A DNA stretch of 64,000 nucleotides, from contig NZ_SADE01000001.1 in NCBI RefSeq assembly GCF_004005845.1, forward strand, positions 1,054,001 through 1,118,000, written 5' to 3'. The translations under genes and the position numbers were made by a program. Shown one piece after another: positions 1 through 64,000 of this stretch. The notes beneath the pieces are model-generated. The model did not search any database, had not been told where the DNA came from, and was given only the letters and a program-made list of their open reading frames with translations. This DNA is from Hwanghaeella grinnelliae (GTDB lineage: Bacteria; Pseudomonadota; Alphaproteobacteria; UBA8366; Aestuariispiraceae). Numbering within the stretch: position 1 is the first letter of the stretch; each line of letters begins with the position of its first letter.

Positions 1-584
1 AAATGGGCGACGTGGAAGGCCATCGCGGCTGTACAACGCATTTCAACGTCGTCGATAGCGACGGGATGATGGTGTCGGTAACCCAGACATTGTTGTCGAT
101 TTTCGGATCGAAGCTCATGCTGCCCGAAAGCGGCGTCTTGATGAACAACGGCATCATGTGGTTCGACCCGGAGCAAGGCAAACCGAACTCGCTGGCGCCG
201 GGCAAACGATGCCTGTCCAATATGTGTCCGATTATCGGCGAACGGTCCGATGGTTTCCAATTCGCGCTCGGCGCGTCGGGCGGGCGGAAAATCATGCCTG
301 CCGTGCTTCAGATATCTTCGTTCATCATGGATTACGGCATGGACCTGGAAGCCGCTTTCCATACACCCAGGATCGATGTCAGCGGCGGTGATACAGTCGT
401 GGCCGACAATGCCTTGCCGGGGTCAATCCTGCAGGCCTTGGACCAGCGGTTCCGCTGCGTGGCGGCCCCCAGGACGGTCTATCCCTACAATTTCGGCTGT
501 CCCAGCGCCGTCGCCCGGGATGGCGACGAAAACCAAGGGGCGACGGAAATCATGTCGCCGTGGGGCGACGCGGCCACGTACTAG
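1..584 (+). CDS. ggt: Gamma-glutamyltransferase, C-terminal part (cut by window edge)
   Basis: This is the carboxy-terminal part of gamma-glutamyltransferase, the exported enzyme that removes the gamma-glutamyl group from glutathione and related compounds. The frame enters just before the self-cleavage site: it reads CTTHFNVVD, and the first Thr of TTH (codon 33-35) is the expected nucleophile that becomes the N terminus of the small subunit. The glycine-rich GASGG motif near the substrate pocket follows about 80 residues later. The large subunit and the start codon lie outside the window. A peptide-type ABC operon starts 264 bp downstream on the same strand, so a joint role in using gamma-glutamyl peptides is plausible but inferred. 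The family assignment is secure. Confidence 0.9.
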   Translation, partial: MGDVEGHRGCTTHFNVVDSDGMMVSVTQTLLSIFGSKLMLPESGVLMNNGIMWFDPEQGKPNSLAPGKRCLSNMCPIIGERSDGFQFALGASGGRKIMPAVLQISSFIMDYGMDLEAAFHTPRIDVSGGDTVVADNALPGSILQALDQRFRCVAAPRTVYPYNFGCPSAVARDGDENQGATEIMSPWGDAATY

Positions 585-847
585 ATTTCGCAGGTGCAGC
601 AAAAAATGCTGCATACGCACAAAAGTTCTTCATTGTGTTACGGTTTGATGACAATATCCTATCATCATCGACATTTTCTGGGCTAAGGTACGGTAAGGGG
701 GTGCAACAAAAACGTAACGTAAATGCCCTATCGTGGGGGTGAAGTGTTCCACTGAACAGGGAGAGAACACTCGGGCATGCGGGCAATCCGTGTGTGCCGC
801 CCGGTAGGGATGGGGTAAAAAAGACAAATCTTGAGGAGTAAGCCGCA

Positions 848-2914
848 ATGAGCATTAGAAAGCTCGGATTGCTGGCGTGCGTCGGACTTGGTGTCATGGC
901 GTTCGCGGCAACACGAAGCGATTCCGTTCGGGCAGCAGATTGCCCGGCAATAACGGTTGAAGACATGGGGGGCCTTTCCAGTGAGTTTCCGCAACAGTTC
1001 GAACTGGCTGAGTTCGAAGCCGCGGCTGGATGCACGCTGACCTTCCAGGAAAATCCCGAGATCGCCAAACTGAACGGTATGATCCGCGGCAACCCGGACC
1101 TTCCGCCGCTTGCGGACCGTCTGCCGGAAGAGCCATTGGTTTATGTGCCATATGGCGCGGTCGGTAAGTACGGCGGCACCTTCGATGTCTTGTCGAACGC
1201 GACCGAAGCCGGCACCTCAGACTTCCTGTCTGTACGCCACGTGAATCTTGTTCGTTATTCCGACGACCTTCAGACGATCGTTCCGATGGTCGCCAAGGGG
1301 TGGGAATGGAATGACGACTACACCCAACTGACCTTCTTCCTGCGCAAGGGCCATAAATGGTCCGATGGCGCGCCGTTCACCGCGGAAGACGTCAAATTCT
1401 GGTATGACAATCTGGCCCTGGACAGCAAAGTTCGGGAAAAGCCGAAGGATTACGCGCTTGTCGCGGGTGAGCGGATGACCGTCGATGTGGTCGACCCGCA
1501 CACCGTCCGCTTCAATCTGCCGGCGCCGAAGCCGGGCCTTTTGGCTCACTTCGCGACATCCTATGCCCAGGCCTTCCAGCCGAAGCATTTCCTTGGTCAA
1601 TGGCATCCCGCCATCACGGCCGATGGTGACGCGAAAGCTCAGGCCCTTGGGTTCAAGGACGGTTACGACGCCGTTGCCGCCTATTACGGCAACTCCGACT
1701 GGACCGATACGCCGACGCCGATGCTGGCGAAGCCGGACATGCTGCCGAAGCTGCCCAAGGATGCGATGCCCAGCCTGGAAAGCCATGTTGTCATCAAGGA
1801 AAGCACGGAAGGCCGCCACTTCGTTGCCAACCCGTATTTCCACATCGTCGATACGGCCGGCAATCAGCTTCCCTATATCAGCGAACAGGACGAGTTGTTC
1901 ATCAACGAGAACGAAGTCCGCCTGCTGAAGCTGGTGAATGCGGAAGTCGACTACAAGTCCCAGTCGGTTCAGCTTCCTGCCGCGCCGATGCTTATGGACG
2001 GTGCCGAAAAGGGCGACTACACGGTCGACCTGAAGCCGACCATCGCGATGCCGCTGTTCTCGTTCAACGTTACGTCGGAAGATCTCGAAAAGCGTAAGGT
2101 TTTCGGGAATCTGAAGTTCCGTCAGGCGATGTCCGTCGCCCTGAACCGGGATGAGATCAATGAGGTCGCCTTCTTCGGCCTTGGTGAGCCGAAACAGTAT
2201 ACCGGTTTCTCTCCGAACCCGGAATTCATCGGCGAAGACATTGCCAAGCATTACGCCCAGCACGATCCCGCATTGGCGAACAAGCTGCTGGACGAAATCG
2301 GCATGGTGGACACGGATGGCGACGGCAAACGTGAATTGCCGAACGGCGACCGTTTCGTTCTGAACATTCAGTTCGCGACCCAGGGCATGCCCGGTCAGCT
2401 CGTCGAACTGGCCGCTCAGCATTGGTCCAATGTCGGTATCGACACGACGGTCAAGGAAGTAACGCCGGACGAATATCGTTCCGCGCAGTCTTCCAACCAA
2501 CTCGATGTCGGCGCTTGGCAGCAGGGTTTCCCGCTTCCGATCATCCTGGGCCTCAACGAACCCTTCGTGCCGCCGTTCGGGGGATACTTCTTCCACCGTA
2601 CCGGTATGCTGTGGGGCGAGTACCTGGAGTCCAACGGCGAAAAGGGTGTGAAGCCGCCGGAATGGGCCATGAAGATGGTGGACGATATCAATGCGTTCCA
2701 GTCGGCCATTCCCGGTACGCCGGAATCCGACAAGCTTGGCCTCGCATTGGCTGAAAACATGGCCACGCATCTGGTCATGATCGGCACCGTGCAGGCCCCT
2801 GCGCCGGTCTACCACCGGAACGCGTTGAAGAACTTCCCGGAGTTCAAGACGTGGTCCTACGAGTACTACCGGACCTATCCGTATCGTCCGGCACAGTGGT
2901 ATTTCGACGAGTAA
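848..2914 (+). CDS. ABC transporter substrate-binding protein, family 5 (peptide/opine type)
   Basis: Periplasmic binding protein of an ABC importer, first gene of a five-gene operon (binding protein, two permeases, two ATPases). At 688 residues it is longer than the usual 500-550. Residues 1-29 form a signal peptide ending VRA, and the SBP_bac_5 domain begins around residue 115 with the pattern LVRYSDDLQTIVPMVAKGW. About 85 residues after the signal peptide form a family-specific N-terminal extension. The start ATG is preceded by a clear GAGGAG. The cargo is unknown: peptides, opines or glycosides are all carried by relatives. The neighbouring gamma-glutamyltransferase suggests peptides, which is inference. 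Confidence 0.9.
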   Translation: MSIRKLGLLACVGLGVMAFAATRSDSVRAADCPAITVEDMGGLSSEFPQQFELAEFEAAAGCTLTFQENPEIAKLNGMIRGNPDLPPLADRLPEEPLVYVPYGAVGKYGGTFDVLSNATEAGTSDFLSVRHVNLVRYSDDLQTIVPMVAKGWEWNDDYTQLTFFLRKGHKWSDGAPFTAEDVKFWYDNLALDSKVREKPKDYALVAGERMTVDVVDPHTVRFNLPAPKPGLLAHFATSYAQAFQPKHFLGQWHPAITADGDAKAQALGFKDGYDAVAAYYGNSDWTDTPTPMLAKPDMLPKLPKDAMPSLESHVVIKESTEGRHFVANPYFHIVDTAGNQLPYISEQDELFINENEVRLLKLVNAEVDYKSQSVQLPAAPMLMDGAEKGDYTVDLKPTIAMPLFSFNVTSEDLEKRKVFGNLKFRQAMSVALNRDEINEVAFFGLGEPKQYTGFSPNPEFIGEDIAKHYAQHDPALANKLLDEIGMVDTDGDGKRELPNGDRFVLNIQFATQGMPGQLVELAAQHWSNVGIDTTVKEVTPDEYRSAQSSNQLDVGAWQQGFPLPIILGLNEPFVPPFGGYFFHRTGMLWGEYLESNGEKGVKPPEWAMKMVDDINAFQSAIPGTPESDKLGLALAENMATHLVMIGTVQAPAPVYHRNALKNFPEFKTWSYEYYRTYPYRPAQWYFDE

Positions 2915-2949
2915 TCTCGCTGTAAATATCGAGTAGCGTATAAGGAAAC

Positions 2950-2981
2950 TGTGGGGTCGGGCGGACCTGTCCGGCCCCACA
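2950..2981 (+). promoter_or_regulatory. Intercistronic stem-loop after binding-protein gene
   Basis: A 12-bp stem (TGTGGGGTCGGG with TCCGGCCCCACA, two G-U pairs) and an 8-base loop lie 36 bp after the binding-protein stop and 122 bp before the first permease. There is no T-run, so it is more likely an mRNA-stabilising or attenuating element that favours expression of the binding protein than a full terminator. Confidence 0.65.
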
Positions 2982-3103
2982 CTTCCACAAGCGATTTGCG
3001 TCAGGCGCGGGGCGCCTCCGGATGGAGGCGGGATAAGCCGGAAAACGGTAATCCGTGTTTGAATTAGGGGCGGTTCGCGGGGCGGTCGAGAGAGGGCACG
3101 TAG

Positions 3104-4114
3104 ATGCTGCAGTTTGCACAGTTCGCGTTGACGCGGGCCGCCATGGCCATCGTGACGCTGCTGTTGGTTTCTTTTATCGTTTTTTCGCTTATGGAGCTGG
3201 TGCCCGGCAACTGCGCCGAACGGTATCTGGCTTTCAAGAACACCCAAGGCGCCAAAATCTCCATTGAAGATATCCAGGCGGAGGAAAAGCGCCTCGGCCT
3301 CGATCGTCCGTTCGTCATTCGATGGGGCAGCTGGGTTGGCAATGTCTTCTTCAAGGGTGAATTCGGCGATAGCTGCATCCTGCGTTTGAACATCAATCAG
3401 CTGTTGGGTGAGAAGGTCTGGATCTCGCTGGGCATTTGTTTCGCCTCGCTATTCATGGCTTACCTGATCGCCGTGCCGGTTGGCATCCTATCCGCTGCCG
3501 TCGACAGCCCAGCCGCCAATAACGCGTTGCGGCTGGTTTCTTATCTGGGGCTGGCGCTGCCGAACTTCCTGCTCGCGCTCATGATCATGCTGTTTTCTAC
3601 CGTGGTGTTCGGGGATAGTTTGACCGGATTATTCTCCAAGGAATTCCGCGATGCCGCCTGGTCGGTCGACCGGGTCCTCGACTTCCTGTCGCGGGCATGG
3701 CTTCCGATCTTCATTCTGGGCTGGTCGGCAACGGCTTTTGCGCTGCAGACGGTGCGCGCGTTGATGGCCGACGAAATCGGCAAGCTCTATGTCACCGCCG
3801 CGAAAGCGCGGGGCATATTCGGCGGACGGTTGCTATGGCGTTACCCGGCCAAGCATGCGCTGGGACCGATCATCAACTCGCTCGGTTTCGATTTGAACCG
3901 TGTGTTCAACGAATTGCCGATCGTTGCCGTAATCCTGACATTGACCGAAATGGGCGCCTTGCTGCTTGAATCGCTAGCCCGGTCGAACGATCAGCAATTG
4001 GCAGGGGCGATCATTTTCATGCTGACGGCATCCATCGTCTTCCTGAATTTCGTTACCGACCTTTTGCTGGCCTTGCTCGACCCGCGGGTCCGGCACAGCG
4101 TGATGGGGGGCTAA
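3104..4114 (+). CDS. ABC transporter permease, DppB/OppB type
   Basis: First inner-membrane permease of the peptide-type importer, 336 residues. Hydrophobic segments lie near residues 12-33, 105-125, 140-165, 195-215, 270-290 and 302-325, which matches the six-helix DppB fold. The cytoplasmic coupling loop is recognisable around residues 225-255, beginning YVTAAKARGIFGGRLLWRY. An AGAGGG ribosome-binding site precedes the ATG. The ORF is separated from the upstream binding-protein gene by 189 bp containing a stem-loop, and from the next permease by 3 bp, so the four downstream genes should be translated together. Confidence 0.9.
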   Translation: MLQFAQFALTRAAMAIVTLLLVSFIVFSLMELVPGNCAERYLAFKNTQGAKISIEDIQAEEKRLGLDRPFVIRWGSWVGNVFFKGEFGDSCILRLNINQLLGEKVWISLGICFASLFMAYLIAVPVGILSAAVDSPAANNALRLVSYLGLALPNFLLALMIMLFSTVVFGDSLTGLFSKEFRDAAWSVDRVLDFLSRAWLPIFILGWSATAFALQTVRALMADEIGKLYVTAAKARGIFGGRLLWRYPAKHALGPIINSLGFDLNRVFNELPIVAVILTLTEMGALLLESLARSNDQQLAGAIIFMLTASIVFLNFVTDLLLALLDPRVRHSVMGG

Positions 4115-4117
4115 GCA

Positions 4118-5323
4118 ATGGCTGATCAGTCAGTATCACCGGAACTGTCCGCCGAGGCGCTTGCGGAACAAAAGCGCAAGGAAGCCTATTTCACAGCCAG
4201 CCAGATGCAGCTCGTCTGGGCGCGGTTCAAGCGGAACAAGACCGCCATGTTCGCCGCCTGCGTGCTGTTCGCGCTGGTTGGGATGGGGTTGATTGCTCCC
4301 TTCCTGTCACCCTATGACCCGACAATCGCGGGGCGTGACAAGGACTATCAGAACGGGGCGCCGCAGATCCCCATGTTCTGCGATCAGAACGGTTGTTCCT
4401 TGCGGCCCTTCCTGCATGGTTTGACACGGACCAGGTCCGCAAAGACCAATTTCCGTTGGGTGACCGAAATCAACCCGGATGAACGGCGCTACGTCCATTT
4501 CTTTGTCGAAGGGTGGGAGTATTCGTATTTCGCCTACGATATCGATTTGCCAGGCGAGGCATTGGATTTCCGTATCCCTGGCTTCACCTTCGATACCCAT
4601 CTGTTCGGGGTCGATTCAGGCGGCATCCACATTTTTGGAACCGACGACGGCGGCAAGGACATCTTTGGCCGCACGCTGCACGCGATTTCCACCTCGCTCG
4701 CCGTGGGCACCATCGGCGTCTTCATCAGTTTCGTTCTGGCGCTGATTATCGGCGGTGTATCCGGATTTTTTGGCGGCAGGATCGACGGCTTTTTCCAGAT
4801 GATCACCGACGCGATCCGAACGGTGCCGCCAATTCCGCTTTTCATGGCGCTGGCGGCGTTTATTCCCGATGAGTGGAGTTCGGAAACAAGGTTCTTCTTC
4901 ATCTCCATTATCCTGGGTTTCATCAACTGGCCGACCTTGGCGCGGCGTGTCCGCACCCATCTGTTGACCGAAAGAAACCAGGAATATGTGCTGGCCGCCC
5001 GGCTATGCGGGGCCTCGCCGGCCCATATCATCGCGCGGCACCTGTTACCCAGTTTCACCAGTTACATCATCGTCGATCTGGTGATTTCTTTCCCGTACAT
5101 GGTGCTCTCCGAAACCGCTTTGAGCTTCATTGGCCTCGGCCTGAAAGACCCGGTCAATTCGCTGGGTGTGATGCTGCAGAACGTGACCAAGTCCGACGTC
5201 CTGCTGAATTATCAATGGTATTTCATACCCGTCTTTTTCTTCATTGCGCTGGTTTTGGCCTTCGTCTTCGTTGGGGACGGACTACGGGATGCCGCAGACC
5301 CCTATTCGGATCGTAAGTCATGA
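4118..5323 (+). CDS. ABC transporter permease, DppC/OppC type, with long periplasmic insert
   Basis: Second permease of the importer, 401 residues against about 300 for ordinary DppC. After the first membrane helix (about residues 40-62) there is an insert of about 120 residues before the family motif FGTDDGGKDIFGR near residue 175. The insert contains an FFVEGWEYSYFAYD-like stretch and LFGVDSGGIHIFGTD, a pattern also seen in YejE and oligosaccharide-type permeases. Helices then follow to the C terminus, with the coupling loop around residues 285-315. The last codon overlaps the start of the first ATPase gene as ATGA. The insert presumably faces the binding protein, which is inference. Confidence 0.9.
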   Translation: MADQSVSPELSAEALAEQKRKEAYFTASQMQLVWARFKRNKTAMFAACVLFALVGMGLIAPFLSPYDPTIAGRDKDYQNGAPQIPMFCDQNGCSLRPFLHGLTRTRSAKTNFRWVTEINPDERRYVHFFVEGWEYSYFAYDIDLPGEALDFRIPGFTFDTHLFGVDSGGIHIFGTDDGGKDIFGRTLHAISTSLAVGTIGVFISFVLALIIGGVSGFFGGRIDGFFQMITDAIRTVPPIPLFMALAAFIPDEWSSETRFFFISIILGFINWPTLARRVRTHLLTERNQEYVLAARLCGASPAHIIARHLLPSFTSYIIVDLVISFPYMVLSETALSFIGLGLKDPVNSLGVMLQNVTKSDVLLNYQWYFIPVFFFIALVLAFVFVGDGLRDAADPYSDRKS

Positions 5324-6339
5324 CGAAACCGCTGATGAGTGTAAAAGACCTGACGATCCAGTTCAGGACGGATGAAGGCATCATCACCACGGTGAACGAG
5401 ATTTCCTTCGACATTGCGCCGGGTGAAGTGCTCGGCCTTGTCGGGGAGAGCGGATCGGGCAAATCCGTCTCGGCCAAGGCGTTGATGCGGCTGAACGCCG
5501 GGAACGCGATTTATGGACCGAAAAGTTCCATCGTCCTCAACCTCGACGACGGTCCGGTAGATGTTCTTGCCCTTCGGCGTGAAAAGGACATGCAGGTCGT
5601 CCGGGGCGGGGCCGTATCGATGATCTTCCAGGAACCGATGGCCAGTTTTGCGCCGGCGATTTCCATTGGCGATCAGATGGTCGAACAGCTGCTGGTCCAC
5701 ACCAATATGTCCAAGAAGGAAGCGCGCGAGCATTCCATCGACATGTTGGCCCGAGTCGGGATTTCAGAGCCTTCCAAACGTATCGATCAATATGCGTTCG
5801 AGTTTTCGGGCGGTATGCGTCAGCGCGCGATGATCGCCATGGCGCTTTCCACCAGTCCGAAATTGTTGATTGCCGATGAACCGACAACGGCGTTGGACGT
5901 CACCATTCAGGCCCAGGTTATCGACCTGATGAAAGAACTGGTCGATGAGTACGGCATGGGTATTTTGTTCATTACCCACGACCTGGGTGTGATCGCGCAA
6001 ACGGCGGACCGGGTGGCGGTGATGTATCTTGGTAATGTGATTGAGACGGGGGAAGTCCGCGACGTGATCCGGCATCCTTCGCATCCCTACACGAAGGGTC
6101 TGTTGAACGCGATACCGCATCTTCACGATCTGGATAGACCGTTGACGCCGGTGCCGGGTGACATTCCCAGTCCATTGGAACGTCCTACGGGCTGCGTTTT
6201 CCATACCCGCTGCGCTTATGCCATTCCAGGCAAGTGCGACAGGGAGATCCCGTCGCCGAACACAATGTCGCCGGGCCATACGTCGGCCTGTTTCGTCGCC
6301 AAGGAAATACACAACAATGAAGCGGAGGCGGTAGCGTGA
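5320..6339 (+). CDS. ABC transporter ATP-binding protein, DppD/OppD type
   Basis: First ATPase of the peptide-type importer, 339 residues. It shows Walker A GESGSGKS, the signature FSGGMRQR, Walker B LLIADEPTTALD and the switch histidine in FITHDLG. The C-terminal oligopeptide/dipeptide extension is present, with the Cys-containing motif PTGCVFHTRCAYA, which in relatives can carry an Fe-S cluster. The gene starts inside the stop codon of the permease gene (ATGA) and is itself overlapped by the next ATPase gene (GTGA), indicating translational coupling. Confidence 0.92.
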   Translation: MTKPLMSVKDLTIQFRTDEGIITTVNEISFDIAPGEVLGLVGESGSGKSVSAKALMRLNAGNAIYGPKSSIVLNLDDGPVDVLALRREKDMQVVRGGAVSMIFQEPMASFAPAISIGDQMVEQLLVHTNMSKKEAREHSIDMLARVGISEPSKRIDQYAFEFSGGMRQRAMIAMALSTSPKLLIADEPTTALDVTIQAQVIDLMKELVDEYGMGILFITHDLGVIAQTADRVAVMYLGNVIETGEVRDVIRHPSHPYTKGLLNAIPHLHDLDRPLTPVPGDIPSPLERPTGCVFHTRCAYAIPGKCDREIPSPNTMSPGHTSACFVAKEIHNNEAEAVA

Positions 6340-7355
6340 CGTCGTCGACCCATATTTCCGTTAAAGACATTGGTGTGCACTTCACGCTGGGCCGCCGCCT
6401 GATTGGCAAGCCGCCGGTCCTGCGCGCCGTGGATGGGGTTTCGCTGGATATTCCGAAAGGCTGCTTTTTCGGCCTGGTGGGGGAAAGTGGATCGGGCAAG
6501 ACCACGCTTGGCCGGGCCATGTTGAAAGCCGTTCCCATCACCACGGGTCATATCAAATATGACGATGGCGATGTGCAGTACGACATTGCCACCATCGGCA
6601 AGGACGAGCTGAAGGATTATCGCAGCCGCGCCCAGCTGATTTTTCAGGACCCCTATGCGGCGCTCAGCCCCCGGATGACGGTTCGCGATATCATCGCCGA
6701 ACCCCTTGAGGTTATGGGCATCACCAAGACGCGTGAGGAGACCGACAACCGGGTTCGCGAAATTGCGGCCAAATGCCGGTTGAATCTGGAACATCTGCGC
6801 CGCTTTCCGCACGCATTCTCCGGCGGTCAACGGCAGCGTATTTCCATCGCCCGTGCGTTGGTTTGCGAACCGAAATTCATCGTTGCGGATGAAAGCGTCG
6901 CGGCGCTGGACGTTTCCATTCAGGCCGATATTCTGAACCTGTTGAAGCAATTGCAGCAGGATATGGACATCACCTTCCTGTTCATCAGCCATGATCTGAG
7001 TGTCGTTGCCCATACCTGTGACCATGTGGCCGTGATGTATCTGGGACGGTTGGTTGAGACAGCGCCGACGCGCAGCCTGTTCAACGCGCCAAGGCATCCC
7101 TACACCAAGGCGTTGCTTTCAGCGATTCCGTCGCTCGACCCGGACGACGCGGGAAGGGCGCAACGCCTCAGCGGAGAAATTCCGAGCCCGGCAAATCCGC
7201 CGGATGGGTGTCGTTTCCATACACGCTGTCCTCATGCGCGTGAGAAATGCAAGATCGACGTGCCGAAATGGCGTCAGATGGCGGACGAGCATTTCGTTTC
7301 CTGCCATTACGCCGAAGAACTCGCGGAAGCATCGGAGCCCGTTCCCGCAGGTTGA
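6336..7355 (+). CDS. ABC transporter ATP-binding protein, DppF/OppF type
   Basis: Second ATPase, 339 residues, starting with GTG in a four-base overlap with the previous stop. Walker A is GESGSGKTT and the signature is SGGQRQR. Walker B reads IVADESVAALD, with Ser where most relatives have Pro (DEPVSALD); the catalytic Glu is kept, so activity is expected. The C-terminal Cys motif PPDGCRFHTRCPHA is present. It is the last gene of the operon; the next gene starts 107 bp later and no terminator hairpin is apparent between them. Confidence 0.92.
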   Translation: MTSSTHISVKDIGVHFTLGRRLIGKPPVLRAVDGVSLDIPKGCFFGLVGESGSGKTTLGRAMLKAVPITTGHIKYDDGDVQYDIATIGKDELKDYRSRAQLIFQDPYAALSPRMTVRDIIAEPLEVMGITKTREETDNRVREIAAKCRLNLEHLRRFPHAFSGGQRQRISIARALVCEPKFIVADESVAALDVSIQADILNLLKQLQQDMDITFLFISHDLSVVAHTCDHVAVMYLGRLVETAPTRSLFNAPRHPYTKALLSAIPSLDPDDAGRAQRLSGEIPSPANPPDGCRFHTRCPHAREKCKIDVPKWRQMADEHFVSCHYAEELAEASEPVPAG

Positions 7356-7462
7356 TCCTAACGGAACGTTCACGGCGGCAAGGACGATTCAGTCTTTTCC
7401 TCTCACCGGCGTCACGGCACTGTAAGGGCAAGCAGTAAACACGCCCTTCAGACAGGTCCGTC

Positions 7463-9499
7463 ATGAGCAGCCCCAACGCCTACCCCTGCCTTTTGTCGCC
7501 GATCGACGTCGGCCCCTTTACGTTACCCAACCGGGTCATCATGGGGTCGATGCATACCGGGTTGGAAGGCGATGCCGACGGGTTGAGCCGGCTGGCGGAA
7601 TTTTACAGGGCGCGGGCGGAAGGCGGGGTCGGGTTGATCATCACCGGCGGCCACTCGCCGAACCGGGATGGGAATCTCGGTATCCCGCGGGAAGAGATGG
7701 CGACGGCCGAGGATGCCGCGCGACATCGCGTGATAACCTCCGCGGTTCACGACGCCGGGGGGCGCATCGCCCTTCAGGTTCTGCATGCCGGGCGTTACAG
7801 CTACCACGATCATCCAGTCTCAGCCTCTCCGATCAGGGCGCCGATCAACAAGACGGCGCCGCGGGAGCTGACGGACGCGGAGGTCGAGGCGACGATCGAT
7901 GATTTCGCGACCGCGACCGCCTTGGCGCGCGACGGCGGCTATGACGGCGTCGAACTAATGGGGTCGGAAGGGTACTTGATCACACAGTTCCTGGCGTCGC
8001 GCACCAATCATCGGGAAGATGAGTGGGGCGGCCCGTTGGAAAACCGGATGCGTTTTGCGACCGAGATCGTTCGGCGCAGTCGTGCGAAGGCCGGCGATGA
8101 TTGCCTGATTGTCTTCCGTCTCTCCGTCCTCGACCTCGTCGAAGGCGGCTTGTCGGGTGACGACATCGTCACGGTGTCGAAAGCCATTGAGGCAGCCGGC
8201 GCCAATATTCTGAACAGCGGCATCGGTTGGCACGAAGCGCGCATTCCCACCATCGCGCAGCCCGTGCCCGGCGCCGCCTTTGCCTGGGCCGCCAAACCGG
8301 TGAAGGACGCGGTGGGCATCCCGGTCGTGGCCTCCAACCGGATCCACACGCCCGAGGACGCTGAGAAAGTCATCGCCGGGGGGATGGCCGATATGGTCTC
8401 TATGGCGCGGCCCTTCCTTGCGGATCCAGATATCGTTCGCAAGGCCGCCAGCGGCGACCGCGACGGCATCAATCTGTGTATCGCCTGCAACCAGGCCTGC
8501 CTGGACCATTATTTCGTCGGCGCTGCGGTTACATGCCTTGTGAACCCTGCGGCCGCGCGGGAGGGGGAGTTTACGCCAGTTCCGGCAACGATCCCGAAGA
8601 AGATTGCCGTCGTCGGCGGCGGCATGGCCGGTCTTTCCGCCGCCTTGACCGCGGCGCGGCGCGGTCATGCGGTCACCTTGTTCGAAGCTGGGGCCGAGCT
8701 TGGCGGTCAGTTCAATTTGGCGAAGCATGTACCGGGCAAAGCGGTCTTCGCGGACACCATCGCCTATTTCCGCAGCAATCTGGATCGGGCGGGCGCTGTC
8801 ATAAAAATGAACAGTCCCGCGGATGCGGAGATGCTCAAGGCGGGAGGTTTCGACGATATCATCCTAGCGACCGGCGTGGCGCCCAGGGTTCCGGACATCC
8901 CGGGCGTCGACCACCCGTCGGTCATCACCTATCCGGAAGCGCTGACCGGCGCCAAGCCCGTGGGGGAACGCGTTGCGGTGATCGGGGCAGGTGGCATCGG
9001 GTATGATGTCAGTCTGTTCCTGGTCGAGGCGGGAAGCCGGCACCACGTGGACATCGCCGAATTCAACGCGCATTGGGGCATCGACTCTTCGATTGCAGGC
9101 GAGGGTGGCCTGACCGGCGAAAAGCCCAAGAGAGAGACGCCCCCGCACAAGGTGACTCTCTTGAAGCGCAGCGAGGGGCCGTTTGGGCGGAGCTTGGGGC
9201 GTACAACGGGCTGGGTCCATCGCATCGGACTGCAGCGCAATGGCGTCGAGACGCTTGCCGGCGTGTCCTATGACCGGATCGATGATGACGGCCTGCACAT
9301 TACCCTCGGCGGTGAAAGCCGGGTCATTCCGGCCGATACCATCGTTCTCTGTGCCGGGCAGGACAGCCGGACGGACCTGGTTCAGCCTTTACTGGATGCG
9401 GGAATAAAGCTTCACGTCATTGGGGGCGCCAAGCTGGCGGCCGAGTTGGACGCGAAACGCGCGATTGAGGAGGGGACGAGGCTGGGCCTTTCCCTTTAG
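7463..9499 (+). CDS. NADH:flavin oxidoreductase, 2,4-dienoyl-CoA reductase / TMADH-like
   Basis: A 678-residue multidomain flavoprotein of the old yellow enzyme class. Residues 1-340 form the FMN-binding TIM barrel. A cysteine cluster (CIACNQACLDH then TCLVNPAA, about residues 338-365) should hold a 4Fe-4S cluster. Residues 380-670 form FAD/NAD domains with the dinucleotide motif VVGGGMAGLSAAL and a second Rossmann motif VIGAGGIGYD. Relatives include FadH, trimethylamine dehydrogenase, histamine dehydrogenase and N-methylproline demethylase. Given the amine-rich context a demethylase or amine dehydrogenase is possible, but the substrate cannot be told from the sequence. The gene is convergent with the SPOR gene. 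Confidence 0.85.
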   Translation: MSSPNAYPCLLSPIDVGPFTLPNRVIMGSMHTGLEGDADGLSRLAEFYRARAEGGVGLIITGGHSPNRDGNLGIPREEMATAEDAARHRVITSAVHDAGGRIALQVLHAGRYSYHDHPVSASPIRAPINKTAPRELTDAEVEATIDDFATATALARDGGYDGVELMGSEGYLITQFLASRTNHREDEWGGPLENRMRFATEIVRRSRAKAGDDCLIVFRLSVLDLVEGGLSGDDIVTVSKAIEAAGANILNSGIGWHEARIPTIAQPVPGAAFAWAAKPVKDAVGIPVVASNRIHTPEDAEKVIAGGMADMVSMARPFLADPDIVRKAASGDRDGINLCIACNQACLDHYFVGAAVTCLVNPAAAREGEFTPVPATIPKKIAVVGGGMAGLSAALTAARRGHAVTLFEAGAELGGQFNLAKHVPGKAVFADTIAYFRSNLDRAGAVIKMNSPADAEMLKAGGFDDIILATGVAPRVPDIPGVDHPSVITYPEALTGAKPVGERVAVIGAGGIGYDVSLFLVEAGSRHHVDIAEFNAHWGIDSSIAGEGGLTGEKPKRETPPHKVTLLKRSEGPFGRSLGRTTGWVHRIGLQRNGVETLAGVSYDRIDDDGLHITLGGESRVIPADTIVLCAGQDSRTDLVQPLLDAGIKLHVIGGAKLAAELDAKRAIEEGTRLGLSL

Positions 9500-9530
9500 C
9501 GGCGTGTGTTTCAAGGGGAGCAGAGGGAGC

Positions 9531-10496
9531 TCAGGAGGTGGCGGGCATCACCCGCGTCTTCACCTTCAAGGCTGAATCCAGCTTTGCGGCGGCTTCCTTA
9601 GCCGCGTTCTCCGTCTCGAACGGCCCGGCGGTCAAACGGGTGGCCTTTTTGCCATTAACGTCACGGATGTCTTCCTGTACCGGCAACCCCAGGCCTTCCG
9701 CCTCGTCGCGGATGCGGCGCACGCTCTCCGCCTTTGCGAAAACGCCTATCTGTACCAGAAAGGGGGCGGATAGTTGTTGATCGGCTTGCGGCGCCGGCTC
9801 TTCGGTCGGAACGGCGATGTCCGCTGTCTCGTTTTTCTGGGGGGCGGCGTCGCGGGCTTCCGATTCCTGACGCAGCATGGCGAGCGCGATGTCACGGGTA
9901 TTGGCGCTCTGGGCGACCCGGGTCGGAACCTTTGGCGGTTTGCCGAGTTTGTCGCGTGACAGAAGGTCGATCTCAAGCTCGCGACGCAGGGCCAGGGCCC
10001 GTCCGGCCGCGCGATCCCGGTCAACCATATCGGATTCCAGCGTGTCCCGATTTTCAATCGCGTTGGTCAAATTGTACTCCGCGGCGACGCGGAACCAGGC
10101 GACGGCCTCGATCGGGTCGGCGACAACGCCAAGGCCATCCCGGTAAAGTAGCCCCAATTCGTTCATCGCTTTTGGATTACCCAAGAAAGCCGCCGCCGAA
10201 TAGGCATCGCGCGCCTTCGCAAAGTCGCGGGAAACGCCAAGGCCCTTGTGCCAGATGGAGCCCAATAGATATCCGGCCTCTGCATTGCCGGACGCTGTCA
10301 TATTGTGCAAATCGTCAATCGCGGAACCGCCGTCACCCTTTTCGATTGCGGCGATGGCACCCTTCAATTCCGCCGTTCCGGCCGTTTCCAAGATTGGTGT
10401 GGCAGAAGCGTCGCCGACGATCATTGCTGTCAGCACGCCACTGATGACGACGCTGCCCAGACGGTGTGCTTGGCTGCGATTGCCGGTCTTTCCCAT
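9531..10496 (-). CDS. Sel1-repeat and SPOR-domain envelope protein
   Basis: A predicted exported protein of 321 residues. The N terminus has a signal-like segment (about residues 14-34, ending DASA). Sel1/TPR-like repeats lie at about 55-140, including YLLGSIWHKGLGVSRDFAKA and ELGLLYRDGLGVVADP. A low-complexity linker follows, then a C-terminal SPOR domain (about 240-315, starting APFLVQIGVFAKAES) of the kind that binds denuded septal peptidoglycan. The ATG at 10496 is preferred over a TTG 57 bases upstream because it gives a normal signal peptide and has AAGG upstream. A role in cell wall or division is family knowledge. Confidence 0.8.
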   Translation of the reverse strand: MGKTGNRSQAHRLGSVVISGVLTAMIVGDASATPILETAGTAELKGAIAAIEKGDGGSAIDDLHNMTASGNAEAGYLLGSIWHKGLGVSRDFAKARDAYSAAAFLGNPKAMNELGLLYRDGLGVVADPIEAVAWFRVAAEYNLTNAIENRDTLESDMVDRDRAAGRALALRRELEIDLLSRDKLGKPPKVPTRVAQSANTRDIALAMLRQESEARDAAPQKNETADIAVPTEEPAPQADQQLSAPFLVQIGVFAKAESVRRIRDEAEGLGLPVQEDIRDVNGKKATRLTAGPFETENAAKEAAAKLDSALKVKTRVMPATS

Positions 10497-10688
10497 GTCG
10501 ATGACCTTATTCAGACTACTTGGCTTATCTATACAGTTTAAAGAAAACGACAAGACTAGTGAATACTTCGTAAATACACTCTAAGGGAATTTGCAGAACT
10601 AAGCGACATATCTATTCATTAATATTTGCACTATTTTTATTGTGACTATTTTGCGTATACTTGGCGCAGAAAAAGATAATACCGCCCC

Positions 10689-10695
10689 AGGAGGG
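10689..10695 (+). promoter_or_regulatory. Ribosome-binding site that favours a TTG start for the histidine kinase
   Basis: AGGAGGG lies three bases before a TTG at 10699. The longer GTG start at 10642 has no such site and sits in AT-rich DNA, so the TTG is the better choice although the spacing is short. An ATG at 10720 is the other option. Confidence 0.5.
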
Positions 10696-10698
10696 AAC

Positions 10699-12159
10699 TT
10701 GCCGTCAGTCGACACCATCATGACCATGGTGGATCTCACGATTGTCCTGGTTGTCCTTGTGACCGGCTATCTCCTGCATCGCCAGGCCCGCCGGTTTCGG
10801 CGGCTGCGGACGGAACCGGGGATGGTGATCGGGTTCCTGGGGCTCGGTTTGTTGACCTGCTGGAGTTTGGCCGCACTTTATCTGGCCTATATCGGCCCCG
10901 TCCTGTTCGACGCGGCGCCGGACGCGCTGTTAAATCGATTGATCCGCTACGATTTGCGATGGCCCGCCAATGCTTTGGCCATATCCCTTATGGCGGTCGG
11001 GGCGGTGATGGTGGCGCGGGTCATCGTGGACCTGGATCGGGAGCGGCGTAAGAGTGAGGCGCAATTGCGCCGGGCGGTGCGTCTTGCGAAGGTCGGTCAT
11101 TGGATTTGGGACCACAAACTCGACAAAAGCATCTATGCCTCCCCCGAAATCGCTGAGATTTTTGATGTTTCGGTGGAAGAATATATGCGGAATGCGTCCA
11201 GCTTCGAGACGGAGTTGGACTGGTACCCGGACACGGAACGCGAGGCTTATTTCAAAACGGTTCATGAGGCGACCGTGGCCGGTACAGGCTATGAGCTTGT
11301 TACGGCCATCCGCCGCCGGAGCGGTGAAATTCGGTACATCCACGAATTGGCCGAGGTCGAAACCGATGAAAACGGCACGGCGCGTTTCACCTATGGGACG
11401 ACGCGTGACATCACGGATGCGAAGGTTCTGGAAGAATCGTTGATTGCAGCCAACAAGGCCAAGTCCGACTTCCTGGCGCATATGAGCCATGAGTTGCGGA
11501 CCCCCCTGAATTCCATCCTGGGCTTTTCCGACATTCTAAAAGAAGAACTGATGGGGCCGATCGGGAAGCCGCAATACAAGGAATATGCCGCGCATATCCT
11601 GCATTCCGGACAACATCTTCACGCCGTTCTGACGGATATCCTCGATCTGTCGAAGATTGAGGCGGGTGCGATGGAGGTTCATGAGGAAGCGTTGGATCTG
11701 AACGAGCTTGTCGCTACCTGCACGGCCATGTCCGAAGGGGCTGCTCTGAAAAAGGCTGTGACGCTGGCGGTGACGGCACCGGCCGATCCGGTCATCGTCC
11801 GGGGCGACAAAAGACTGCTGCGACAGGCCATTTTTAATATTTTGTCCAACGCCATCCACTATTCTCCCGAAGAAGGGAAAATCGATATTGCGATCCGTAT
11901 CCGGAAAGGGGCCGGGGCCGATATCGTCATCAAGGATGAGGGGCCGGGCATACCGGAAGGGGATATGGAATTGGTCCTGCAGCCGTTTTCCCAGTCCAAC
12001 CGCAATCCGGATTTGGCGCATCAGGGAACCGGCCTGGGCTTATCCTTGTCTTCACGCATCATGGAATTGCACGATGGCGGTCTGGCTCTCAGAAGCACGC
12101 CGGGCAAGGGAATGGAAGTCACGCTGAGTTTGCCGGAAGACAGGCTCGCAAGAGCCTGA
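10699..12159 (+). CDS. Membrane-bound PAS-domain sensor histidine kinase
   Basis: A 486-residue sensor kinase. Three hydrophobic segments occupy about residues 10-30, 45-70 and 95-115. A PAS/PAC domain lies at about 130-235 (YGTTRDITDAK ends it). The HisKA domain carries the phospho-accepting His264 in FLAHMSHELRTPLNS, and the ATPase domain shows the N box NILSNAIHYS and the G boxes DEGPGIPEG and GTGLGL. No response regulator gene adjoins it, so it is an orphan kinase whose partner lies elsewhere. It is divergent from the SPOR gene across about 200 bp of AT-rich DNA. The start is uncertain (TTG 10699, GTG 10642 or ATG 10720). Confidence 0.88.
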   Translation: MPSVDTIMTMVDLTIVLVVLVTGYLLHRQARRFRRLRTEPGMVIGFLGLGLLTCWSLAALYLAYIGPVLFDAAPDALLNRLIRYDLRWPANALAISLMAVGAVMVARVIVDLDRERRKSEAQLRRAVRLAKVGHWIWDHKLDKSIYASPEIAEIFDVSVEEYMRNASSFETELDWYPDTEREAYFKTVHEATVAGTGYELVTAIRRRSGEIRYIHELAEVETDENGTARFTYGTTRDITDAKVLEESLIAANKAKSDFLAHMSHELRTPLNSILGFSDILKEELMGPIGKPQYKEYAAHILHSGQHLHAVLTDILDLSKIEAGAMEVHEEALDLNELVATCTAMSEGAALKKAVTLAVTAPADPVIVRGDKRLLRQAIFNILSNAIHYSPEEGKIDIAIRIRKGAGADIVIKDEGPGIPEGDMELVLQPFSQSNRNPDLAHQGTGLGLSLSSRIMELHDGGLALRSTPGKGMEVTLSLPEDRLARA

Positions 12160-12185
12160 AAGTTATACTGTAGGCGCCTGACGTC

Positions 12186-13127
12186 TCAGGATTTCGCCGC
12201 GTGATAGCGTTCCCGCCAGTAGATGATGATGCCGCCGGCGACGATCAGAAACACGCCGGGCATCAACCGGTCGAACGGGGCTTCGCCGAAGACCAGCCAG
12301 CCGATCACGAAGGATAGCGGTATCCCGAAATATTCGAAGGGGGCCAGGTTGCTTGGCGAAGTTTGACGATAGGCGGAAACAAGGGTGAAGACGGCCAGCC
12401 CGCCGGCCAGTCCCATGGCGAAAAGCCAAAGCCAGTCCTCACCCGTTTCAACAATGCGGTAGGCATCGGTTGCGACGACAAAAATGGTCGCCCCCAACAA
12501 CGCGCCGGCGCTGGAATAAAGATTGATTGTCGGTGTCGGTACGCCGTCGTCGATCAGCTTCACGCTGACGCTGGACGAAGCATATCCAAAGGCGGCGCAA
12601 AGCGGCAGAAGGGCATAGGGGGTGAAGACGTCCGTGCCCGGCTGCATGATCATGATCAGCCCGGCGAAGCCGATCATCACGGCGATCCACCGCCATAGAC
12701 CGACTTTGGTTTTCAACACCGGGATGGATAACCCTGTGACGAAGAGCGGTCCGGCGAAGGTCAAGGTCGCCGCAAGGGCGAATTCAAGATTGGCGAGAGA
12801 GGTGTAGTAGCAGAACTGCGCTATCGCGACGAAGAAACCGCGCATCAGTCCAAGCGGCCATTGCCGCATCTTTATCGGCCGCCCGCTGCGCCGCCAATCG
12901 CGTGACAGGAATAACAACCCGATGGCGGGAAAGACGCCGAAGAAGCAGCGGAACATGGAAAGCTGCTGCGGCGGATAGGACGCCCCCATATATTTAATGA
13001 TCGCCGCCATGACGTCGAACAAAGCGATGGCGATCAGTATCAATACGATGCCACGCAGCACAGGCGAATTGAGAGGATTCATAAAACCGGCGGGGTTGAG
13101 GACTTGTCCCGCAGGGTAGGCGTTCAT
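12186..13127 (-). CDS. EamA/DMT-family transporter
   Basis: An inner-membrane protein of about 313 residues with ten hydrophobic helices arranged as two EamA halves, typical of drug/metabolite transporters of the RhaT/YdcZ superfamily. The first half begins SPVLRGIVLILIAIALFDVM and the second half starts around residue 155. The substrate is not predictable. The start is unsettled: ATG at 13127 is chosen; a TTG at 13142 and an ATG at 13082 are alternatives, none with a strong ribosome-binding site. It converges on the histidine kinase gene with 26 bp between them. A second, separate EamA gene lies at 41549-42445. Confidence 0.82.
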   Translation of the reverse strand: MNAYPAGQVLNPAGFMNPLNSPVLRGIVLILIAIALFDVMAAIIKYMGASYPPQQLSMFRCFFGVFPAIGLLFLSRDWRRSGRPIKMRQWPLGLMRGFFVAIAQFCYYTSLANLEFALAATLTFAGPLFVTGLSIPVLKTKVGLWRWIAVMIGFAGLIMIMQPGTDVFTPYALLPLCAAFGYASSSVSVKLIDDGVPTPTINLYSSAGALLGATIFVVATDAYRIVETGEDWLWLFAMGLAGGLAVFTLVSAYRQTSPSNLAPFEYFGIPLSFVIGWLVFGEAPFDRLMPGVFLIVAGGIIIYWRERYHAAKS

Positions 13128-13190
13128 GTCGTGTTCGGGCAAGCGGGCCGCGCGGACGAGGACTTGTGCCTCACCGCACGGCCGTTCGCA

Positions 13191-13502
13191 TTAGTCACAC
13201 ACCTTCGGCTTGTTGCGCGCCTTCAAAGTCACCAGCGCGTGCGGAAACAGGGCCTCCATTCCGTGCCGGTCGGCGACCATTTGATCCTGTAGCGCCGGCG
13301 GCAGATCATGCTTGCGAAGGCCGATGTCCCGAAGCTGGTGATCATTCAGGCTACGCAGGTGTCGAAGGGTTTCCTGATTTTCCCGCCACGCCCGGAATTC
13401 AGCCAACAGATGGCCGAAATCGAAGCTGGTCAAAGTCGCCCAGCGGGCCTTTTGAGGGCGCGCGGCTGTGAAGGAATCAAGGCAAATGTTTTGTTCGGAC
13501 AT
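13191..13502 (-). CDS. DUF1127 (YjiS-like) small protein
   Basis: A 103-residue protein with the DUF1127 core at residues 41-66, reading RENQETLRHLRSLNDHQLRD followed by IGL. Members are small, Arg-rich and often stress- or phosphate-responsive; in alphaproteobacteria some bind RNA, though nothing here proves that. The ribosome-binding site GGGAGGT lies five bases before the ATG and is among the strongest in the window, suggesting high expression. It is divergent from the LysR gene (121 bp apart). The extra 60 residues around the core are longer than in minimal 45-residue family members. Confidence 0.8.
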   Translation of the reverse strand: MSEQNICLDSFTAARPQKARWATLTSFDFGHLLAEFRAWRENQETLRHLRSLNDHQLRDIGLRKHDLPPALQDQMVADRHGMEALFPHALVTLKARNKPKVCD

Positions 13503-13623
13503 TTTTACCTCCCTTGTTTGCAGGTTGGTCCAGGGGTTTCGTTGGTTAAGATGTGCGCCCGTTGCGGTTATTACTCAAATGCCATTTCTTGACAGCTGGT
13601 ATAACAAAAAGTCACACTGACTT

Positions 13624-14511
13624 ATGCCTCGCCAACTTCCCCCTTTGAACGCTTTGCGCGCTTTCGACGCGGCCGGCCGTTTGGGCAGTTTTTCCCGGGC
13701 CGCGGAAGAGATGAATGTGACCCATGCCGCGATCAGCCGGCATGTGCGCGGGCTGGAGAAACGGTTGGGTGTCCAATTGTTCCGGATTGTTCCGCGCGGC
13801 GTCGAATTGACGGAGGCGGGGACGCGTTACCTGGACGAGGTGAGGCCGGCCTTCGACCGCATCGCGGAAGCGACGGAAGCTTTGACGAACAAGGTTGAAG
13901 GGCTGGTCACGGTCAGCGTCGAAGGGACTTTCGCACAGAAATGGTTGATGCCGCGCCTCGGTGGGTTTTATGCCGCTTATCCAGAAATCGAGCTCCGCAT
14001 CGATGCGTCGAGCCGGCTGGCGGATATCGAGCATTACGAGGCAGACCTGGCGATCCGGTACAGCTATCGAACTTGGCCGGAGCTGAAGTCGGACCACATC
14101 GTCCGGTCCACGGTCTTTCCGGTCGGGGCGCCGTCCATGGTCCCGGAGGGTGGGGTGCCGACGGAACCGAAAGACCTGCTGAATTTCCGTTTGTTGCACG
14201 AAGACCGGGGCGAGGGATGGGCGCAATGGTTTCGTACCGCCGGGGTGCCGGATGCGACGCTGCCGCCGGTCTCCGGTCCGCTTGCAAGTCTTCTGGCGAT
14301 CGAAGGCGCGCTGTCCGGCCAGGGTCTGGCCTTGATTTCCTATGAGTTGATCGCCAGCGATATCGAAGCGGGCCGCCTGATCCGCTTTTCCAAGGTCGGG
14401 CTGACTTTCGGGGACTATTCCATGCTCTATCTGCCGGAAAGCATGCGCCGAAAACCGGTCCGTGCCTTCCGGGACTGGGTCCTCACCGACACCCAGCCGC
14501 TGCGGAGCTGA
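13624..14511 (+). CDS. LysR-family transcriptional regulator, GcvA type
   Basis: A 295-residue regulator. The winged helix-turn-helix is at residues 5-62 (PLNALRAFDAAGRLGSFSRA, then AAISRHVRGLEKRLGVQLF), matching the GcvA/AmpR subgroup that starts with the PPLNALRAFEAA pattern. The effector-binding domain follows from about residue 92 (VTVSVEGTFAQKWLMPRL). LysR proteins usually control a divergent neighbour; here that is the DUF1127 gene, with the EamA gene behind it, so either could be its target. This is inference from position. Confidence 0.88.
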   Translation: MPRQLPPLNALRAFDAAGRLGSFSRAAEEMNVTHAAISRHVRGLEKRLGVQLFRIVPRGVELTEAGTRYLDEVRPAFDRIAEATEALTNKVEGLVTVSVEGTFAQKWLMPRLGGFYAAYPEIELRIDASSRLADIEHYEADLAIRYSYRTWPELKSDHIVRSTVFPVGAPSMVPEGGVPTEPKDLLNFRLLHEDRGEGWAQWFRTAGVPDATLPPVSGPLASLLAIEGALSGQGLALISYELIASDIEAGRLIRFSKVGLTFGDYSMLYLPESMRRKPVRAFRDWVLTDTQPLRS

Positions 14512-14554
14512 GGTGTCGCGAAAAGCCCGTTCTGCCGTCTTCCGACTTCCGGCG

Positions 14555-15229
14555 TCATACGGTTTCGATCAGATTGGACAGGCTGTCGACAGTCAGCACA
14601 GAGAGTTTCCCGCCATAGACAGCGCCGGTATCGATAAACAAATGCCTGCCGACGGGGGTGACCCGATCAACCGGGGTATGGCCATGAACAGTCAGGTCGA
14701 CGTCGTTCATGTCGTAGGGGCGTCGGCTGTGGATCACGGATCGCCCCCAGACCAGTTCATAGGCGGATCGATTGTCCATGCGCGCACTGAATTCGGGGCC
14801 ATGCGGCTGGGCGTGGGACACGCCGATCCTGTTTCCCGCCTTGTCCTCCACGATGATGCGTCGCGGAAGCGCCGCCAAATCGGTCTTCAGGCTGTCCGCC
14901 TCACGACGCTCATCGGCGGTCAAACGTGCGTACCAATCACCACCGTTCCGGAACCACATGCTGTCATCGCCGCCGTCAGGGGTTTCAAGCATCATCTGTT
15001 CGTGATTTCCAAGGACGGCGAAAAACCAAGGTTCCCGGATCAAACGCAGACAGGACAGGCTGGCCGGGCCGCGATCTATCAAATCGCCGACGCTGAACAG
15101 GCGGTCATATCCGGGTTCGAAGGACAACCCCGACAGCGCGTCCATCAGCATGTCGTGGCAGCCGTGCACATCGCCAACGATATAGTCCGTGCCGACCGTG
15201 TTCGCGGCGAAGTGCGGGATGTCGTCCAT
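14555..15229 (-). CDS. Metallophosphoesterase, serine/threonine protein phosphatase type
   Basis: A 224-residue calcineurin-fold phosphoesterase. The metal-binding motifs are in order: GDVHGCHD, GDLIDRGP, GNHEQ, and later histidines in VSHAQPHGP and VHGHTP. This resembles the PrpA/PrpB and bacteriophage lambda phosphatase group, which includes diadenosine tetraphosphatases. The start at 15229 is chosen because AGGAG lies eight bases before the ATG and the domain begins there; the frame stays open 33 codons further upstream without any conserved sequence. It is convergent with the LysR gene. Confidence 0.85.
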   Translation of the reverse strand: MDDIPHFAANTVGTDYIVGDVHGCHDMLMDALSGLSFEPGYDRLFSVGDLIDRGPASLSCLRLIREPWFFAVLGNHEQMMLETPDGGDDSMWFRNGGDWYARLTADERREADSLKTDLAALPRRIIVEDKAGNRIGVSHAQPHGPEFSARMDNRSAYELVWGRSVIHSRRPYDMNDVDLTVHGHTPVDRVTPVGRHLFIDTGAVYGGKLSVLTVDSLSNLIETV

Positions 15230-15449
15230 GCCTGCTTCTCCTGTTGAGTTCACGCTGCCGTCACCCACCAGGATACAGAACAAGTGCCTTCGTGTGCAGA
15301 AACACCGCGGGGTGTCTTCGCGAAGCAAGGAAAACCGGGGGTTTCAGGGGGCGGTGGCCGGATAGCAGTCCGACCACCGTGGGGAAAACCCGGCCCTTGA
15401 TCCGAATAGTCCTATGGCCGAACTGAGTGTCTCCGGACCATTTTTCGGC

Positions 15450-16052
15450 TCAAACCCCTGCCGGATTCTCGACATCGGCGCCAAGGTCTTCCAGGTCCGA
15501 GTAACGATTCCCGATCCTGTGATGCGGGCGACCGCCGAGCGCGGCGCCCAGAGCGACTACCAATTCGTCCGGCGCGGGAGCATCGGGAATTGAGAACTGC
15601 ACGGTGTGGTAATGGGACCGTCGGCCGGTGTCATGCTTGTCCATCAATGGGATCTGAATTTGGCAATTGGCCGGACCGCGGGTATTCGTGAATCCCAGAT
15701 AGCTTTTTGCGCCGACAGCTTGGCGATAGAAGTTGCCGAACTTGAGCGTATGGATCAGGGCGGAGGCAAGTTCGATCTCGCAATTCACACCGGAAACGCA
15801 GGCTTTGCCATAGGCTTCGATCGCATCACCGCTTCCGGCTAACCCAATAAGGCGGTCAGACAACATCTTGCCGAGTTGCGGGGCGTAGACCTTGATTTCA
15901 GGCATCAGGTCCTCGACGAAACCGCGGCCGTGCCAGGGATTTGAGACGACCGCGGCAACACCGATCAAGCGCAGGACCGGATCGGCTTCCTTGCCGCCTT
16001 CGATCAGAACATCCTCATCATAGGTTACGACTTTTCGAATGATATTTTCCAT
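15450..16052 (-). CDS. DUF1185 (AA_synth family) protein
   Basis: A 200-residue protein matching the AA_synth/DUF1185 family, whose known structures have a YjgF/chorismate-mutase-like trimer fold but no established reaction. Typical segments are the N-terminal RKVVTYDEDVLIEGG, the VSNPWHGRGFVEDL stretch, and the C-terminal ALGAALGGRPHHRIGNRYSD. It is the last gene of a leftward operon that also encodes a RidA protein with a related fold, an alpha/beta hydrolase, a flavin reductase and an acyl-CoA dehydrogenase. That context suggests a catabolic step rather than amino-acid synthesis, which is inference. The gap to the dehydrogenase gene is 39 bp. Confidence 0.8.
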   Translation of the reverse strand: MENIIRKVVTYDEDVLIEGGKEADPVLRLIGVAAVVSNPWHGRGFVEDLMPEIKVYAPQLGKMLSDRLIGLAGSGDAIEAYGKACVSGVNCEIELASALIHTLKFGNFYRQAVGAKSYLGFTNTRGPANCQIQIPLMDKHDTGRRSHYHTVQFSIPDAPAPDELVVALGAALGGRPHHRIGNRYSDLEDLGADVENPAGV

Positions 16053-16091
16053 AAGGGCTCTTTCGTTGCTGTTCGTTTAACTGGTTACGTT

Positions 16092-17744
16092 TCATCGTCC
16101 GAGTAGGCCGCGGGCAATGATTTCCGCCTGTATTTCTGCAGCGCCTTCGAAGATGCTGAGGATTCTTGCGTCGCAGAGCAGACGTGAGATTGGCGTTTCC
16201 GCGGCAAATCCGATTCCACCATGTATCTGCAGAACGTTGTCCGCGGCCGACCAGGCAAGGCGGGCCGCAAGCAATTTCGCCATTCCGGCTTCGACGTCGC
16301 TTCTGCCGCCCTGGTCCTTTTTGCGCGCCGCCATGTAGGTCAATTGTCGGACGGCCATGCTTTCGACCAGAATGCGCGCGAGTTTCCCATACACCCGCTC
16401 ATAGCTCAGGATCGGGTTGCCAAACTGCATGCGTGTTCCGGCATAGTCGAAACCGAAATCCAGGGCATTCCTCGCCACGCCGAGCGCCCGGGCGGCTGTT
16501 TGTATTCGGGCGCTTTCAAACGTGTTCATCAATTGCTTGAAACCTTGTCCCTCCAGCCCGCCGAGGGCTGCGTCGACGGGAACCTTGAAACCGTCGAAGG
16601 CAAGGTCGTATTCCTTAAGGCCGCGATAGCCGATGACGGGAATTTCTCCGCCACTAATCGCATCATCGGGAAAAGGGTCGCTGTCGGTTCCGCGCGTCTT
16701 ATCCGCCAACAACATGGTCAACCCGCGATGTCCCTTTTCATTCGGATCCGTTCTGACCAACAAGGTCATCAGATCCGACCGGGCGGCATGGGTGATCCAG
16801 GTCTTGTTTCCTGAAACAATGTAGTGATTGCTCTGGCGGTCGGCGCGTGTCGACAGGCGGGAGAGGTCCGAGCCGGTATCCGGTTCCGTGAATACCGCAG
16901 CAGGCAAGATCTCGCCGCTGCAGATCTTCGGCAAATAGTAAGACTTTTGCGCGGCTGTTCCATTGACCTGAATGAGTTCGCCGGCGATCTCGGAACGTGT
17001 GCCCAGGCTGCCCACACCAAGGAAACCGCGCGATAATTCCTCAGTGACGATGCACATGGCGAGTTTTCCGAGTCCGGTGCCGCCAAACTCCTCGCGCACG
17101 GTCAAACCGAACACTCCCATATCGGCCAGCTTCGCCACAACCTGGTCGGGGATCAGCGCGTCGTCTTCATGCCAACCATGCGCGTTCGGCAGTATCTCCT
17201 TCTCGGAGAATGCCTCGAATTCGTTGGCGATCAGCGTATGGGTTTCGTCCAAACCGAAATCCCCATAGCTCTGGCGTTTTAGCGAGGCGTCGATAATCCG
17301 TCGTCCAAGTTCGACGACTGTCGATTGAGCAAATCGCGCTATTGCCGGGTCCTGACCGAAGGCGTCTGCCAACCGGGCGCAGGTCGTGTCGCCGGGTTCG
17401 TCAAAATCTCCGGGACGGACCACCTCATCTTGGCTCATCGCTACGCCAAAGCGTAGTTGGTTCAGATATTCCGCGACGCTTGCCCGCGCAATCAATTGTT
17501 CAAGTTCGAAGAACCGTCCTGCCTCGGCGAGGTTCTCCGACCAAAACTGAACGGCGGCCATGGCTTCGCAATAGGCGGCCATCCAGGCATAACCATGGCG
17601 GCGGAACTGTAGGTGACGGTCGCCTGAACTGCTGTGTTTCGTGAGTTGATCGCGCAAACGATCCAGATAGATCCGTGCCGTCATGACGGCATCGCGAAGA
17701 TCTTTGACGGCTTCTGTTTGTGTTGGCACGGCGATGAAAGACAT
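16092..17744 (-). CDS. Acyl-CoA dehydrogenase, methylsuccinyl-CoA dehydrogenase (Mcd)-like
   Basis: A 550-residue FAD-dependent acyl-CoA dehydrogenase with an extra helical N-terminal domain of about 160 residues before the core (core starts near TLIANEFEAFSEKEILP). Both the length and core segments such as FTEPDTGSDLSRLSTRA, GNKTWITHAARSDLMTLL and NTFESARIQTAARALGVA resemble (2S)-methylsuccinyl-CoA dehydrogenase of the ethylmalonyl-CoA pathway, which oxidises a 2-methyl-branched CoA ester. It could be a paralogue with another branched substrate. The ATG at 17744 has AGGA upstream and lies 8 bp after the CoA-transferase remnant. The superfamily is certain; the Mcd link rests on recognition by eye. 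Confidence 0.75.
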   Translation of the reverse strand: MSFIAVPTQTEAVKDLRDAVMTARIYLDRLRDQLTKHSSSGDRHLQFRRHGYAWMAAYCEAMAAVQFWSENLAEAGRFFELEQLIARASVAEYLNQLRFGVAMSQDEVVRPGDFDEPGDTTCARLADAFGQDPAIARFAQSTVVELGRRIIDASLKRQSYGDFGLDETHTLIANEFEAFSEKEILPNAHGWHEDDALIPDQVVAKLADMGVFGLTVREEFGGTGLGKLAMCIVTEELSRGFLGVGSLGTRSEIAGELIQVNGTAAQKSYYLPKICSGEILPAAVFTEPDTGSDLSRLSTRADRQSNHYIVSGNKTWITHAARSDLMTLLVRTDPNEKGHRGLTMLLADKTRGTDSDPFPDDAISGGEIPVIGYRGLKEYDLAFDGFKVPVDAALGGLEGQGFKQLMNTFESARIQTAARALGVARNALDFGFDYAGTRMQFGNPILSYERVYGKLARILVESMAVRQLTYMAARKKDQGGRSDVEAGMAKLLAARLAWSAADNVLQIHGGIGFAAETPISRLLCDARILSIFEGAAEIQAEIIARGLLGR

Positions 17745-17752
17745 ATTCCTGC

Positions 17753-18163
17753 TTACTCCGGTAACATTGAACTGCCGAACCTGCCGGAGCTGACATTGCG
17801 CAACACGGCGTGCGTATCTTGGCCGACCTGTACCGCGGGCCGGACGGGTTGGCGCTTCTCGCCAACAAAATTGATCGGTGATCCGGCGGAAAGATGCTTG
17901 CCGATCCCTGGTTGATCGACCTTTTCCTGCCCATCGGCCGACCGAAGATCGAGCGCAACGGACCGTTTTCCTTTGTTGAGGCCGGCCCAATACAAGCTTG
18001 TTTGGTCATCGCTAAGGGGCCGGCGCCGATAGTCGATGCCGCCGCCTTCCGGGTCGATACGGATTACATCAGCACCGAGTTGGGAAAGGGTAAGGGGGGC
18101 GAATGGTGCTGCCACGAAGGCGGATACCTCGACGATCCGAAGGCCGGCAATTAAGTCGTACAT
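17753..18163 (-). pseudogene. Class III CoA-transferase with internal deletion (Mct/CaiB-like)
   Basis: A 136-codon frame made of the two ends of a CaiB/BaiF-type CoA-transferase. Residues 1-80 match the N terminus (SAFVAAP, LGADVIRIDPEGGGIDYRR, WAGLNKGKRSVALDLRS). At about 17923 it jumps directly to a C-terminal segment (QPGIGKHLSAGSPINFVGEK, then PVRPAVQVGQDTHAVLRN). Family members have about 400 residues, so roughly 260 central ones, including the catalytic Asp, are missing while the frame is kept. The N terminus looks most like 2-methylfumaryl-CoA isomerase. It sits in the operon between the flavin reductase and the Mcd-like gene, 6 and 8 bp from its neighbours. A functional product is unlikely. 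Confidence 0.8.
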
Positions 18164-18169
18164 GTCCGA

Positions 18170-19129
18170 TTACCTTGTATGGAGCGCCGCATTTGCGACC
18201 TGACGGACGCGACCGACTTCATCGGTGCCTTCATAAATACTGAACTGACCGTGCTGAACTTCGCTTCGGTAACGGTTGAGCATGCTGCGCTCCGCCGCGT
18301 TCTCGATTTTCTCCAAAGGAAAATCGGCAAGTCCTACGAAGGTCAGGCCGGCACCGGGAGAGCCCGACACCGTACCGTGGTAGAAGATCGAATGCGCACC
18401 GGACTCGTTGTCTCTGTAGATCGCGTAAAGAAAGTCCAAAGAGGGTTCTACGCCCTTTTCGACCAGCGTTTTGTTAAAGTGGCTTTCGCTCGCCTCCGGG
18501 CCGGTAACTTTAGGGAGGCTGAAGCGGCCGTGCGCATCGATCTTCACGAGCACGTCGTCCCCGCGTTGCAGCACTGCGCCGATCGTCAAATCCTGGGCCC
18601 GTGCGGCGGCTGAAACGAGTGTTTCCTCCAACCCAAGTGAAAAGTAGTTGCCTCGAAAAAAGCCCAGCGGCCGACCGTCGTCGATGTCGTACTCTTCCAC
18701 TTCTCCGACCAGGATGACGTGGTCGCCGGCATCCACGGCCTTGTCGCGTACGCATGTGAATGTTGCGAGTGAACCGGAGATCAATGGAACGTCGTGGCGC
18801 CCCGCGAACCAATCAGCAATATCGAATTTGTCCGGTCGCTGAGAAGCGAAAAGACCTGAAGCGTCTTTCTGATCCTCTTTAAGGATACTCACCCCGAAAT
18901 AAGCGGTGTTCGTAAACACATCGCAGCTATGTGCGGATTTTGCGATACAGACCAGGAGCATCGGCGGATCGAGCGACACCGATGTAAAGGAATTCGCTGT
19001 AAACCCCCTGGGGGCTCCGTCCGACTGGCGTGCGGTGACGACTGTGACCCCTGTGGGAAAGGCGCCAAACGCGGACCGCAGGGCATGCCTTTTCTCGTCT
19101 TTGATTGGATTCGCGATTCGAGTCGCCAT
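18170..19129 (-). CDS. Flavin reductase family protein with extra C-terminal domain
   Basis: A 319-residue protein. Residues 10-165 are a flavin-reductase/FMN-binding split barrel (RSAFGAFPTGVTVVTAR, GFTANSFTSVSLDPPMLLVC, DHVILVGEVEEYDIDDGRPL), the type that supplies reduced flavin to a separate monooxygenase. Ordinary members stop at 160-190 residues. Here about 140 more follow, with strands TIGAVLQRGDDVLVKIDAHG and RFSLPK that recall a Nudix-like fold but without an obvious Nudix box. A likely partner is the luciferase-like monooxygenase at 22057-23094 in the divergent arm. The role of the C-terminal part is unknown. Confidence 0.82.
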   Translation of the reverse strand: MATRIANPIKDEKRHALRSAFGAFPTGVTVVTARQSDGAPRGFTANSFTSVSLDPPMLLVCIAKSAHSCDVFTNTAYFGVSILKEDQKDASGLFASQRPDKFDIADWFAGRHDVPLISGSLATFTCVRDKAVDAGDHVILVGEVEEYDIDDGRPLGFFRGNYFSLGLEETLVSAAARAQDLTIGAVLQRGDDVLVKIDAHGRFSLPKVTGPEASESHFNKTLVEKGVEPSLDFLYAIYRDNESGAHSIFYHGTVSGSPGAGLTFVGLADFPLEKIENAAERSMLNRYRSEVQHGQFSIYEGTDEVGRVRQVANAALHTR

Positions 19130-19146
19130 GGTCCTGCGTATCCCCG

Positions 19147-19950
19147 CTATTCCAGAGTTTCTAGAAAAGATCGAATTGGCGCGTTTACCGCTTCCGGGTC
19201 CTCCATCAGACCCATATGCCTGAGGCCTGGTAGAACCACAGCGGTCGAGCCGGGAATTTCTGATGCAATCGCGCGCGTCATTTCCGGCCCGTTGCCGTAA
19301 TCTTCATCGCCGGTAACAATCAATGCAGGGCACGAAATCGGTGGTGATGGAGAAACGATTTCGTCGATCCCGCTGGCGAGAACTTCGTAATTGCTGGGAT
19401 ATATTTCAGGGTCATTGGCCAGGACCCAACGGCGCACCAGGTTCATCACGTCGGGATGGGAACTTCTGTAGGAATCGGTGAACCAACGGACCAATGCAGC
19501 CTCCACGGTGGCGCCGGGCCCTTCTTTTCGGGCGAGCTCCACGCGTGCAAGGATGTCCGCTTGCGCTTCCTTGCTCCGCTTGTGTGGTGAATTAAGGATT
19601 ACGAGGGCTTTCGTTTTCTCCGGGTAGTCTTGGGCAAAGCGCCTTGCGATCATGCCGCCGAGCGAGAATCCGACGATGACCGCACTATCCAACCGACAAG
19701 CCTCCAGCACCTTCGCCAACTGTTGGGAAAAAACAGTAAGAGAGGGTTTTTGCGGGGCTGCGGGACTGTCGCCGTGTCCGAAAAGGTCGTAGGTCACCGT
19801 CCGATAAGAGCCGGAGAACGCAGCAGTCTGGAACTGCCAAACCTCCTTATTGAGACCCAGACCATGAATGAACACGATTGGCTGTCCGTCTTCCGGACCG
19901 GCCAATTCATAGTTTGTACCGTCAGAACAAGTTCCGAACATCGTTACCAC
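19147..19950 (-). CDS. Alpha/beta hydrolase (RutD / enol-lactonase-like)
   Basis: A 267-residue alpha/beta hydrolase. The oxyanion-hole motif is IVFIHGLGLNKEVW, the nucleophile elbow is GFSLGG (Ser about residue 96), the acid Asp is probably in IVTGDEDYGNG, and the catalytic His is in GLRHMGLMEDP near the C terminus. The closest functional models are 3-oxoadipate enol-lactonase and RutD. It lies 3 bp after the RidA gene and 17 bp before the flavin reductase gene, an arrangement reminiscent of rutC-rutD-rutF in pyrimidine catabolism. Its actual substrate is not known. Confidence 0.83.
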   Translation of the reverse strand: MVTMFGTCSDGTNYELAGPEDGQPIVFIHGLGLNKEVWQFQTAAFSGSYRTVTYDLFGHGDSPAAPQKPSLTVFSQQLAKVLEACRLDSAVIVGFSLGGMIARRFAQDYPEKTKALVILNSPHKRSKEAQADILARVELARKEGPGATVEAALVRWFTDSYRSSHPDVMNLVRRWVLANDPEIYPSNYEVLASGIDEIVSPSPPISCPALIVTGDEDYGNGPEMTRAIASEIPGSTAVVLPGLRHMGLMEDPEAVNAPIRSFLETLE

Positions 19951-19953
19951 CGT

Positions 19954-20358
19954 TCATGCGTTGCGGTCAGGGAGGGGATGATAGGCGATGACTTCCACCT
20001 CGACGCGGCAGTCGACCAGCAGGTCACTGACAACGCATGACCGTGCCGGCGGTTCGCTTGGAAAGTAACGCCCATAGACCTCGTTGAAACCCGGGAAGTC
20101 GGCCCTGTCCTGGACCCAAACCATAGCTTTTACAACGTCCGTGAGCTGACACCCCGCTAATGCCAAGGTGGCCTGAATGTCATCGAGAACCGCTTCGGTC
20201 TGTTCTTCGATCGTACCGGTCGTCATTGGCGCGCCATCCTTCATCGGGATCTGGCCCGTCAGATAAACGCAGTCGCCCGCGCGGACGGCTCGCGAGAGAC
20301 TAAGTGTTCGTCCGTCGATGACGACCGGGCCGCCAACAATTTCTTTTTTCGGCGTCAT
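19954..20358 (-). CDS. RidA/YjgF/Rut-C-like enamine deaminase family protein
   Basis: A 134-residue member of the RidA (YER057c/UK114) family, which hydrolyses reactive enamine/imine or carbamate-type intermediates. Seen are VRAGDCVYLTGQIP, EEQTEAVLDDIQATLALAG, VVKAMVWVQD and the substrate-binding Arg in EPPARSCVV, followed by VEVEVIAYHP. It starts at the ATG at 20358 with GAGGGA just upstream and is the first gene of the leftward operon, divergent from the aldehyde dehydrogenase gene across 193 bp. The presence of RidA implies an unstable nitrogen-containing intermediate in the pathway, which is inference. Confidence 0.88.
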   Translation of the reverse strand: MTPKKEIVGGPVVIDGRTLSLSRAVRAGDCVYLTGQIPMKDGAPMTTGTIEEQTEAVLDDIQATLALAGCQLTDVVKAMVWVQDRADFPGFNEVYGRYFPSEPPARSCVVSDLLVDCRVEVEVIAYHPLPDRNA

Positions 20359-20551
20359 AATTTTCCCTCGTGCGACCAATAAGGATCAGGAGCGCATCAG
20401 CGCCAGCGTGCCTTTCGAACACTGCTTCACGGGAATATTCGTCATCCGAAAGAAATCGCATTGCGAATTTTCGCAACACCTTGTCGGAAAATTGCATGTC
20501 GTATCGAGGAAGAGGCCACACTCTTCGCGAAACAAGCAAACGGCGAGCAAC

Positions 20552-22033
20552 ATGACAGACATCAAAAACTATCAAATGCTGATCGACGGAAAATGGTCCG
20601 ATGCGTCCGGCAACGCGGCGTTCGACAGCTTTAATCCTGCGACGCAACAGGTCTGGGCGCGGATCCCGGAAGCGACGGAAAAAGATGTGGACCGGGCCGT
20701 GCGCGCTGCACATGCCGCTTTTGTCAGTGGTCCATGGGCAACGATGACACCGACGGAACGTGGGAAAATTCTGCGAAAGCTCGGGGATCTACTTGCCGAA
20801 AAATCCGAGGATCTCGGACGAACCGAGACCATCGATTCGGGAAAGTTGTTCAAAGAGACACGTTGGCAGGCCAAGTATATTTCGGAGTTTTTCCATTTTT
20901 TCGCCGGCTGTGCGGATAAAGTCCGTGGCGAGACACTGCCAATAGACAAGCCCGATCTGTTTGTTTTTACAAACCGTGAGCCTTTGGGTGTCGTCGCGTC
21001 TGTCGTCCCCTGGAATTCGCAGTTGTTTTTGGTGGCGGTGAAGATCGGGCCGGCACTCGCCGCCGGCAACACAGTGGTGCTCAAAGCCTCGGAACATGCT
21101 TCCGCTGCGATGCTGGAATTCGGCGAATTGATTGAGGAGGCGGGGTTTCCGCCCGGTGTCGTCAATATCGTCACGGGTCATGGCGACCCCTGTGGCAAGG
21201 CGCTGTCTTCCCACCCATTGGTCTCTCGAATTTCGTTTACCGGTGGGCCCAATGCAGCACGGCAAATCCTCCACAACTCCGCCGAAAACTTCGCGGAGGT
21301 GTCTTTGGAGTTGGGTGGGAAATCGCCGTTCATTGTTTTCGACGATGCGTCATTGGATAGCGCCGTCAATGCGTCCATTGCCGGTATTTTCGGCGCGTCG
21401 GGGCAGAGCTGCGTCGCCGGTTCGCGCCTCTATTTGCACGAGAATATCGCCGATGAATTTCTGGAGCGTATGACCGCGCAGGCGAAAAAAATAATCATTG
21501 GCGACCCATTGGCCGAGGACACTCAGATGGGGCCGTTATGCACACAAGGCCAGGTCGATCATATCACCAATCAAATCGCGATAGCTCAATCGGAAGGCGG
21601 GAAAGTCTTGTGTGGGGGCAAGAAGCCCGAGGGGATGAATGGTCTTTTCTTCGAACCGACAATTATCGATTGCCCTTCCCAGTCGATGACCATCGTGGAT
21701 ACCGAGTTGTTCGGGCCGGTTCTATGTGCGTTGCGATTCAAGACAGAGGAGGAAGTGATCGAACTGGCGAATGATACGAAACATGGGTTGGCCGCCGGGA
21801 TTTTCACGCGTGATGCAGCCCGGTCAATGCGGATGTCGAAAGCCGTAAGGGCCGGCATTGTCTGGGTAAACACCTACCGGGTCGTTTCGCCGATCGCCGA
21901 GTTCGGTGGCGTGAAGGGATCCGGTTATGGGCGCGAAAGCGGGTTCCAGGCGATGTACGACTATACCCGCCCGAAAACGGTTTGGTTCAACACCTCCGAT
22001 ACGCCAATCGCAAACCCATTTGTGATGCGCTGA
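20552..22033 (+). CDS. NAD(P)-dependent aldehyde dehydrogenase
   Basis: A 493-residue aldehyde dehydrogenase. Catalytic Cys287 is in GASGQSCVAGSR, general base Glu253 is in LELGGKSPF, and the cofactor/active-site Asn is in VPWNSQLFL. The domain runs from MLIDGKWSDA to the C-terminal GVKGSGYGRESG. The start at 20552 is the ATG that begins the conserved region; the frame is open further upstream but that part overlaps the divergent RidA gene. First gene of the rightward arm, followed after 23 bp by the monooxygenase gene. Betaine-aldehyde and aminobutyraldehyde-type dehydrogenases belong to this family, so an amino-aldehyde substrate is possible. Confidence 0.92.
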   Translation: MTDIKNYQMLIDGKWSDASGNAAFDSFNPATQQVWARIPEATEKDVDRAVRAAHAAFVSGPWATMTPTERGKILRKLGDLLAEKSEDLGRTETIDSGKLFKETRWQAKYISEFFHFFAGCADKVRGETLPIDKPDLFVFTNREPLGVVASVVPWNSQLFLVAVKIGPALAAGNTVVLKASEHASAAMLEFGELIEEAGFPPGVVNIVTGHGDPCGKALSSHPLVSRISFTGGPNAARQILHNSAENFAEVSLELGGKSPFIVFDDASLDSAVNASIAGIFGASGQSCVAGSRLYLHENIADEFLERMTAQAKKIIIGDPLAEDTQMGPLCTQGQVDHITNQIAIAQSEGGKVLCGGKKPEGMNGLFFEPTIIDCPSQSMTIVDTELFGPVLCALRFKTEEEVIELANDTKHGLAAGIFTRDAARSMRMSKAVRAGIVWVNTYRVVSPIAEFGGVKGSGYGRESGFQAMYDYTRPKTVWFNTSDTPIANPFVMR

Positions 22034-22056
22034 GCAATTCAAGAAGAGGATTTGGT

Positions 22057-23094
22057 ATGAAATTCCAACTGGCAATCAACCTGGAGAGGTTGGACGAAAC
22101 GCTCGACATGAAGGATGTCGCGCAGCACACGCTTGAGATGGTCCAGATGGCTGACCGCGGCGGCTTTAATATCGTATGGGCTGCGGAACATCACGCGCTG
22201 GAAATGACCATCGCCCCAAACCCATTTCAAATCCTGACCTGGTGGGCCAATCACACGAACGATATCCGGTTGGGAACGGCGGTCGCCGTCGCGGCGTATT
22301 GGCATCCGATCAAGCTTGCCGGGGAAGCTGCCTTCACGGATTTGATCAGCGGCGGCCGGCTTGAATTTGGGATCGGTTCGGGCGCGTATCAACGTGAATT
22401 CGATCGCATGCATTCGGGACTTAAACAATCCGACGCATGGAAATACATGAATGAGATGCTTCCGGCGGTGAAGGCGCTGTGGGCCGGGGACTACGAGCAC
22501 AACGGGGAATTCTGGTCGTTCCCCAAGGCGACGTCGGTGCCAAAACCACTGCAGACCCCGCATCCGCCGATATGGGTCGCGGCGAGAGCACCCATTACCT
22601 ATGACTTTGCCGTCAAGAACGGATGCAACATCATGGCATGGCCGTTGACCCGTCCGTTTTCAGAAGCCGAGATGTACAAGCAGAGGCTGGATGACGCATT
22701 GGAGGCCAATCCGGGACAACCGCGGCCGACTTTCGCCATGATGCGGCATACGGCCGTCTACGACACAAAGGCGGAATGGGAAGTGCCGGTTCGTGCCGCT
22801 CAGCGCCAACTGGGGCAGTTCGAGAATCTGTTCAAGAACCTAGGCGACGTGGAAAACGGTTTCCCGAAGCAGATTCCCATCGAGGAACTGCAGAACCGGG
22901 ACGAATACAATCCGGAAATGTTGAGCGAGAACCTGATGTTCGGCACGCCGGATGACGTCATCGAGAAGCTGAAACGCTATGAAGCGCTAGGGGTCGACGA
23001 GTTCATCTACTACGCCAGCTTGGGGCTCGGACTTGCGGAACAGAAGCGGTCGTTGGAGCTGTTCTGTAACGAAGTCATACCGTCTTTTACCTGA
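22057..23094 (+). CDS. Luciferase-like (LLM) flavin-dependent monooxygenase
   Basis: A 345-residue TIM-barrel protein of the bacterial luciferase superfamily, which uses reduced FMN and oxygen. Recognisable stretches are WAAEHHALEMT, IRLGTAVAVAAYWHPIKLAG, GGRLEFGIGSGAYQREFDR and the C-terminal FGTPDDVIEKLKRYEALGVD. The ATG at 22057 has AAGAGGA upstream. RutA, alkanesulfonate and nitrilotriacetate monooxygenases share the fold. With the flavin reductase at 18170-19129 it would form a two-component oxygenase for C-N or C-S bond oxidation. The pairing across the divergent promoter is inferred from the absence of another reductase in the island. Confidence 0.87.
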   Translation: MKFQLAINLERLDETLDMKDVAQHTLEMVQMADRGGFNIVWAAEHHALEMTIAPNPFQILTWWANHTNDIRLGTAVAVAAYWHPIKLAGEAAFTDLISGGRLEFGIGSGAYQREFDRMHSGLKQSDAWKYMNEMLPAVKALWAGDYEHNGEFWSFPKATSVPKPLQTPHPPIWVAARAPITYDFAVKNGCNIMAWPLTRPFSEAEMYKQRLDDALEANPGQPRPTFAMMRHTAVYDTKAEWEVPVRAAQRQLGQFENLFKNLGDVENGFPKQIPIEELQNRDEYNPEMLSENLMFGTPDDVIEKLKRYEALGVDEFIYYASLGLGLAEQKRSLELFCNEVIPSFT

Positions 23095-23140
23095 CGTCTA
23101 ACCAACGGCCGTCGGCAATAAATCTGTTTAGGAGAATTCC

Positions 23141-23944
23141 ATGAGCTCTGGCGTGGAAGTTACCCGCAATGGTCGGGTGCTTGAAGTGAAAATGAATCGA
23201 CCAAAGGTCAACGCAATCGATATTCCGATGAGCCAGGAATTAGGGAAAGCGTTCGCGGAATTGCGTGACGACCCGGAATTATGGGTGGGGATCTTAACAG
23301 CGGAAGGAGAAAAGATTTTCTCTGCCGGTTGGGATCTCAAAGCGTTGAATGCCGGGGAGATGGAACTCGACAACTGGTGGGAGACCGCCGATTACGGGAT
23401 TGGCGGCTTCGCAGGACTGACGGAGAACTGGGAGCTCAACAAACCGGTGATCGCAGCCTTGAATGGCCTTGCAATAGGCGGCGGTTTCGAGGTCGCGATG
23501 AGTTGTGATCTTATCATCGCGGACGAGCACGTTGAATTCGGGCTGCCTGAAATGCCATTGGGTATCGTACCAGATGCCGGCGCGCTTCAGCGATTGCCGC
23601 GAAGAATACCGCATAATATTGCGATGGAAATGTTCCTGCTGGGACGCCGCATGACCGCTGTAGAGGCCGCCCATTATGGCCTGGTTAACAAGGTCGTACC
23701 GAAAGGCACGCATTTGGACGCGGCAAGAGAATGGGCGGAACAAATTGCATGGTCCGCGCCACTCGCGATGCAGAGTGTGAAGGAAGTGCAGCGCGCCATC
23801 GAGTCCATTCCATTGGAAGAAGCGTTCAAAAAAATGCGGACTGACGATCTGCCGACCTATCGGAAAATGTTGAAATCCGAAGATGCATTGGAAGGCGTGG
23901 CGGCGTTTGTCGAAAAGCGCCAACCGAATTTCAAAGGGCAATAG
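23141..23944 (+). CDS. Enoyl-CoA hydratase/isomerase (crotonase family)
   Basis: A 267-residue crotonase-fold protein. The oxyanion-hole regions are FSAGWDLKALN and NGLAIGGGFEVAMSCDLIIA; the acidic residues of the active site are expected in FGLPEMPLGIVPDAGALQRL, which is close to crotonobetainyl-CoA hydratase (CaiD) and related enzymes. It adds water to, or isomerises, a 2-enoyl-CoA. It sits between the LLM monooxygenase and a carnitine-dehydrogenase-like gene (4 bp gap to the latter). Together with the acyl-CoA dehydrogenase and the CoA ligase of the second segment it would complete a beta-oxidation turn. Confidence 0.9.
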   Translation: MSSGVEVTRNGRVLEVKMNRPKVNAIDIPMSQELGKAFAELRDDPELWVGILTAEGEKIFSAGWDLKALNAGEMELDNWWETADYGIGGFAGLTENWELNKPVIAALNGLAIGGGFEVAMSCDLIIADEHVEFGLPEMPLGIVPDAGALQRLPRRIPHNIAMEMFLLGRRMTAVEAAHYGLVNKVVPKGTHLDAAREWAEQIAWSAPLAMQSVKEVQRAIESIPLEEAFKKMRTDDLPTYRKMLKSEDALEGVAAFVEKRQPNFKGQ

Positions 23945-23948
23945 ACCA

Positions 23949-24899
23949 ATGGCGAATTATCCTAAGCCGGAATCCGTCACCCGTGTCGCAAGCCTCGGTG
24001 GCGGGCCGATCGGCGGTGGCTGGGCGGCCCATTTTCTGGCGCGTGGCTATGAAGTGTCCGCGTATCTTCACGACCCAGCCGAAGAGCCGACTTTTCGAGG
24101 GATACTTGAAACCGCATGGATCAGCCTGACTGAACTTGGTTTGGCGGAGGGGGCATCCCTTGATCGTTTGACGGTTACAAGCGACCTCGCCAAATCTGTC
24201 GATGGTGCGCAATTCATTCAGGAAAGCGGACCCGAGATCCTGCCTGTTAAAAGGGAACTCTATCGCAACCTGGGTGAGATTGTGCCGACCGATGTCGTGA
24301 TTGGGTCCTCGACCTCGGGGCTGACCATGACGGAGATACAGTTGGATTGTGCAACGCCGGAGCGTTGCGTCATCGGTCATCCCTTCAACCCGCCCTATCT
24401 CTTGCCGTTGGTGGAGATTGTGGGGGGGAAGAAGACCGCCGCCGACGCCGTTGCTTGGGCCGGTTCATTTTATCAGGTCGCGGGCAAGGCCCCCCTTATT
24501 ATGAAGAAGGAAATTCCGGGTTTTGTCGCGACACGACTTCAGGAAGCGCTTTGGCGGGAAGCCTTGCATATGGTCGACAATGACGAGGCGACCCCTGAGC
24601 AAATCGACATTGCCTTGAAAAACGGGCCGGCACCAAGGATGGTCGTTCAAGGCCAGTGCATGGCATTTCACGTAGCGTGCGGCGCCGGTGGAATGGCGAC
24701 AAATCTGGACCAATTCGGCCCGACGCTGAAACTTCCGTGGACAAGGCTGGCCGCGCCCGACCTAACCCAATCGCTGAGAGACAAGATGGTCGATGGGTGC
24801 AACGAGATGGCCGATCCGGCCGGGTTCGAGAAAATGGCGGAAGAGCGCGATAGAATGATTGTTGCGGTGTTGAAAGCCGTACAAGGGGGAGGCGGGTAG
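23949..24899 (+). CDS. 3-hydroxyacyl-CoA dehydrogenase family, L-carnitine dehydrogenase-like
   Basis: A 316-residue NAD-dependent dehydrogenase. The Rossmann motif is SLGGGPIGGGWAAHFLARG at residues 14-32, and the catalytic His is in GHPFNPPYLLPLVEIVGG, a segment typical of L-carnitine dehydrogenase, followed by KKEIPGFVATRLQEALWREAL. Unlike fatty-acid enzymes it has the extended tail with QFGPTLKLPWTRL. It would oxidise a 3-hydroxy acid to a 3-keto acid; in carnitine catabolism the product is dehydrocarnitine, the substrate of a BKACE enzyme, and a BKACE gene lies 1.3 kb away. The family call is strong, but carnitine as the actual substrate is inference. Confidence 0.85.
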   Translation: MANYPKPESVTRVASLGGGPIGGGWAAHFLARGYEVSAYLHDPAEEPTFRGILETAWISLTELGLAEGASLDRLTVTSDLAKSVDGAQFIQESGPEILPVKRELYRNLGEIVPTDVVIGSSTSGLTMTEIQLDCATPERCVIGHPFNPPYLLPLVEIVGGKKTAADAVAWAGSFYQVAGKAPLIMKKEIPGFVATRLQEALWREALHMVDNDEATPEQIDIALKNGPAPRMVVQGQCMAFHVACGAGGMATNLDQFGPTLKLPWTRLAAPDLTQSLRDKMVDGCNEMADPAGFEKMAEERDRMIVAVLKAVQGGGG

Positions 24900-24920
24900 A
24901 AACCGAGTGAAGCTGACGCT

Positions 24921-25982
24921 TTAGACCGGGTCCGGATCCATGGCATTCTCCACGCCGTGCTTCAGCTTCGTTCGACGCTCCAACGAATCCAAAAACTTGG
25001 AGAGCGTTCCCGGCCAACTTGGGGACGCATCATTTTCCGGCCATGCTTGACGGTACTCGCTGGGGCGTCGTTCAAAGCATTTTTTGAAGGCATAGGCGAA
25101 ATGGGACAGTGAGTTGAACCCGGAAGCAACGGCGATTTGCCGTACCCCCATATCGGTGGCGATCAACAACACGCGGGCATGTTGTAACCGCATCAAAAGA
25201 CTGTACTGCACGACGCTGCAGCCCATCGTGTGTTTGAACAGACGTTCCAGCTTCCGTTGAGAAACGCCAATATGATCCGCGACCTCGGGAACGGTCATTG
25301 GTTCGCTAATGTTCATTTCCATCAAGCCGATGGCGTCCCGGACGATGTAGGAGACCGTTTCCAACCCCCGTCCATGGGTCATTCGTTGGGGCGCCGCGGC
25401 CGGTCTGACCGGATGATGCATGATTTGATCGGATATTTCGCCGGCAAGTCTTTCCCCATGGTCCATCTGAATGAGAGTTAGCATCAGATCGAACCCGGCG
25501 GTACCGCCGGCGCATGACATTACTTTCCCGTCGATCGTGAACAGTTGTTCTTTCACCTCGGTTTCCGGATATTGTTCAAGAAAACCAACCATACATGACC
25601 AGTGAACGGTCGTTTCTTTGCGATTGAACACACCTGCTCGCGCACAGATATAGCTAGCGGTTTCTACAGCGCAGATTGAAATTCCGTAGCGGTGGTGTCG
25701 CCGCAACCAAGCTATCATCGCAGCGTTGTCGTAGTTCCATGCCCCCCAGCTACCCATCACGAATATGCGTGTTTCCCGGTCCTTGATTTCGGGGGGCGGG
25801 CCTTCGGCGCGCACGGTCAGTCCGTTGCTCGCCGTCATTTCGACGTTGTCAAAAGAATAGAAAACATGGTCGTAAACACGATCTGGGGAAAGATAATTCG
25901 CAATACGCATCGGCTCCAGCAATGCGTTCAAAGTCATCATGTTAAACCGGGGCAGGAGCAAAAAAACTACGTTCCGAGCCAT
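24921..25982 (-). CDS. GlxA-family AraC regulator (CdhR-like)
   Basis: A 353-residue transcription factor with an N-terminal class I glutamine-amidotransferase-like sensing domain (ARNVVFLLLPRFNMMTLNAL, then CAGGTAGFDLML) and a C-terminal AraC/XylS double helix-turn-helix (VPEVADHIGVSQRKLERLFK, then IAVASGFNSLSHFAYAFKK). This architecture is that of CdhR, GbdR and SouR, which sense carnitine, glycine betaine/dimethylglycine and sarcosine. The ATG at 25982 has GGCGGTGG upstream and starts the conserved domain. The gene is divergent from the BKACE-transporter operon (205 bp) and convergent with the carnitine-dehydrogenase-like gene, so it is probably the pathway activator. Confidence 0.88.
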   Translation of the reverse strand: MARNVVFLLLPRFNMMTLNALLEPMRIANYLSPDRVYDHVFYSFDNVEMTASNGLTVRAEGPPPEIKDRETRIFVMGSWGAWNYDNAAMIAWLRRHHRYGISICAVETASYICARAGVFNRKETTVHWSCMVGFLEQYPETEVKEQLFTIDGKVMSCAGGTAGFDLMLTLIQMDHGERLAGEISDQIMHHPVRPAAAPQRMTHGRGLETVSYIVRDAIGLMEMNISEPMTVPEVADHIGVSQRKLERLFKHTMGCSVVQYSLLMRLQHARVLLIATDMGVRQIAVASGFNSLSHFAYAFKKCFERRPSEYRQAWPENDASPSWPGTLSKFLDSLERRTKLKHGVENAMDPDPV

Positions 25983-26157
25983 CGATCCACCGCCTATCAA
26001 AAAGATGCGCATTATTAGAAAAAACACCGGTCCTAATGTAGGTGGCGCAAAATTCGGGTAATGCGAAAAATCGTCAAACACAAGATTACTGCTGTCAAAT
26101 TATCGATACAAGGAGGCATGTGGCTGTACACAAACTATCGAAAAATTACGACAGGTT

Positions 26158-26174
26158 GCCGACATTCGGCTTTT
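26158..26174 (+). promoter_or_regulatory. Small hairpin with T-run in the BKACE leader
   Basis: GCCGA-CAT-TCGGC followed by TTTT lies 13 bases before the BKACE start. The five-pair stem is too short for an efficient terminator. It may be an operator half or a weak attenuator. Confidence 0.3.
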
Positions 26175-26187
26175 AAAGGGGCAGTAG

Positions 26188-27078
26188 ATGAATTCCGACG
26201 TTATCCTTACATGTGCGGTTACAGGCGCGGGCGACACCACGGGTCGTAGTCCCCATGTACCGGTCACTCCGCAACAAATTGCAGATGCCAGTATCGAAGC
26301 CGCGAAAGCCGGAGCGTCGATTGTCCACGTGCATGTGCGTGACCCTGAAACCGGAAAGGGATCGCGCGACCCCGAGCTGTTCAGGGAGACAGTTGAACGA
26401 ATTCGCGAAAGCGACACGGATGTTGTAATCAACCTCACTGCGGGTATGGGGGGCGATTGGGTTCCTGACGCCGACAATCCGGCGATGCCCGGCCCGGGCA
26501 CCGACATGATCGGGCCGGAAGATCGTTTGCGTCATGTGGAATTGTGCAAGCCCGAAATCTGTTCCCTGGACTGCGGTACCCTCAACTTCGGGAATGGAGA
26601 TGAGATTTATATCTCAACGCCCCCTACCTTGCGCGCGATGGCGGCGATGGTGAAAGAGTGGGGTGTGAAGCCCGAAATGGAAGTATTTGATCTGGGCCAT
26701 ATTCGGTTTGCAACTCAGATGGTCTCAGAGGGATTGATCGCCGATCAACCGCTATTCCAAATCTGCTTGGGCATTCCATGGGGCGCGGATCACACTGTTG
26801 ATACGCTAAAAGTTATGAAGGATCAGCTTCCTTCGAACGCCATATGGGGTGGGTTCGGGATATCCCGCATGCAGATGGCCATGGCAGCGGCATCTGTCGC
26901 GATGGGTGGCAATATAAGGGTAGGGCTGGAGGACAACCTCTATCTTTCACGTGGGGTGTTGGCAACGAATGCGCAGCTCGTCGAGCGGGCGGTTCAATTG
27001 GTGAACCTGATGGGAGGGCGCGTCGTCTCCCCCCAAGAAGCACGGAACAAGCTCAACTTACTTGGCTGCGATAAGTAG
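26188..27078 (+). CDS. BKACE (DUF849) beta-keto acid cleavage enzyme
   Basis: A 296-residue TIM-barrel enzyme of the beta-keto acid cleavage family, which condenses a beta-keto acid with acetyl-CoA and releases acetoacetate plus a new CoA ester. Diagnostic parts are [20 protein letters not shown] at the N terminus, the zinc-binding [15 protein letters not shown] (His-x-His), the Glu/Arg region [13 protein letters not shown], and the C-terminal VRVGLEDN-like motif (here [14 protein letters not shown]). Dehydrocarnitine cleavage and 3-keto-5-aminohexanoate cleavage are the known reactions. Beside a carnitine-dehydrogenase-like gene and a CdhR-like regulator, a dehydrocarnitine-type substrate is the leading idea. 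It is followed by the transporter operon. Confidence 0.9.
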
Positions 27079-27085
27079 ATCCCCC

Positions 27086-28084
27086 ATGACCCTTCCCGAT
27101 ACCGGCGACTTATCGATCAAGAATGTAACCAAGACCTTCGGGTCGACGACTGCGGTCGATCACGTAAACCTGGAAGTGCAACGAGGAGAGTTTTTGACGC
27201 TCCTCGGACCATCCGGTTCCGGAAAAACGACTTTGCTGATGATGATCGCGGGATTTGAGGACGCGTCATCCGGTGATATCGCGTTGGACGGCGCGTCGAT
27301 CCTAAATGTTCCGGCGGAAAAGCGGAATTTCGGCATGGTCTTTCAGGGCTATGCCCTGTTCCCGCATATGACCGTCCGCCGCAATATTTCCTATCCCCTT
27401 GACGTTAGAAAGCGCCCGAAATCTGAAATTGAAAGTCGTGTCGAAGAGATGCTGGCGCTGGTCCAACTGGAAGGGTTTGGGGATCGTCTGCCGAAGCAAC
27501 TCTCTGGCGGGCAACAGCAGCGCGTTGCCCTTGCGCGTGCGCTATGCTTCGCGCCGCCCGTTTTATTGTTGGATGAGCCGCTTGGCGCCCTGGACAAAAA
27601 ATTGCGGATTGAGGTTCAGGCTCAGCTTAAGGCGATCCATGATCGCGTCGGTACGACCTTCCTCTACGTCACGCACGACCAGGAAGAAGCGCTTTCGATG
27701 TCCGACCGGATCGTGATCATGCGTGACGGCAAGATCGAGCAGGTCGGTACGCCAAACGAGTTGTACGAAAAGCCGCGCACCGTCTTTGCGGCGGACTTCC
27801 TTGGAAAAAGCAACTTCCTGGAGCGGTCGGAAGCGACCTATGCCTTGCGTCCGGAGAAGATCGACGTGGCGCCGTCGGGCGACTTGCAGTGCGCCGTGTC
27901 GGTAACGGGAAAAATTCAAACCATCTCCTATTTCGGCGCTGTCCAGAAGCTGATGGTGATGCTCGATGACGGGAAATGCTTGGAGGTCGACGTCGATATT
28001 TGGCGGAACCGCAACGCGTTTTCGGTGGGCCAAGTTGTTGACTTGGGATGGACCGATGACGCCGTCACAAAACTAGAAGGTTAG
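27086..28084 (+). CDS. Polyamine-type ABC transporter ATP-binding protein (PotA-like)
   Basis: ATPase of a spermidine/putrescine-type importer, 332 residues. Walker A is GPSGSGKTT, the signature LSGGQQQRVALARAL, Walker B LLLDEPLGALD, with the D-loop KKLR and the switch His in YVTHDQEEAL. A TOBE domain occupies about the last 80 residues. The ATG at 27086 is preferred; an in-frame TTG at 27062 would overlap the BKACE gene. Seven bases separate it from the BKACE stop. Relatives transport polyamines, betaines, opines or mannopine. Confidence 0.92.
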   Translation: MTLPDTGDLSIKNVTKTFGSTTAVDHVNLEVQRGEFLTLLGPSGSGKTTLLMMIAGFEDASSGDIALDGASILNVPAEKRNFGMVFQGYALFPHMTVRRNISYPLDVRKRPKSEIESRVEEMLALVQLEGFGDRLPKQLSGGQQQRVALARALCFAPPVLLLDEPLGALDKKLRIEVQAQLKAIHDRVGTTFLYVTHDQEEALSMSDRIVIMRDGKIEQVGTPNELYEKPRTVFAADFLGKSNFLERSEATYALRPEKIDVAPSGDLQCAVSVTGKIQTISYFGAVQKLMVMLDDGKCLEVDVDIWRNRNAFSVGQVVDLGWTDDAVTKLEG

Positions 28085-28171
28085 AGTTTCTAGCAACTGG
28101 GAATGCTCCCTTGGTTAAGGGGGTCAAAATCAAAAGGGGCCGACTTTTACCGGTTTCTGTTTTTTGAACAT

Positions 28172-28177
28172 GGAGGG
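28172..28177 (+). promoter_or_regulatory. Ribosome-binding site deciding a GTG start
   Basis: GGAGGG lies seven bases before a GTG at 28185. The upstream in-frame TTG (28164) and ATG (28170) would place this site inside the coding region or leave them without any site, so GTG is the likely start of the binding-protein gene. Confidence 0.65.
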
Positions 28178-28184
28178 TTTTTCA

Positions 28185-29291
28185 GTGGATAAGCAGTTTT
28201 TAAAGGAATCCGTTCAACAAGGTGCGGTGGCGTTCAAGGCCGGAAAAATGGATAGGCGCGCGTTCCTGACGCTTTGTGCCATGGCCGGCGTCGCAGTATC
28301 CGCAGTCGCTCGCGGCGACGCACATGCCGCCGCAAACCAGATAATCCTGTGGAACTGGGGTGGATCATCCGAAGTGTGCCACGGCCAGTACATCGCCGAA
28401 CCATTCACGGAATCTACCGGGATCGGCGTCGGCTTCGATACGTCGGGTCCGCTTCAGGGCAAGATTAAGGCGATGGTCGACTCCGGCAGTGTCACGGCAG
28501 ACGTATGCGATGCCGATGCATTTGACGCGATCGCGCTCGGAGATTCAGGTCATCTCGAGCCCATCGATTACAGTGTTGTTGATAAGGCGAAGGTGCTGGA
28601 CGGGTTCGCCTGGGAATATGGCGTCTCGATCATATTCTACGGCTATGCCTTCATGTACGACACTGAGGCATATGGCGACAATCCGCCGAACTCATGGGCT
28701 GACTTTTTTAATACCGCGGAATTCCCTGGGAAACGCTCGCTGTACAAGTGGGCAAACGGCTCATTGGAAGGCGCGCTCTTAGCCGATGGTGTCAGCAAAG
28801 ACGCGCTGTATCCACTGGACCTCGATCGTGCCATTGCGAAGGTCAAGACGATCAAGGAAGACAGCCTTTATTGGGGATCCGGCTCGGAAGCGCATTCCAT
28901 GATCGTCAATGGCGAAGTCAGCATGGGGATGGTTTGGCAAAATCGCGGAAAAGCGATCGAGGACGACACGGACGGCAGGTACAAACTTGTCATGAACGAG
29001 GCGCTTGCAATGCCAGGTGCCTATATTGTGCCGCGCGGCAACCCGGCCGGCCGTGATGCGGTCATGAAGTTCATTCAAACGGCTCAAGACCCGAAAGCTC
29101 AACTTGGGTTGCTGGATTGCCTCGGTATGACGCCGACCAATCCCACCGCGTTCGGGATGATTCCGGAGGGACAGAAAGCCTACGCAATTACCTCCGCAAT
29201 GAATATCGACAAGGTCGTCTACAACGATCCGGTTTGGTGGGGTGCCAATTCCGAGAAAGCAGTGAACGCTTTCTTGGAAGCCATTAGCTGA
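28185..29291 (+). CDS. Polyamine-type substrate-binding protein (PotD-like), Tat signal
   Basis: Extracytoplasmic binding protein of the importer, 368 residues from the GTG chosen for its ribosome-binding site. After a polar n-region of about 24 residues comes KMDRRAFLTLCAMAGVAVSA, a twin-arginine signal (D-R-R-A-F-L) with cleavage near ARGDAHA-A. This points to export of the folded protein by Tat. The domain is the Pot/SBP_bac_8 type, starting NQIILWNWGGSSEVCHGQ and containing YGVSIIFYGYAFMYD. The ligand cannot be read off; a cationic amine or betaine would fit the family and the neighbouring enzymes. Confidence 0.88.
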   Translation: MDKQFLKESVQQGAVAFKAGKMDRRAFLTLCAMAGVAVSAVARGDAHAAANQIILWNWGGSSEVCHGQYIAEPFTESTGIGVGFDTSGPLQGKIKAMVDSGSVTADVCDADAFDAIALGDSGHLEPIDYSVVDKAKVLDGFAWEYGVSIIFYGYAFMYDTEAYGDNPPNSWADFFNTAEFPGKRSLYKWANGSLEGALLADGVSKDALYPLDLDRAIAKVKTIKEDSLYWGSGSEAHSMIVNGEVSMGMVWQNRGKAIEDDTDGRYKLVMNEALAMPGAYIVPRGNPAGRDAVMKFIQTAQDPKAQLGLLDCLGMTPTNPTAFGMIPEGQKAYAITSAMNIDKVVYNDPVWWGANSEKAVNAFLEAIS

Positions 29292-29305
29292 CGTCACTGC
29301 AATGC

Positions 29306-29338
29306 TCGGGGGTGAAACGGTTTCTGTTTCACCCCCGA
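29306..29338 (+). promoter_or_regulatory. Perfect intercistronic stem-loop after binding-protein gene
   Basis: A perfect 13-bp inverted repeat (TCGGGGGTGAAAC and GTTTCACCCCCGA) with a 7-base loop follows the binding-protein stop by 14 bp and precedes the first permease by 32 bp. It has no T-run. It probably protects the upstream mRNA or partly blocks read-through so that the binding protein is made in excess. Confidence 0.75.
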
Positions 29339-29370
29339 ATTGCCCATTCAGTCCAAATTGTGAGTGTTCT

Positions 29371-30213
29371 ATGACTTGGCGGCTTCCAATACACAGCGGA
29401 TGGTTGATGATATTGCCATTTTTGGCGGTCATCGCAGGATTCTATATCTATCCCATCGCTAATGTGCTGTGGCTCAGCGTGGTTGAACCGGAGCCGGGTC
29501 TGGGCAATTACGCGGCCTTGTTCGATACGGAATCGTTACGCCGAATTATTCTTACAACCATTCGTATTTGTGTTGTTACCACGTTCTTCAGTGTTCTGTT
29601 CGGATACACGATCGCCTATGCCATGGTTCATATGGATCAGCGTAAGCAGAACCTGATGCTTGCCCTCGTTTTGGTCTCGTTTTGGATTTCCATCCTAGTC
29701 CGTACATTTTCTTGGCTAATGTTGCTTGGGCATAACGGGCTGCTCAATAATGGTTTGCAGGCCATTGGTGTGATCAATGAACCGATCGCCTTCGTCAGGA
29801 ACGAGTTGGGGGTCCTGATCGGCATGATCCACTACATGATTCCATACGCTGTTCTGCCGCTTTTGGTGAATATGCGGAATCTGGACATGCGGGTCATGCG
29901 CGCCTCTCAGAACCTTGGCGCAACGGGAACGCAAACCTTCCTGCGTGTCTATTTGCCGATGACGATTCCAGGTATCGTCGCGTCCACGATTCTTGTTTTC
30001 ATCCTAAGCCTCGGGTTCTACGTCACGCCGGCAATTCTCGGCGGCGGCAAAGTGCTGATGATCGCCGAGTACATTTCGGTTCAGATTCTGATCACGCTGA
30101 AATGGGGTACGGCTGCCATGCTGGCGACGCTCATGCTGTTTGGTGTCTTGGGCATGTTGTACGTGATGTCGCGTTTCATGAAGCTTTCCGCAGTGTTTGG
30201 GGGAGGACGGTAA
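29371..30213 (+). CDS. Polyamine-type ABC permease (PotB-like)
   Basis: Inner-membrane permease of 280 residues. The start is the ATG at 29371, after the stem-loop; an upstream in-frame ATG at 29302 would put the hairpin inside the gene and adds no conserved sequence. Hydrophobic segments run from WLMILPFLAVIAGFYIYPIA onward (six helices), and the coupling motif is MRASQNLGATGTQTFLRVYLP at about residues 177-198. The stop overlaps the next start by one base (TAATG). Confidence 0.9.
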   Translation: MTWRLPIHSGWLMILPFLAVIAGFYIYPIANVLWLSVVEPEPGLGNYAALFDTESLRRIILTTIRICVVTTFFSVLFGYTIAYAMVHMDQRKQNLMLALVLVSFWISILVRTFSWLMLLGHNGLLNNGLQAIGVINEPIAFVRNELGVLIGMIHYMIPYAVLPLLVNMRNLDMRVMRASQNLGATGTQTFLRVYLPMTIPGIVASTILVFILSLGFYVTPAILGGGKVLMIAEYISVQILITLKWGTAAMLATLMLFGVLGMLYVMSRFMKLSAVFGGGR

Positions 30214-31007
30214 TGCGTCGAAAGTCCTTTGCCGACCGTATCCGCACCTGTGCCGTATGGTCGCTCCTTATGTTTCTCGTGCTCCCGGCCCTTGTCGCTA
30301 TTCCGGTCTCTTTAACGCCTAAACGGTTTCTCTCATTCCCCTCGAGTGAGTTGTCGTTGAGGCATTTCGAGACGCTGATCAATAGCAGCCAATGGATATC
30401 CAGTTTCTTCCAGAGTGCCACGATCGCTGGAGCAACCGCGCTGCTTTCCACCATTTTCGGCACGTTGTGTGCGGTCGGATTGTGGCGGGTTTCTTCAAAG
30501 ATGGGGGAGACGGTGCGGGCCTTTCTTCTGCTGCCGCTGATCATCCCGCAGATCATTTCGGCGATGGCATTTTACCATCTCTGGATTCCTCTAGGAATAT
30601 TGGACAGTTATCCGGGATTGATCCTTGCCCACACCATCCTGGCGACCCCGATGGTCTTGATAACCGTCAGCGCGTCCCTGGCAAATTTTGACCCAAAGTT
30701 GGAGCAAGCCTCCCGCAACCTGGGTGCATCCACCATGACCACCCTATGGATGGTCATTCTACCGTCGATCAAACCCGGCGTTTGGGCAGGGGCCCTGTTT
30801 GCCTTCATCCTGTCTTGGGATGAGATCGTCGTCACGCTCTTCATTTCACGCTTCTCGGTCTACACGCTGCCGAGACGGATGTGGAACGGCATTCGCGAAA
30901 ACACGGATCCAACGGTCGCATCCGCGGCGGTTGTCCTGATTGTTCTGACCGCACTGGCCTTTGTCTCGTATGAACTGATCATCCGCAAACGCCAGAGATC
31001 TGCTTGA
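30213..31007 (+). CDS. Polyamine-type ABC permease (PotC-like)
   Basis: Second permease, 264 residues, starting at the ATG that shares one base with the previous stop. It opens with a basic stretch MRRKSFADRIRT and a long first helix, and the coupling loop reads EQASRNLGASTMTTLWMVIL at about residues 163-182. The C terminus is ELIIRKRQRSA. It is followed after 19 bp by the acyl-CoA dehydrogenase gene, so transport and catabolic genes are in one transcription unit. Confidence 0.9.
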   Translation: MRRKSFADRIRTCAVWSLLMFLVLPALVAIPVSLTPKRFLSFPSSELSLRHFETLINSSQWISSFFQSATIAGATALLSTIFGTLCAVGLWRVSSKMGETVRAFLLLPLIIPQIISAMAFYHLWIPLGILDSYPGLILAHTILATPMVLITVSASLANFDPKLEQASRNLGASTMTTLWMVILPSIKPGVWAGALFAFILSWDEIVVTLFISRFSVYTLPRRMWNGIRENTDPTVASAAVVLIVLTALAFVSYELIIRKRQRSA

Positions 31008-31026
31008 TACAAACTCGGAGAGAGAT

Positions 31027-32187
31027 GTGGAATATCAAATTTCCCATGAAAATGAGCTTGTCCTGAACACGGTGCGCGCCTTCATGGAAGAAGAGCTGCT
31101 GCCGCATGAGGAAGAGGTGGACCGGCTTGGCGAGGTCCCCGAAGACTTGGGTCGGCAAATCGAAGCCCGTGCAAAGGAAGTGGGTCTGTTTGCTGCCAAT
31201 CTACCGGAAGACGTCGGCGGTGGCGGTCTGAATTATTCAGCCATGGCCCTCGTGGAACGCGAATACGGCAAGACGTCTCACGCGTTGCATTCCTGGATCG
31301 CCAGACCGACAGAGATTCTGCTCGCCTGTGACGATGCGCAGAGGGAAGAATACCTGGCGCCGTGTGTTTCCGGCGAGAAGCGCGAGTTGTTCGCCCTGAC
31401 GGAGCCTGAGGCGGGTTCCGATGTTATGGGAATGAAGTCGACGGCGCGAAAGGATGGCGACGATTGGATTCTGAACGGGTCTAAACACTTCATTTCCGGC
31501 CCCTGTATGCCCGACTTCGCCATCGTTTTCGCGGCAACAGGTGTCGATGAAACCCCGCGGGGACCGCGCAAGCGTGTGACCGCATTTCTTGTCGATGTGG
31601 GGTTGCCCGGGTTTGATATCCAAGAAGGCAACAAATGCGTCAGTTACCGCGGATACAAGACCTATCAACTCGCATTCGATGACGTCCGCATTGGGCCCGA
31701 CAAAATGCTGGGGGTAGAGGGACGTGGTCTGGAACTCGCCGGCAAATGGCTCGGCATGGGAAGAATCTGGGTCGGTGCGACCTGTTGCGGTAAGGCGGAA
31801 CGTTTGTTGGAAATGGCAACGGATTGGGCCGCTAGCCGCAAACAGTTCGGCAAGCCGATTGGGCAGTTCCAGGCGACGGGTTTTCGGTTGGCCGACATGA
31901 CAATGGGATTGCGGGCGGCGGACCTGATGGTCACCGATGCCGTTCAACGTGCCGATGCCGGTGCGTTGCGTGACGAAGACGCAGCGATGGTAAAGGTGTT
32001 CTGCTCGGAAATGCTCAATCGCGTAGCGGACGATACAGTGCAGATTTTCGGCGGGATGGGCTTGATGGAAGAACTGCCCGTTCAGCGGCTATGGCGCGAT
32101 TCCCGTTTGGAACGAATCTGGGATGGCACATCGGAAATCCAGCGCCACATTATTACGCGGAGCATCTTGAGGCCTCTGGGCGCATGA
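31027..32187 (+). CDS. Acyl-CoA dehydrogenase
   Basis: A 386-residue FAD-dependent acyl-CoA dehydrogenase of ordinary length. It starts with GTG preceded by GGAGAGAG. Motifs are FALTEPEAGSDVMGMKSTAR (FAD/substrate contact), GSKHFISG, the flavin-binding RKQFGKPIGQFQATGFRLADM, FGGMGLMEELPVQRLWRD, and the C-terminal RIWDGTSEIQR. The catalytic Glu position should be the E of RIWDGTSEIQR or on helix G, depending on subgroup. CaiA and gamma-butyrobetainyl-CoA dehydrogenases are family members. It overlaps the next gene as ATGA and likely acts on the CoA ester that the synthetase makes. Confidence 0.92.
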   Translation: MEYQISHENELVLNTVRAFMEEELLPHEEEVDRLGEVPEDLGRQIEARAKEVGLFAANLPEDVGGGGLNYSAMALVEREYGKTSHALHSWIARPTEILLACDDAQREEYLAPCVSGEKRELFALTEPEAGSDVMGMKSTARKDGDDWILNGSKHFISGPCMPDFAIVFAATGVDETPRGPRKRVTAFLVDVGLPGFDIQEGNKCVSYRGYKTYQLAFDDVRIGPDKMLGVEGRGLELAGKWLGMGRIWVGATCCGKAERLLEMATDWAASRKQFGKPIGQFQATGFRLADMTMGLRAADLMVTDAVQRADAGALRDEDAAMVKVFCSEMLNRVADDTVQIFGGMGLMEELPVQRLWRDSRLERIWDGTSEIQRHIITRSILRPLGA

Positions 32188-34286
32188 CACCTGCGCAGAC
32201 CCGGAATTTTAAACGCCTTTTGAATCCTCGCCATATTGCTTTCATCGGTGGAGCGGATGCATCCGTCGCCCTCAATGAGGCACGCCGTATCGGATTCTCG
32301 GGTCAGTTCTGGCCGGTCAATCCAAGAAGAGATAATCTTTTGGGCATTCCGTGCTACGCAAAGCTGGCGGATTTGCCCGAGGCACCGGACGCGGCTTATG
32401 TCGCGATCCCGTCTCATGCGGCGGTTGAAGCGGTCGCGGAATTGAACCGAATGGGGGGCGGTGGAGTCGTATGCTATAGCGCGGGTTTCAAAGAAACCGG
32501 CGGCGCGGGCGTCGACTTGGAGAAGGCCCTGGTCGAGGCGGCTGGCGACATGGCGTTGATAGGGCCGAATTGCTATGGCGTCATCAACTATCCGGACCGG
32601 GTGGCTCTGTGGCCTTTTGCCCATGGCGGTGGTTCACCGGGGTATGGGGCGGCGATAATCACGCAAAGCGGAATGCTCTCCTCCGACATAACGATGTGTC
32701 AGCGTTCGCTTCCACTGACCTATATGGTTTCCGCGGGCAACCAGGCCGCCCTTGGGTTGGAGGATTTCGTTGAAGTTCTTAGTGAGGATCCACGGGTTCG
32801 GGCAATCGGCCTGCATATTGAAGGTATATCGAGTATCCCTCGTTTCGAGGAAGTCGCGATCAAGGCAGCCCGGTTGGAAAAACCCATCGTCGCTCTTCGT
32901 ACCGGGACCTCGGCGATCGGCGGCAGTTTGACTGTAAGCCATACAGGGTCATTGTCCGGCGAGAACGAGCTTTTCTATGCCCTGTTTGAGCGGCTTAATA
33001 TCATTGCCGTGCAGTCGCCGGTTCAATTTCTGGAAACTCTGAAGTTCCTTACTGTCGCTGGGGCACCGAAAGGGCGCAGGTTGGCCGGCTTCACCTGTTC
33101 CGGCGGCGGCGCCACGATGCTAGCGGACCGCGCGGAATCGATCGGGGTAGACTTTCCGGCATTCGATGGGGATCTGGCGGTGCGCCTGAAGGAATTGTTG
33201 CCGCCGGTTGCAACTGTTTCAAACCCACTCGACTACACGACCCCGATTTGGGGGCAGCCGGAATATACACGGCCCGTTTTCGAGGCTGCTATTGGCACGG
33301 ACAGGGTGGACGCCGCGCTGTTGGTGCAAGACTATCCCGCAGAGGGGTTGGATGAATCTAAGCAATCCTATTTGAACGACGCCCAAGCCTTTATCGCGGC
33401 AACACGGACTTCCGCGATACCGTCTGCGATCTGTTCGACTTTTCCTGAAAACATCGATCGTGAGACCAGGGATTTTCTCATCGCGGAAGGGATAGCGCCG
33501 ATCCAAGGTATCCATGAGGCTTTAGAAGCGATCGATGGTGCTACCGCATGGGCGTTGGGGCTGCCTTCCGTACCCGACAAACCTCGGCAAGAACCGCTTC
33601 CGTTACCTGCCGGGGCGGTTGTGACTGTCTTGGACGAAGCGGAAGGAAAACGGCGCCTTCGGGACGCCGGACTGCCGGTGCCCAGTGGCTTTTGTGTAGA
33701 GGGGTATGAGGTTCATTCTGCAGCAGAAAGAATTGGCTACCCGGTGGTGCTCAAGATGATGGGGCCAATGCTTCAGCACAAGAGCGATGTCGGTGCCGTT
33801 GCCTTACATTTGGAGAATGGGCAGGACCTGTCGAACGCGCTGATCCAAATGCGCAAAGAGGTTGCCGCTTGTAATCCCGAAGCGGTAACGGACCGTTTTC
33901 TTGTCGAAGCGATGGGACCCAAACCGGTCGCGGAGGTGATTGTCGGCATTCGCCGTGACGCACAGTTCGGATTGGCTCTAACTTTGGGTTCCGGCGGTGT
34001 CCTTACCGAATTGATTGGCGATGTGGTGACCCTGTTGCTTCCTTGTTTACGCACGGATCTGGAACGCTCCCTCGAGAAACTGAAAGTCCATCGTATCATC
34101 CAGGGATATCGAGGCGGGAGAAAAGGGTCGGTCGACGCCATCGTGACGACATTGGAAACACTGTGTAGCTTTGCACTTGACCATGCGGACACGATTACGG
34201 AAATCGAGGTAAATCCACTCTTTGTATACGAAGACAGGGTGGTTATCGTCGACGTGCTCATGCAAAGCATCGACGGTGGGCGATGA
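32184..34286 (+). CDS. ADP-forming acyl-CoA synthetase (acetate-CoA ligase family)
   Basis: A 700-residue ADP-forming acyl-CoA synthetase. In order it shows a CoA-binding Rossmann domain (NPRHIAFIGGADASVALNEA), a succinyl-CoA-ligase-like domain (IGPNCYGVINYPD, then SQSGMLSSDITMCQRSLPLT), and a C-terminal ATP-grasp domain (GYPVVLKMMGPMLQHKSDVG, then VIVGIRRDAQFGLALTLGSGG). It would activate a carboxylic acid with CoA and ATP. The ATG overlaps the stop of the dehydrogenase gene and its own stop overlaps the next start (both ATGA). Pimeloyl-, feruloyl- and citrulline-type acids are used by relatives; here a betaine or branched acid is possible. Confidence 0.9.
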   Translation: MTPAQTRNFKRLLNPRHIAFIGGADASVALNEARRIGFSGQFWPVNPRRDNLLGIPCYAKLADLPEAPDAAYVAIPSHAAVEAVAELNRMGGGGVVCYSAGFKETGGAGVDLEKALVEAAGDMALIGPNCYGVINYPDRVALWPFAHGGGSPGYGAAIITQSGMLSSDITMCQRSLPLTYMVSAGNQAALGLEDFVEVLSEDPRVRAIGLHIEGISSIPRFEEVAIKAARLEKPIVALRTGTSAIGGSLTVSHTGSLSGENELFYALFERLNIIAVQSPVQFLETLKFLTVAGAPKGRRLAGFTCSGGGATMLADRAESIGVDFPAFDGDLAVRLKELLPPVATVSNPLDYTTPIWGQPEYTRPVFEAAIGTDRVDAALLVQDYPAEGLDESKQSYLNDAQAFIAATRTSAIPSAICSTFPENIDRETRDFLIAEGIAPIQGIHEALEAIDGATAWALGLPSVPDKPRQEPLPLPAGAVVTVLDEAEGKRRLRDAGLPVPSGFCVEGYEVHSAAERIGYPVVLKMMGPMLQHKSDVGAVALHLENGQDLSNALIQMRKEVAACNPEAVTDRFLVEAMGPKPVAEVIVGIRRDAQFGLALTLGSGGVLTELIGDVVTLLLPCLRTDLERSLEKLKVHRIIQGYRGGRKGSVDAIVTTLETLCSFALDHADTITEIEVNPLFVYEDRVVIVDVLMQSIDGGR

Positions 34287-35428
34287 CGGGGCTGGAAACA
34301 TTTCCCAATCCGGATCTGGTAGTCGGCGACGACCACAAACAGCAATGGATGCGCGCGGCCTTCAGGCGCAATGGGTTTCACAATGCGGATCGCCTTTTCA
34401 GGCGTGCGCGCAGTTTTCGTGCCGCCCGCGTCCTCGCCCTTGAAGAATCCTATTGCCCTAAGCTTATGGGTTTGGATGCGACGCGTCGGCTTTCAGAGCA
34501 GCCATATCTTTCCGCATTGGTCGTCGCACGCGGCAACGAAATCTTACTCGAGGTGCGCGCACCCGACTTCCCCGTATCGCAAACACACTCCATACAATCT
34601 GTCACGAAATTGCACATACATCTGATGGTCGGATGGTTGATAGCGGAAGGTCGCATCGATCCCACCTTGCCGGTGTCGCGTGTTCTGCCTGACATTGGCG
34701 ATGGTTATCGCCATGTCACGGTCCAGGACTTGCTGGACATGCAGGTGGTGAATGATTTTTCCGAGGATTACAGCGACCCCAATGCCGATTGTTATCGGGA
34801 AGAAGTCGCCCTTGGATGGCGTCTGCCGCCGCAGGGGGAGAGCGAGTCCGGCCTGTCGGATTTCGCCCATGGGATCGGTGGGGCGGGCGTGAGAGCCGGT
34901 GACGGTGTTGTCCATTACAAATCGGTGAACACCGATGTCTTAACGCTGATTTGCTCACAAGTGTCGCCGGTCCCCTTGGAACAATTGATAGAGGCTGTCG
35001 TATCCGCCGCTGGTTATGAGGGAGCTTTTCATATCAGTATCAGCCCGGATGGGTATCCAGCCTTTTCTGGGGGCGGTTGTCTCACCGCCCGGGATGCGGT
35101 TCGGCTTGGATTGTTGTTCGCCCGATGGGGCGCTGGACCGGATGGATCTACGATGTTCAATGGAGCCTTCCTGAGGAAAAGCATCGAACGATCCGCCCCG
35201 CGTTTCAAACCGCCGCGACAGCACGTCCGATATTCGAACCATCTGATGACCAACGGTGTTTGGGTTGGTCATGCGGGGTACGGCGGCCAATTTGTCATGG
35301 CTGATCCTAACCGCGGCGTAGCAGCGGCCTTTCTAAGTGTCCTGGACAATGAGTCCGGATATGACGAACGGTACATGGAAAACGTGGTGCGAGATCTCGA
35401 TACAGTGATATCCAGCGTCGGCGCCTAG
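34283..35428 (+). CDS. Serine hydrolase of the beta-lactamase / 6-aminohexanoate-dimer hydrolase fold
   Basis: A 381-residue penicillin-binding-protein-like hydrolase. The Ser-x-x-Lys motif is SVTK at about residues 107-110 (SIQSVTKLHIH), the Tyr-x-Ser/Asn counterpart is VHYKSVNTD, and the third box is around WVGHAGYGGQFVMAD. No signal peptide is seen, so it is probably cytoplasmic and acts on an imported amide or ester, as NylB-type and EstB-type enzymes do, and not on cell wall. Its ATG overlaps the acyl-CoA synthetase stop, which ties it to the catabolic operon: it may release the acid that the ligase activates. Confidence 0.83.
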   Translation: MTGLETFPNPDLVVGDDHKQQWMRAAFRRNGFHNADRLFRRARSFRAARVLALEESYCPKLMGLDATRRLSEQPYLSALVVARGNEILLEVRAPDFPVSQTHSIQSVTKLHIHLMVGWLIAEGRIDPTLPVSRVLPDIGDGYRHVTVQDLLDMQVVNDFSEDYSDPNADCYREEVALGWRLPPQGESESGLSDFAHGIGGAGVRAGDGVVHYKSVNTDVLTLICSQVSPVPLEQLIEAVVSAAGYEGAFHISISPDGYPAFSGGGCLTARDAVRLGLLFARWGAGPDGSTMFNGAFLRKSIERSAPRFKPPRQHVRYSNHLMTNGVWVGHAGYGGQFVMADPNRGVAAAFLSVLDNESGYDERYMENVVRDLDTVISSVGA

Positions 35429-35468
35429 CCGCGTTGAGACACTTGGCCGGGAACCTTTGCGAAGAAAC

Positions 35469-36125
35469 TCAGGCTTTGTGTTGTGGATAAGAAATGACGG
35501 ATAGGTATCGGATAGGGAATTCGACCAACCGTTCCGGTCCATGCGGCGCGTCGGCATCGAAGAACAGTGTGTCGCCGGGTTCAAGGTGATAGATCTCGCT
35601 CCCGTGCAGGTAATCCACTTTGCCTTCCAGCATATGTATCATCTCGATCCCGTCATGCTGGAAGGTTTTGAACGTGTCGGATTTTGTATTCAGCGATATT
35701 AGATATGGTTCAACAATGACGCCGCTTGAATTCGATCCGATATGGCCCAACAAATTGTATTGATGCCCCGCTCTTGTGCCCGCACGTTCCGTTTCCATCC
35801 CCTGGCCGGCTTTGGTTAAAACGGCTTCACGTCTTTCTTCAAAGCCGCGGAAGAATGCGGTCAGCGGAACGGAAAGCGTGTTGGCGAGCGTTTGCAGGGT
35901 GGTCAGAGAAGGGGAGGTGTTGCCGTTCTCGATCTTCGACAGCATCCCGATGGAAAGGTTGGTCAGTTTGGCCATCTCCGCAACGGTCATGCCCTGCTGC
36001 TTCCGGAAGGCGCGAATTTCGCGGCCAATAGCGACCTCTAGGTTTTTCTCGCTGTCGTCGCGAACGCGATGCGGATCTTGGTCAAGTTTCGTTGTAGATG
36101 GGCGTGGGCCAGTGTCCGTCGCCAT
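35469..36125 (-). CDS. XRE-cupin transcriptional regulator
   Basis: A 218-residue regulator with an N-terminal Cro/CI helix-turn-helix (REIRAFRKQQGMTVAEMAKL, then NLSIGMLSKIENGNTSPSL) at about residues 35-90 and a C-terminal cupin (HDGIEMIHMLEGKVDYLHG, then YHLEPGDTLFFDADAPHGP). This is the PuuR-like class that often controls amine and amino-acid catabolism. It faces away from the glutamine-amidotransferase/GlnT block with 622 bp between, and converges on the serine hydrolase gene with 40 bp between. The amidotransferase block is its most likely target, inferred from position. Confidence 0.87.
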   Translation of the reverse strand: MATDTGPRPSTTKLDQDPHRVRDDSEKNLEVAIGREIRAFRKQQGMTVAEMAKLTNLSIGMLSKIENGNTSPSLTTLQTLANTLSVPLTAFFRGFEERREAVLTKAGQGMETERAGTRAGHQYNLLGHIGSNSSGVIVEPYLISLNTKSDTFKTFQHDGIEMIHMLEGKVDYLHGSEIYHLEPGDTLFFDADAPHGPERLVEFPIRYLSVISYPQHKA

Positions 36126-36747
36126 GTGTTTCCTCGATTGCGCTTGGTCACGATAAGATCAGAACCGGCTGTCTTTGTTAGCCTTTATTCACTGATTTAA
36201 ACTATTTTTCCCTTCATTAAACAAGATCGAGGGGACGGTTGTTTTGGGTTTGGCAGGCACGACAACGCGTATCGGAGTTCTACTTTGCCCAGGCCCTCCA
36301 ATGGCCCGGCTAACTCGCCGTTAGAGCCGCATTGCATGGCTGACCGGATTTTGGACCCGCGCCTCCCGGCATGCAGGTCCCCATCCCCTGTGGCCAACGA
36401 ACGCTTTGGTGCTGAATTTGAAATCTGAATAACGTATTGAATTCGATCACTTTGCGCCCTCTAGCCAGGTTGGTTCGGGAACCTACAGGGGCTTTGGGGC
36501 CAAAAACGACGTCGCAAGCGAAATAAGTTGTGAAACCCGCGGAGATATGGCGGCGAACGGCCTGTAACTATTTGAAGTTACGAGATTAAAAATCCCGTTG
36601 GATGCTTCGGGACGCCGTGCCGCGAGGTCAGCAAAAGTTTCTTAAAAGTAAAAATATATTCACCGTATTGCGATTTTAAAACGTCGCTGCTAACCTGCCT
36701 GCAACGGCCCGGAAGGGACAGAATGGTGAGCGAGGAGCGGCCAAGAA
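36126..36747. other. 622-bp intergenic region, no gene recognised
   Basis: No convincing reading frame. Small inverted repeats are visible: TAACT-6-AGTTA and TCCCG-10-CGGGA within 36560-36620, and GGTTCGGGAACC at 36472-36483. None resembles a known riboswitch. It presumably holds divergent promoters for the XRE-cupin gene and the glutamine-amidotransferase block, and may mark the left edge of an acquired segment. Confidence 0.5.
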
Positions 36748-37677
36748 ATGTGCGGAATTGTAGGCCTTTTTCTGAAAGACAAAGCACTGGAACCTCAGCT
36801 GGGTTCCTTGCTGACCGCTATGCTGGTCACGATGACGGACCGGGGTCCCGATAGCGCGGGCATCGCGATATATGGGGAAGACAACCCGGCCATCTCAAAA
36901 TTGACGGTCCAGTCCGACGAACCGGAACAGGCGTTTGCGACGCTGGAGAAAGATTTGGCGGCTGCCTTGGGCGGCGCGGTACATCTGCGCGCAAAGGACA
37001 CTCATGCGGTGTTGGAAGTCGAGCGCGGGCAGTTGTCCGCCGCGCGCGCACTGCTCACCAAGATCGCCCCGGACATCCGTGTTATGGCGACGGGCGATAC
37101 GGTTGAGATTTATAAAGAGGTCGGCCTGCCAAAGGATGTGGCAGCCCGTTTCGATTTGGCGTCAATGTCCGGCACCCATGGCATCGGCCATACCCGCATG
37201 GCGACGGAATCGCTGGTCACCACCATGGGGGCGCACCCGTTCAACACCGGCCCCGACCAGTGCCTCGTACACAACGGGTCGCTGTCCAATCACAACCGCC
37301 TGCGCCGGAAACTCCAGCGCGAAGGTGTGCATATTGAGACCGAGAACGATACCGAAGTTGGTGCTGCCTATATCACGTGGCGCATCCAGAACGGCGCGAC
37401 CTTGGGTGAAGCGCTGGAGGGCGCGCTGAATGACCTCGACGGGTTCTTTACCTTTCTAGTCGGCACCAAGGACGGGTTTGGCGTCGTGCGAGACCCGATT
37501 GCCTGCAAACCCGCGGTGATGGCCGAAACCGATCAATATGTGGCTTTCGGGTCGGAATACCGCGCGCTGGTCAACTTGCCGGGCATCGAACAGGCCCGCG
37601 TTTGGGAACCGGAACCCGCGACCGTCTATTTCTGGAGCCACCAAAGCCCCTCCACGCCCACGAAGAAGGCCGCCTAA
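36748..37677 (+). CDS. Class II glutamine amidotransferase subunit (GlxB / MgsA type)
   Basis: A 309-residue N-terminal-nucleophile amidotransferase domain. It starts MCGIVGLF, so Cys2 becomes the nucleophile after Met removal; GHTRMATES and LVHNGSLSNHN carry the substrate-binding and oxyanion residues. It is a stand-alone equivalent of the amidotransferase part of glutamate synthase. With the next two genes it forms the split glutamate-synthase-like complex known as GlxBCD or, in methylotrophs, N-methylglutamate synthase MgsABC. First gene of a four-gene block. Confidence 0.88.
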   Translation: MCGIVGLFLKDKALEPQLGSLLTAMLVTMTDRGPDSAGIAIYGEDNPAISKLTVQSDEPEQAFATLEKDLAAALGGAVHLRAKDTHAVLEVERGQLSAARALLTKIAPDIRVMATGDTVEIYKEVGLPKDVAARFDLASMSGTHGIGHTRMATESLVTTMGAHPFNTGPDQCLVHNGSLSNHNRLRRKLQREGVHIETENDTEVGAAYITWRIQNGATLGEALEGALNDLDGFFTFLVGTKDGFGVVRDPIACKPAVMAETDQYVAFGSEYRALVNLPGIEQARVWEPEPATVYFWSHQSPSTPTKKAA

Positions 37678-37678
37678 C

Positions 37679-38356
37679 ATGCAGACGATTGACATGGAAA
37701 CCACCGCTCTGCGCGATTTGAACGCAACACTTCAGGCCCAGGCGGAAACCACGAACCAGACCACATGGGAAATTACGAACCCCAAGGGCAGTCACGCAAT
37801 TGCCGTGGGGCTGGACGCGCCGATTGACGTAACGGTTAAAGGGTCAACCGGCTACTACTGTGCTGGCATGAACAAACAGGCCACGATCACTGTGGACGGC
37901 TCGGCCGGTCCGGGGGTTGCCGAAAATATGATGAGTGGCAAGGTCGTGATCACGGGCGATGCGTCGCAATATGCCGGTGCGACCGGCAATGGCGGCACGC
38001 TTGTCATCAAGGGCAATGCCTCGTCGCGCTGCGGAATATCTATGAAGGGCATCGACATCATCGTGCACGGTAATGTCGGACATATGTCGGCGTTCATGGC
38101 GCAATCCGGAAATTTGGTGGTCTGCGGTGATGCCGGCGATGCCTTGGGCGATTCCATCTACGAGGCGCGTCTGTTTGTGCGCGGATCGGTGAAGTCGCTG
38201 GGTGCGGATTGCATCGAGAAGGAAATGCGACCCGAACACTTAACGCTTCTTACGGATCTTCTGGAACGTGGCGGCTGTGATGCCAAACCCGAAGAGTTCA
38301 AGCGCTACGGTTCGGCGCGCGAACTTTACCACTTTAAAATCGACAATGCGTATTGA
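37679..38356 (+). CDS. GXGXG-domain subunit (GlxC / MgsB type)
   Basis: A 225-residue protein consisting almost entirely of the right-handed beta-helix found at the C terminus of glutamate synthase. Glycine repeats are evident (GYYCAGMNKQATITVDGSAG, GKVVITGDASQYAGATGNGG, KGIDIIVHGNVGHMSAF). It joins the amidotransferase and FMN subunits in this family. The start ATG at 37679 lies 1 bp after the preceding stop; a longer open frame upstream overlaps the amidotransferase gene and is ignored. Confidence 0.88.
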   Translation: MQTIDMETTALRDLNATLQAQAETTNQTTWEITNPKGSHAIAVGLDAPIDVTVKGSTGYYCAGMNKQATITVDGSAGPGVAENMMSGKVVITGDASQYAGATGNGGTLVIKGNASSRCGISMKGIDIIVHGNVGHMSAFMAQSGNLVVCGDAGDALGDSIYEARLFVRGSVKSLGADCIEKEMRPEHLTLLTDLLERGGCDAKPEEFKRYGSARELYHFKIDNAY

Positions 38357-38367
38357 GGGCAGGCGAC

Positions 38368-39711
38368 ATGAACGACGAAAACATCAGCGCCCCGCGCACC
38401 ATGCCCATCCAATCCGCAACCTTCAGCCAAGACACCAACGCCGAAATCCGGCGTGCCGCGGCCACGGGTATCTATGATATCCGCGGCGGCGGGGCCAAAC
38501 GCAAGGTGCCGCATTTTGACGACCTGCTGTTTTTGGGCGCGTCAATCTCGCGTTATCCGCTCGAAGGGTATCGGGAGGCTTGCGACACCTCTGTGACGCT
38601 GGGCACGCGCTTTGCCAAGAACCCGATCCAGCTGGACATACCCATCACCATCGCCGGTATGTCTTTTGGGGCCTTGTCCGGTGCCGCGAAAGAGGCGTTG
38701 GGCCGTGGCGCCACATTGGCAGGGACCTCTACCACCACAGGGGATGGCGGTATGACCCCCGAAGAACGCGGCCATTCCGAAAAACTGGTATATCAATACC
38801 TGCCGTCGCGCTATGGGATGAACCCTGATGACCTGCGCCGCGCGGATGCCATTGAAATCGTCGTGGGCCAGGGCGCAAAGCCAGGCGGCGGGGGTATGCT
38901 GCTGGGGCAAAAGATCACTGACCGCGTTGCGGGCATGCGGAACCTGCCCAAGGGGATCGACCAACGCTCCGCCTGCCGCCATCCGGATTGGACAGGGCCT
39001 GATGATCTTGAAATCAAGATACTGGAGTTGCGTGAGATCACCGGCTGGAAGGTTCCGATTTATATCAAGGTCGGCGGGTCGCGGCCGTATTTCGACACCA
39101 CGCTGGCCGTGAAAGCCGGTGCGGATGTCGTCGTTCTCGACGGGATGCAGGGCGGCACGGCGGCCACGCAGGATGTGTTCATCGAAAATGTCGGGATGCC
39201 CATCCTTGCCTGTATCCGCGAAGCGGTGCGGGCGCTGGAAGACCTTGGCATGCACCGGGAGGTGCAATTGATTGTGTCGGGTGGCGTGCGAACCGGCGCC
39301 GATGTGGCCATATGCATGGCCTTGGGGGCCGATGCCGTTTCAATCGGCACCGCCGCATTGATTGCGCTGGGCGATAACGATCCCAAATGGGAAGCCGAAT
39401 ATCAAAAGCTGGGCACCACGGCGGGGGCCTATGACGACTGGCACGAAGGCAATGATCCTGCGGGCATCAGCACGCAAAACCCCGAGCTTTCTGCGCGTCT
39501 CGATCCGGTTGAAGGCGGGCGGCGCTTGCGCAACTATCTCAAGGTGATGACGCTTGAAGCGCAGACAATTGCGCGCGCCTGCGGCAAGAACAAATTGCAT
39601 AACCTGGAACCCGAGGATCTTTGCGCGCTAACCATGGAGGCCGCAGCAATGGCCAAGGTCCCGCTAGCGGGCACGGATTGGTGGCCGGGTAAGCCAGGCA
39701 CGGCATTTTAA
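38368..39711 (+). CDS. FMN-binding glutamate synthase-like subunit (GlxD / MgsC type)
   Basis: A 447-residue TIM-barrel protein equivalent to the FMN/Fe-S domain of glutamate synthase. Typical parts are PITIAGMSFGALSGAAKEAL, GEGGM-type loop TTTGDGGMTPEE, VVGQGAKPGGGGMLLGQKI, and VVVLDGMQGGTAATQDVF with LIVSGGVRTGADVAICMALG for the phosphate site. It reduces the imine formed from 2-oxoglutarate and ammonia or methylamine. The ATG at 38368 follows GAGGGCAGG; a TTG at 38353 overlaps the previous gene. Confidence 0.9.
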   Translation: MNDENISAPRTMPIQSATFSQDTNAEIRRAAATGIYDIRGGGAKRKVPHFDDLLFLGASISRYPLEGYREACDTSVTLGTRFAKNPIQLDIPITIAGMSFGALSGAAKEALGRGATLAGTSTTTGDGGMTPEERGHSEKLVYQYLPSRYGMNPDDLRRADAIEIVVGQGAKPGGGGMLLGQKITDRVAGMRNLPKGIDQRSACRHPDWTGPDDLEIKILELREITGWKVPIYIKVGGSRPYFDTTLAVKAGADVVVLDGMQGGTAATQDVFIENVGMPILACIREAVRALEDLGMHREVQLIVSGGVRTGADVAICMALGADAVSIGTAALIALGDNDPKWEAEYQKLGTTAGAYDDWHEGNDPAGISTQNPELSARLDPVEGGRRLRNYLKVMTLEAQTIARACGKNKLHNLEPEDLCALTMEAAAMAKVPLAGTDWWPGKPGTAF

Positions 39712-39721
39712 GGGGAGCACG

Positions 39722-39750
39722 AAAGGCGCGGCGCGGATGCCGCGCCTTTT
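39722..39750 (+). terminator. Terminator-like hairpin before the GlnT/GmaS gene
   Basis: A perfect 11-bp stem (AAAGGCGCGGC with GCCGCGCCTTT), a 6-base loop and a run of four T bases lie 10 bp after the FMN-subunit stop and 34 bp before the ligase start. It should end or attenuate transcription so that the ligase is made at a lower level or from its own promoter. Confidence 0.7.
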
Positions 39751-39784
39751 CCAATTCATGGACAGACAATGGGGAACGGATTGC

Positions 39785-41113
39785 ATGACCACTGATCTCG
39801 CGAAATTCGCCAAAGACAACGGCGTCAAATATTTCATGATTTCCTTCACGGATCTTTTTGGCGGGCAGCGCGCCAAGCTGGTGCCTGCGCAGGCCATCGC
39901 GGATATGCAGGAAGACGGCGCGGGCTTTGCCGGGTTCGCCACATGGCTCGACATGACCCCGGCGCACCCCGATATGCTGGCCGTGCCGGATCCGTCCTCC
40001 GTAATCCAACTCCCATGGAAGCCTGAAGTGGCATGGGTCGCAGCGAACTGTGTGATGGAAGGCGAGGACGTGGCCCAAGCCCCACGTAATGTCCTGCGGC
40101 GCTTGGTGGATGAGGCGGCCGATATGGGGCTGCACGTTAAAACAGGTGTTGAGGCCGAGTTTTTCCTGCTCACCCCGGAAGGTGACCAAGTCAGCGATCC
40201 CTTCGATAACGCTGAAAAGCCATGCTATGATCAACAGGCGGTCATGCGCCGCTATGACGTGGTGCGAGAGATTTGCGACTATATGCTCGAATTGGGCTGG
40301 GGGCCGTACCAGAACGACCACGAGGACGCCAATGGCCAGTTCGAAATGAATTGGGAATTCGACGACTCGCTCAAAACCGCAGACAAGCATTCCTTCTTCA
40401 AGTTCATGACCAAATCTGTTGCGGAAAAGCACGGCTTTCGCGCGACGTTCATGCCCAAACCCATTGAAGGCCTGACCGGCAACGGCTGTCATGCGCATGT
40501 GTCGGTTTGGGATGCGCCGGGCGAGGCGGCCACCACGAACGTGTTTGCAGGGGAAGGGGAAGGCCAGACCGGTGAACTGGGCCTCTCCGAGCAGGGGAAA
40601 TTTTTCCTTGGCGGGATCATGAAACATGCCAGTGCGTTGGCCGCGATCACCAACCCGACCGTGAACAGCTATAAGCGCATCAACGCCCCCCGTACGATGT
40701 CGGGCGCAACCTGGGCGCCAAATACCGTCACATGGACCGGCAACAACCGCACCCACATGGTCCGCGTGCCCGGTCCTGGCCGGTTTGAGTTGCGGCTGCC
40801 CGATGGCGCCGCCAACCCGTATTTGCTGCAGGCCGTCATCATCGCCGCCGGTCTGTCGGGTATCCGCAGCAAGGCAGACCCGGGCAAGCGCTACGACATC
40901 GACATGTATGCCGAGGGCCACACGGTGCGCGGCGCCCCCAAGCTGCCGCTAAACATGCTAGACGCCATCCGCGAATATGACAGCGACACGGAGCTGAAAG
41001 AGGCGATGGGCGACGCGTTTTCGGCCTCGTACATCAAGATGAAAATGCAGGAATGGACGTCTTTCGTAACCCATTTCAGCCAATGGGAAAAAGACAACAC
41101 GCTCGATATCTGA
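39785..41113 (+). CDS. Type III glutamine synthetase-like ligase (GlnT / gamma-glutamylmethylamide synthetase family)
   Basis: A 442-residue member of the glutamine synthetase superfamily. Seen are FMISFTDLFGGQRAKLVP, WLDMTPAHPDMLAVPDP, the metal-binding GVEAEFFLL and QNDHEDANGQFEMNW, and GNGCHAHVSVWD. In this subgroup GlnT makes glutamine and GmaS makes gamma-glutamylmethylamide from glutamate and methylamine; the two cannot be separated by eye. Next to the MgsABC-like genes GmaS is attractive. The ATG at 39785 has GGGGAAC upstream; the longer frame from 39737 starts inside the terminator-like hairpin and is not used. The block ends here. Confidence 0.88.
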   Translation: MTTDLAKFAKDNGVKYFMISFTDLFGGQRAKLVPAQAIADMQEDGAGFAGFATWLDMTPAHPDMLAVPDPSSVIQLPWKPEVAWVAANCVMEGEDVAQAPRNVLRRLVDEAADMGLHVKTGVEAEFFLLTPEGDQVSDPFDNAEKPCYDQQAVMRRYDVVREICDYMLELGWGPYQNDHEDANGQFEMNWEFDDSLKTADKHSFFKFMTKSVAEKHGFRATFMPKPIEGLTGNGCHAHVSVWDAPGEAATTNVFAGEGEGQTGELGLSEQGKFFLGGIMKHASALAAITNPTVNSYKRINAPRTMSGATWAPNTVTWTGNNRTHMVRVPGPGRFELRLPDGAANPYLLQAVIIAAGLSGIRSKADPGKRYDIDMYAEGHTVRGAPKLPLNMLDAIREYDSDTELKEAMGDAFSASYIKMKMQEWTSFVTHFSQWEKDNTLDI

Positions 41114-41153
41114 TCCGGGGTCTAAACGATCCGTATCGGGTGAGGGGCATTGG

Positions 41154-41375
41154 ATCGCGGTGCGCGGGAACCTTCACCGCGACGGTGATGATGTCGATTT
41201 CGGGATCTGCAAGCATCTGGTAGGGGGCTGAGAACCATTTCTCCGCACCGAAATCCTTGGCTGACGCCTTTGCGCTTTCTTCCCGCCGGGTCGCGACCGC
41301 TAAGAGCCTCAGCGGCGGTTGCGTCATCAAGGCGGGAATGTGTGATCCTATCAATCTAGCGGCGACCGCGCCGGG
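41154..41375 (-). pseudogene. Remnant of a Gfo/Idh/MocA (Gal80-like) oxidoreductase
   Basis: A stretch of about 70 codons matches the N-terminal Rossmann domain of a Gfo/Idh/MocA dehydrogenase: ARLIGSHIPALMTQPPLRLL, VATRREESAKASAKDFGAEK, and DPEIDIITVAVKVPAHRD. It is cut on both sides: an in-frame stop and loss of the first dinucleotide strand upstream, and loss of similarity right after VPAHRD downstream, near the end of the GlnT/GmaS gene. It therefore cannot make an enzyme. Its 3' portion is replaced by the GlnT block, which suggests the block arrived by insertion or recombination here. Confidence 0.7.
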
Positions 41376-41548
41376 CTGGCAGAATTATCTGAAACTCAGC
41401 GCGGAAGCCGGAAACCTCACTAGTCGGAAGAACAAGATTCTAACGGCGGCACCGTTCTATACCGCTCCGAAGGAATTTTTACTGAATTCTTGGCTGACGG
41501 GCTGAATGGTCCGCCGGCCTATTTCCTCATGCAAGCAACAGGGTTCCG

Positions 41549-42445
41549 TTATCGCATCGGGGCCGATAGGCCGCGTCGTTTCGGTTCTCCCCGTCGCACG
41601 GCGAGCGCGCTGAAGACAATGACGGCAGTGCCGATCAATGCCTCGACAGTCGGCAGTTCTTGGAACATCAGGAAGCCGACGAGGATGGCGAAGGCGATGC
41701 GAAGATAGGGATAGGGCGCGAGCGCGGATACTTCCCCGACCCGATAGGCCTCGACCGTCAGGATCATGCCGATCGTTCCCAGACCGCCCGATAGAAATAG
41801 CATCCCGATCAATTCCGGCGCCAGCGGACGCCATTCCTGGATGACGCCGGGCAGGGCGCCCAACGTCGTGATCAGGCCGATATACAGCATGATGGTCGGT
41901 GTCGTCTCGCTGCGGGTCAGTACTCTGTTCTGGAAGACGAGCGCCGCGGCGGCCATGGCCGCCACCAGCCCGTAGACGAAGCCGAAATTGAAATCTGCGG
42001 CGAACAGGTTTTCCGGCCCCATCGCCAGCATCACGCCCGCAAAGCCCAGCAGCGTCAATGCCCATCGCCCGGCGGAGACATGTTCCTTCAGCAACGGTCC
42101 TGCCAGGACGACGACGAAAAGCGATGTGGTGAAGGTCAGCGTTGTGGCGACCGCGATATCCAGGCTCTGGAAGCTGCGATAGTAGAAGAACCAGCATAGC
42201 AGGCTGGTTAGGCCGCGGATTAGATGCAGGCCAGGCCGGGCGGTTTTCACAAGGCTTGGCCGTGTCGCCAGGATCCAGCCCAGTACAATGATCAACTGCA
42301 CTGCCGCCCGCGCAAAGACGATCTGACCGTTGGCGACCTCCCCACTCAAGAGGCGGACGACGGTGACTTCGCCGGTGAAGACGGCGGCGGCAATCGCCAG
42401 CAGCAGCGCGCCGCGTGTATTGTTGACCGATAAGGGGGCGCTCAT
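41549..42445 (-). CDS. EamA/DMT-family transporter
   Basis: A 298-residue membrane protein with ten helices in two EamA repeats (ALLLAIAAAVFTGEVTVVRL; second half from VYGLVAAMAAAALVFQNRVL). Its ATG shares four bases with the M20 peptidase stop (ATGA), making it the last gene of the MarR-headed leftward operon. A long open frame in another phase on the same strand overlaps it but has the composition of a shadow. As transporter of this operon it might export a product or overflow metabolite; the substrate is unknown. Confidence 0.85.
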   Translation of the reverse strand: MSAPLSVNNTRGALLLAIAAAVFTGEVTVVRLLSGEVANGQIVFARAAVQLIIVLGWILATRPSLVKTARPGLHLIRGLTSLLCWFFYYRSFQSLDIAVATTLTFTTSLFVVVLAGPLLKEHVSAGRWALTLLGFAGVMLAMGPENLFAADFNFGFVYGLVAAMAAAALVFQNRVLTRSETTPTIMLYIGLITTLGALPGVIQEWRPLAPELIGMLFLSGGLGTIGMILTVEAYRVGEVSALAPYPYLRIAFAILVGFLMFQELPTVEALIGTAVIVFSALAVRRGEPKRRGLSAPMR

Positions 42446-43863
42446 TTTTGGCGATAGGGCAAGTATTGGTCGGGCGACTGCTTTCCGATCCTGTCCAGAA
42501 TGGTGATCCAGGCGCGAATGCCATCGTCGATGGCGGAGACGCGAAGGAATTCGTTCGGCGCGTGGAACTGTTCGTCGGCGGTGGAAAAGGAAAACATGAT
42601 CGTGTCGATACCCAATTCGCGTGCGACAAGGTCCGACAAGGGCAGTGTCGCGCCGATGCGGACACGGACCGGCTTCTGACCGAAGGTTTCGAACAGGGCC
42701 TCTTCCGCTGCCAGCAGCAGCGGGTGCGCCCCGGGGACCGCATAGGCCTTTGTCCACCCGCGGTCCGCCGTGAAGGTCAGTTCGATGCCAGGCGGCACCA
42801 GCGCGGCGATATGGGCCTTTACCGCGTCGCGGATTGCTTCCGGCTTTTGGCCTTGCACCAGACGCATGGTGATCTTGGCATGGGCCTCGTTCGGAATGAC
42901 GGTCTTGCTGCCGGCACCCTGATAGCCCCCCCACATGCCGTTCACTTCCAGCGTCGGGCGATCCCACAAACGCTGCAGGGTCGTGTATCCGGATTCACCT
43001 TGTTCGGCGGCCCCGACCGCGCCCGCCCAGGCGGCGCCGTCGAAAGGAATGGCGTGGAGGTCGGCTTCGGTCGCGGCGTCTGGCATGACGATATCGTCAT
43101 AAAAGCCGGGCACGGTCACCCGGTTGTCCGCGTCATGCAGGGCGGCGATGACCCGCGCCATTTCATGCAGGGCGTTGGGTACCGCGCCGCCATATCGGCC
43201 GGAATGCAGGTCCAGATCGGCGGTTCGCAGGGAAAATTCGAGTCCGCCATTGCCGCGAGAACCGACATTGACGGCCGTCAGGTCCGACCGCCAGCGCGCG
43301 CCATCGGCGGACAGGATGGCATCGGCCGACAGCAGGTCGGCGTTCCGCTTCAGGATATTGGGCAGGGAAGGGGACCCGGTTTCTTCCTCTCCCTCCAGCA
43401 GGATCTTCACGTTCAGGGGCAACCTGTCCTGAACGGCGATATAGGCGCGCATCGCTTCAAGTGCGATCAACGTCGGACCCTTGTCGTCGGAAATGCCGCG
43501 CGCGTAAAGACGCCCGTCGCGTTCCTGCATGTCGAAAGGCGGGGTGGTCCAGCGGTCCAGTGGGTCCGGCGGCTGCACGTCGTAATGCCCATAGATCAGC
43601 ATGGTCGGCGCGCCGTCGGCTTTCAGCCATTCGGCATATAAGGCAGGGTGTCCGTCGACGCCGCCATCCAGTTCCCGGATGCCGGAAAATCCCATGCCGG
43701 TCAGCAGGTCGGTCAGGAAAGACCTTGCCGCCGCCATGCCTTCCGCATAGGCCGGGTCCGTACTGACCGATTGGCAACTGAGATAGGTTTTCAGGCGGGT
43801 GTGAAAAACCTCACGGCCGGCCCGGCTTTCCGCCAGAACCTCCGCCAGTGGATCGGTGTTCAT
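42442..43863 (-). CDS. M20-family metallopeptidase (dipeptidase/carnosinase-like)
   Basis: A 473-residue zinc peptidase of the ArgE/DapE/CPG2 family. The metal ligands are visible: His-x-Asp in YGHYDVQPPD, the bridging Asp in SDDKGPTLIALE, the catalytic Glu pair in EGEEETGSPS, and a later His in NEAHAKITMRL. The dimerisation insert lies between residues 215 and 340. Relatives cleave dipeptides such as carnosine or remove acyl groups from amino acids. It overlaps the SDR gene and the EamA gene by four bases each. With the divergent peptide ABC importer it should act on the imported compound. Confidence 0.9.
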   Translation of the reverse strand: MNTDPLAEVLAESRAGREVFHTRLKTYLSCQSVSTDPAYAEGMAAARSFLTDLLTGMGFSGIRELDGGVDGHPALYAEWLKADGAPTMLIYGHYDVQPPDPLDRWTTPPFDMQERDGRLYARGISDDKGPTLIALEAMRAYIAVQDRLPLNVKILLEGEEETGSPSLPNILKRNADLLSADAILSADGARWRSDLTAVNVGSRGNGGLEFSLRTADLDLHSGRYGGAVPNALHEMARVIAALHDADNRVTVPGFYDDIVMPDAATEADLHAIPFDGAAWAGAVGAAEQGESGYTTLQRLWDRPTLEVNGMWGGYQGAGSKTVIPNEAHAKITMRLVQGQKPEAIRDAVKAHIAALVPPGIELTFTADRGWTKAYAVPGAHPLLLAAEEALFETFGQKPVRVRIGATLPLSDLVARELGIDTIMFSFSTADEQFHAPNEFLRVSAIDDGIRAWITILDRIGKQSPDQYLPYRQK

Positions 43864-44597
43864 CTATGGCCCCCGTCGACGGACAGAATCTGTCCGGTGA
43901 TCCAGGAAGCCTGGTCGCCGACCAGGAAGGCGACCGCGTTTGCGATGTCTTCCGGTTGGCCCAGACGGCGCAGATGAATGTTCTCGACCAGCGCCTTCTG
44001 GCCGTCCGCGCCGTAGCTTTCCCATTGCCGCTGGGTGGCGTCGTTCGACAGTACGAAACCGGGGGCGACGGAATTGACCGTGATGCCGAAAGGCCCTAGT
44101 TCCAGCGCCAACTGCTTGGTCAGGCCGACCAGCGCGTGCTTGGCGGCGGTATAGGCCTGGATCTTGGTCAGACTCGGCTTCAACCCCGCGCCGGAGCTGA
44201 TGGTCACGATGCGACCCGCGCCGCGTTTTTTCATGGCGGGCGCGAACATCTGCGCCAGGAAGAAAGCGCTGTCCGTATTGGCGGCGAAAATGGCGCGCCA
44301 GTCGTCTTCCGCGACATCCTCCACCGGATGGTGGACCTGACCGCGGACACCGCCCGCGGCGCTGACCAGCACCGTCGGCGCGCCCTGGTGCTTTTTGATC
44401 GTGTCGGCAAGGCGCGCCACATCTTCCCGGTTGCCCAGATCGGCCGCATGGCCGGGCAGGCCCAGTTCGGCCTGTGCCGCCTCGAAAGCAGGGCCCGGCA
44501 TGTCGGTCACGACCACATCCATGCCATCCTGCCGCAATCTGCGCGCGATGGCGGCACCGATGCCGCCCACCACGCCGGTAACAAGCGCGAGGGTCAT
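43860..44597 (-). CDS. SDR-family oxidoreductase
   Basis: A 245-residue short-chain dehydrogenase. The cofactor motif is TGVVGGIGAAIARRL, an NNAG-equivalent is SAAGGVRG, and the catalytic residues are the Ser of TISSGAG and the Tyr/Lys pair of YTAAKHA. The tail GDQASWITGQILSVDGGH is standard for the family. It overlaps both neighbours by four bases (ATGA), so it is part of the tightly coupled operon. It reduces or oxidises a hydroxy/keto group; the substrate is unknown. Confidence 0.9.
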   Translation of the reverse strand: MTLALVTGVVGGIGAAIARRLRQDGMDVVVTDMPGPAFEAAQAELGLPGHAADLGNREDVARLADTIKKHQGAPTVLVSAAGGVRGQVHHPVEDVAEDDWRAIFAANTDSAFFLAQMFAPAMKKRGAGRIVTISSGAGLKPSLTKIQAYTAAKHALVGLTKQLALELGPFGITVNSVAPGFVLSNDATQRQWESYGADGQKALVENIHLRRLGQPEDIANAVAFLVGDQASWITGQILSVDGGHR

Positions 44598-45643
44598 GCT
44601 GCCGCAGTCCCCCGCAGGACCTTGTCCAGTTCCATGAAGGTGTCCTTGCTTTGCGGCCTTTTGCCGTCTTCGATCTCGTGGATCAGTTCCACAAGCCGGG
44701 CCAGGACGGGGACGTCCAACCCGTGTTTTGCGGCGATCGTCACGATGATGCCGATCTGCGGGTCGACCTCCGTCCGGCGTTTGCGCACCGCCAAGTCGCG
44801 CCAGATTCCCGAATGGGTCTTCGCGGTCTTAGAGGTGAACGCCGCCAACGCGGCAATCGAGGCCCGAGCTTCGGCATCGCCCGCCGTATCGCTATAGGCG
44901 GCCGGGTCGAAGCCGTTGAAGCCGCGCGGTGGGATATTTTCGGCCTTGGCGACCTTCATGACTTCCCGCCCCAGTTCGATCAGCACCGGTACCCGGTCGG
45001 GATCGGCGAAATTGGCCGACATGCTGTCCGGCGTCAGCGCGGTTGCGAAAAGCTGCGCGCCGTAGCCAAGTTTACCCCAGAGATAGGACCATATGTTTTC
45101 GGTCAGAACCGCATCGGGCTCGAAGACCTTCAACAGGTCGAACATCTCACGGGTTCTGTCACGGATGCTGCCGTCGATTTCGCCGACCACGACCGCGCCG
45201 CGATTCCCGAACAGGATCCGGCCCGGCCCTTGCCAGTCGCTGCCGTAATTGACGAAGGCGCCCATCGTCCGCTGTGGGCCGGCAAGTTCAGCGATCAGAT
45301 GCTCGTTCAGACCGTTCTGGGCGGACAGGATGTACCCGTCGTCTGCCAGATGCGGCAGTAGCATCTTCATCGCGGCTTCCGTTGCCTGCGCCTTCACCGC
45401 AAGCACCACGCGCCGGAAGGTGCCTTTCACCTGGTCCGGCGTGGCTGCGGGCACGGCTTGGATGAATTCCTCGACTGGTCCTTCGATATGCAGGCCTGTT
45501 TCATTGCAGGCCGCGACATGGGCCGCGTCGATATCGACCAAAAGCACCGGATGGCCGGCGCGCGCCCAATAGGCGCCCAGAATTCCGCCGATGGCGCCGG
45601 CGCCCCAGATCAGGATCGTGTCTTCTTGCCCGGCCTCCGTCAT
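44594..45643 (-). CDS. Ketopantoate reductase (ApbA/PanE)-family dehydrogenase
   Basis: A 349-residue NADP-dependent dehydrogenase of the PanE family. The Rossmann motif is LIWGAGAIGGILGAYWARAG at about residues 11-30, followed by LAVKAQATEAAMKML and SAQNGLNEHLIAEL, and a C-terminal helical domain with WSYLWGKLGYGA. It is longer than true PanE (about 300) and lies in a catabolic operon, so it probably acts on another 2-keto or 2-hydroxy acid. The ATG at 45643 shares one base with the creatininase stop (TGATG). Confidence 0.82.
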   Translation of the reverse strand: MTEAGQEDTILIWGAGAIGGILGAYWARAGHPVLLVDIDAAHVAACNETGLHIEGPVEEFIQAVPAATPDQVKGTFRRVVLAVKAQATEAAMKMLLPHLADDGYILSAQNGLNEHLIAELAGPQRTMGAFVNYGSDWQGPGRILFGNRGAVVVGEIDGSIRDRTREMFDLLKVFEPDAVLTENIWSYLWGKLGYGAQLFATALTPDSMSANFADPDRVPVLIELGREVMKVAKAENIPPRGFNGFDPAAYSDTAGDAEARASIAALAAFTSKTAKTHSGIWRDLAVRKRRTEVDPQIGIIVTIAAKHGLDVPVLARLVELIHEIEDGKRPQSKDTFMELDKVLRGTAAA

Positions 45644-46359
45644 CACCGGTTGTCCCAGTTCGGCCAGGGGCCTTCGATGGCCTCGCGGGTTTCCTCGACA
45701 CCGGCATTCCAGACTTTCATGACCTGATCGTCCGGCATTTGCCAAGGGCCGCCGAAATTGCCGTCGCCCAACAGCTTTTTCGCGTCATGCGGGGCCGCCG
45801 CCTTCACCGCGTCCAGGTTCACGACGGGCTTTTCGCCTTCCGGGGCAGGCGCGTGGGGCAAACGGGTCCAGGGGAAGTTTTCCATCCAATTGGCATGGCT
45901 GCCGACAGGGTGGACGTCCTTCACCGCCTGCATGGTCTTTGGCGCGGCCCACCAGTTGTGCAGGCGGACTGAGATGTCGCCGTAATCGGCCATCAATTCC
46001 TGCGCCAGTGCGCCGATCGGGTTGTTGCCGCCATGGCCATTGACCATCAAGATATTGCGGAAACCGCTGCGGCGCAGCGACCCTATGACATCGCGCATCA
46101 AGCCCATAAGGGTTTCGACCCGTAGCGTGATCGTCCCTGGATAGGCGCTGAAATAGGGGGTCAGACCGAAAGGGATGACCGGATAGACGGGAACACCCAG
46201 CGGTTCGGCGGCTTCCCGGGCCACCCGTTCGGCCAGGATGACGTCGACGCATAGCGACAGTTGCGCATGTTGTTCCGTCGATCCGATGGGCAGGACGCAG
46301 CGTGGGTCCTTGGCGACCTGCTTTTCGACATCCATCCAGTTCATTTCAGCGATCATCAT
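45643..46359 (-). CDS. Creatininase-family amidohydrolase
   Basis: A 238-residue member of the creatininase/MftE family, which opens cyclic amides or removes formyl-type groups with two metal ions. The Glu and His ligands are in LPIGSTEQHA; an Asp ligand is in LCVDVILAE; the NGHGGNN loop and the HPVGSHANWMENFPW stretch carry further His and Glu residues. Its start overlaps the marR stop by four bases. The presence of a cyclic-amide-opening enzyme, an M20 peptidase and a dipeptide importer in one regulon suggests a diketopiperazine-, creatinine- or hydantoin-like substrate; this is inference. Confidence 0.86.
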   Translation of the reverse strand: MMIAEMNWMDVEKQVAKDPRCVLPIGSTEQHAQLSLCVDVILAERVAREAAEPLGVPVYPVIPFGLTPYFSAYPGTITLRVETLMGLMRDVIGSLRRSGFRNILMVNGHGGNNPIGALAQELMADYGDISVRLHNWWAAPKTMQAVKDVHPVGSHANWMENFPWTRLPHAPAPEGEKPVVNLDAVKAAAPHDAKKLLGDGNFGGPWQMPDDQVMKVWNAGVEETREAIEGPWPNWDNR

Positions 46360-46919
46360 GTTTCGGTCTTCCCCGCTTCTTGTGGATTGAATGAGTCCGG
46401 TATCTCGTCGGAAAGGGGTGCGCAGTTCAGCACGACCTTCGCCAGCAGATTGGACAGGGTTTTCAATTCGTCTTCCTTCAGGCCGTCCAGCATTTCCCGT
46501 TCACGCATTTCGAAGACGGCGACGGTACGGTCGAACAGGGCGCGCCCGTTTTCAGTCAGATACAGCGACTGATTGCGGCGGTCCGATTCGTCCTGCTCGC
46601 GATAGATCAGGCCTTCCTTTTCAAGCTTGGCCATGGCGCGCGACAGGCTGTTCTTCGGAAAGCCTGAGGAGTGGGCGATGTCCCTTGCCTGGCCGCCCTC
46701 GCACAGCGCGATGGAATAGATCACGACGTATTCTATGCGGCTGAGCCCTTCTGTCTTCTGCACCCAGCCATAGCAGGGGGTGTTATAGCGAAGCGCCAGA
46801 TAGTTGAGTCGAAAGGCAAACGGGCAGGGATTGGTCCAAAGTTTGGCCTCGGTCATTTCATCCATTCCCGATACCCCGCCGCTTCGTCGGTTCACGACAA
46901 AGTCATTTGCAAATTGCAT
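46356..46919 (-). CDS. MarR-family transcriptional regulator
   Basis: A 187-residue winged-helix regulator. The recognition region is QARDIAHSSGFPKNSLSRAM followed by AKLEKEGLIYREQDESDRRN, with the usual wing residues D-R-R. The ATG at 46919 is chosen because GAGGGTGGG precedes it; the open frame upstream runs into two palindromes that look like its operators. First gene of the leftward operon and divergent from the dipeptide importer, so it probably represses both until a ligand binds. It may also bind the similar palindrome before hmgA. Confidence 0.88.
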   Translation of the reverse strand: MQFANDFVVNRRSGGVSGMDEMTEAKLWTNPCPFAFRLNYLALRYNTPCYGWVQKTEGLSRIEYVVIYSIALCEGGQARDIAHSSGFPKNSLSRAMAKLEKEGLIYREQDESDRRNQSLYLTENGRALFDRTVAVFEMREREMLDGLKEDELKTLSNLLAKVVLNCAPLSDEIPDSFNPQEAGKTET

Positions 46920-46947
46920 GTTTCCCACCCTCTTTTGAAACTTATTT

Positions 46948-46963
46948 AGTTCCATATAGAACT
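46948..46963. promoter_or_regulatory. Probable MarR operator 1
   Basis: The imperfect palindrome AGTTCCATATAGAACT lies 29 bp before the marR start, between the two divergent operons. A TTGACA hexamer at 46963-46968 touches its right end. It shares its half-sites with the palindrome 54 bp to the right. Confidence 0.65.
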
Positions 46964-47001
46964 TGACATCAACACTATTCCGTACCACCGTCAAGCTTGT
47001 A

Positions 47002-47017
47002 AGTTCCATGTGGAACT
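47002..47017. promoter_or_regulatory. Probable MarR operator 2
   Basis: The palindrome AGTTCCATGTGGAACT has perfect 7-bp arms (AGTTCCA and TGGAACT) and lies 34 bp before the binding-protein start. Two near-identical sites flanking a divergent promoter region are the classical arrangement for MarR-type repression. Confidence 0.75.
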
Positions 47018-47050
47018 ATTTTGACACACACAAACTTGGACGGGGGAGCA

Positions 47051-48640
47051 ATGAAAGCGAAACAATTGTTGGCATCCTTGGCAGTTGCCTTGGGTGTTGC
47101 AGTGTCCGCAGCAGGCGTGTCTGCGCAGACGCTCACGATGGGAGTCCGTGGTGGTCCGGAATCTTTGGATCCGCATTATTCGGCGTTGGGCAGTCATGCC
47201 GAAGCCGCCAAGCATATCTTCGACACCTTGGTCTGGTCCGGTGACGACCTGCAGATCGAGCCGGGTCTGGCGACGTCCTGGAAGCCGTTGAACGAGACGA
47301 CCTGGGAATTCAAGCTGCGCGAAGGGGTCAAGTTCCACGACGGCTCCACCTTTGACGCGGAAGATGTGAAGTTCTCCATCGAACGCATTCCGGCGGTCAG
47401 CGGCCCGACAACGACGACGATCTATGTTCGCCGTGTCGAATCGGTCGAAATCATCGACCCTTATACGATCCACATCCACACCAACGGTCCGGCCGCCACG
47501 CTGCCCTACGACTTCGTAAGGCTGTTCATCGTCAGCGCCGAAGCCGCGAAGGACTACTCCACGAAGGAAACCGCCTCCGCGGGCTTCAACGGCGGTCCGG
47601 CCGCGGTCGGCACCGGCCCATACAAGCTGGTCAGCTGGGAGCCGAAGGGTGACCTTGTTCTGGAACGGTTCGACGATTACTGGCGCGGCAAGGGAGCCTG
47701 GGAAAAGGTCATCCGCAAGGAAATCCCGAATGACAGCGCGCGTCTTGCCGCTCTGAAGGCCGGCCAGGTGGACATCATCAACTATGTGTCCTCCGTCGAC
47801 TATCTCGCCTTGCAGCGGGATTCCTCGGTCGATGCGGTCGTCGGCGACAGCGTCTACATCATGAACCTGCAGCTGGACCAGCGTCCTGATACGCCGAAGG
47901 TCTATGCCATGGACGGGTCCAAGCTGGCGGAAAATCCGTTGCAGAACCCGAAGGTTCGTGAAGCGATCGATCTTGCCATCGACCGTGAGACGATGGTCGA
48001 CATCGTTCTTGAAGGGCTCGGCAAGCCGGCCAATCAGATGATGCCGGCCGGCTTCTTCGGATCGAGCGAAAAGATCCCCGCCCGCGTGCATGACAGTGCC
48101 AAGGCGAAGGCGCTGTTGGCCGAAGCCGGCTATCCGGACGGTTTCCAGATGGACCTGTATTGCACCTCCGACCGTCTTCCGGGCGATGGCGCGATCTGCC
48201 AGGGCCTGGGCCAGATGTTCAGCCAGATCGGCATCAAGACCAACGTCAACGCCATCTCAAAGACCGTTTATTTCCCGGCTCAGTCGCGCCTGGAATATTC
48301 CGTCTTCATGAACGGCTGGGGCACGCTGACCGGTGAAGCGTCCTATACGCTGGGTGCGCTGGCGCATTCCAACGACCCCGACGTCAAGATGGGCGCCTTC
48401 AACCGCGTCGCCTATAAGAACGAGAAGGTCGACGAGCTGATGGAAAAGGGCGCGATGACGCTCGATGCCGATGCCCGCCGTGCGTTGTATGAAGAGGCGA
48501 TGGAACTGACCATGGCCGACCGGGTCTACATTCCGGTTGTCCAATTGCAGACCGTTTGGGCGACCAAGGCCGGAAAACTTAGTTTCCCGCCGCGCTTCGA
48601 CGAAGACACGCTGGCTTTCTTCATAAAGCCGAAGGGTTGA
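47051..48640 (+). CDS. Dipeptide-type ABC substrate-binding protein (family 5)
   Basis: A 529-residue periplasmic binding protein of the DppA/OppA family. Residues 1-23 are a signal peptide ending GVSA. The SBP_bac_5 core follows: LTMGVRGGPESLDPHYSALG, TWEFKLREGVKFHDGSTFDA and GTGPYKLVSWEPKGDLVLER. The start ATG follows GGGGGAG. First gene of a five-gene importer operon, divergent from marR. Relatives bind dipeptides, glutathione, heme or opines. Given the M20 peptidase and creatininase-like enzyme across the promoter, a peptide-like or cyclic amide ligand is likely but unproven. Confidence 0.92.
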   Translation: MKAKQLLASLAVALGVAVSAAGVSAQTLTMGVRGGPESLDPHYSALGSHAEAAKHIFDTLVWSGDDLQIEPGLATSWKPLNETTWEFKLREGVKFHDGSTFDAEDVKFSIERIPAVSGPTTTTIYVRRVESVEIIDPYTIHIHTNGPAATLPYDFVRLFIVSAEAAKDYSTKETASAGFNGGPAAVGTGPYKLVSWEPKGDLVLERFDDYWRGKGAWEKVIRKEIPNDSARLAALKAGQVDIINYVSSVDYLALQRDSSVDAVVGDSVYIMNLQLDQRPDTPKVYAMDGSKLAENPLQNPKVREAIDLAIDRETMVDIVLEGLGKPANQMMPAGFFGSSEKIPARVHDSAKAKALLAEAGYPDGFQMDLYCTSDRLPGDGAICQGLGQMFSQIGIKTNVNAISKTVYFPAQSRLEYSVFMNGWGTLTGEASYTLGALAHSNDPDVKMGAFNRVAYKNEKVDELMEKGAMTLDADARRALYEEAMELTMADRVYIPVVQLQTVWATKAGKLSFPPRFDEDTLAFFIKPKG

Positions 48641-48647
48641 GTCACAA

Positions 48648-48678
48648 TGGCTGGGGAGGGCGTTTTCCTCCCCGGCCA
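48648..48678 (+). promoter_or_regulatory. Intercistronic stem-loop after binding-protein gene
   Basis: A 12-bp stem (TGGCTGGGGAGG with CCTCCCCGGCCA, one G-U pair) and a 7-base loop start 8 bp after the binding-protein stop and end 33 bp before the first permease. There is no T-run. It is the third example in this window of the same arrangement. Confidence 0.7.
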
Positions 48679-48711
48679 TAATTTTCAGATTAAGTCAGGG
48701 CTCGATCCGTC

Positions 48712-49683
48712 ATGCTGGGGTTCGTCATTCAACGCCTGATTCAGGCCAGCCTGGTCATGGCGGCGATGTCCGTTATCGTCTTCGTTGGGGTCTATGCCAT
48801 CGGCAACCCCATCGAAATCATCATTCCGCCCGAAGCGACGCAGGAAATCCGCGAAGCGACGATTCGTAGCCTTGGCCTCGATCTGCCGCTTTGGAAACAG
48901 TATTTCATCTTCGTCGGTAATTTGACGGAGGGCGATTTCGGGCGCTCCTTCATTTATAACCTCCCGGTTCTTGAGCTGATTCTGGGTCGATTGCCGGCGA
49001 CGCTCGAACTGGTCTTGATTTCCGTCATCTCCGCCACGGTCGGCGGTGTGGTTCTTGGCATTTATGCCGGGTACAGACCTGACAGCATCATCGCCAAGAC
49101 GATCATGGCGGTCTCTGTGCTGGGCTTTTCCGTCCCAAGCTTCTGGGTTGGGCTAATCCTTATTCTGACATTCGCCGTCAATCTCGGCTGGCTTCCGGCT
49201 GGCGGACGGGGCGAAACCGTCTCGCTGTTCGGCGTGCAATGGAGTTTCCTGACCTTCGACGGTCTGTCCCATATCGTGCTGCCGGCGCTGAACCTCGCCT
49301 TTTTCAAACTGGCGATGATGATCCGCCTGGCGCGCGCGGGAACGCGGGAAACCATGCTGACCGATACGATTAAATTCGCGCGGGCGGCGGGCATTTCCGA
49401 AGGGCGCATCCTGCGCCGTCATCTGCTCAAGCTTATTTCCATTCCGATCATCACGGTCTTCGGCCTTGAACTGGGGTCGACACTCGCCTTCGCCGTGGTG
49501 ACCGAGACGATCTTCTCCTGGCCGGGCGTCGGCAAGCTGATCATCGACAGCATCGCGGTCCTCGACCGGCCTGTCATGGTCGCCTATCTGATCCTGACGG
49601 CACTGCTCTTCGTGCTGATCAATCTGACGGTCGATCTGGTCTTCGCGTTCATCGATCCGCGCATCCGCGCCAAGGGGGCATGA
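48712..49683 (+). CDS. Dipeptide-type ABC permease (DppB-like)
   Basis: A 323-residue permease with six hydrophobic helices, beginning MLGFVIQRLIQASLVMAAMS, as DppB proteins do. The coupling motif lies around residues 222-245 (KFARAAGISEGRILRRHLLK), and ETIFSWPGVGKLIIDSI near the C terminus is a family hallmark. It ends in a four-base overlap with the second permease gene. Confidence 0.93.
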   Translation: MLGFVIQRLIQASLVMAAMSVIVFVGVYAIGNPIEIIIPPEATQEIREATIRSLGLDLPLWKQYFIFVGNLTEGDFGRSFIYNLPVLELILGRLPATLELVLISVISATVGGVVLGIYAGYRPDSIIAKTIMAVSVLGFSVPSFWVGLILILTFAVNLGWLPAGGRGETVSLFGVQWSFLTFDGLSHIVLPALNLAFFKLAMMIRLARAGTRETMLTDTIKFARAAGISEGRILRRHLLKLISIPIITVFGLELGSTLAFAVVTETIFSWPGVGKLIIDSIAVLDRPVMVAYLILTALLFVLINLTVDLVFAFIDPRIRAKGA

Positions 49684-50570
49684 TGTCAGCTTCGGATACC
49701 CAATCGCCGCTGCGCCTGTTCTGGCGGGAATTCTCGGAGAACAAATTCGCCGTCGGGTCCCTTGTCGTCGTCGTGCTGCTGGCCGTGGTCGCTTTCCTGG
49801 CGCCGCTGCTGGTGCCGCAGGACCCGTACAATCTGGAACTGCTATCGCTGTTGGACGCGCGCCGCCCGCCGGGCTTCGTGGGTTCCGGCGGTTATGTCCA
49901 TGTGCTGGGCACCGACCCGCAGGGACGGGACCTGCTGTCCGCCATTTTCTACGGTTTGCGCATCTCGATCATCATCGGCCTTGCGGCGGGCGCGATCGCC
50001 CTGGTCCTGGGCACGATCGTCGGTATCTTCGCCGCCTACGCAGGGGGCTGGATCGAAACCGTGCTGATGCGGGTGATCGACCTTCAACTGTCCTTCCCGG
50101 CGATCCTGCTGGCGCTGGTGCTGGTGGCGCTGCTGGGGCAGGGGAAGGGGCAGCTGATCGCCGCGCTGGTCGCCGCACAATACGCCTATTTCGCACGCAC
50201 TGCTTATGGCGCGGCCAAGGCCGAACGGCGCAAGGACTATGTGGAGGCTGCCCTCGCGACGCCGCTTGCCGGTTACAAGGTCGCCGTCCGGCATCTGCTG
50301 CCGAACTGCATGCCACCGCTGATCGTTGTCGCGACGGTGCAGATCGCCAATGCGATTTCCCTGGAGGCGACCCTGAGCTTCCTGGGCCTAGGCCTGCCGG
50401 TGACGGAACCGAGCCTGGGCATGCTGATCTCCAACGGCTTCCCCTATATGATGAGCGGCCGGTACTGGATTTCGGTCTTCCCGGGCATCGCGTTGATAAT
50501 CCTGATCGTCGCCATCAATGTCGTCGGCGACCAGATCCGCGACCAGTTCAATCCGAGGCTCCGCAAATGA
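49680..50570 (+). CDS. Dipeptide-type ABC permease (DppC-like)
   Basis: A 296-residue permease of normal DppC length. After the first helix it has the expected LGTDPQGRDLLSAIFYGLRI motif and a coupling loop at about residues 180-208 (RKDYVEAALATPLAGYKVAV). The motif EATLSFLGLGLPVTEPSLG is typical. In contrast to the DppC-like gene at 4118-5323 it lacks a large periplasmic insert. It overlaps both neighbours by four bases. Confidence 0.93.
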   Translation: MMSASDTQSPLRLFWREFSENKFAVGSLVVVVLLAVVAFLAPLLVPQDPYNLELLSLLDARRPPGFVGSGGYVHVLGTDPQGRDLLSAIFYGLRISIIIGLAAGAIALVLGTIVGIFAAYAGGWIETVLMRVIDLQLSFPAILLALVLVALLGQGKGQLIAALVAAQYAYFARTAYGAAKAERRKDYVEAALATPLAGYKVAVRHLLPNCMPPLIVVATVQIANAISLEATLSFLGLGLPVTEPSLGMLISNGFPYMMSGRYWISVFPGIALIILIVAINVVGDQIRDQFNPRLRK

Positions 50571-51541
50571 CTCTTGTTCTCGACGTTCAGGACCTCTGCA
50601 CCAGTTTTCACACCCGGGCCGGTGTCGTGAAGGCGGTAAACGGCGTCAGCTTCACCTTGCGCAAGGGCGAAGTATTGGGGCTGGTCGGCGAATCCGGGTC
50701 CGGCAAGACGGTCACCGGTTTCTCCCTGCTTGGGTTGGTCGATGCGCCGGGCCGGATCGATCGCGGGCGGATCGTCCTCAATGGGCAGGATCTTGTGGGA
50801 TTGCCGGAACGCGAATTGCGCAAGCGCCGGGGTCGCGACATCGCCATGATTTTCCAAGACCCGATTGCGACCCTGAACCCGCTGTTGTCCATCCGCACCC
50901 AGATGACGATGGCGCTGGATGCGCATGCCTCGATGGGCCGTGCAGCAGCGGAAAAACGTTGCGTGGAGGTTCTGGAAAAGGTCGGTATCCCGGATCCGCG
51001 TTCGCGGTTGGACAACTACCCGCATGAATTCTCCGGCGGTATGCGTCAGCGCGTCGCCATTGCCATCGCGCTGTTGCACAATCCCTCGGTCATCGTTGCG
51101 GACGAACCGACGACGGCGCTGGACGTTTCCATCCAGGCGCAGATACTGCACGAAATGCGCAGTCTGGCGCAGGAGACGGGGACCGCACTGATCTGGATCA
51201 GTCACGATCTGGCAACCGTCTCCAGCCTCGCCACGCGACTGCTGGTCATGTATGCGGGCAGGGTGGTTGAAGAAGGGCCGACGGCCGAAGTCTTGAACAA
51301 CCCGCGGCATCCCTATACGCGGGGATTGATCGACTCCCTGCCGGCGACTGCTGAGCCGGGCAAGCCGCTGAGCCAGATTCCGGGCACCACGCCCTCGCTG
51401 CTATCGCTGGGTCAGGGCTGCCCCTTCAAGCCGCGCTGCACTTACGCCACGGATATTTGTGATACGGCGCCGGCCCTGTCCGCCGTCACCAAGCGCGCCT
51501 GGCGCTGTCATCATCCGCTGGCCATGGAAGGGGCTGCCTGA
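50567..51541 (+). CDS. Dipeptide-type ABC ATP-binding protein (DppD-like)
   Basis: A 324-residue ATPase: Walker A GESGSGKT, signature FSGGMRQRVAIAIAL, Walker B VIVADEPTTALD, switch His in WISHDLA, and the C-terminal Cys motif QGCPFKPRCTYAT. Start and stop overlap the neighbouring genes (ATGA at 50567, TGATG at 51541), so synthesis is coupled to the permeases and to the second ATPase. Confidence 0.93.
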   Translation: MTLVLDVQDLCTSFHTRAGVVKAVNGVSFTLRKGEVLGLVGESGSGKTVTGFSLLGLVDAPGRIDRGRIVLNGQDLVGLPERELRKRRGRDIAMIFQDPIATLNPLLSIRTQMTMALDAHASMGRAAAEKRCVEVLEKVGIPDPRSRLDNYPHEFSGGMRQRVAIAIALLHNPSVIVADEPTTALDVSIQAQILHEMRSLAQETGTALIWISHDLATVSSLATRLLVMYAGRVVEEGPTAEVLNNPRHPYTRGLIDSLPATAEPGKPLSQIPGTTPSLLSLGQGCPFKPRCTYATDICDTAPALSAVTKRAWRCHHPLAMEGAA

Positions 51542-52545
51542 TGGATGCCTTTTTCGAAGTAGAAAATGTGGTGCGCGAGTTTCGCCCGCCGGTAACGCTT
51601 GGCGACAAGATCGCCGCCAGGCTTGGCGCCAAGGTGGAAATGCGGTCGGTCAAGGCGGTCAACGATGTCTCCCTCACCCTGGAGAAGGGCAAGACATTGG
51701 GGCTGGTCGGCGAGTCGGGTTGCGGGAAATCCACGCTGGGTAAAGTTGCCGCCGGTATCCTGGCGCCGACCGCCGGTACCGTTTTATTGGACGGCAAGCC
51801 GGTCATGACGGACGGGCGGAAGCAGACAACTCGCGTACAGACCGTGTTTCAGGACCCCTTCGCCTCGCTCGACCCGCGGATGAAGGTGGGCGACGCGGTG
51901 GCGGAGGGCCCGATTGAGCACGGCCTCGTCACGCGGGCCGATGCGCGCGCCTATGTGTTGGACTGGTTCGCCCGTGTTGGCCTGGATCCCAGTTATGCCA
52001 ACCGTTACCCGCACCAGTTCTCGGGCGGTCAGCGGCAACGCATCGCCATTGCCCGGGCCCTGGCAATGCAACCGGACTTGTTGATCTGCGACGAGCCTGT
52101 GGCCTCGCTGGATGTCTCAATTCAGGCCCAGGTCATCAATCTGTTCCTGGACCTGCGGCGCGACCTGGACCTGACCTGCCTGTTCATCAGCCATGACCTG
52201 TCGGTGGTTCGCCATGTCAGCGACCGGGTTGCGGTCATGTATCTGGGGCGGATCGTTGAAGAAGCGCCGACGGAAGCCCTGTTCGAGGCACCGGCGCATC
52301 CCTATACGCGGGCTTTGATCGCATCCATCCCGAAACTGGTTTTGAATCGGGAAACGCTGGTGGAGTTCGACCCGATCGCGGGTGAGATCCCGTCGCCGCT
52401 GTCGCCGCCGCCCGGGTGTTATTTCGCGCCGCGCTGCCCCTTGGCCGCCGACCGATGCCGAGAGACCGCGCCCGACCTTCGAACGACCGAGAATGGGCGT
52501 CGGGTCGCCTGCTATTTTCCCGTCAGCACTCGTGGGGCAGATTGA
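51541..52545 (+). CDS. Dipeptide-type ABC ATP-binding protein (DppF-like)
   Basis: A 334-residue ATPase and last gene of the operon. Walker A is GESGCGKS, the signature FSGGQRQRIAIARAL, Walker B LLICDEPVASLD, and the C-terminal motif PPGCYFAPRCPLAADRC. A 20-residue insert near the N terminus (LGDKIAARLGAKVEMRSVKA) is common in this subgroup. No hairpin with a T-run is seen in the 120 bp before the tRNA gene that faces it. Confidence 0.93.
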   Translation: MDAFFEVENVVREFRPPVTLGDKIAARLGAKVEMRSVKAVNDVSLTLEKGKTLGLVGESGCGKSTLGKVAAGILAPTAGTVLLDGKPVMTDGRKQTTRVQTVFQDPFASLDPRMKVGDAVAEGPIEHGLVTRADARAYVLDWFARVGLDPSYANRYPHQFSGGQRQRIAIARALAMQPDLLICDEPVASLDVSIQAQVINLFLDLRRDLDLTCLFISHDLSVVRHVSDRVAVMYLGRIVEEAPTEALFEAPAHPYTRALIASIPKLVLNRETLVEFDPIAGEIPSPLSPPPGCYFAPRCPLAADRCRETAPDLRTTENGRRVACYFPVSTRGAD

Positions 52546-52667
52546 GTAGATTGCAACGGGCCCATTCTTTGGATCGCCCAGGGGACTGCTATTCTGTGCA
52601 TGAATAAAGCATGACAGTTGTCGCGAAAAATGCGCAATCAAAAAACATAAATAATTCAGTTGGATAG

Positions 52668-52742
<75 letters not shown>

Positions 52743-53018
52743 GCCGATCGGGCCGACCGATAGTTTCCGGCGCGGGGTGGGCCGTTGGCCCGTGCCTCCC
52801 GGAACGGCGCGGTGTATGCCACAGGCTTTCCGGGCCTGCAAGCGTTGACGGCCCCCCCCGAGAACGTTTTCCCCGAGCCGACTGGCAAAGGGTTGGAGGC
52901 GGGCCCAGAATTGGTCCTATAGGCAGGTTGGGGGCAGGGTCGCAATGCGCCTCTGCCGTTGGTGGGAGAATCCGGTACAAGGGGGAGCGATGAACCTACC
53001 GAACGGGCTGGAAATCCA
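52743..53018. other. Intergenic region between tRNA-Thr and the sulfotransferase gene
   Basis: This 276-bp stretch has no convincing gene. It should contain the promoter of the tRNA (reading left) and of the sulfotransferase gene (reading right). A run of eight C bases at about 52852-52859 stands out. No repeat of the tRNA end was seen here. Confidence 0.4.
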
Positions 53019-54620
53019 ATGACTGCTTGGCAAAAAGCGCTGGAGGAGGGGGACCCACTTGGGGCCGCCGAACTCTCGTTCGCCGCCTATGCCGGCGGTG
53101 ACCGGGATGCGGAGACAGCTGATTTCGCCTTTAAGGCCCAGTGCGGCACGGGGCGTTTCGAGGAAGCGCTGGAAATTCTGGCGGAAACGCCCACCGCCGC
53201 GCAATCGACAAGCAGTTTCGTTTCCCTGCTGAACATGATCGCCATGACCGGCGCAACCGAGCTGGTGGAGAAATACGGCCTTTTCCCGGTCATGGAAGCG
53301 AATGAGGGAACGCATCCGGGCATCTCGGAATTCGGCGTCCGGATCGCGGCGCAATGCCTGCGGCGGCGCCCGGATCATGCCGAGGCGCGGTTGTTCCTGC
53401 ACACCGTCTTTCCGAAACTGATCGCGGGGGCGGATTGGAATCTGCTGCGCTGTGTCCTGGTACCGGTGTCGGATGCTGACCGGCAGTTGATGGTGAATCG
53501 GATAGATGGCGCCTTCGGCGGGGTTCCTTACCCGCTGGTGCCGGAACTCGCGCGCTTTTCTTCGACGGCCGTAGACAATTTGTGCGGTCCCGATATCCTG
53601 ACCCGCCCGATGGAGGCGGTATTCTTGCCCCAAACCATCGTCTGGCGCATCGCGAACGGGGCCGCCCATATGCAAGTGGCGGAGGATCGCCCCGCCTCCC
53701 TGACCCCACCGGTCCTGAACCGGGAGCGAATTGCCGCCAATGTGCGGGCGCTGCAACGGGCGGCGCGCGACTTTGTATCGACGGCCCGGGACTATCCGTT
53801 CGACCGGTATGAAGGCTTTGGCGATGGCGTCCTTGGAAGCGGCGCGCCGGTGATCGTCCTGTCGACCGGCCGCGTCGGGACGATGGCCATGGAGGCCCTG
53901 CTGAAACGGTCGGACGGGTTGTTGCCCTTCCATGCGTTTAATCTGCATGTGGAAACAGGCGACCAGAATGCCATCCTTTACAAGCTGATCTCCGAGGATC
54001 CGGGGAGTTTCGAACGGGATATCGAATCCATCCTGCGCTATCGGTTCAGCGAATTCGCCTATTGCCGGGCAGCAGGCAAGATACCGGTCATCGTAAACCA
54101 TCTGGACACGGTCCTGGCGCCCATCCTGATGGGGGCGTTTCCCGACGCACGGCTGATCCGCATGCACCGGGCGCCGGAAAAGACCCTTCTTTCGCTAGCC
54201 TACAAGAACCAGTTCGGGTATCGGCAGTTGCGCCATCTGAAGAGCCGTTTTGACAAGGACACGGGGGAGTTCGTCTTCCGGCGCGACCGGTCGCTCACGA
54301 TCGAACAGGAATGCGCCTGGTACATGTATGTGACCGATCTATTGGCCGATATCTACCGAACCGAACTGGCCCGGCCCGGACGCTTCCTGGATTTGGACAT
54401 GGAACAGGTCTTCGGATTGGCGGCGGGCGCAATAAGGCACTTGTCGGATTTCCTGGATGACCCGGCGATCACACCGGAAACCTGCCGGGACGTGTTTTCG
54501 CAACGGATCAACGAGAAGAGTTTTTATACCTTCGATCCGGTCCGGGGGGACCTTGCCCGCCTGGCTGCGGAATTGGAAAAGGCCTATACCGCCTTGGAGG
54601 GCGAGGGTGGTTTTGGTTAG
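53019..54620 (+). CDS. Sulfotransferase-family protein with N-terminal repeat-like domain
   Basis: A 533-residue protein. The first half is helical and resembles a tetratricopeptide-type scaffold (ALEEGDPLGAAELSFAAYAG, GRFEEALEILAET). The second half begins at about residue 275 with VIVLSTGRVGTMAMEALLKR, which matches the phosphosulfate-binding P-loop of sulfotransferases, and continues with RLIRMHRAPEKTLLSLAYKN, the probable 3'-phosphate loop. It may transfer sulfate from PAPS to a glycan or lipid, but the acceptor is unknown. The ATG at 53019 is preferred to a TTG at 52959. Its C-terminal 70 residues recur in the next, short gene. Confidence 0.7.
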   Translation: MTAWQKALEEGDPLGAAELSFAAYAGGDRDAETADFAFKAQCGTGRFEEALEILAETPTAAQSTSSFVSLLNMIAMTGATELVEKYGLFPVMEANEGTHPGISEFGVRIAAQCLRRRPDHAEARLFLHTVFPKLIAGADWNLLRCVLVPVSDADRQLMVNRIDGAFGGVPYPLVPELARFSSTAVDNLCGPDILTRPMEAVFLPQTIVWRIANGAAHMQVAEDRPASLTPPVLNRERIAANVRALQRAARDFVSTARDYPFDRYEGFGDGVLGSGAPVIVLSTGRVGTMAMEALLKRSDGLLPFHAFNLHVETGDQNAILYKLISEDPGSFERDIESILRYRFSEFAYCRAAGKIPVIVNHLDTVLAPILMGAFPDARLIRMHRAPEKTLLSLAYKNQFGYRQLRHLKSRFDKDTGEFVFRRDRSLTIEQECAWYMYVTDLLADIYRTELARPGRFLDLDMEQVFGLAAGAIRHLSDFLDDPAITPETCRDVFSQRINEKSFYTFDPVRGDLARLAAELEKAYTALEGEGGFG

Positions 54621-54623
54621 GCC

Positions 54624-54896
54624 ATGACGAGCGACTGGGAACAGGCGGCGGAGAGGGGCGACCTCGACATGGAACCCGCCGTCGCCCTGGATGGGCATGT
54701 TCTGGAAAATCTGGTGGCGTTCCTGGACAATCCCGGAATCTCTTCAGAGTCTTGCCGGGCCGTCTTCGCGCAGCGGGTGAACGAAAAGGCGCGTTACACC
54801 GTCGATGTGGCGAAGGCCGACCCGGCCCGATTGACCGAGGTCGCGCGTCATTGGTCCGTGGTCCTGGACCGTGAGGGCACCTTCCACTCGGCATGA
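54624..54896 (+). pseudogene. Tandem fragment of the sulfotransferase C terminus
   Basis: A 90-codon frame starting 3 bp after the sulfotransferase gene. From residue 14 on it aligns with the last 70 residues of that protein: LDMEPAVALDGHVLENLVAF against LDMEQVFGLAAGAIRHLSDF, then FLDNPGISSESCRAVFAQRV against FLDDPAITPETCRDVFSQRI, then NEK and YT and LTE/LAA. All of the P-loop domain is missing. It is best read as the remains of a tandem duplicate gene. A separate small protein cannot be excluded because the frame is intact. The divergence (about half of positions identical) shows the duplication is old. Confidence 0.65.
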
Positions 54897-55069
54897 TTCG
54901 GGGATTGCCGGTGCCTGGAAACGGCCGGAGATATTCAGCACAAGCCTTGGTAGCGTGATTTATCCATCAATTTTAAGGGCTTGCGGTCTGTCTTGAGTCT
55001 TGATTGTGGGCCGTCTTGAGGTTGCCTGCCGGATACTCACAATGACCGTTGGACTGGGGCAATGGAACG

Positions 55070-55228
55070 ATGTCGAACGGCAAGTCCGATAAGGGTGGCA
55101 AACCGGATCGCGATGAGCGGCTGGCGGCGCGTCTGCGCGAGAACCTGCGCAAGCGGAAGCAGCAGGCGCGGTCGCGGGCGTCGTCGGAGCCGGATGAGAA
55201 GTCCGATCCGCCGGGTAACAGTGATTAG
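55070..55228 (+). CDS. Small basic hypothetical protein upstream of dcd
   Basis: A 52-residue frame reading MSNGKSDKGGKPDRDERLAA, then RLRENLRKRKQQARSRASSE and PDEKSDPPGNSD. It has a highly charged, Arg/Lys-rich centre between acidic ends, no membrane segment and probably little fixed structure. It ends 16 bp before dcd. Similar short basic frames are found near cell-envelope genes in alphaproteobacteria, but no function is established. The codon pattern (GC-rich third positions) and the close fit to dcd support it as a real gene; the weak ribosome-binding site (TGGAACG) argues for caution. Confidence 0.6.
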   Translation: MSNGKSDKGGKPDRDERLAARLRENLRKRKQQARSRASSEPDEKSDPPGNSD

Positions 55229-55244
55229 GGATTAGGAGCACGTC

Positions 55245-55799
55245 ATGGCGATTTTGCCCGACACATGGATTCGGGAACGCGCGTTGAAGGACAAGATGAT
55301 CGAGCCCTTCGTCGACAGCCAGAAGCGCGAAGGCACGATTTCCTTCGGCGTCTCGTCCTATGGATACGATGCCAGGGTGTCGGACGAGTTTCGCATTTTC
55401 ACCAATGTGGACAATGCGATCGTCGATCCCAAGCACTTCTCCGACAGCAGCTTTGTCGAACGGAAGACGGATGTTTGCATCATCCCGCCTAACAGCTTCG
55501 CACTGGCGCGGACGGTTGAGTATTTCCGTATTCCGCGCGATGTGCTGGTCATCTGTTTGGGCAAATCCACCTATGCCCGCTGCGGCATCATCGTGAACGT
55601 CACACCGCTGGAACCGGAATGGGAAGGGCATGTGACGCTGGAATTTTCGAACACCACGCCCTTGCCTGCGAAAATCTATGCAAACGAAGGGGCCTGCCAG
55701 TTCCTGTTCCTACAGGGGGCGGGCCCGTGTGAGGTCTCATATGCCGACAGGGCGGGGAAATATATGGGCCAGACGGGCGTGACCCTGCCGCGCCTTTAG
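55245..55799 (+). CDS. dcd: dCTP deaminase
   Basis: A 184-residue trimeric deaminase that converts dCTP to dUTP, supplying dUMP for thymidylate synthesis. The whole family pattern is visible: [60 protein letters not shown] and the catalytic Glu region [20 protein letters not shown], ending [13 protein letters not shown]. The start ATG has TTAGGAG upstream. It is a single housekeeping gene between the small basic protein and murA. Confidence 0.96.
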
Positions 55800-56073
55800 T
55801 TTCCGGGCAGTCCTCGGTTGCCACGATCCGGACGGTCCCGATGGTCTCAATTTTGCCCAAATTGCTTGTTAAGTGCTGTGCCGGGAAATGAGTGAAATGC
55901 TTTTATGCAGCCGTGTGATGCCCCAATCATTTGATGCCTGGGCCGTCCTGCTGGACCGCGACGGTGTTGCGTAACCTTTAGAGAGTGCTATGGCCCCGGA
56001 CGACAATCTTGTATCGCGTATCGAACGGCATCAATCAGAAGAACCATCGGGCGCACGTGCGCGGGAGGGCGGA
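55800..56073. other. Intergenic region between dcd and murA
   Basis: This 274-bp stretch holds no recognisable gene. The frame of murA remains open upstream to 55990, but the sequence there is not conserved. The region probably carries the murA promoter. Confidence 0.4.
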
Positions 56074-57354
56074 ATGGATCGCATAAGAATTACCGGCGGC
56101 AATCGCCTGAGCGGCAGTCTGCCGATCGCCGGGGCGAAGAACGCCGCCCTGCCTTTGATGGCCGCCGCGTTGCTGACCGACGAGACGCTGGAACTTCAGA
56201 ACCTGCCCTTGCTGGCGGATATCGACACGCTCGCGAACCTGTTGGTGCAGCATGGCGTGACGCTGACCATGAAAAGCGTCGGCGTCGGCGAGGGGCACCG
56301 CAGCCGCAGTTTCGTGATGTCGACGCCGGAGATCACCTCCACCGTCGCGCCTTATGACCTTGTCCGGAAAATGCGCGCCAGCGTGCTGGTCCTGGGTCCG
56401 ATCCTGGCCCGTTGCGGCGAGGCCAAGGTCTCCTTGCCGGGCGGCTGCGCCATTGGGACGCGTCCGGTCGATTTGCACCTGAAAGGGATGCAGGCCCTGG
56501 GCGCTGAGATCGAGCTGGACGGCGGTTATGTCGTCGCCCGCGCCCCCAAGGGGTTGATCGGCGACGAGGTCGTCTTCCCCTTTGTCTCCGTTGGGGCGAC
56601 AGAAAACCTGTTGATGGCGGCGGCGCTGGCCAAGGGCGAAACCCGCCTGGTCAATGCGGCGCGGGAGCCTGAGGTGGTGGACCTAGCGCATTGCCTGATG
56701 GCGATGGGCGCGAAGATCGAAGGGGCCGGAACCGACGTCATCAAAATCCAGGGCGTCGACCGTCTGCATGGGGCGGTTCATCCGGTCATCGCCGACCGCA
56801 TCGAAACCGGTACCTATGCCATGGCGGCGGCCGCCACGCGGGGCGATGTGGAATTGATTGGCGCACGGCCGGAAATGATCAAGAGCGTCGTCGAACACCT
56901 GACCCTGGCCGGTGTGACGGTGGAAAAGACAGATGCGGGCATGCGGGTGAAGGCGGATGAGATCCGGGGCGTGGACGTCATGACCGAGCCTTTCCCGGGT
57001 TTCCCGACCGATCTTCAGGCCCAGATGATGGCGATGCTGGCGACGGCGGACGGGGCCTCGATGATCACCGAGACGATTTTCGAGAACCGATTCATGCATG
57101 TGCCGGAATTGACGCGAATGGGCGCGAACATCAACCTGCATGGCCGGTCGGCCATGGTGCGGGGATCGCGCGACTTGAAGGGTGCGGAAGTGATGGCGAC
57201 AGATCTGCGGGCCAGCGTCAGTCTTGTGATCGCCGCGCTGGCGGCAAAAGGGGAGACCGTGGTGAACCGAGTCTACCATTTGGACCGGGGTTACGAGCGC
57301 GTTGAAGACAAGTTGGCAGCCTGCGGCGCTGACATTGAGAGAATTTCGGGCTAA
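56074..57354 (+). CDS. murA: UDP-N-acetylglucosamine 1-carboxyvinyltransferase
   Basis: A 426-residue enolpyruvyl transferase, the first committed enzyme of peptidoglycan synthesis. It has the usual N-terminal [26 protein letters not shown] start in two parts, the catalytic Cys125 in [15 protein letters not shown] (target of fosfomycin), and the C-terminal [20 protein letters not shown] motif. The ATG at 56074 follows GGGAGGG and gives the normal length; upstream in-frame codons from 55990 are not conserved. The DUF2948 gene follows after 8 bp. Confidence 0.96.
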
Positions 57355-57362
57355 GACAATAG

Positions 57363-57854
57363 ATGTGGGCCGGTCAGCCGGCCGGTGTGAGCAGAATAGG
57401 GGCGGTTTTGAAAGACGGGGACGATCATCTGCGCTTACGCGCGCAGGATCTGGAAGACCTTACCGTTATCGGGACGATGGTCCAGGACGCGCTGGCCCCG
57501 GCGGGGGACATGCGCCTGATCAAGGAGTCCCGGCAATTCGTCATCGTCATGAACCGCTTTCGCTGGGAAAAAGCCGGGGATACCGGTCCTTATTCGCGCA
57601 TCCATTCCGGGCTTCGCTTCGATGGTGTCCAGCGGGTGCAGTTCCGGGGCATCGACTGGCACGACCCGGACAAGATCATGTCCTTCCTGACAATTGCCTA
57701 TAATCGTGATCCGGATGGGGAGTACGAGACAATCGTCATCCATTTCGCCGGCGGTGCAGCTGTTCGGATCATGGTCGATACCCTGCAATGCGCCTTGGAC
57801 GACCTCGGGGAACCTTGGCCGACCCAATGGAAGCCGGACCACGAACCGGACTAG
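57363..57854 (+). CDS. DUF2948 family protein
   Basis: A protein of up to 163 residues matching DUF2948, a family largely confined to alphaproteobacteria and usually found next to murA. Conserved stretches are HLRLRAQDLEDLTVIGTMVQ, DALAPAGDMRLIKESRQFVI, and FLTIAYNRDPDGEYETIVIH with FAGGAAVRIMVDTLQ. No function is known. The family normally starts close to LRLRAQD, so a TTG at 57408 with GGGGCGG upstream may be the real start, giving about 148 residues. Confidence 0.82.
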   Translation: MWAGQPAGVSRIGAVLKDGDDHLRLRAQDLEDLTVIGTMVQDALAPAGDMRLIKESRQFVIVMNRFRWEKAGDTGPYSRIHSGLRFDGVQRVQFRGIDWHDPDKIMSFLTIAYNRDPDGEYETIVIHFAGGAAVRIMVDTLQCALDDLGEPWPTQWKPDHEPD

Positions 57855-57933
57855 GATCCTACCCTGAAAACTCAATGGAGTTTTGACGGCAACAGCTTCC
57901 CGCCACCGTTGCCCGATACCAGGAGGCTTGATA

Positions 57934-57951
57934 TAGTTTCATTTGAAACTA
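57934..57951. promoter_or_regulatory. Perfect palindrome before hmgA, probable MarR-type operator
   Basis: TAGTTTCATTTGAAACTA has perfect 8-bp arms around a TT centre. A TTGATA hexamer ends at its left edge, so a bound repressor would cover the promoter. Its half-site AGTTTCA differs by one base from the AGTTCCA half-sites before the marR gene at 46356-46919. Confidence 0.65.
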
Positions 57952-58000
57952 ATTCTGCGTCCTGGTCGGAATTCTCGTCCGGCCTGCACTAGTCGTGACC

Positions 58001-58037
58001 GGGCGCTAGGTATTGGGCGCTCGATGCAGGGCGCTAG
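58001..58037 (+). repeat. Three direct repeats with 14-bp period in the hmgA leader
   Basis: GGGCGCTAG, GGGCGCTCG and GGGCGCTAG start at 58001, 58015 and 58029, exactly 14 bp apart. The repeats end 21 bp before the hmgA start. They could be an activator binding array or part of a leader structure; no known element was recognised. Confidence 0.55.
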
Positions 58038-58058
58038 ATCGGGTGAGGGACAATAATC

Positions 58059-59204
58059 ATGAAAAACTATATCTCGTTTCCCCGTATACAGGGCACTGCC
58101 AGCCGCCAGGCGCATGCCGGTCTGCCGGAAGGAACGTTCGAGCGTGAGTTGGGCAAGGAAGGCTTTTTCGGCCCGGCGACGCATATGTATCACGAACATC
58201 CGCCAACGGGCTGGACCGCCTTCGACGGCGATCTGCAGCCGCGCGCCTTCGACCTGACGCGGATGAACGAGGATCAGCCATCACCCTTCGACGCGCAGAC
58301 GGTCCTGCACAACGCGCAGACAAAAATCCGTTTCTGGCGCGCGCCGAAGAAAATGGATCATCTGGCCCGCAACGCGGATGGGGATGAGCTGTTCTTCGTC
58401 CATGAAGGGGCGGGTGATCTGTATTGCGACTATGGGCATATGTCCTTCACGGCGGGCGATTATATCGTCCTGCCGCGCAGCACCATGTGGCGCATCGACT
58501 GTTCCGAACCGGTGACCGCCTTGCTGATCGAGGCGACGAATTCGACCTATATGCTGCCGGACAAGGGCATGGTGGGCCGGCATGCGATCTTCGATCCGGC
58601 AATGTTGGATATTCCGGAATTGGACGAAGCGTTTATTGCCCAGAAGTCCAACGGTGCGGGACAGGAAACCAAGGTGCGCATCAAGCGCGGCAACCGCTTG
58701 GCGACCATGACCTATCCGTTCAATCCGCTGGACGCGGTGGGTTGGAAGGGCGACCTGTCGGTCGTGCGGATCAATGTGAAGGATATTCGCCCGCTGATGA
58801 GCCACCGGTATCACCTGCCGCCCTCGGCGCATTCGACCTTCGTGGCCGCAGGTTTCGTCGTGTGCACCTTCGTGCCCCGGCCGTTTGAAATGTCGGAAGA
58901 CGCACTGAAGGTGCCGTTCTATCACAACAACGACGACTATGATGAAGTGATCTTCTATCACGCGGGTGACTTCTTCAGTCGCGACAATATCGATGCCGGG
59001 ATGATGACCTTCCATCCCTGTGGCTTCACGCATGGCCCGCATCCGAAGGCATTGAAGGCGGCGTTCAAGCCCAAGAAGGATGCCACGAACGAATATGCCG
59101 TGATGATCGATACCCGTTCCGCGCTGGAGGTCGGCGACCTTCCGGCCGGGGTCGAGAATACGGACTATGTGAAAAGCTGGGCGGGTGGCGGTTCCTACGA
59201 ATAG
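58059..59204 (+). CDS. hmgA: Homogentisate 1,2-dioxygenase
   Basis: A 381-residue ring-cleavage dioxygenase of the HgmA family, which opens homogentisate to maleylacetoacetate in tyrosine and phenylalanine catabolism. It is the short form found in many alphaproteobacteria. The iron-binding region is FYHNNDDYDEVIFYHAGDFF followed by FHPCGFTHGPHPKAL, giving the expected His and Glu ligands. The start ATG follows GAGGGA. A palindrome and a triple repeat precede it, and the fumarylacetoacetase gene follows after 58 bp. Maleylacetoacetate isomerase is not in the window. Confidence 0.88.
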   Translation: MKNYISFPRIQGTASRQAHAGLPEGTFERELGKEGFFGPATHMYHEHPPTGWTAFDGDLQPRAFDLTRMNEDQPSPFDAQTVLHNAQTKIRFWRAPKKMDHLARNADGDELFFVHEGAGDLYCDYGHMSFTAGDYIVLPRSTMWRIDCSEPVTALLIEATNSTYMLPDKGMVGRHAIFDPAMLDIPELDEAFIAQKSNGAGQETKVRIKRGNRLATMTYPFNPLDAVGWKGDLSVVRINVKDIRPLMSHRYHLPPSAHSTFVAAGFVVCTFVPRPFEMSEDALKVPFYHNNDDYDEVIFYHAGDFFSRDNIDAGMMTFHPCGFTHGPHPKALKAAFKPKKDATNEYAVMIDTRSALEVGDLPAGVENTDYVKSWAGGGSYE

Positions 59205-59262
59205 GCCTGCCCCAAAACCGAAAAGCGTTTGACGACAAAATCTAAAGAAAAGAGTGAATGGG

Positions 59263-60282
59263 ATGAAGCTTGCGACTTTGAAGACGGGCACGCGCGATGG
59301 CGAACTGGTGGTGGTCAGCCGCGATTTGACCAAGGCGGTGAAGGCCGAGGGCATCGCGCCGACGCTGCAGGCCGCGCTGGATGATTGGGAAACCATGGCA
59401 CCGGCCTTGCAGGTCCTGTCCGACCGCGTCAATGACGGCACGGCCGAGGAGATTTTCGACTTCGATCCCGCCCGGGCGGAAGCGCCCTTGCCGCGCGCCT
59501 ATCAATGGGCGGACGGCTCGGCCTATGTGAACCATGTGGAATTGGTCCGGCGCGCCCGCGGGGCCGTCCTGCCAGAAAGTTTCTGGACCGATCCGCTGAT
59601 GTACCAGGGCGGGTCTGATTCTTTCCTGGGCCCGTACGAAGATATCCAGGCCGGCGATGAAGCCTGGGGCATCGATTTCGAGGGCGAGGTCGCGATCATT
59701 ACCGACGATGTGCCGATGGGTGTTGCCGCCGAAGACGCGGGCAAGCACATCAAATTGCTGATGCTGGTGAACGACGTTTCCCTGCGCGGCTTGATTCCGG
59801 CGGAACTTGGCAAGGGCTTCGGCTTCTTCCATGCGAAACCCTCCAGCGCCTTTTCCCCGGTGGCGGTCACGCCGGACGAGTTGGGCGGTGCCTGGGACGG
59901 CGGGAAGGTTTCCCTGCCACTGTTATCGCATTTGAACGGCGACCTGTTCGGCAAGCCGAATGCGGGGGAGGACATGACCTTCACTTTCCCGAAGCTGATC
60001 GCCCATGCGGCGAAAACACGACCGCTCGGCGCGGGCTGCATCGTCGGCTCCGGTACCGTCTCCAACAAGCAGGATACCGATCACGGCTCCGCCATCGCCG
60101 ATGGCGGGGTGGGCTATTCCTGCATCGCGGAAGTGCGGATGATCGAGACGATCAATTCCGGCGAGGCCAAGACCCCCTTCATGCGTTTCGGCGACCGAAT
60201 CAAGATCGAGATGAAAGATGATGCCGGTGCTTCCATCTTCGGGGCGATCGATCAGCAGGTTGTGAAGTATGACGGTCCTTGA
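59263..60282 (+). CDS. Fumarylacetoacetase (FAA hydrolase family)
   Basis: A 339-residue FAH-family hydrolase, the last step of homogentisate breakdown (fumarylacetoacetate to fumarate and acetoacetate). Metal-binding acidic residues are in WGIDFEGEVAIITDDVPMGV, with LLMLVNDVSLRGL and the C-terminal GAGCIVGSGTVSNKQD also typical. The ATG at 59263 is preferred over a GTG at 59254. Other FAH-family reactions are possible in principle, but adjacency to hmgA makes fumarylacetoacetase by far the most likely. Confidence 0.88.
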   Translation: MKLATLKTGTRDGELVVVSRDLTKAVKAEGIAPTLQAALDDWETMAPALQVLSDRVNDGTAEEIFDFDPARAEAPLPRAYQWADGSAYVNHVELVRRARGAVLPESFWTDPLMYQGGSDSFLGPYEDIQAGDEAWGIDFEGEVAIITDDVPMGVAAEDAGKHIKLLMLVNDVSLRGLIPAELGKGFGFFHAKPSSAFSPVAVTPDELGGAWDGGKVSLPLLSHLNGDLFGKPNAGEDMTFTFPKLIAHAAKTRPLGAGCIVGSGTVSNKQDTDHGSAIADGGVGYSCIAEVRMIETINSGEAKTPFMRFGDRIKIEMKDDAGASIFGAIDQQVVKYDGP

Positions 60283-60321
60283 TAGGGCTTAACTATACAA
60301 AAACAAAGGGATCGTTCGACC

Positions 60322-60687
60322 ATGCCTGCATCCGACCGCACCGGCTTTATCGCGCTTCTGGAACAACTGCGTCAGGATGACGACGCGGCGGTGGTTGCCG
60401 CGGCCCGTGAAATCACCGCCCGCATGGACGCAAGCGGCCTGACCTGGGAAGCCCTGATCGTGGAGGCGGATGCCGAGGACGATGTTGATGACGGTGATAC
60501 GGCCTTCGTGCCGGTCAGCGATGCATCCAGCGATGCCGAACTGATCGACAACCTGCTTGCCCGCGGCGACCTGTCCGAAGACACCCGCGAAGAATTGGAA
60601 GACTACAAGCAGGACATCGCCGAAGGCGAGTTCACCGAAGCCGACAGCCAGTATTTGCGGGCCTTGGCGAAGCGGTTGAGCGACTAG
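60322..60687 (+). CDS. Small acidic hypothetical protein
   Basis: A 121-residue protein, not recognised. It is strongly acidic (VEADAEDDVDDGDTAF, DTREELEDYKQDIAEGEFTE) and helical, with no membrane segment or signal. A helical N-terminal segment (GFIALLEQLRQDDDAAVVAA, AREITARMDASGLTWEALI) resembles short regulatory modules that pack against larger enzymes, but no family name can be given. It follows the fumarylacetoacetase gene by 39 bp on the same strand and has the same GC-rich codon use, unlike the three genes to its right. Confidence 0.7.
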   Translation: MPASDRTGFIALLEQLRQDDDAAVVAAAREITARMDASGLTWEALIVEADAEDDVDDGDTAFVPVSDASSDAELIDNLLARGDLSEDTREELEDYKQDIAEGEFTEADSQYLRALAKRLSD

Positions 60688-60734
60688 GGCAAGAACTTCA
60701 ACTGCATTTTTTACCAAGTGATATCTCGTCGCAG

Positions 60735-61163
60735 GTGAGTTTGGACATTGGAATGGATGGGAAGACTGACAGCGGTGTTCAAATTGGCGCCGGATCATTC
60801 TTCGTGCGTCTGAGCCGTCGGAACGAACCTAGCGCCGACAATGGGAGCTCGTTGGCGGAGATTGAGGTTAAGGCTGGCCCGTTCACCGGCCTAGTTGCCG
60901 ATGACGTGCTTTTCGGTGTCGCTGAGTTCTGCTCCGACCTTCAATCGCTCTATGACCGCCTCACCGGACGCGCAACGTTACGCAGTTATGAGAAGTTTGA
61001 GCTCATGGCCGAGGGCAACGGCCGTGGCGCGATCCATGGGCTTGTAGAGCTATATGGCTGTCACGATCCCCTCTCGAAATTGACGTTTGAATTGGACGTT
61101 GATCAGACATTCCTACCGGATCTCATTCGAAGTCTGAGGAAAGAGTTTCTAGAACCGCATTGA
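60735..61163 (+). CDS. WapI-like immunity-family protein (orphan)
   Basis: A 142-residue protein. The pattern EIEVKAGPFTGLVADDVLFG, then FCSDLQSLYDRLTGRATLRS and ELMAEGNGRGAIHGLVELYG resembles WapI-family immunity proteins, which neutralise polymorphic toxins. No toxin gene adjoins it. Base composition is visibly lower in G+C than in the fumarylacetoacetase gene. The start is uncertain (GTG 60735 or ATG 60753), with no strong ribosome-binding site. The family call is by eye and moderate. Confidence 0.5.
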   Translation: MSLDIGMDGKTDSGVQIGAGSFFVRLSRRNEPSADNGSSLAEIEVKAGPFTGLVADDVLFGVAEFCSDLQSLYDRLTGRATLRSYEKFELMAEGNGRGAIHGLVELYGCHDPLSKLTFELDVDQTFLPDLIRSLRKEFLEPH

Positions 61164-61297
61164 TTTTGAGTTCTGTCGAGCGTGGCCGTTCTCAGAATTC
61201 GACAGCTGTTATCTGGAACTCCTGGCAAGCGGTTGAGCGGCGGGGCGCAACACAAGGTGCTCGCCGAGAGATCACTCAGGTTAGGCACGCAAGTCAA

Positions 61298-61714
61298 CTA
61301 GCCAACGCACTCGAAAATCAGATGGCAGTTTGTGGGCTCTAACACTTGGTCGCCTTCGTAGTAGTCTAAGTGAAAGTGGTCTTGGCTGGATGAGTTGTGA
61401 TCGAAGTAGTTTAATAGGCTATCTCCAATTATCCTTAGCGCGTGATTTGTACCTTCAAAGAACAGCGATTCAGCATTTGCTGACACTTTGACACGATCTG
61501 TACCCTCAGATCGGAGCACGATCACGATTGACGTGAGACTGTGTGGATAGAACTCATTGCCTGATGCAGGGAGTTCGAATTCTTGGGTCGAGGTCACGCT
61601 ATTTAGAAGGGAGCCAAATGCTCTGAGGTCGGCAGCGGAACCGGAAATTGAAATTTCTGGCTCTTGTTGGTCACCGTCACAAGCGGCGCGAACTTGCGAT
61701 ATCATTCGTACCAT
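61298..61714 (-). CDS. Imm32-like immunity-family protein (orphan)
   Basis: A 138-residue protein on the opposite strand. The segments EISISGSAADLRAFGSLLNS, VIVLRSEGTDRVKVSANAES and the C-terminal DHFHLDYYEGDQVLEPTNCH followed by LIFECVG recall the Imm32 immunity family. It converges on the WapI-like gene. Lower G+C and the lack of a partner toxin fit an orphan immunity gene kept after the toxin was lost, or acquired alone. The family call is by eye. Confidence 0.5.
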   Translation of the reverse strand: MVRMISQVRAACDGDQQEPEISISGSAADLRAFGSLLNSVTSTQEFELPASGNEFYPHSLTSIVIVLRSEGTDRVKVSANAESLFFEGTNHALRIIGDSLLNYFDHNSSSQDHFHLDYYEGDQVLEPTNCHLIFECVG

Positions 61715-61748
61715 TACATTCGACCTTCACGATGGACAGGCTCCACTC

Positions 61749-61793
61749 TAAACCACAGCCTCTTCCAAAAACTTCTCACTCGCCGGCCGCGAT
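61749..61793 (-). repeat. Decayed copy of the 3' end of the terminal flavoprotein gene
   Basis: About 45 bp here match 62634-62674, the 3' end of the flavoprotein gene (codons for EKFLEEAVV and stop), with a few mismatches and a 4-base insertion that shifts the frame. The two copies lie in the same orientation and bracket the 0.84-kb segment that carries the ACP-like membrane-protein gene. Confidence 0.75.
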
Positions 61794-61921
61794 GGCTTGT
61801 GCCGTTCGAGTGGATGAAGGCCAACGCTGAAATTCGCATTACAAAAAGCTGCAAGTAGTCCTACACTGTTGTTCAGTGCAAAAGTACACACAACTTTTTT
61901 GTAAGCCTATCGGGGCGCGTG

Positions 61922-62596
61922 ATGGTCAAACATTTGGGGCTTGCTGGTGACGGCGATGAATTGGACTTGGTTGACGATATTGAGGAGGCGTTCCGTGTTC
62001 GCTTCGCGCTGGAAGCTTTAGAAGCGGTCCGAACTGTTGGAGAGTTGTTTGAACACCTGGAAGATCGTCGGCCCAAGAATATTGATGCCGGGGGGCGTTG
62101 TGCTACCGCGATGTGCTTCTACAGACTGCGAAAAGCACTCCAGCCCTATGCAGCGGTGCAACTAAGGCCCGACACTCCTATCGAAGAATTGCGAGGAATT
62201 TCGGGCCGAAAGCTTCGGCAATTGATTTCGTCCGAAGATGGCCTGCAGCCTCCTATGTTTCACCTATCCAGAATTTCATGGGCCGCTTTGTTCTCCGCTA
62301 TTGCGTTCGGGCTTCTTGCTCTGTTTGCTCATTGGCCTTGGTACATAGCTTGTTTGAGCATGATTTTGTTTTGCTTCCTGTGCTACATGGCGCCAATTCG
62401 ACTGCCGGAGGACGTGAGGACTCTAGGAGACCTGGCGAAAATGCTAACAACAACATCGATTGGTAGCCTAGTTGAGCGAGGCGCACGATTGGGACGGGAT
62501 GAAGCTTGGGACATCTACCTTGAACTGCTTGCTCGTCACACCGGTATTCCTAAGCAACTGATCATGCGTGATACTTACCTAATTGATGCTAGCTAG
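61922..62596 (+). CDS. Membrane protein with acyl-carrier-like N-terminal domain lacking the serine
   Basis: A 224-residue protein, function unknown. Residues 1-45 resemble an acyl carrier protein helix bundle (LDLVDDIEEAFRVRFALEAL, then VRTVGELFEHLED), but the position of the phosphopantetheine Ser in the usual D-S-L is Glu (D-E-L), so it cannot be charged. Two adjacent membrane helices follow at about 118-160 (WAALFSAIAFGLLALF, WYIACLSMILFCFLCYMAP). The C-terminal part has a second carrier-like TLGDLAKML stretch and WDIYLELLARHTGIPKQLIM. GTG 61919 or ATG 61922 may start it. Such proteins occur among toxin-immunity neighbourhoods, which fits its position. Confidence 0.55.
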   Translation: MVKHLGLAGDGDELDLVDDIEEAFRVRFALEALEAVRTVGELFEHLEDRRPKNIDAGGRCATAMCFYRLRKALQPYAAVQLRPDTPIEELRGISGRKLRQLISSEDGLQPPMFHLSRISWAALFSAIAFGLLALFAHWPWYIACLSMILFCFLCYMAPIRLPEDVRTLGDLAKMLTTTSIGSLVERGARLGRDEAWDIYLELLARHTGIPKQLIMRDTYLIDAS

Positions 62597-62632
62597 CTGC
62601 ATCCGCGCTGGCGGAGGAACCGTTGGTGTGTG

Positions 62633-63820
62633 TTAAACCACCGCTTCTTCCAAAAACTTCTCGCCCGCCGCGATGCGATCGAAGCGGAAGGCGGATAGGT
62701 CCAGGGTTTCGAATTTTCCGGTTACGATGAGTTCGGAAAGGGCGCGGCCCACCGCCGGGCTTTGCTGAATGCCGTGGCCGCTGAAGCCGTTCGCGAAGAA
62801 GAGGTTGGTGATTTCGGGGTGCGGGCCGATGACCGCGTTGTGGTCGAACAGGTTCATGTCATACATGCCGGCCCAGAAGTTCACGACTTTCAGCGCTTCG
62901 AATTTGGAACAGCGTTCCGCCATAACGGGCCAAATCTCGTTTTCGAACCAGGCATGGTCGACCTCGAAATCGTCGTCTTCGACCTCCGGGTCGTTGTCTT
63001 CGTCCGGTGATTTTCCGCAAACGAAGTATTGTCCCTCCGGCCGCCAATAGACGCCGGTATGGTCGATCAGCAGGGGATGGCCCGGGATCTGTTCCTTGAT
63101 GTCGACGACAAAGACGCTGCGCTTGCGCGGACGCACCGGCAGGTCGGCCCCGGCCATCGCCGCGACCTTGCCGCCGCGATACCCCGCCGCGTTGACGACG
63201 ATTCCCGCCGACAGGGTTTCGCCGCCCTTTAGATGGACCGCCGTCACTTTGTTGCCGTCGCGGTCGATGCCCACTGCCTCGTCGTCGAAATAGGTCGCGC
63301 CCAAGGCGCGCGCCTTGCGCCGAAAAGCCTGTAAAAGGGCGAAGGGATCGATCCAGCCTTCATTCGCGGTGCCAAAGGAACCGAGCGAAATGCCTTCCAG
63401 GTTCAGCCAGGGAAATTTCACGGCCATTGCATCGGCATCGAGCAGCGTGACAGGCGCGTTCTCACGGTTCTGGATATCGTGGATTCGGCGCATACCGTCT
63501 TCCATCCCCGGCGTGCCCAGGAACAGATATCCCTGTTTCTTGAAGCCCACATCCGGGCGGTCGCCGTCGACTTCCAACAGATCGCCGATCTCGGCCAGGA
63601 ACTCCGCGGTATATTGGGAGATCTTGATGTTTTCCGGCGTGGTGAACTGTTGCCTGACACCGCCCAGCGAGCGGGGCGCGGAGGCGTATTCATAGGTCTG
63701 GTCGCGCTCGATCACCGCGATACTGCCGGTGAAATCGGGCCGGTTGGACAGGAAATAGGCGATGGCGCTGCCGATCACCCCGCCGCCGATGACGACGACA
63801 TCGAATGCCTTGCTGGTCAT
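62633..63820 (-). CDS. FAD-dependent oxidoreductase, DAO (glycine/D-amino acid oxidase) family
   Basis: A 395-residue flavoprotein. The FAD motif is VVVIGGGVIGSAIAYFLSNR at residues 8-27, preceded by a short strand. Other segments are SAPRSLGGVRQQFTTPENIK, GTANEGWIDPFALLQAFRRK, IVVNAAGYRGGKVAAMAGAD, and the C-terminal FANGFSGHGIQQSPAVGRAL. Sarcosine oxidase, dimethylglycine oxidase and FOXRED1-type proteins are relatives, so an N-methylated or secondary amine is a possible substrate. It reads leftward from near the window edge, and its 3' end is duplicated at 61749-61793. No partner subunits are visible. Confidence 0.87.
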   Translation of the reverse strand: MTSKAFDVVVIGGGVIGSAIAYFLSNRPDFTGSIAVIERDQTYEYASAPRSLGGVRQQFTTPENIKISQYTAEFLAEIGDLLEVDGDRPDVGFKKQGYLFLGTPGMEDGMRRIHDIQNRENAPVTLLDADAMAVKFPWLNLEGISLGSFGTANEGWIDPFALLQAFRRKARALGATYFDDEAVGIDRDGNKVTAVHLKGGETLSAGIVVNAAGYRGGKVAAMAGADLPVRPRKRSVFVVDIKEQIPGHPLLIDHTGVYWRPEGQYFVCGKSPDEDNDPEVEDDDFEVDHAWFENEIWPVMAERCSKFEALKVVNFWAGMYDMNLFDHNAVIGPHPEITNLFFANGFSGHGIQQSPAVGRALSELIVTGKFETLDLSAFRFDRIAAGEKFLEEAVV

Positions 63821-64000
63821 GAAAACGGATCACCATAAGAACGCGTGAATATTGGCTGCGGCGGGGCCGCCCTTGCCCACTCTAGGCGCGGTTTGGGGGA
63901 CTTTTCCAGTCCTGTGACACCGGGGAAGCACATAAGTTTCCCTTCAGGGTTTCACCGGGACTTGATGTAGCATGAGGATTGCATTCTAGTACGCGTCGAG
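63821..64000. other. Window edge, nothing recognised
   Basis: These 180 bp upstream of the flavoprotein gene show no gene or clear signal; they probably contain its promoter. Confidence 0.4.

Follow-up and report, generated by a model that had tools for sequence, protein, structure and literature searches.

The window analysed here, a 64,000-nucleotide stretch of the Hwanghaeella grinnelliae genome, carries genes for a carnitine-dehydrogenase-like enzyme (CDH), a CdhR-like regulator and a BKACE enzyme side by side, a set which a sequence-only reading had assigned to aerobic carnitine catabolism. Does this operon act on carnitine, or has it been turned to a different substrate? All three genes are present where that reading had placed them, and NCBIfam and Pfam matches bear out their families:

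23949-24899, + strand: carnitine-dehydrogenase-family 3-hydroxyacid dehydrogenase of a divergent clade (CDH-like; 316 aa; Pfam 3HCDH_N and 3HCDH)
about 24921-25982, - strand: GlxA/GbdR/CdhR-type transcriptional regulator (DJ-1_PfpI and HTH_18)
26188-27078, + strand: BKACE (PF05853, E 2.4e-101)

The CDH sequence retains the catalytic His and Glu, and the BKACE retains His47, His49, Glu163, Arg244, Glu248 and Asp249, whose roles we assume to be those of the corresponding residues of Kce; Arg173 of this BKACE is specific to its clade. The hydratase, acyl-CoA dehydrogenase and ADP-forming ligase listed in the sequence-only reading are likewise in the window, among the following neighbours:

15450-16052, - strand: PF06684 (DUF1185, AA_synth) protein (Pfam E 1e-65)
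16092-17270, - strand: second acyl-CoA dehydrogenase (start uncertain; the open frame extends to 17990)
18170-19129, - strand: flavin reductase, HsaB/HpaC type (PF01613, E 2.6e-40)
19147-19941, - strand: alpha/beta hydrolase, PcaD-like (family matches)
19954-20358, - strand: RidA/L-PSP family protein, imine or enamine hydrolase type (PF01042, E 2.4e-27)
20552-22033, + strand: aldehyde dehydrogenase (ALDH; start placed by eye at the ATG ahead of TDIKNY)
22057-23094, + strand: luciferase-like flavin monooxygenase (LLM; PF00296, E 5.1e-55)
23141-23944, + strand: enoyl-CoA hydratase (ECH), crotonobetainyl-CoA hydratase-like (NF002936, 313 bits, cut-off 500)
27086-28084, + strand: ABC transporter ATPase, Pot-type (family models)
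28164-29291, + strand: periplasmic binding protein, SBP_bac_8, PotD-like (family models)
29302-30213, + strand: ABC permease, PotB-like (family models)
30213-31007, + strand: ABC permease, PotC-like (family models)
31027-32187, + strand: acyl-CoA dehydrogenase (ACAD; family models)
32184-34286, + strand: ADP-forming acyl-CoA ligase (start chosen by eye: the ATG that overlaps the stop codon of the ACAD gene)
34283-35428, + strand: beta-lactamase-fold serine hydrolase (PF00144, E 3.4e-14)
35469-36125, - strand: Xre-cupin regulator (cluster membership uncertain)
36748-41113, + strand: class II amidotransferase, GXGXG and glutamate-synthase-like subunits with a type III glutamine synthetase, a set which we take to be of the N-methylglutamate synthase/GMAS type

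Model scores taken by themselves would favour a second operon for carnitine: the best models for the CDH (NF005471, L-carnitine dehydrogenase, E 2.9e-86) and the ECH are carnitine-pathway enzymes, that for the regulator is GbdR and that for the ALDH is betaine-aldehyde dehydrogenase, all of them scoring below cut-off (289 bits against 414 for the CDH, 236 against 480 for the regulator). Among solved structures, the ALDH matches putative gamma-hydroxymuconic semialdehyde dehydrogenases best, if only by a small margin.

The same genome contains a second locus which is a canonical gamma-butyrobetaine/carnitine operon, and its CDH passes the cut-off of 414 with 473 bits. Canonical and window-type sets adjoin each other in genome G303 and lie on one contig in G079. 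Across five enzyme families in three genomes, the window-type copies are closer to one another (47-51% identity for the ligase, 62-75% for the other four enzymes) than to the canonical copies of their own genome (38-66%, one BKACE pair being 66% identical). Judged by sequence, the whole window set, and not single genes of it, is paralogous to the gamma-butyrobetaine/carnitine operon. Searches with tblastn found no match to the window's transporter or LLM at five canonical operons.

Phylogenetic placement, which had been suggested as a check on the carnitine assignment, weakens it for the CDH: the window copy lies outside the canonical clade (support 100/100; anchored by the model scores of two members and a thioesterase fusion, not by assayed enzymes) and within a well-supported clade of its own type (100/99). 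Window-type BKACEs nest near the canonical ones. The trees used every third window-type row (29 of 85 CDHs, 26 of 76 BKACEs), and the "windowtype" label does not correspond to a single clade in them because the identity cut mislabelled L182 (CDH) and L020 and L026 (BKACE); the remaining window-type rows cluster together. The enzyme families and the carnitine-type architecture stand as first described, but the assignment to carnitine itself is weakened by the separate canonical operon and by a CDH that falls below the cut-off and in its own clade.

In alignments, the two types also differ at positions that may contact the substrate. At CDH position 195, which lines up with the NR-motif Asn of 3-hydroxyacyl-CoA dehydrogenases, all nine canonical enzymes have Asp and all 86 window-type enzymes have Thr. 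Position 225 is Tyr in 7/9 and Asn in 75/86, and position 231 is Trp in 8/9 and Met in 60/86, with Trp231 retained in 21/86. BKACE position 173 is Trp in 9/10 canonical and Arg in 73/74 window-type enzymes, the canonical set of ten including the intermediates L019 and L020, both of which are left out of the canonical CDH set (n = 9) and shown apart. The canonical copies of G303 and G079 were outside the discovery set and follow the same pattern at these four positions. Lys180, fixed in window-type CDHs, also occurs in one CDH of genome G163 that retains Asp195, and two further paralogues (L237 and L238) carry mixed residues. Loss of aromatic residues, named in the sequence-only reading as a sign against carnitine, is found in part: two or three CDH positions and one BKACE position are changed, but Trp is also absent from this genome's canonical BKACE, where position 173 is Ala. 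Aromatic residues persist at other positions of window-type CDHs, and window-type BKACEs gain Trp91.

That reading had also recognised no betainyl-CoA thioesterase, and indeed tblastn with the thioesterase domain found no match, neither in the window nor in the loci of the best 80 among 579 confirmed CDH matches, many of them cut short; a distant relative is encoded elsewhere in the genome (E 1.9e-15). This absence carries little weight, given that relative and given that the thioesterase is also missing from two canonical operons, the one in this genome and that of locus L058.

We examined the gene set in related loci, defined as the best 80 of 579 confirmed CDH matches. By tblastn at 40% identity or above, ECH is found in at least 77, BKACE in at least 69, ACAD in at least 61, the ADP-forming ligase in at least 54 and the GbdR/CdhR-type regulator in at least 43 of the 80, and this recurrence argues that the set did not come together by chance; counts vary slightly between tblastn at 40% identity and clustered called genes. 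Among these best 80 matches, named hosts of window-type loci include marine Ruegeria, Roseovarius, Sulfitobacter, Planktomarina and SAR116. RidA is found in 37/80 loci (clustered called genes), a fusion of class III CoA-transferase and flavin reductase in 23/80 and the beta-lactamase-fold hydrolase in 15/80. The second ACAD is the best match in only 3/80, at 31-33% identity, and the amidotransferase/glutamine synthetase set is loosely attached, being adjacent at high identity in three (L122, L146 and L147). The window's binding protein is found in 8 of 54 genomes of one genus.

The oxygenase/ALDH/hydrolase module, which the sequence-only reading had left unconnected to the carnitine-type genes, goes with window-type CDH. 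LLM, ECH and CDH are adjacent and co-directional in the window and in many relatives, and in a class sample of 385 genomes the LLM is present in 7/7 with window-type CDH versus 7/378 others, although on a different contig from the CDH in two of the seven (G079 and G034). Of the 38 longest related loci, 11 show no LLM among their clustered called genes; transporter and LLM occur together in 17 loci, against two (L114 and L150) that have the CDH set and the transporter with no LLM inside the locus. The PF06684 protein is the only match to its family in the genome. Among 36 other LLM loci, 15 contain all five Tgn protein types together, with neither CDH nor BKACE, and six of these 15 also carry the window's transporter type. 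In the LLM tree (54 of 89 rows, CDH-context LLMs being sampled every third), 16 of the 19 rows from stand-alone Tgn-like loci group in a clade that leaves the window type outside. Near other LLM copies lie an Xsc-like TPP enzyme and a dimethylglycine-dehydrogenase-like protein; sulfonates and N-methyl amino acids were considered as substrates from these neighbours, which yielded nothing decisive.

Given the residue losses and the neighbouring ring-opening-like oxygenase module, the window operon probably digests a nitrogen compound other than carnitine. We give about even chances to the view that the genes at 23949-27078 are part of a catabolic unit of about 20 kb, in which the operon paralogue has been rewired to a Tgn-like oxygenase module. 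In this unit, the Pot-type ABC transporter would import an N-heterocycle, probably N-methylated, whose ring would be opened by the luciferase-like monooxygenase with the flavin reductase, as the Tgn gene set suggests. The aldehyde dehydrogenase would then produce an acid, while the alpha/beta hydrolase (for which we infer a TgnD-type role), RidA and the PF06684 protein may remove the amine or formyl group or tidy it up. The ADP-forming ligase would convert the acid to its CoA ester, ACAD would desaturate and ECH hydrate it, in an order we propose from the families of these enzymes. The CDH-like enzyme, by its family and catalytic His/Glu, would oxidize the 3-hydroxy acid to the 3-oxo acid, which BKACE, with its family's catalytic residues, would cleave with acetyl-CoA to an acyl-CoA and acetoacetate. 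The acid entering at the ligase is probably neutral or anionic and not a quaternary ammonium betaine. As substrate of the unit, our first guess would be N-methylpyridinium compounds resembling homarine or trigonelline. More tentatively, the genes could belong to a marine pathway not described before: a flavin monooxygenase would open the ring of an N-methylated heterocyclic osmolyte, and a duplicate of the carnitine operon, its preference shifted away from cations, would finish the carbon skeleton via a new BKACE substrate.

Carnitine as the main substrate no longer leads, in view of the second, canonical operon, the clade and score of the CDH and the residue losses. It stays as a rather unlikely rival: a second isofunctional carnitine/gamma-butyrobetaine operon, as the sequence-only reading held, in which oxygenase and ALDH would yield trimethylaminobutyraldehyde and so gamma-butyrobetaine from a longer precursor. 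The closeness of the window BKACE to canonical copies is in keeping with it, as are two loci (L114 and L150) which keep the transporter with the CDH set and have no LLM. It sits poorly with two sets within one genome, with the loss of Asp195 and Tyr225 from the CDH and of Trp173 from most BKACEs, and with the lack of a thioesterase and the separate CDH clade; moreover, the transporter comes with the oxygenase module in six of the 15 stand-alone loci, and searches of the five canonical operons did not find it.

We consider it improbable that the substrate is a carnitine homologue differing in chain length or in its onium group (delta-valerobetaine, for instance, or the dimethylsulfonio acid gonyol), with a pocket fitted to a different cation. 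The enzyme logic would be identical, many hosts belong to marine genera, and the remaining CDH aromatics and Trp91 of BKACE are in keeping with it. Against it, CDH loses an acidic residue at position 195 and BKACE gains Arg173, changes that do not point to a cation, and no evident role would be left for RidA, the PF06684 protein and the hydrolase. About as improbable is it that the oxygenase module is a mere neighbour of the CDH/BKACE operon, the two acting on unrelated substrates: each occurs elsewhere without the other, but this would not account for the co-directional LLM, ECH and CDH genes or for the LLM in every class-sample genome with window-type CDH.

If the rewired operon does act on another substrate, carnitine use inferred by best match is overstated in such genomes, and a widespread pathway for a nitrogen compound is being missed. 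CDH positions 195 and 225 and BKACE position 173, together with an LLM neighbour, offer a simple rule for separating canonical from window-type sets.

Among known systems, the Rut uracil pathway (RutA, C, D, F) was weighed because RidA and a hydrolase are present, and it shares with the window a luciferase-like oxygenase, RidA, an alpha/beta hydrolase and a flavin reductase. The ALDH, the PF06684 protein and the lower pathway of the window differ from it, and we dropped it with RutF at 72 bits (cut-off 255) and RutD at 75 bits (cut-off 238.5). Homarine catabolism was reportedly described in 2026 (Nat Microbiol 11:1531, cited in PMC13390433); its substrate is possibly of the same marine N-methylpyridine class as the window's, and that work may already describe part of the window pathway. 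Among the matches listed in open-licence PubMed Central, titles and abstract starts showed no paper joining gamma-butyrobetaine or carnitine with a luciferase-like monooxygenase. For transport, a section of PMC10130141 describes Ruegeria pomeroyi cntTUVW (SPO2995-2998) as a verified carnitine ABC transporter.

With aerobic carnitine/gamma-butyrobetaine catabolism, the window set has the family of its regulator and those of all five enzymes in common, and its CDH and BKACE keep the catalytic residues; it differs in adding an oxygenase module and a transporter, in showing no thioesterase, in a CDH of a separate clade and in changed pocket-type residues. The LLM, flavin reductase, ALDH and hydrolase are, we presume, the protein types of the TgnABCDF pathway. 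The likeness to Tgn of Acinetobacter baylyi ADP1 is by protein type and covers the luciferase-like oxygenase, flavin reductase, ALDH, hydrolase and PF06684, which a passage in PMC7913881 gives as the family of TgnF of the trigonelline pathway. Among those window proteins that were scanned, a single ALDH and no TgnE-type succinate semialdehyde dehydrogenase could be recognised. Compared with Tgn, the window adds RidA and couples the module to CoA-dependent beta-oxidation and BKACE.

The sequence-only reading had taken three genes of the window as markers of carnitine catabolism and had noted a hydratase, an acyl-CoA dehydrogenase and an ADP-forming ligase with them. All are present, the three core genes being:

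23949-24899, + strand, carnitine-dehydrogenase-family gene (CDH)
about 24921-25982, - strand, GbdR/CdhR-type regulator
26188-27078, + strand, BKACE

The hydratase lies 5' of this set, and a Pot-type ABC transporter, the acyl-CoA dehydrogenase (ACAD) and the ligase lie 3' of it. Upstream, the + strand carries an aldehyde dehydrogenase (ALDH) and a luciferase-like monooxygenase (LLM), and the divergent strand RidA, an alpha/beta hydrolase, a flavin reductase, a second ACAD and a PF06684 protein, a family with structures but no function given in the available text of PMC2954203. The second ACAD (16092-17990) has an unusually long open frame ahead of its domain. A 2,4-dienoyl-CoA reductase (FadH) type flavoprotein gene at 7463-9499 (767 bits to 1ps9) adjoins a peptide-type ABC transporter.

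The canonical carnitine pathway and a dual-function Sinorhizobium enzyme are stated in the available part of PMC12482172. Searches of the window's own genome (5.3 Mb, 7 contigs; window at C1:1054001-1118000) returned three strong CDH-family matches and five BKACE genes, three of which are further paralogues at C3:278775, C2:507990 and C2:786345. Against the L-carnitine dehydrogenase model, which has a cut-off of 414 bits, the canonical CDH reaches 473 and the window CDH 289. In the canonical operon (L042, C1 about 2.155-2.162 Mb), CDH adjoins BKACE, with ACAD, ligase, hydratase and CdhR; identity to the window set is 57% for BKACE, 47% for CDH, 51% for ACAD, 41% for ligase and 52% for hydratase. 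Window-type and canonical sets coexist in two other genomes: in G303 one PEP carboxykinase gene separates the window-type operon from a canonical operon with a CDH-thioesterase fusion, and in G079 both sets share one contig. Side-by-side operons of identical gene order occur in G303 (L046, L233) and, within the limits of its contig, in L168 of Candidatus Puniceispirillum (SAR116).

For all five enzymes, the window-type copies of the own genome, G303 and G079 are closer to one another (BKACE 68-73%, CDH 64-68%, ACAD 62-75%, ligase 47-51%, hydratase 66-67%) than to the canonical counterpart in the same genome (53-66%, 41-47%, 51-59%, 38-44% and 45-52%, respectively). The CDH tree places the window type in a clade (100/99) separate from the canonical clade (100/100), which takes in the own-genome copy and the thioesterase-fused copies; in the BKACE tree the window-type sequences (95/89) nest close to canonical BKACEs. 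We conclude with high confidence that the window set is a distinct paralogous operon.

We compared 86 window-type with 9 canonical CDHs by alignment. All 9 canonical enzymes have Asp at position 195 and all 86 window-type enzymes Thr; this position aligns with the NR-motif Asn of 3-hydroxyacyl-CoA dehydrogenases and lambda-crystallin, a residue with an active-site role. The sequence-only reading had proposed aromatic residues as a check of the carnitine assignment, and three aromatic positions of CDH are changed in most window-type enzymes: Tyr225 (7/9 canonical) is Asn in 75/86, Trp231 (8/9) is Met in 60/86 and retained in 21/86, and Phe233 (8/9) is Val, Leu or Ile in 59/86. The putative catalytic His144 and Glu156 are retained in the CDH sequences displayed. 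Among 74 window-type and 10 canonical BKACEs, position 173 is Arg in 73 and Trp in 9, respectively, and positions 169 and 91 likewise differ, while the metal and catalytic residues are retained. The canonical BKACE of the own genome has Ala173, so Trp173 is not essential.

The canonical copies of G303 and G079 were left out when these marker positions were identified. Both have Asp195, Tyr225, Trp231 and Met180 in CDH and Trp173 in BKACE, and Glu190 and Phe233 occur in only 1/2. Three other CDH paralogues have mixed residues: L236 has Lys180 alongside Asp195, Tyr225 and Trp231, L237 has Asn195, and L238 has Asp195 and Tyr225 but Met231. One BKACE group has been linked to positively charged substrates (available text of PMC4922564). 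From these sequence comparisons we infer that the window enzymes would not bind a quaternary ammonium group. The CDH and BKACE family assignments stand, and the substrate was probably misread by best match, given the separate canonical operon and the residue changes; we hold with moderate confidence that carnitine is not the substrate.

As the sequence-only reading had noted, a betainyl-CoA thioesterase was not found in the window; nor was a thioesterase found in six window-type loci (L046-L051) or the best 80 of 579 CDH-matched loci, many of them incomplete. The thioesterase is C-terminal on fused canonical CDHs or a separate form beside CDH, and occurs at canonical or intermediate loci of five genomes (L030/L057, L034, L035, L024/L054 and, in separate form, L019/L052) and at the canonical loci of G303 and G079. 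Its absence is weak evidence, since canonical operons L042 and L058 also lack it and a distant relative is encoded elsewhere in the own genome (E 1.9e-15).

The window operon is real and conserved. The best 80 of 579 CDH matches in a named-genome scan for window-type CDH come mainly from Rhodobacterales, Hyphomicrobiales, SAR116 and other Alphaproteobacteria, with some Gammaproteobacteria; many host names are marine, not all, and one is a sponge symbiont by name. The 38 longest loci (>20.7 kb) include LLM in 27, ALDH in 28, hydrolase in 26, RidA in 23, PF06684 in 21, a CoA-transferase/flavin reductase fusion in 17 and binding protein in 12. In this fusion a class III CoA-transferase (succinyl-CoA:mesaconate type, below cut-off) is joined to flavin reductase; it was seen at L166:4241-6334 and in 22 further loci, on the flank that holds the flavin reductase in the window. 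In a sample of 385 genomes of the class, the own genome included, window-type CDH (at least 58% identity) occurs in 7, and LLM (at least 57%) in 7/7 of those versus 7/378 others (Fisher p 1.5e-11, with independence overstated, as one family supplies four of the seven).

Conversely, 15 of 36 other LLM loci (L094, L109-L111, L213, L214, L217-L224, L226) combine LLM, ALDH, hydrolase, flavin reductase and PF06684 without CDH or BKACE; L225 and L227 match this set except for a recognised reductase. Pot-type transporter parts occur in 6 of the 15 (L094, L109, L217, L218, L220, L223). Neither the window-set transporter nor its LLM had a tblastn match at canonical operons L042, L057, L058, L233 and L234, and 17 of 19 window-type loci with a binding protein have LLM (absent in L114 and L150). 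The weight of these counts places the transporter with the oxygenase module, suggesting that the oxygenase is the first enzyme to encounter the imported compound. A carnitine ABC transporter has been verified in R. pomeroyi (PMC10130141, available part). In L092, L095, L100 and L212 the LLM/ALDH/hydrolase module is joined to an Xsc-like TPP enzyme, not CDH/BKACE; L095 also carries a dimethylglycine-dehydrogenase-like protein.

The observed gene families, conservation, catalytic residues and paralogy underlie a pathway whose substrate class, step order and products are our inference. The compound would be imported, its ring opened by a flavin-dependent enzyme, the aldehyde oxidised and an amine or formyl part removed; CoA activation, desaturation and hydration would follow, then oxidation of the 3-hydroxy acid and BKACE cleavage to an acyl-CoA and acetoacetate. 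In one version, early amine release would send a neutral or acidic carbon skeleton into the lower pathway. In the other, a neutral N-methylformamido four-carbon acid, with the 4-aminobutyrate skeleton that a pyridine ring would give, would pass through it. Amidotransferase, GXGXG, glutamate-synthase-like and type III glutamine synthetase genes at 36748-41113 resemble an N-methylglutamate synthase/GMAS set and are also adjacent in three of the best 80 of 579 loci, directly 5' of the hydratase-CDH pair in two loci (L146, L147) and downstream of it in the third (L122). Together with RidA, they hint, through a loose link, that an amine such as methylamine may be released. An N-methyl heterocycle is our substrate proposal, at low to moderate confidence. 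The available part of PMC13390433 cites a homarine paper.

A SAR11 island has CDH, BKACE, ALDH and gamma-butyrobetaine dioxygenase, and the available text of its description does not mention LLM (PMC12421898). The LLM tree groups 16 of the 19 stand-alone rows in one clade, with the window type on the other side (100/100 each), and the remaining three (L094, L213, L214) fall on the window side; because of this separation, the window LLM likely has a different, though related, substrate. Trigonelline degradation involves a luciferase-family oxygenase (TgnA), a flavin reductase (TgnB), an aldehyde dehydrogenase (TgnC) and an alpha/beta hydrolase (TgnD). TgnF, a further protein of this pathway in Acinetobacter baylyi, belongs to PF06684, according to the available part of PMC7913881. 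All five protein types have a match in the window module.
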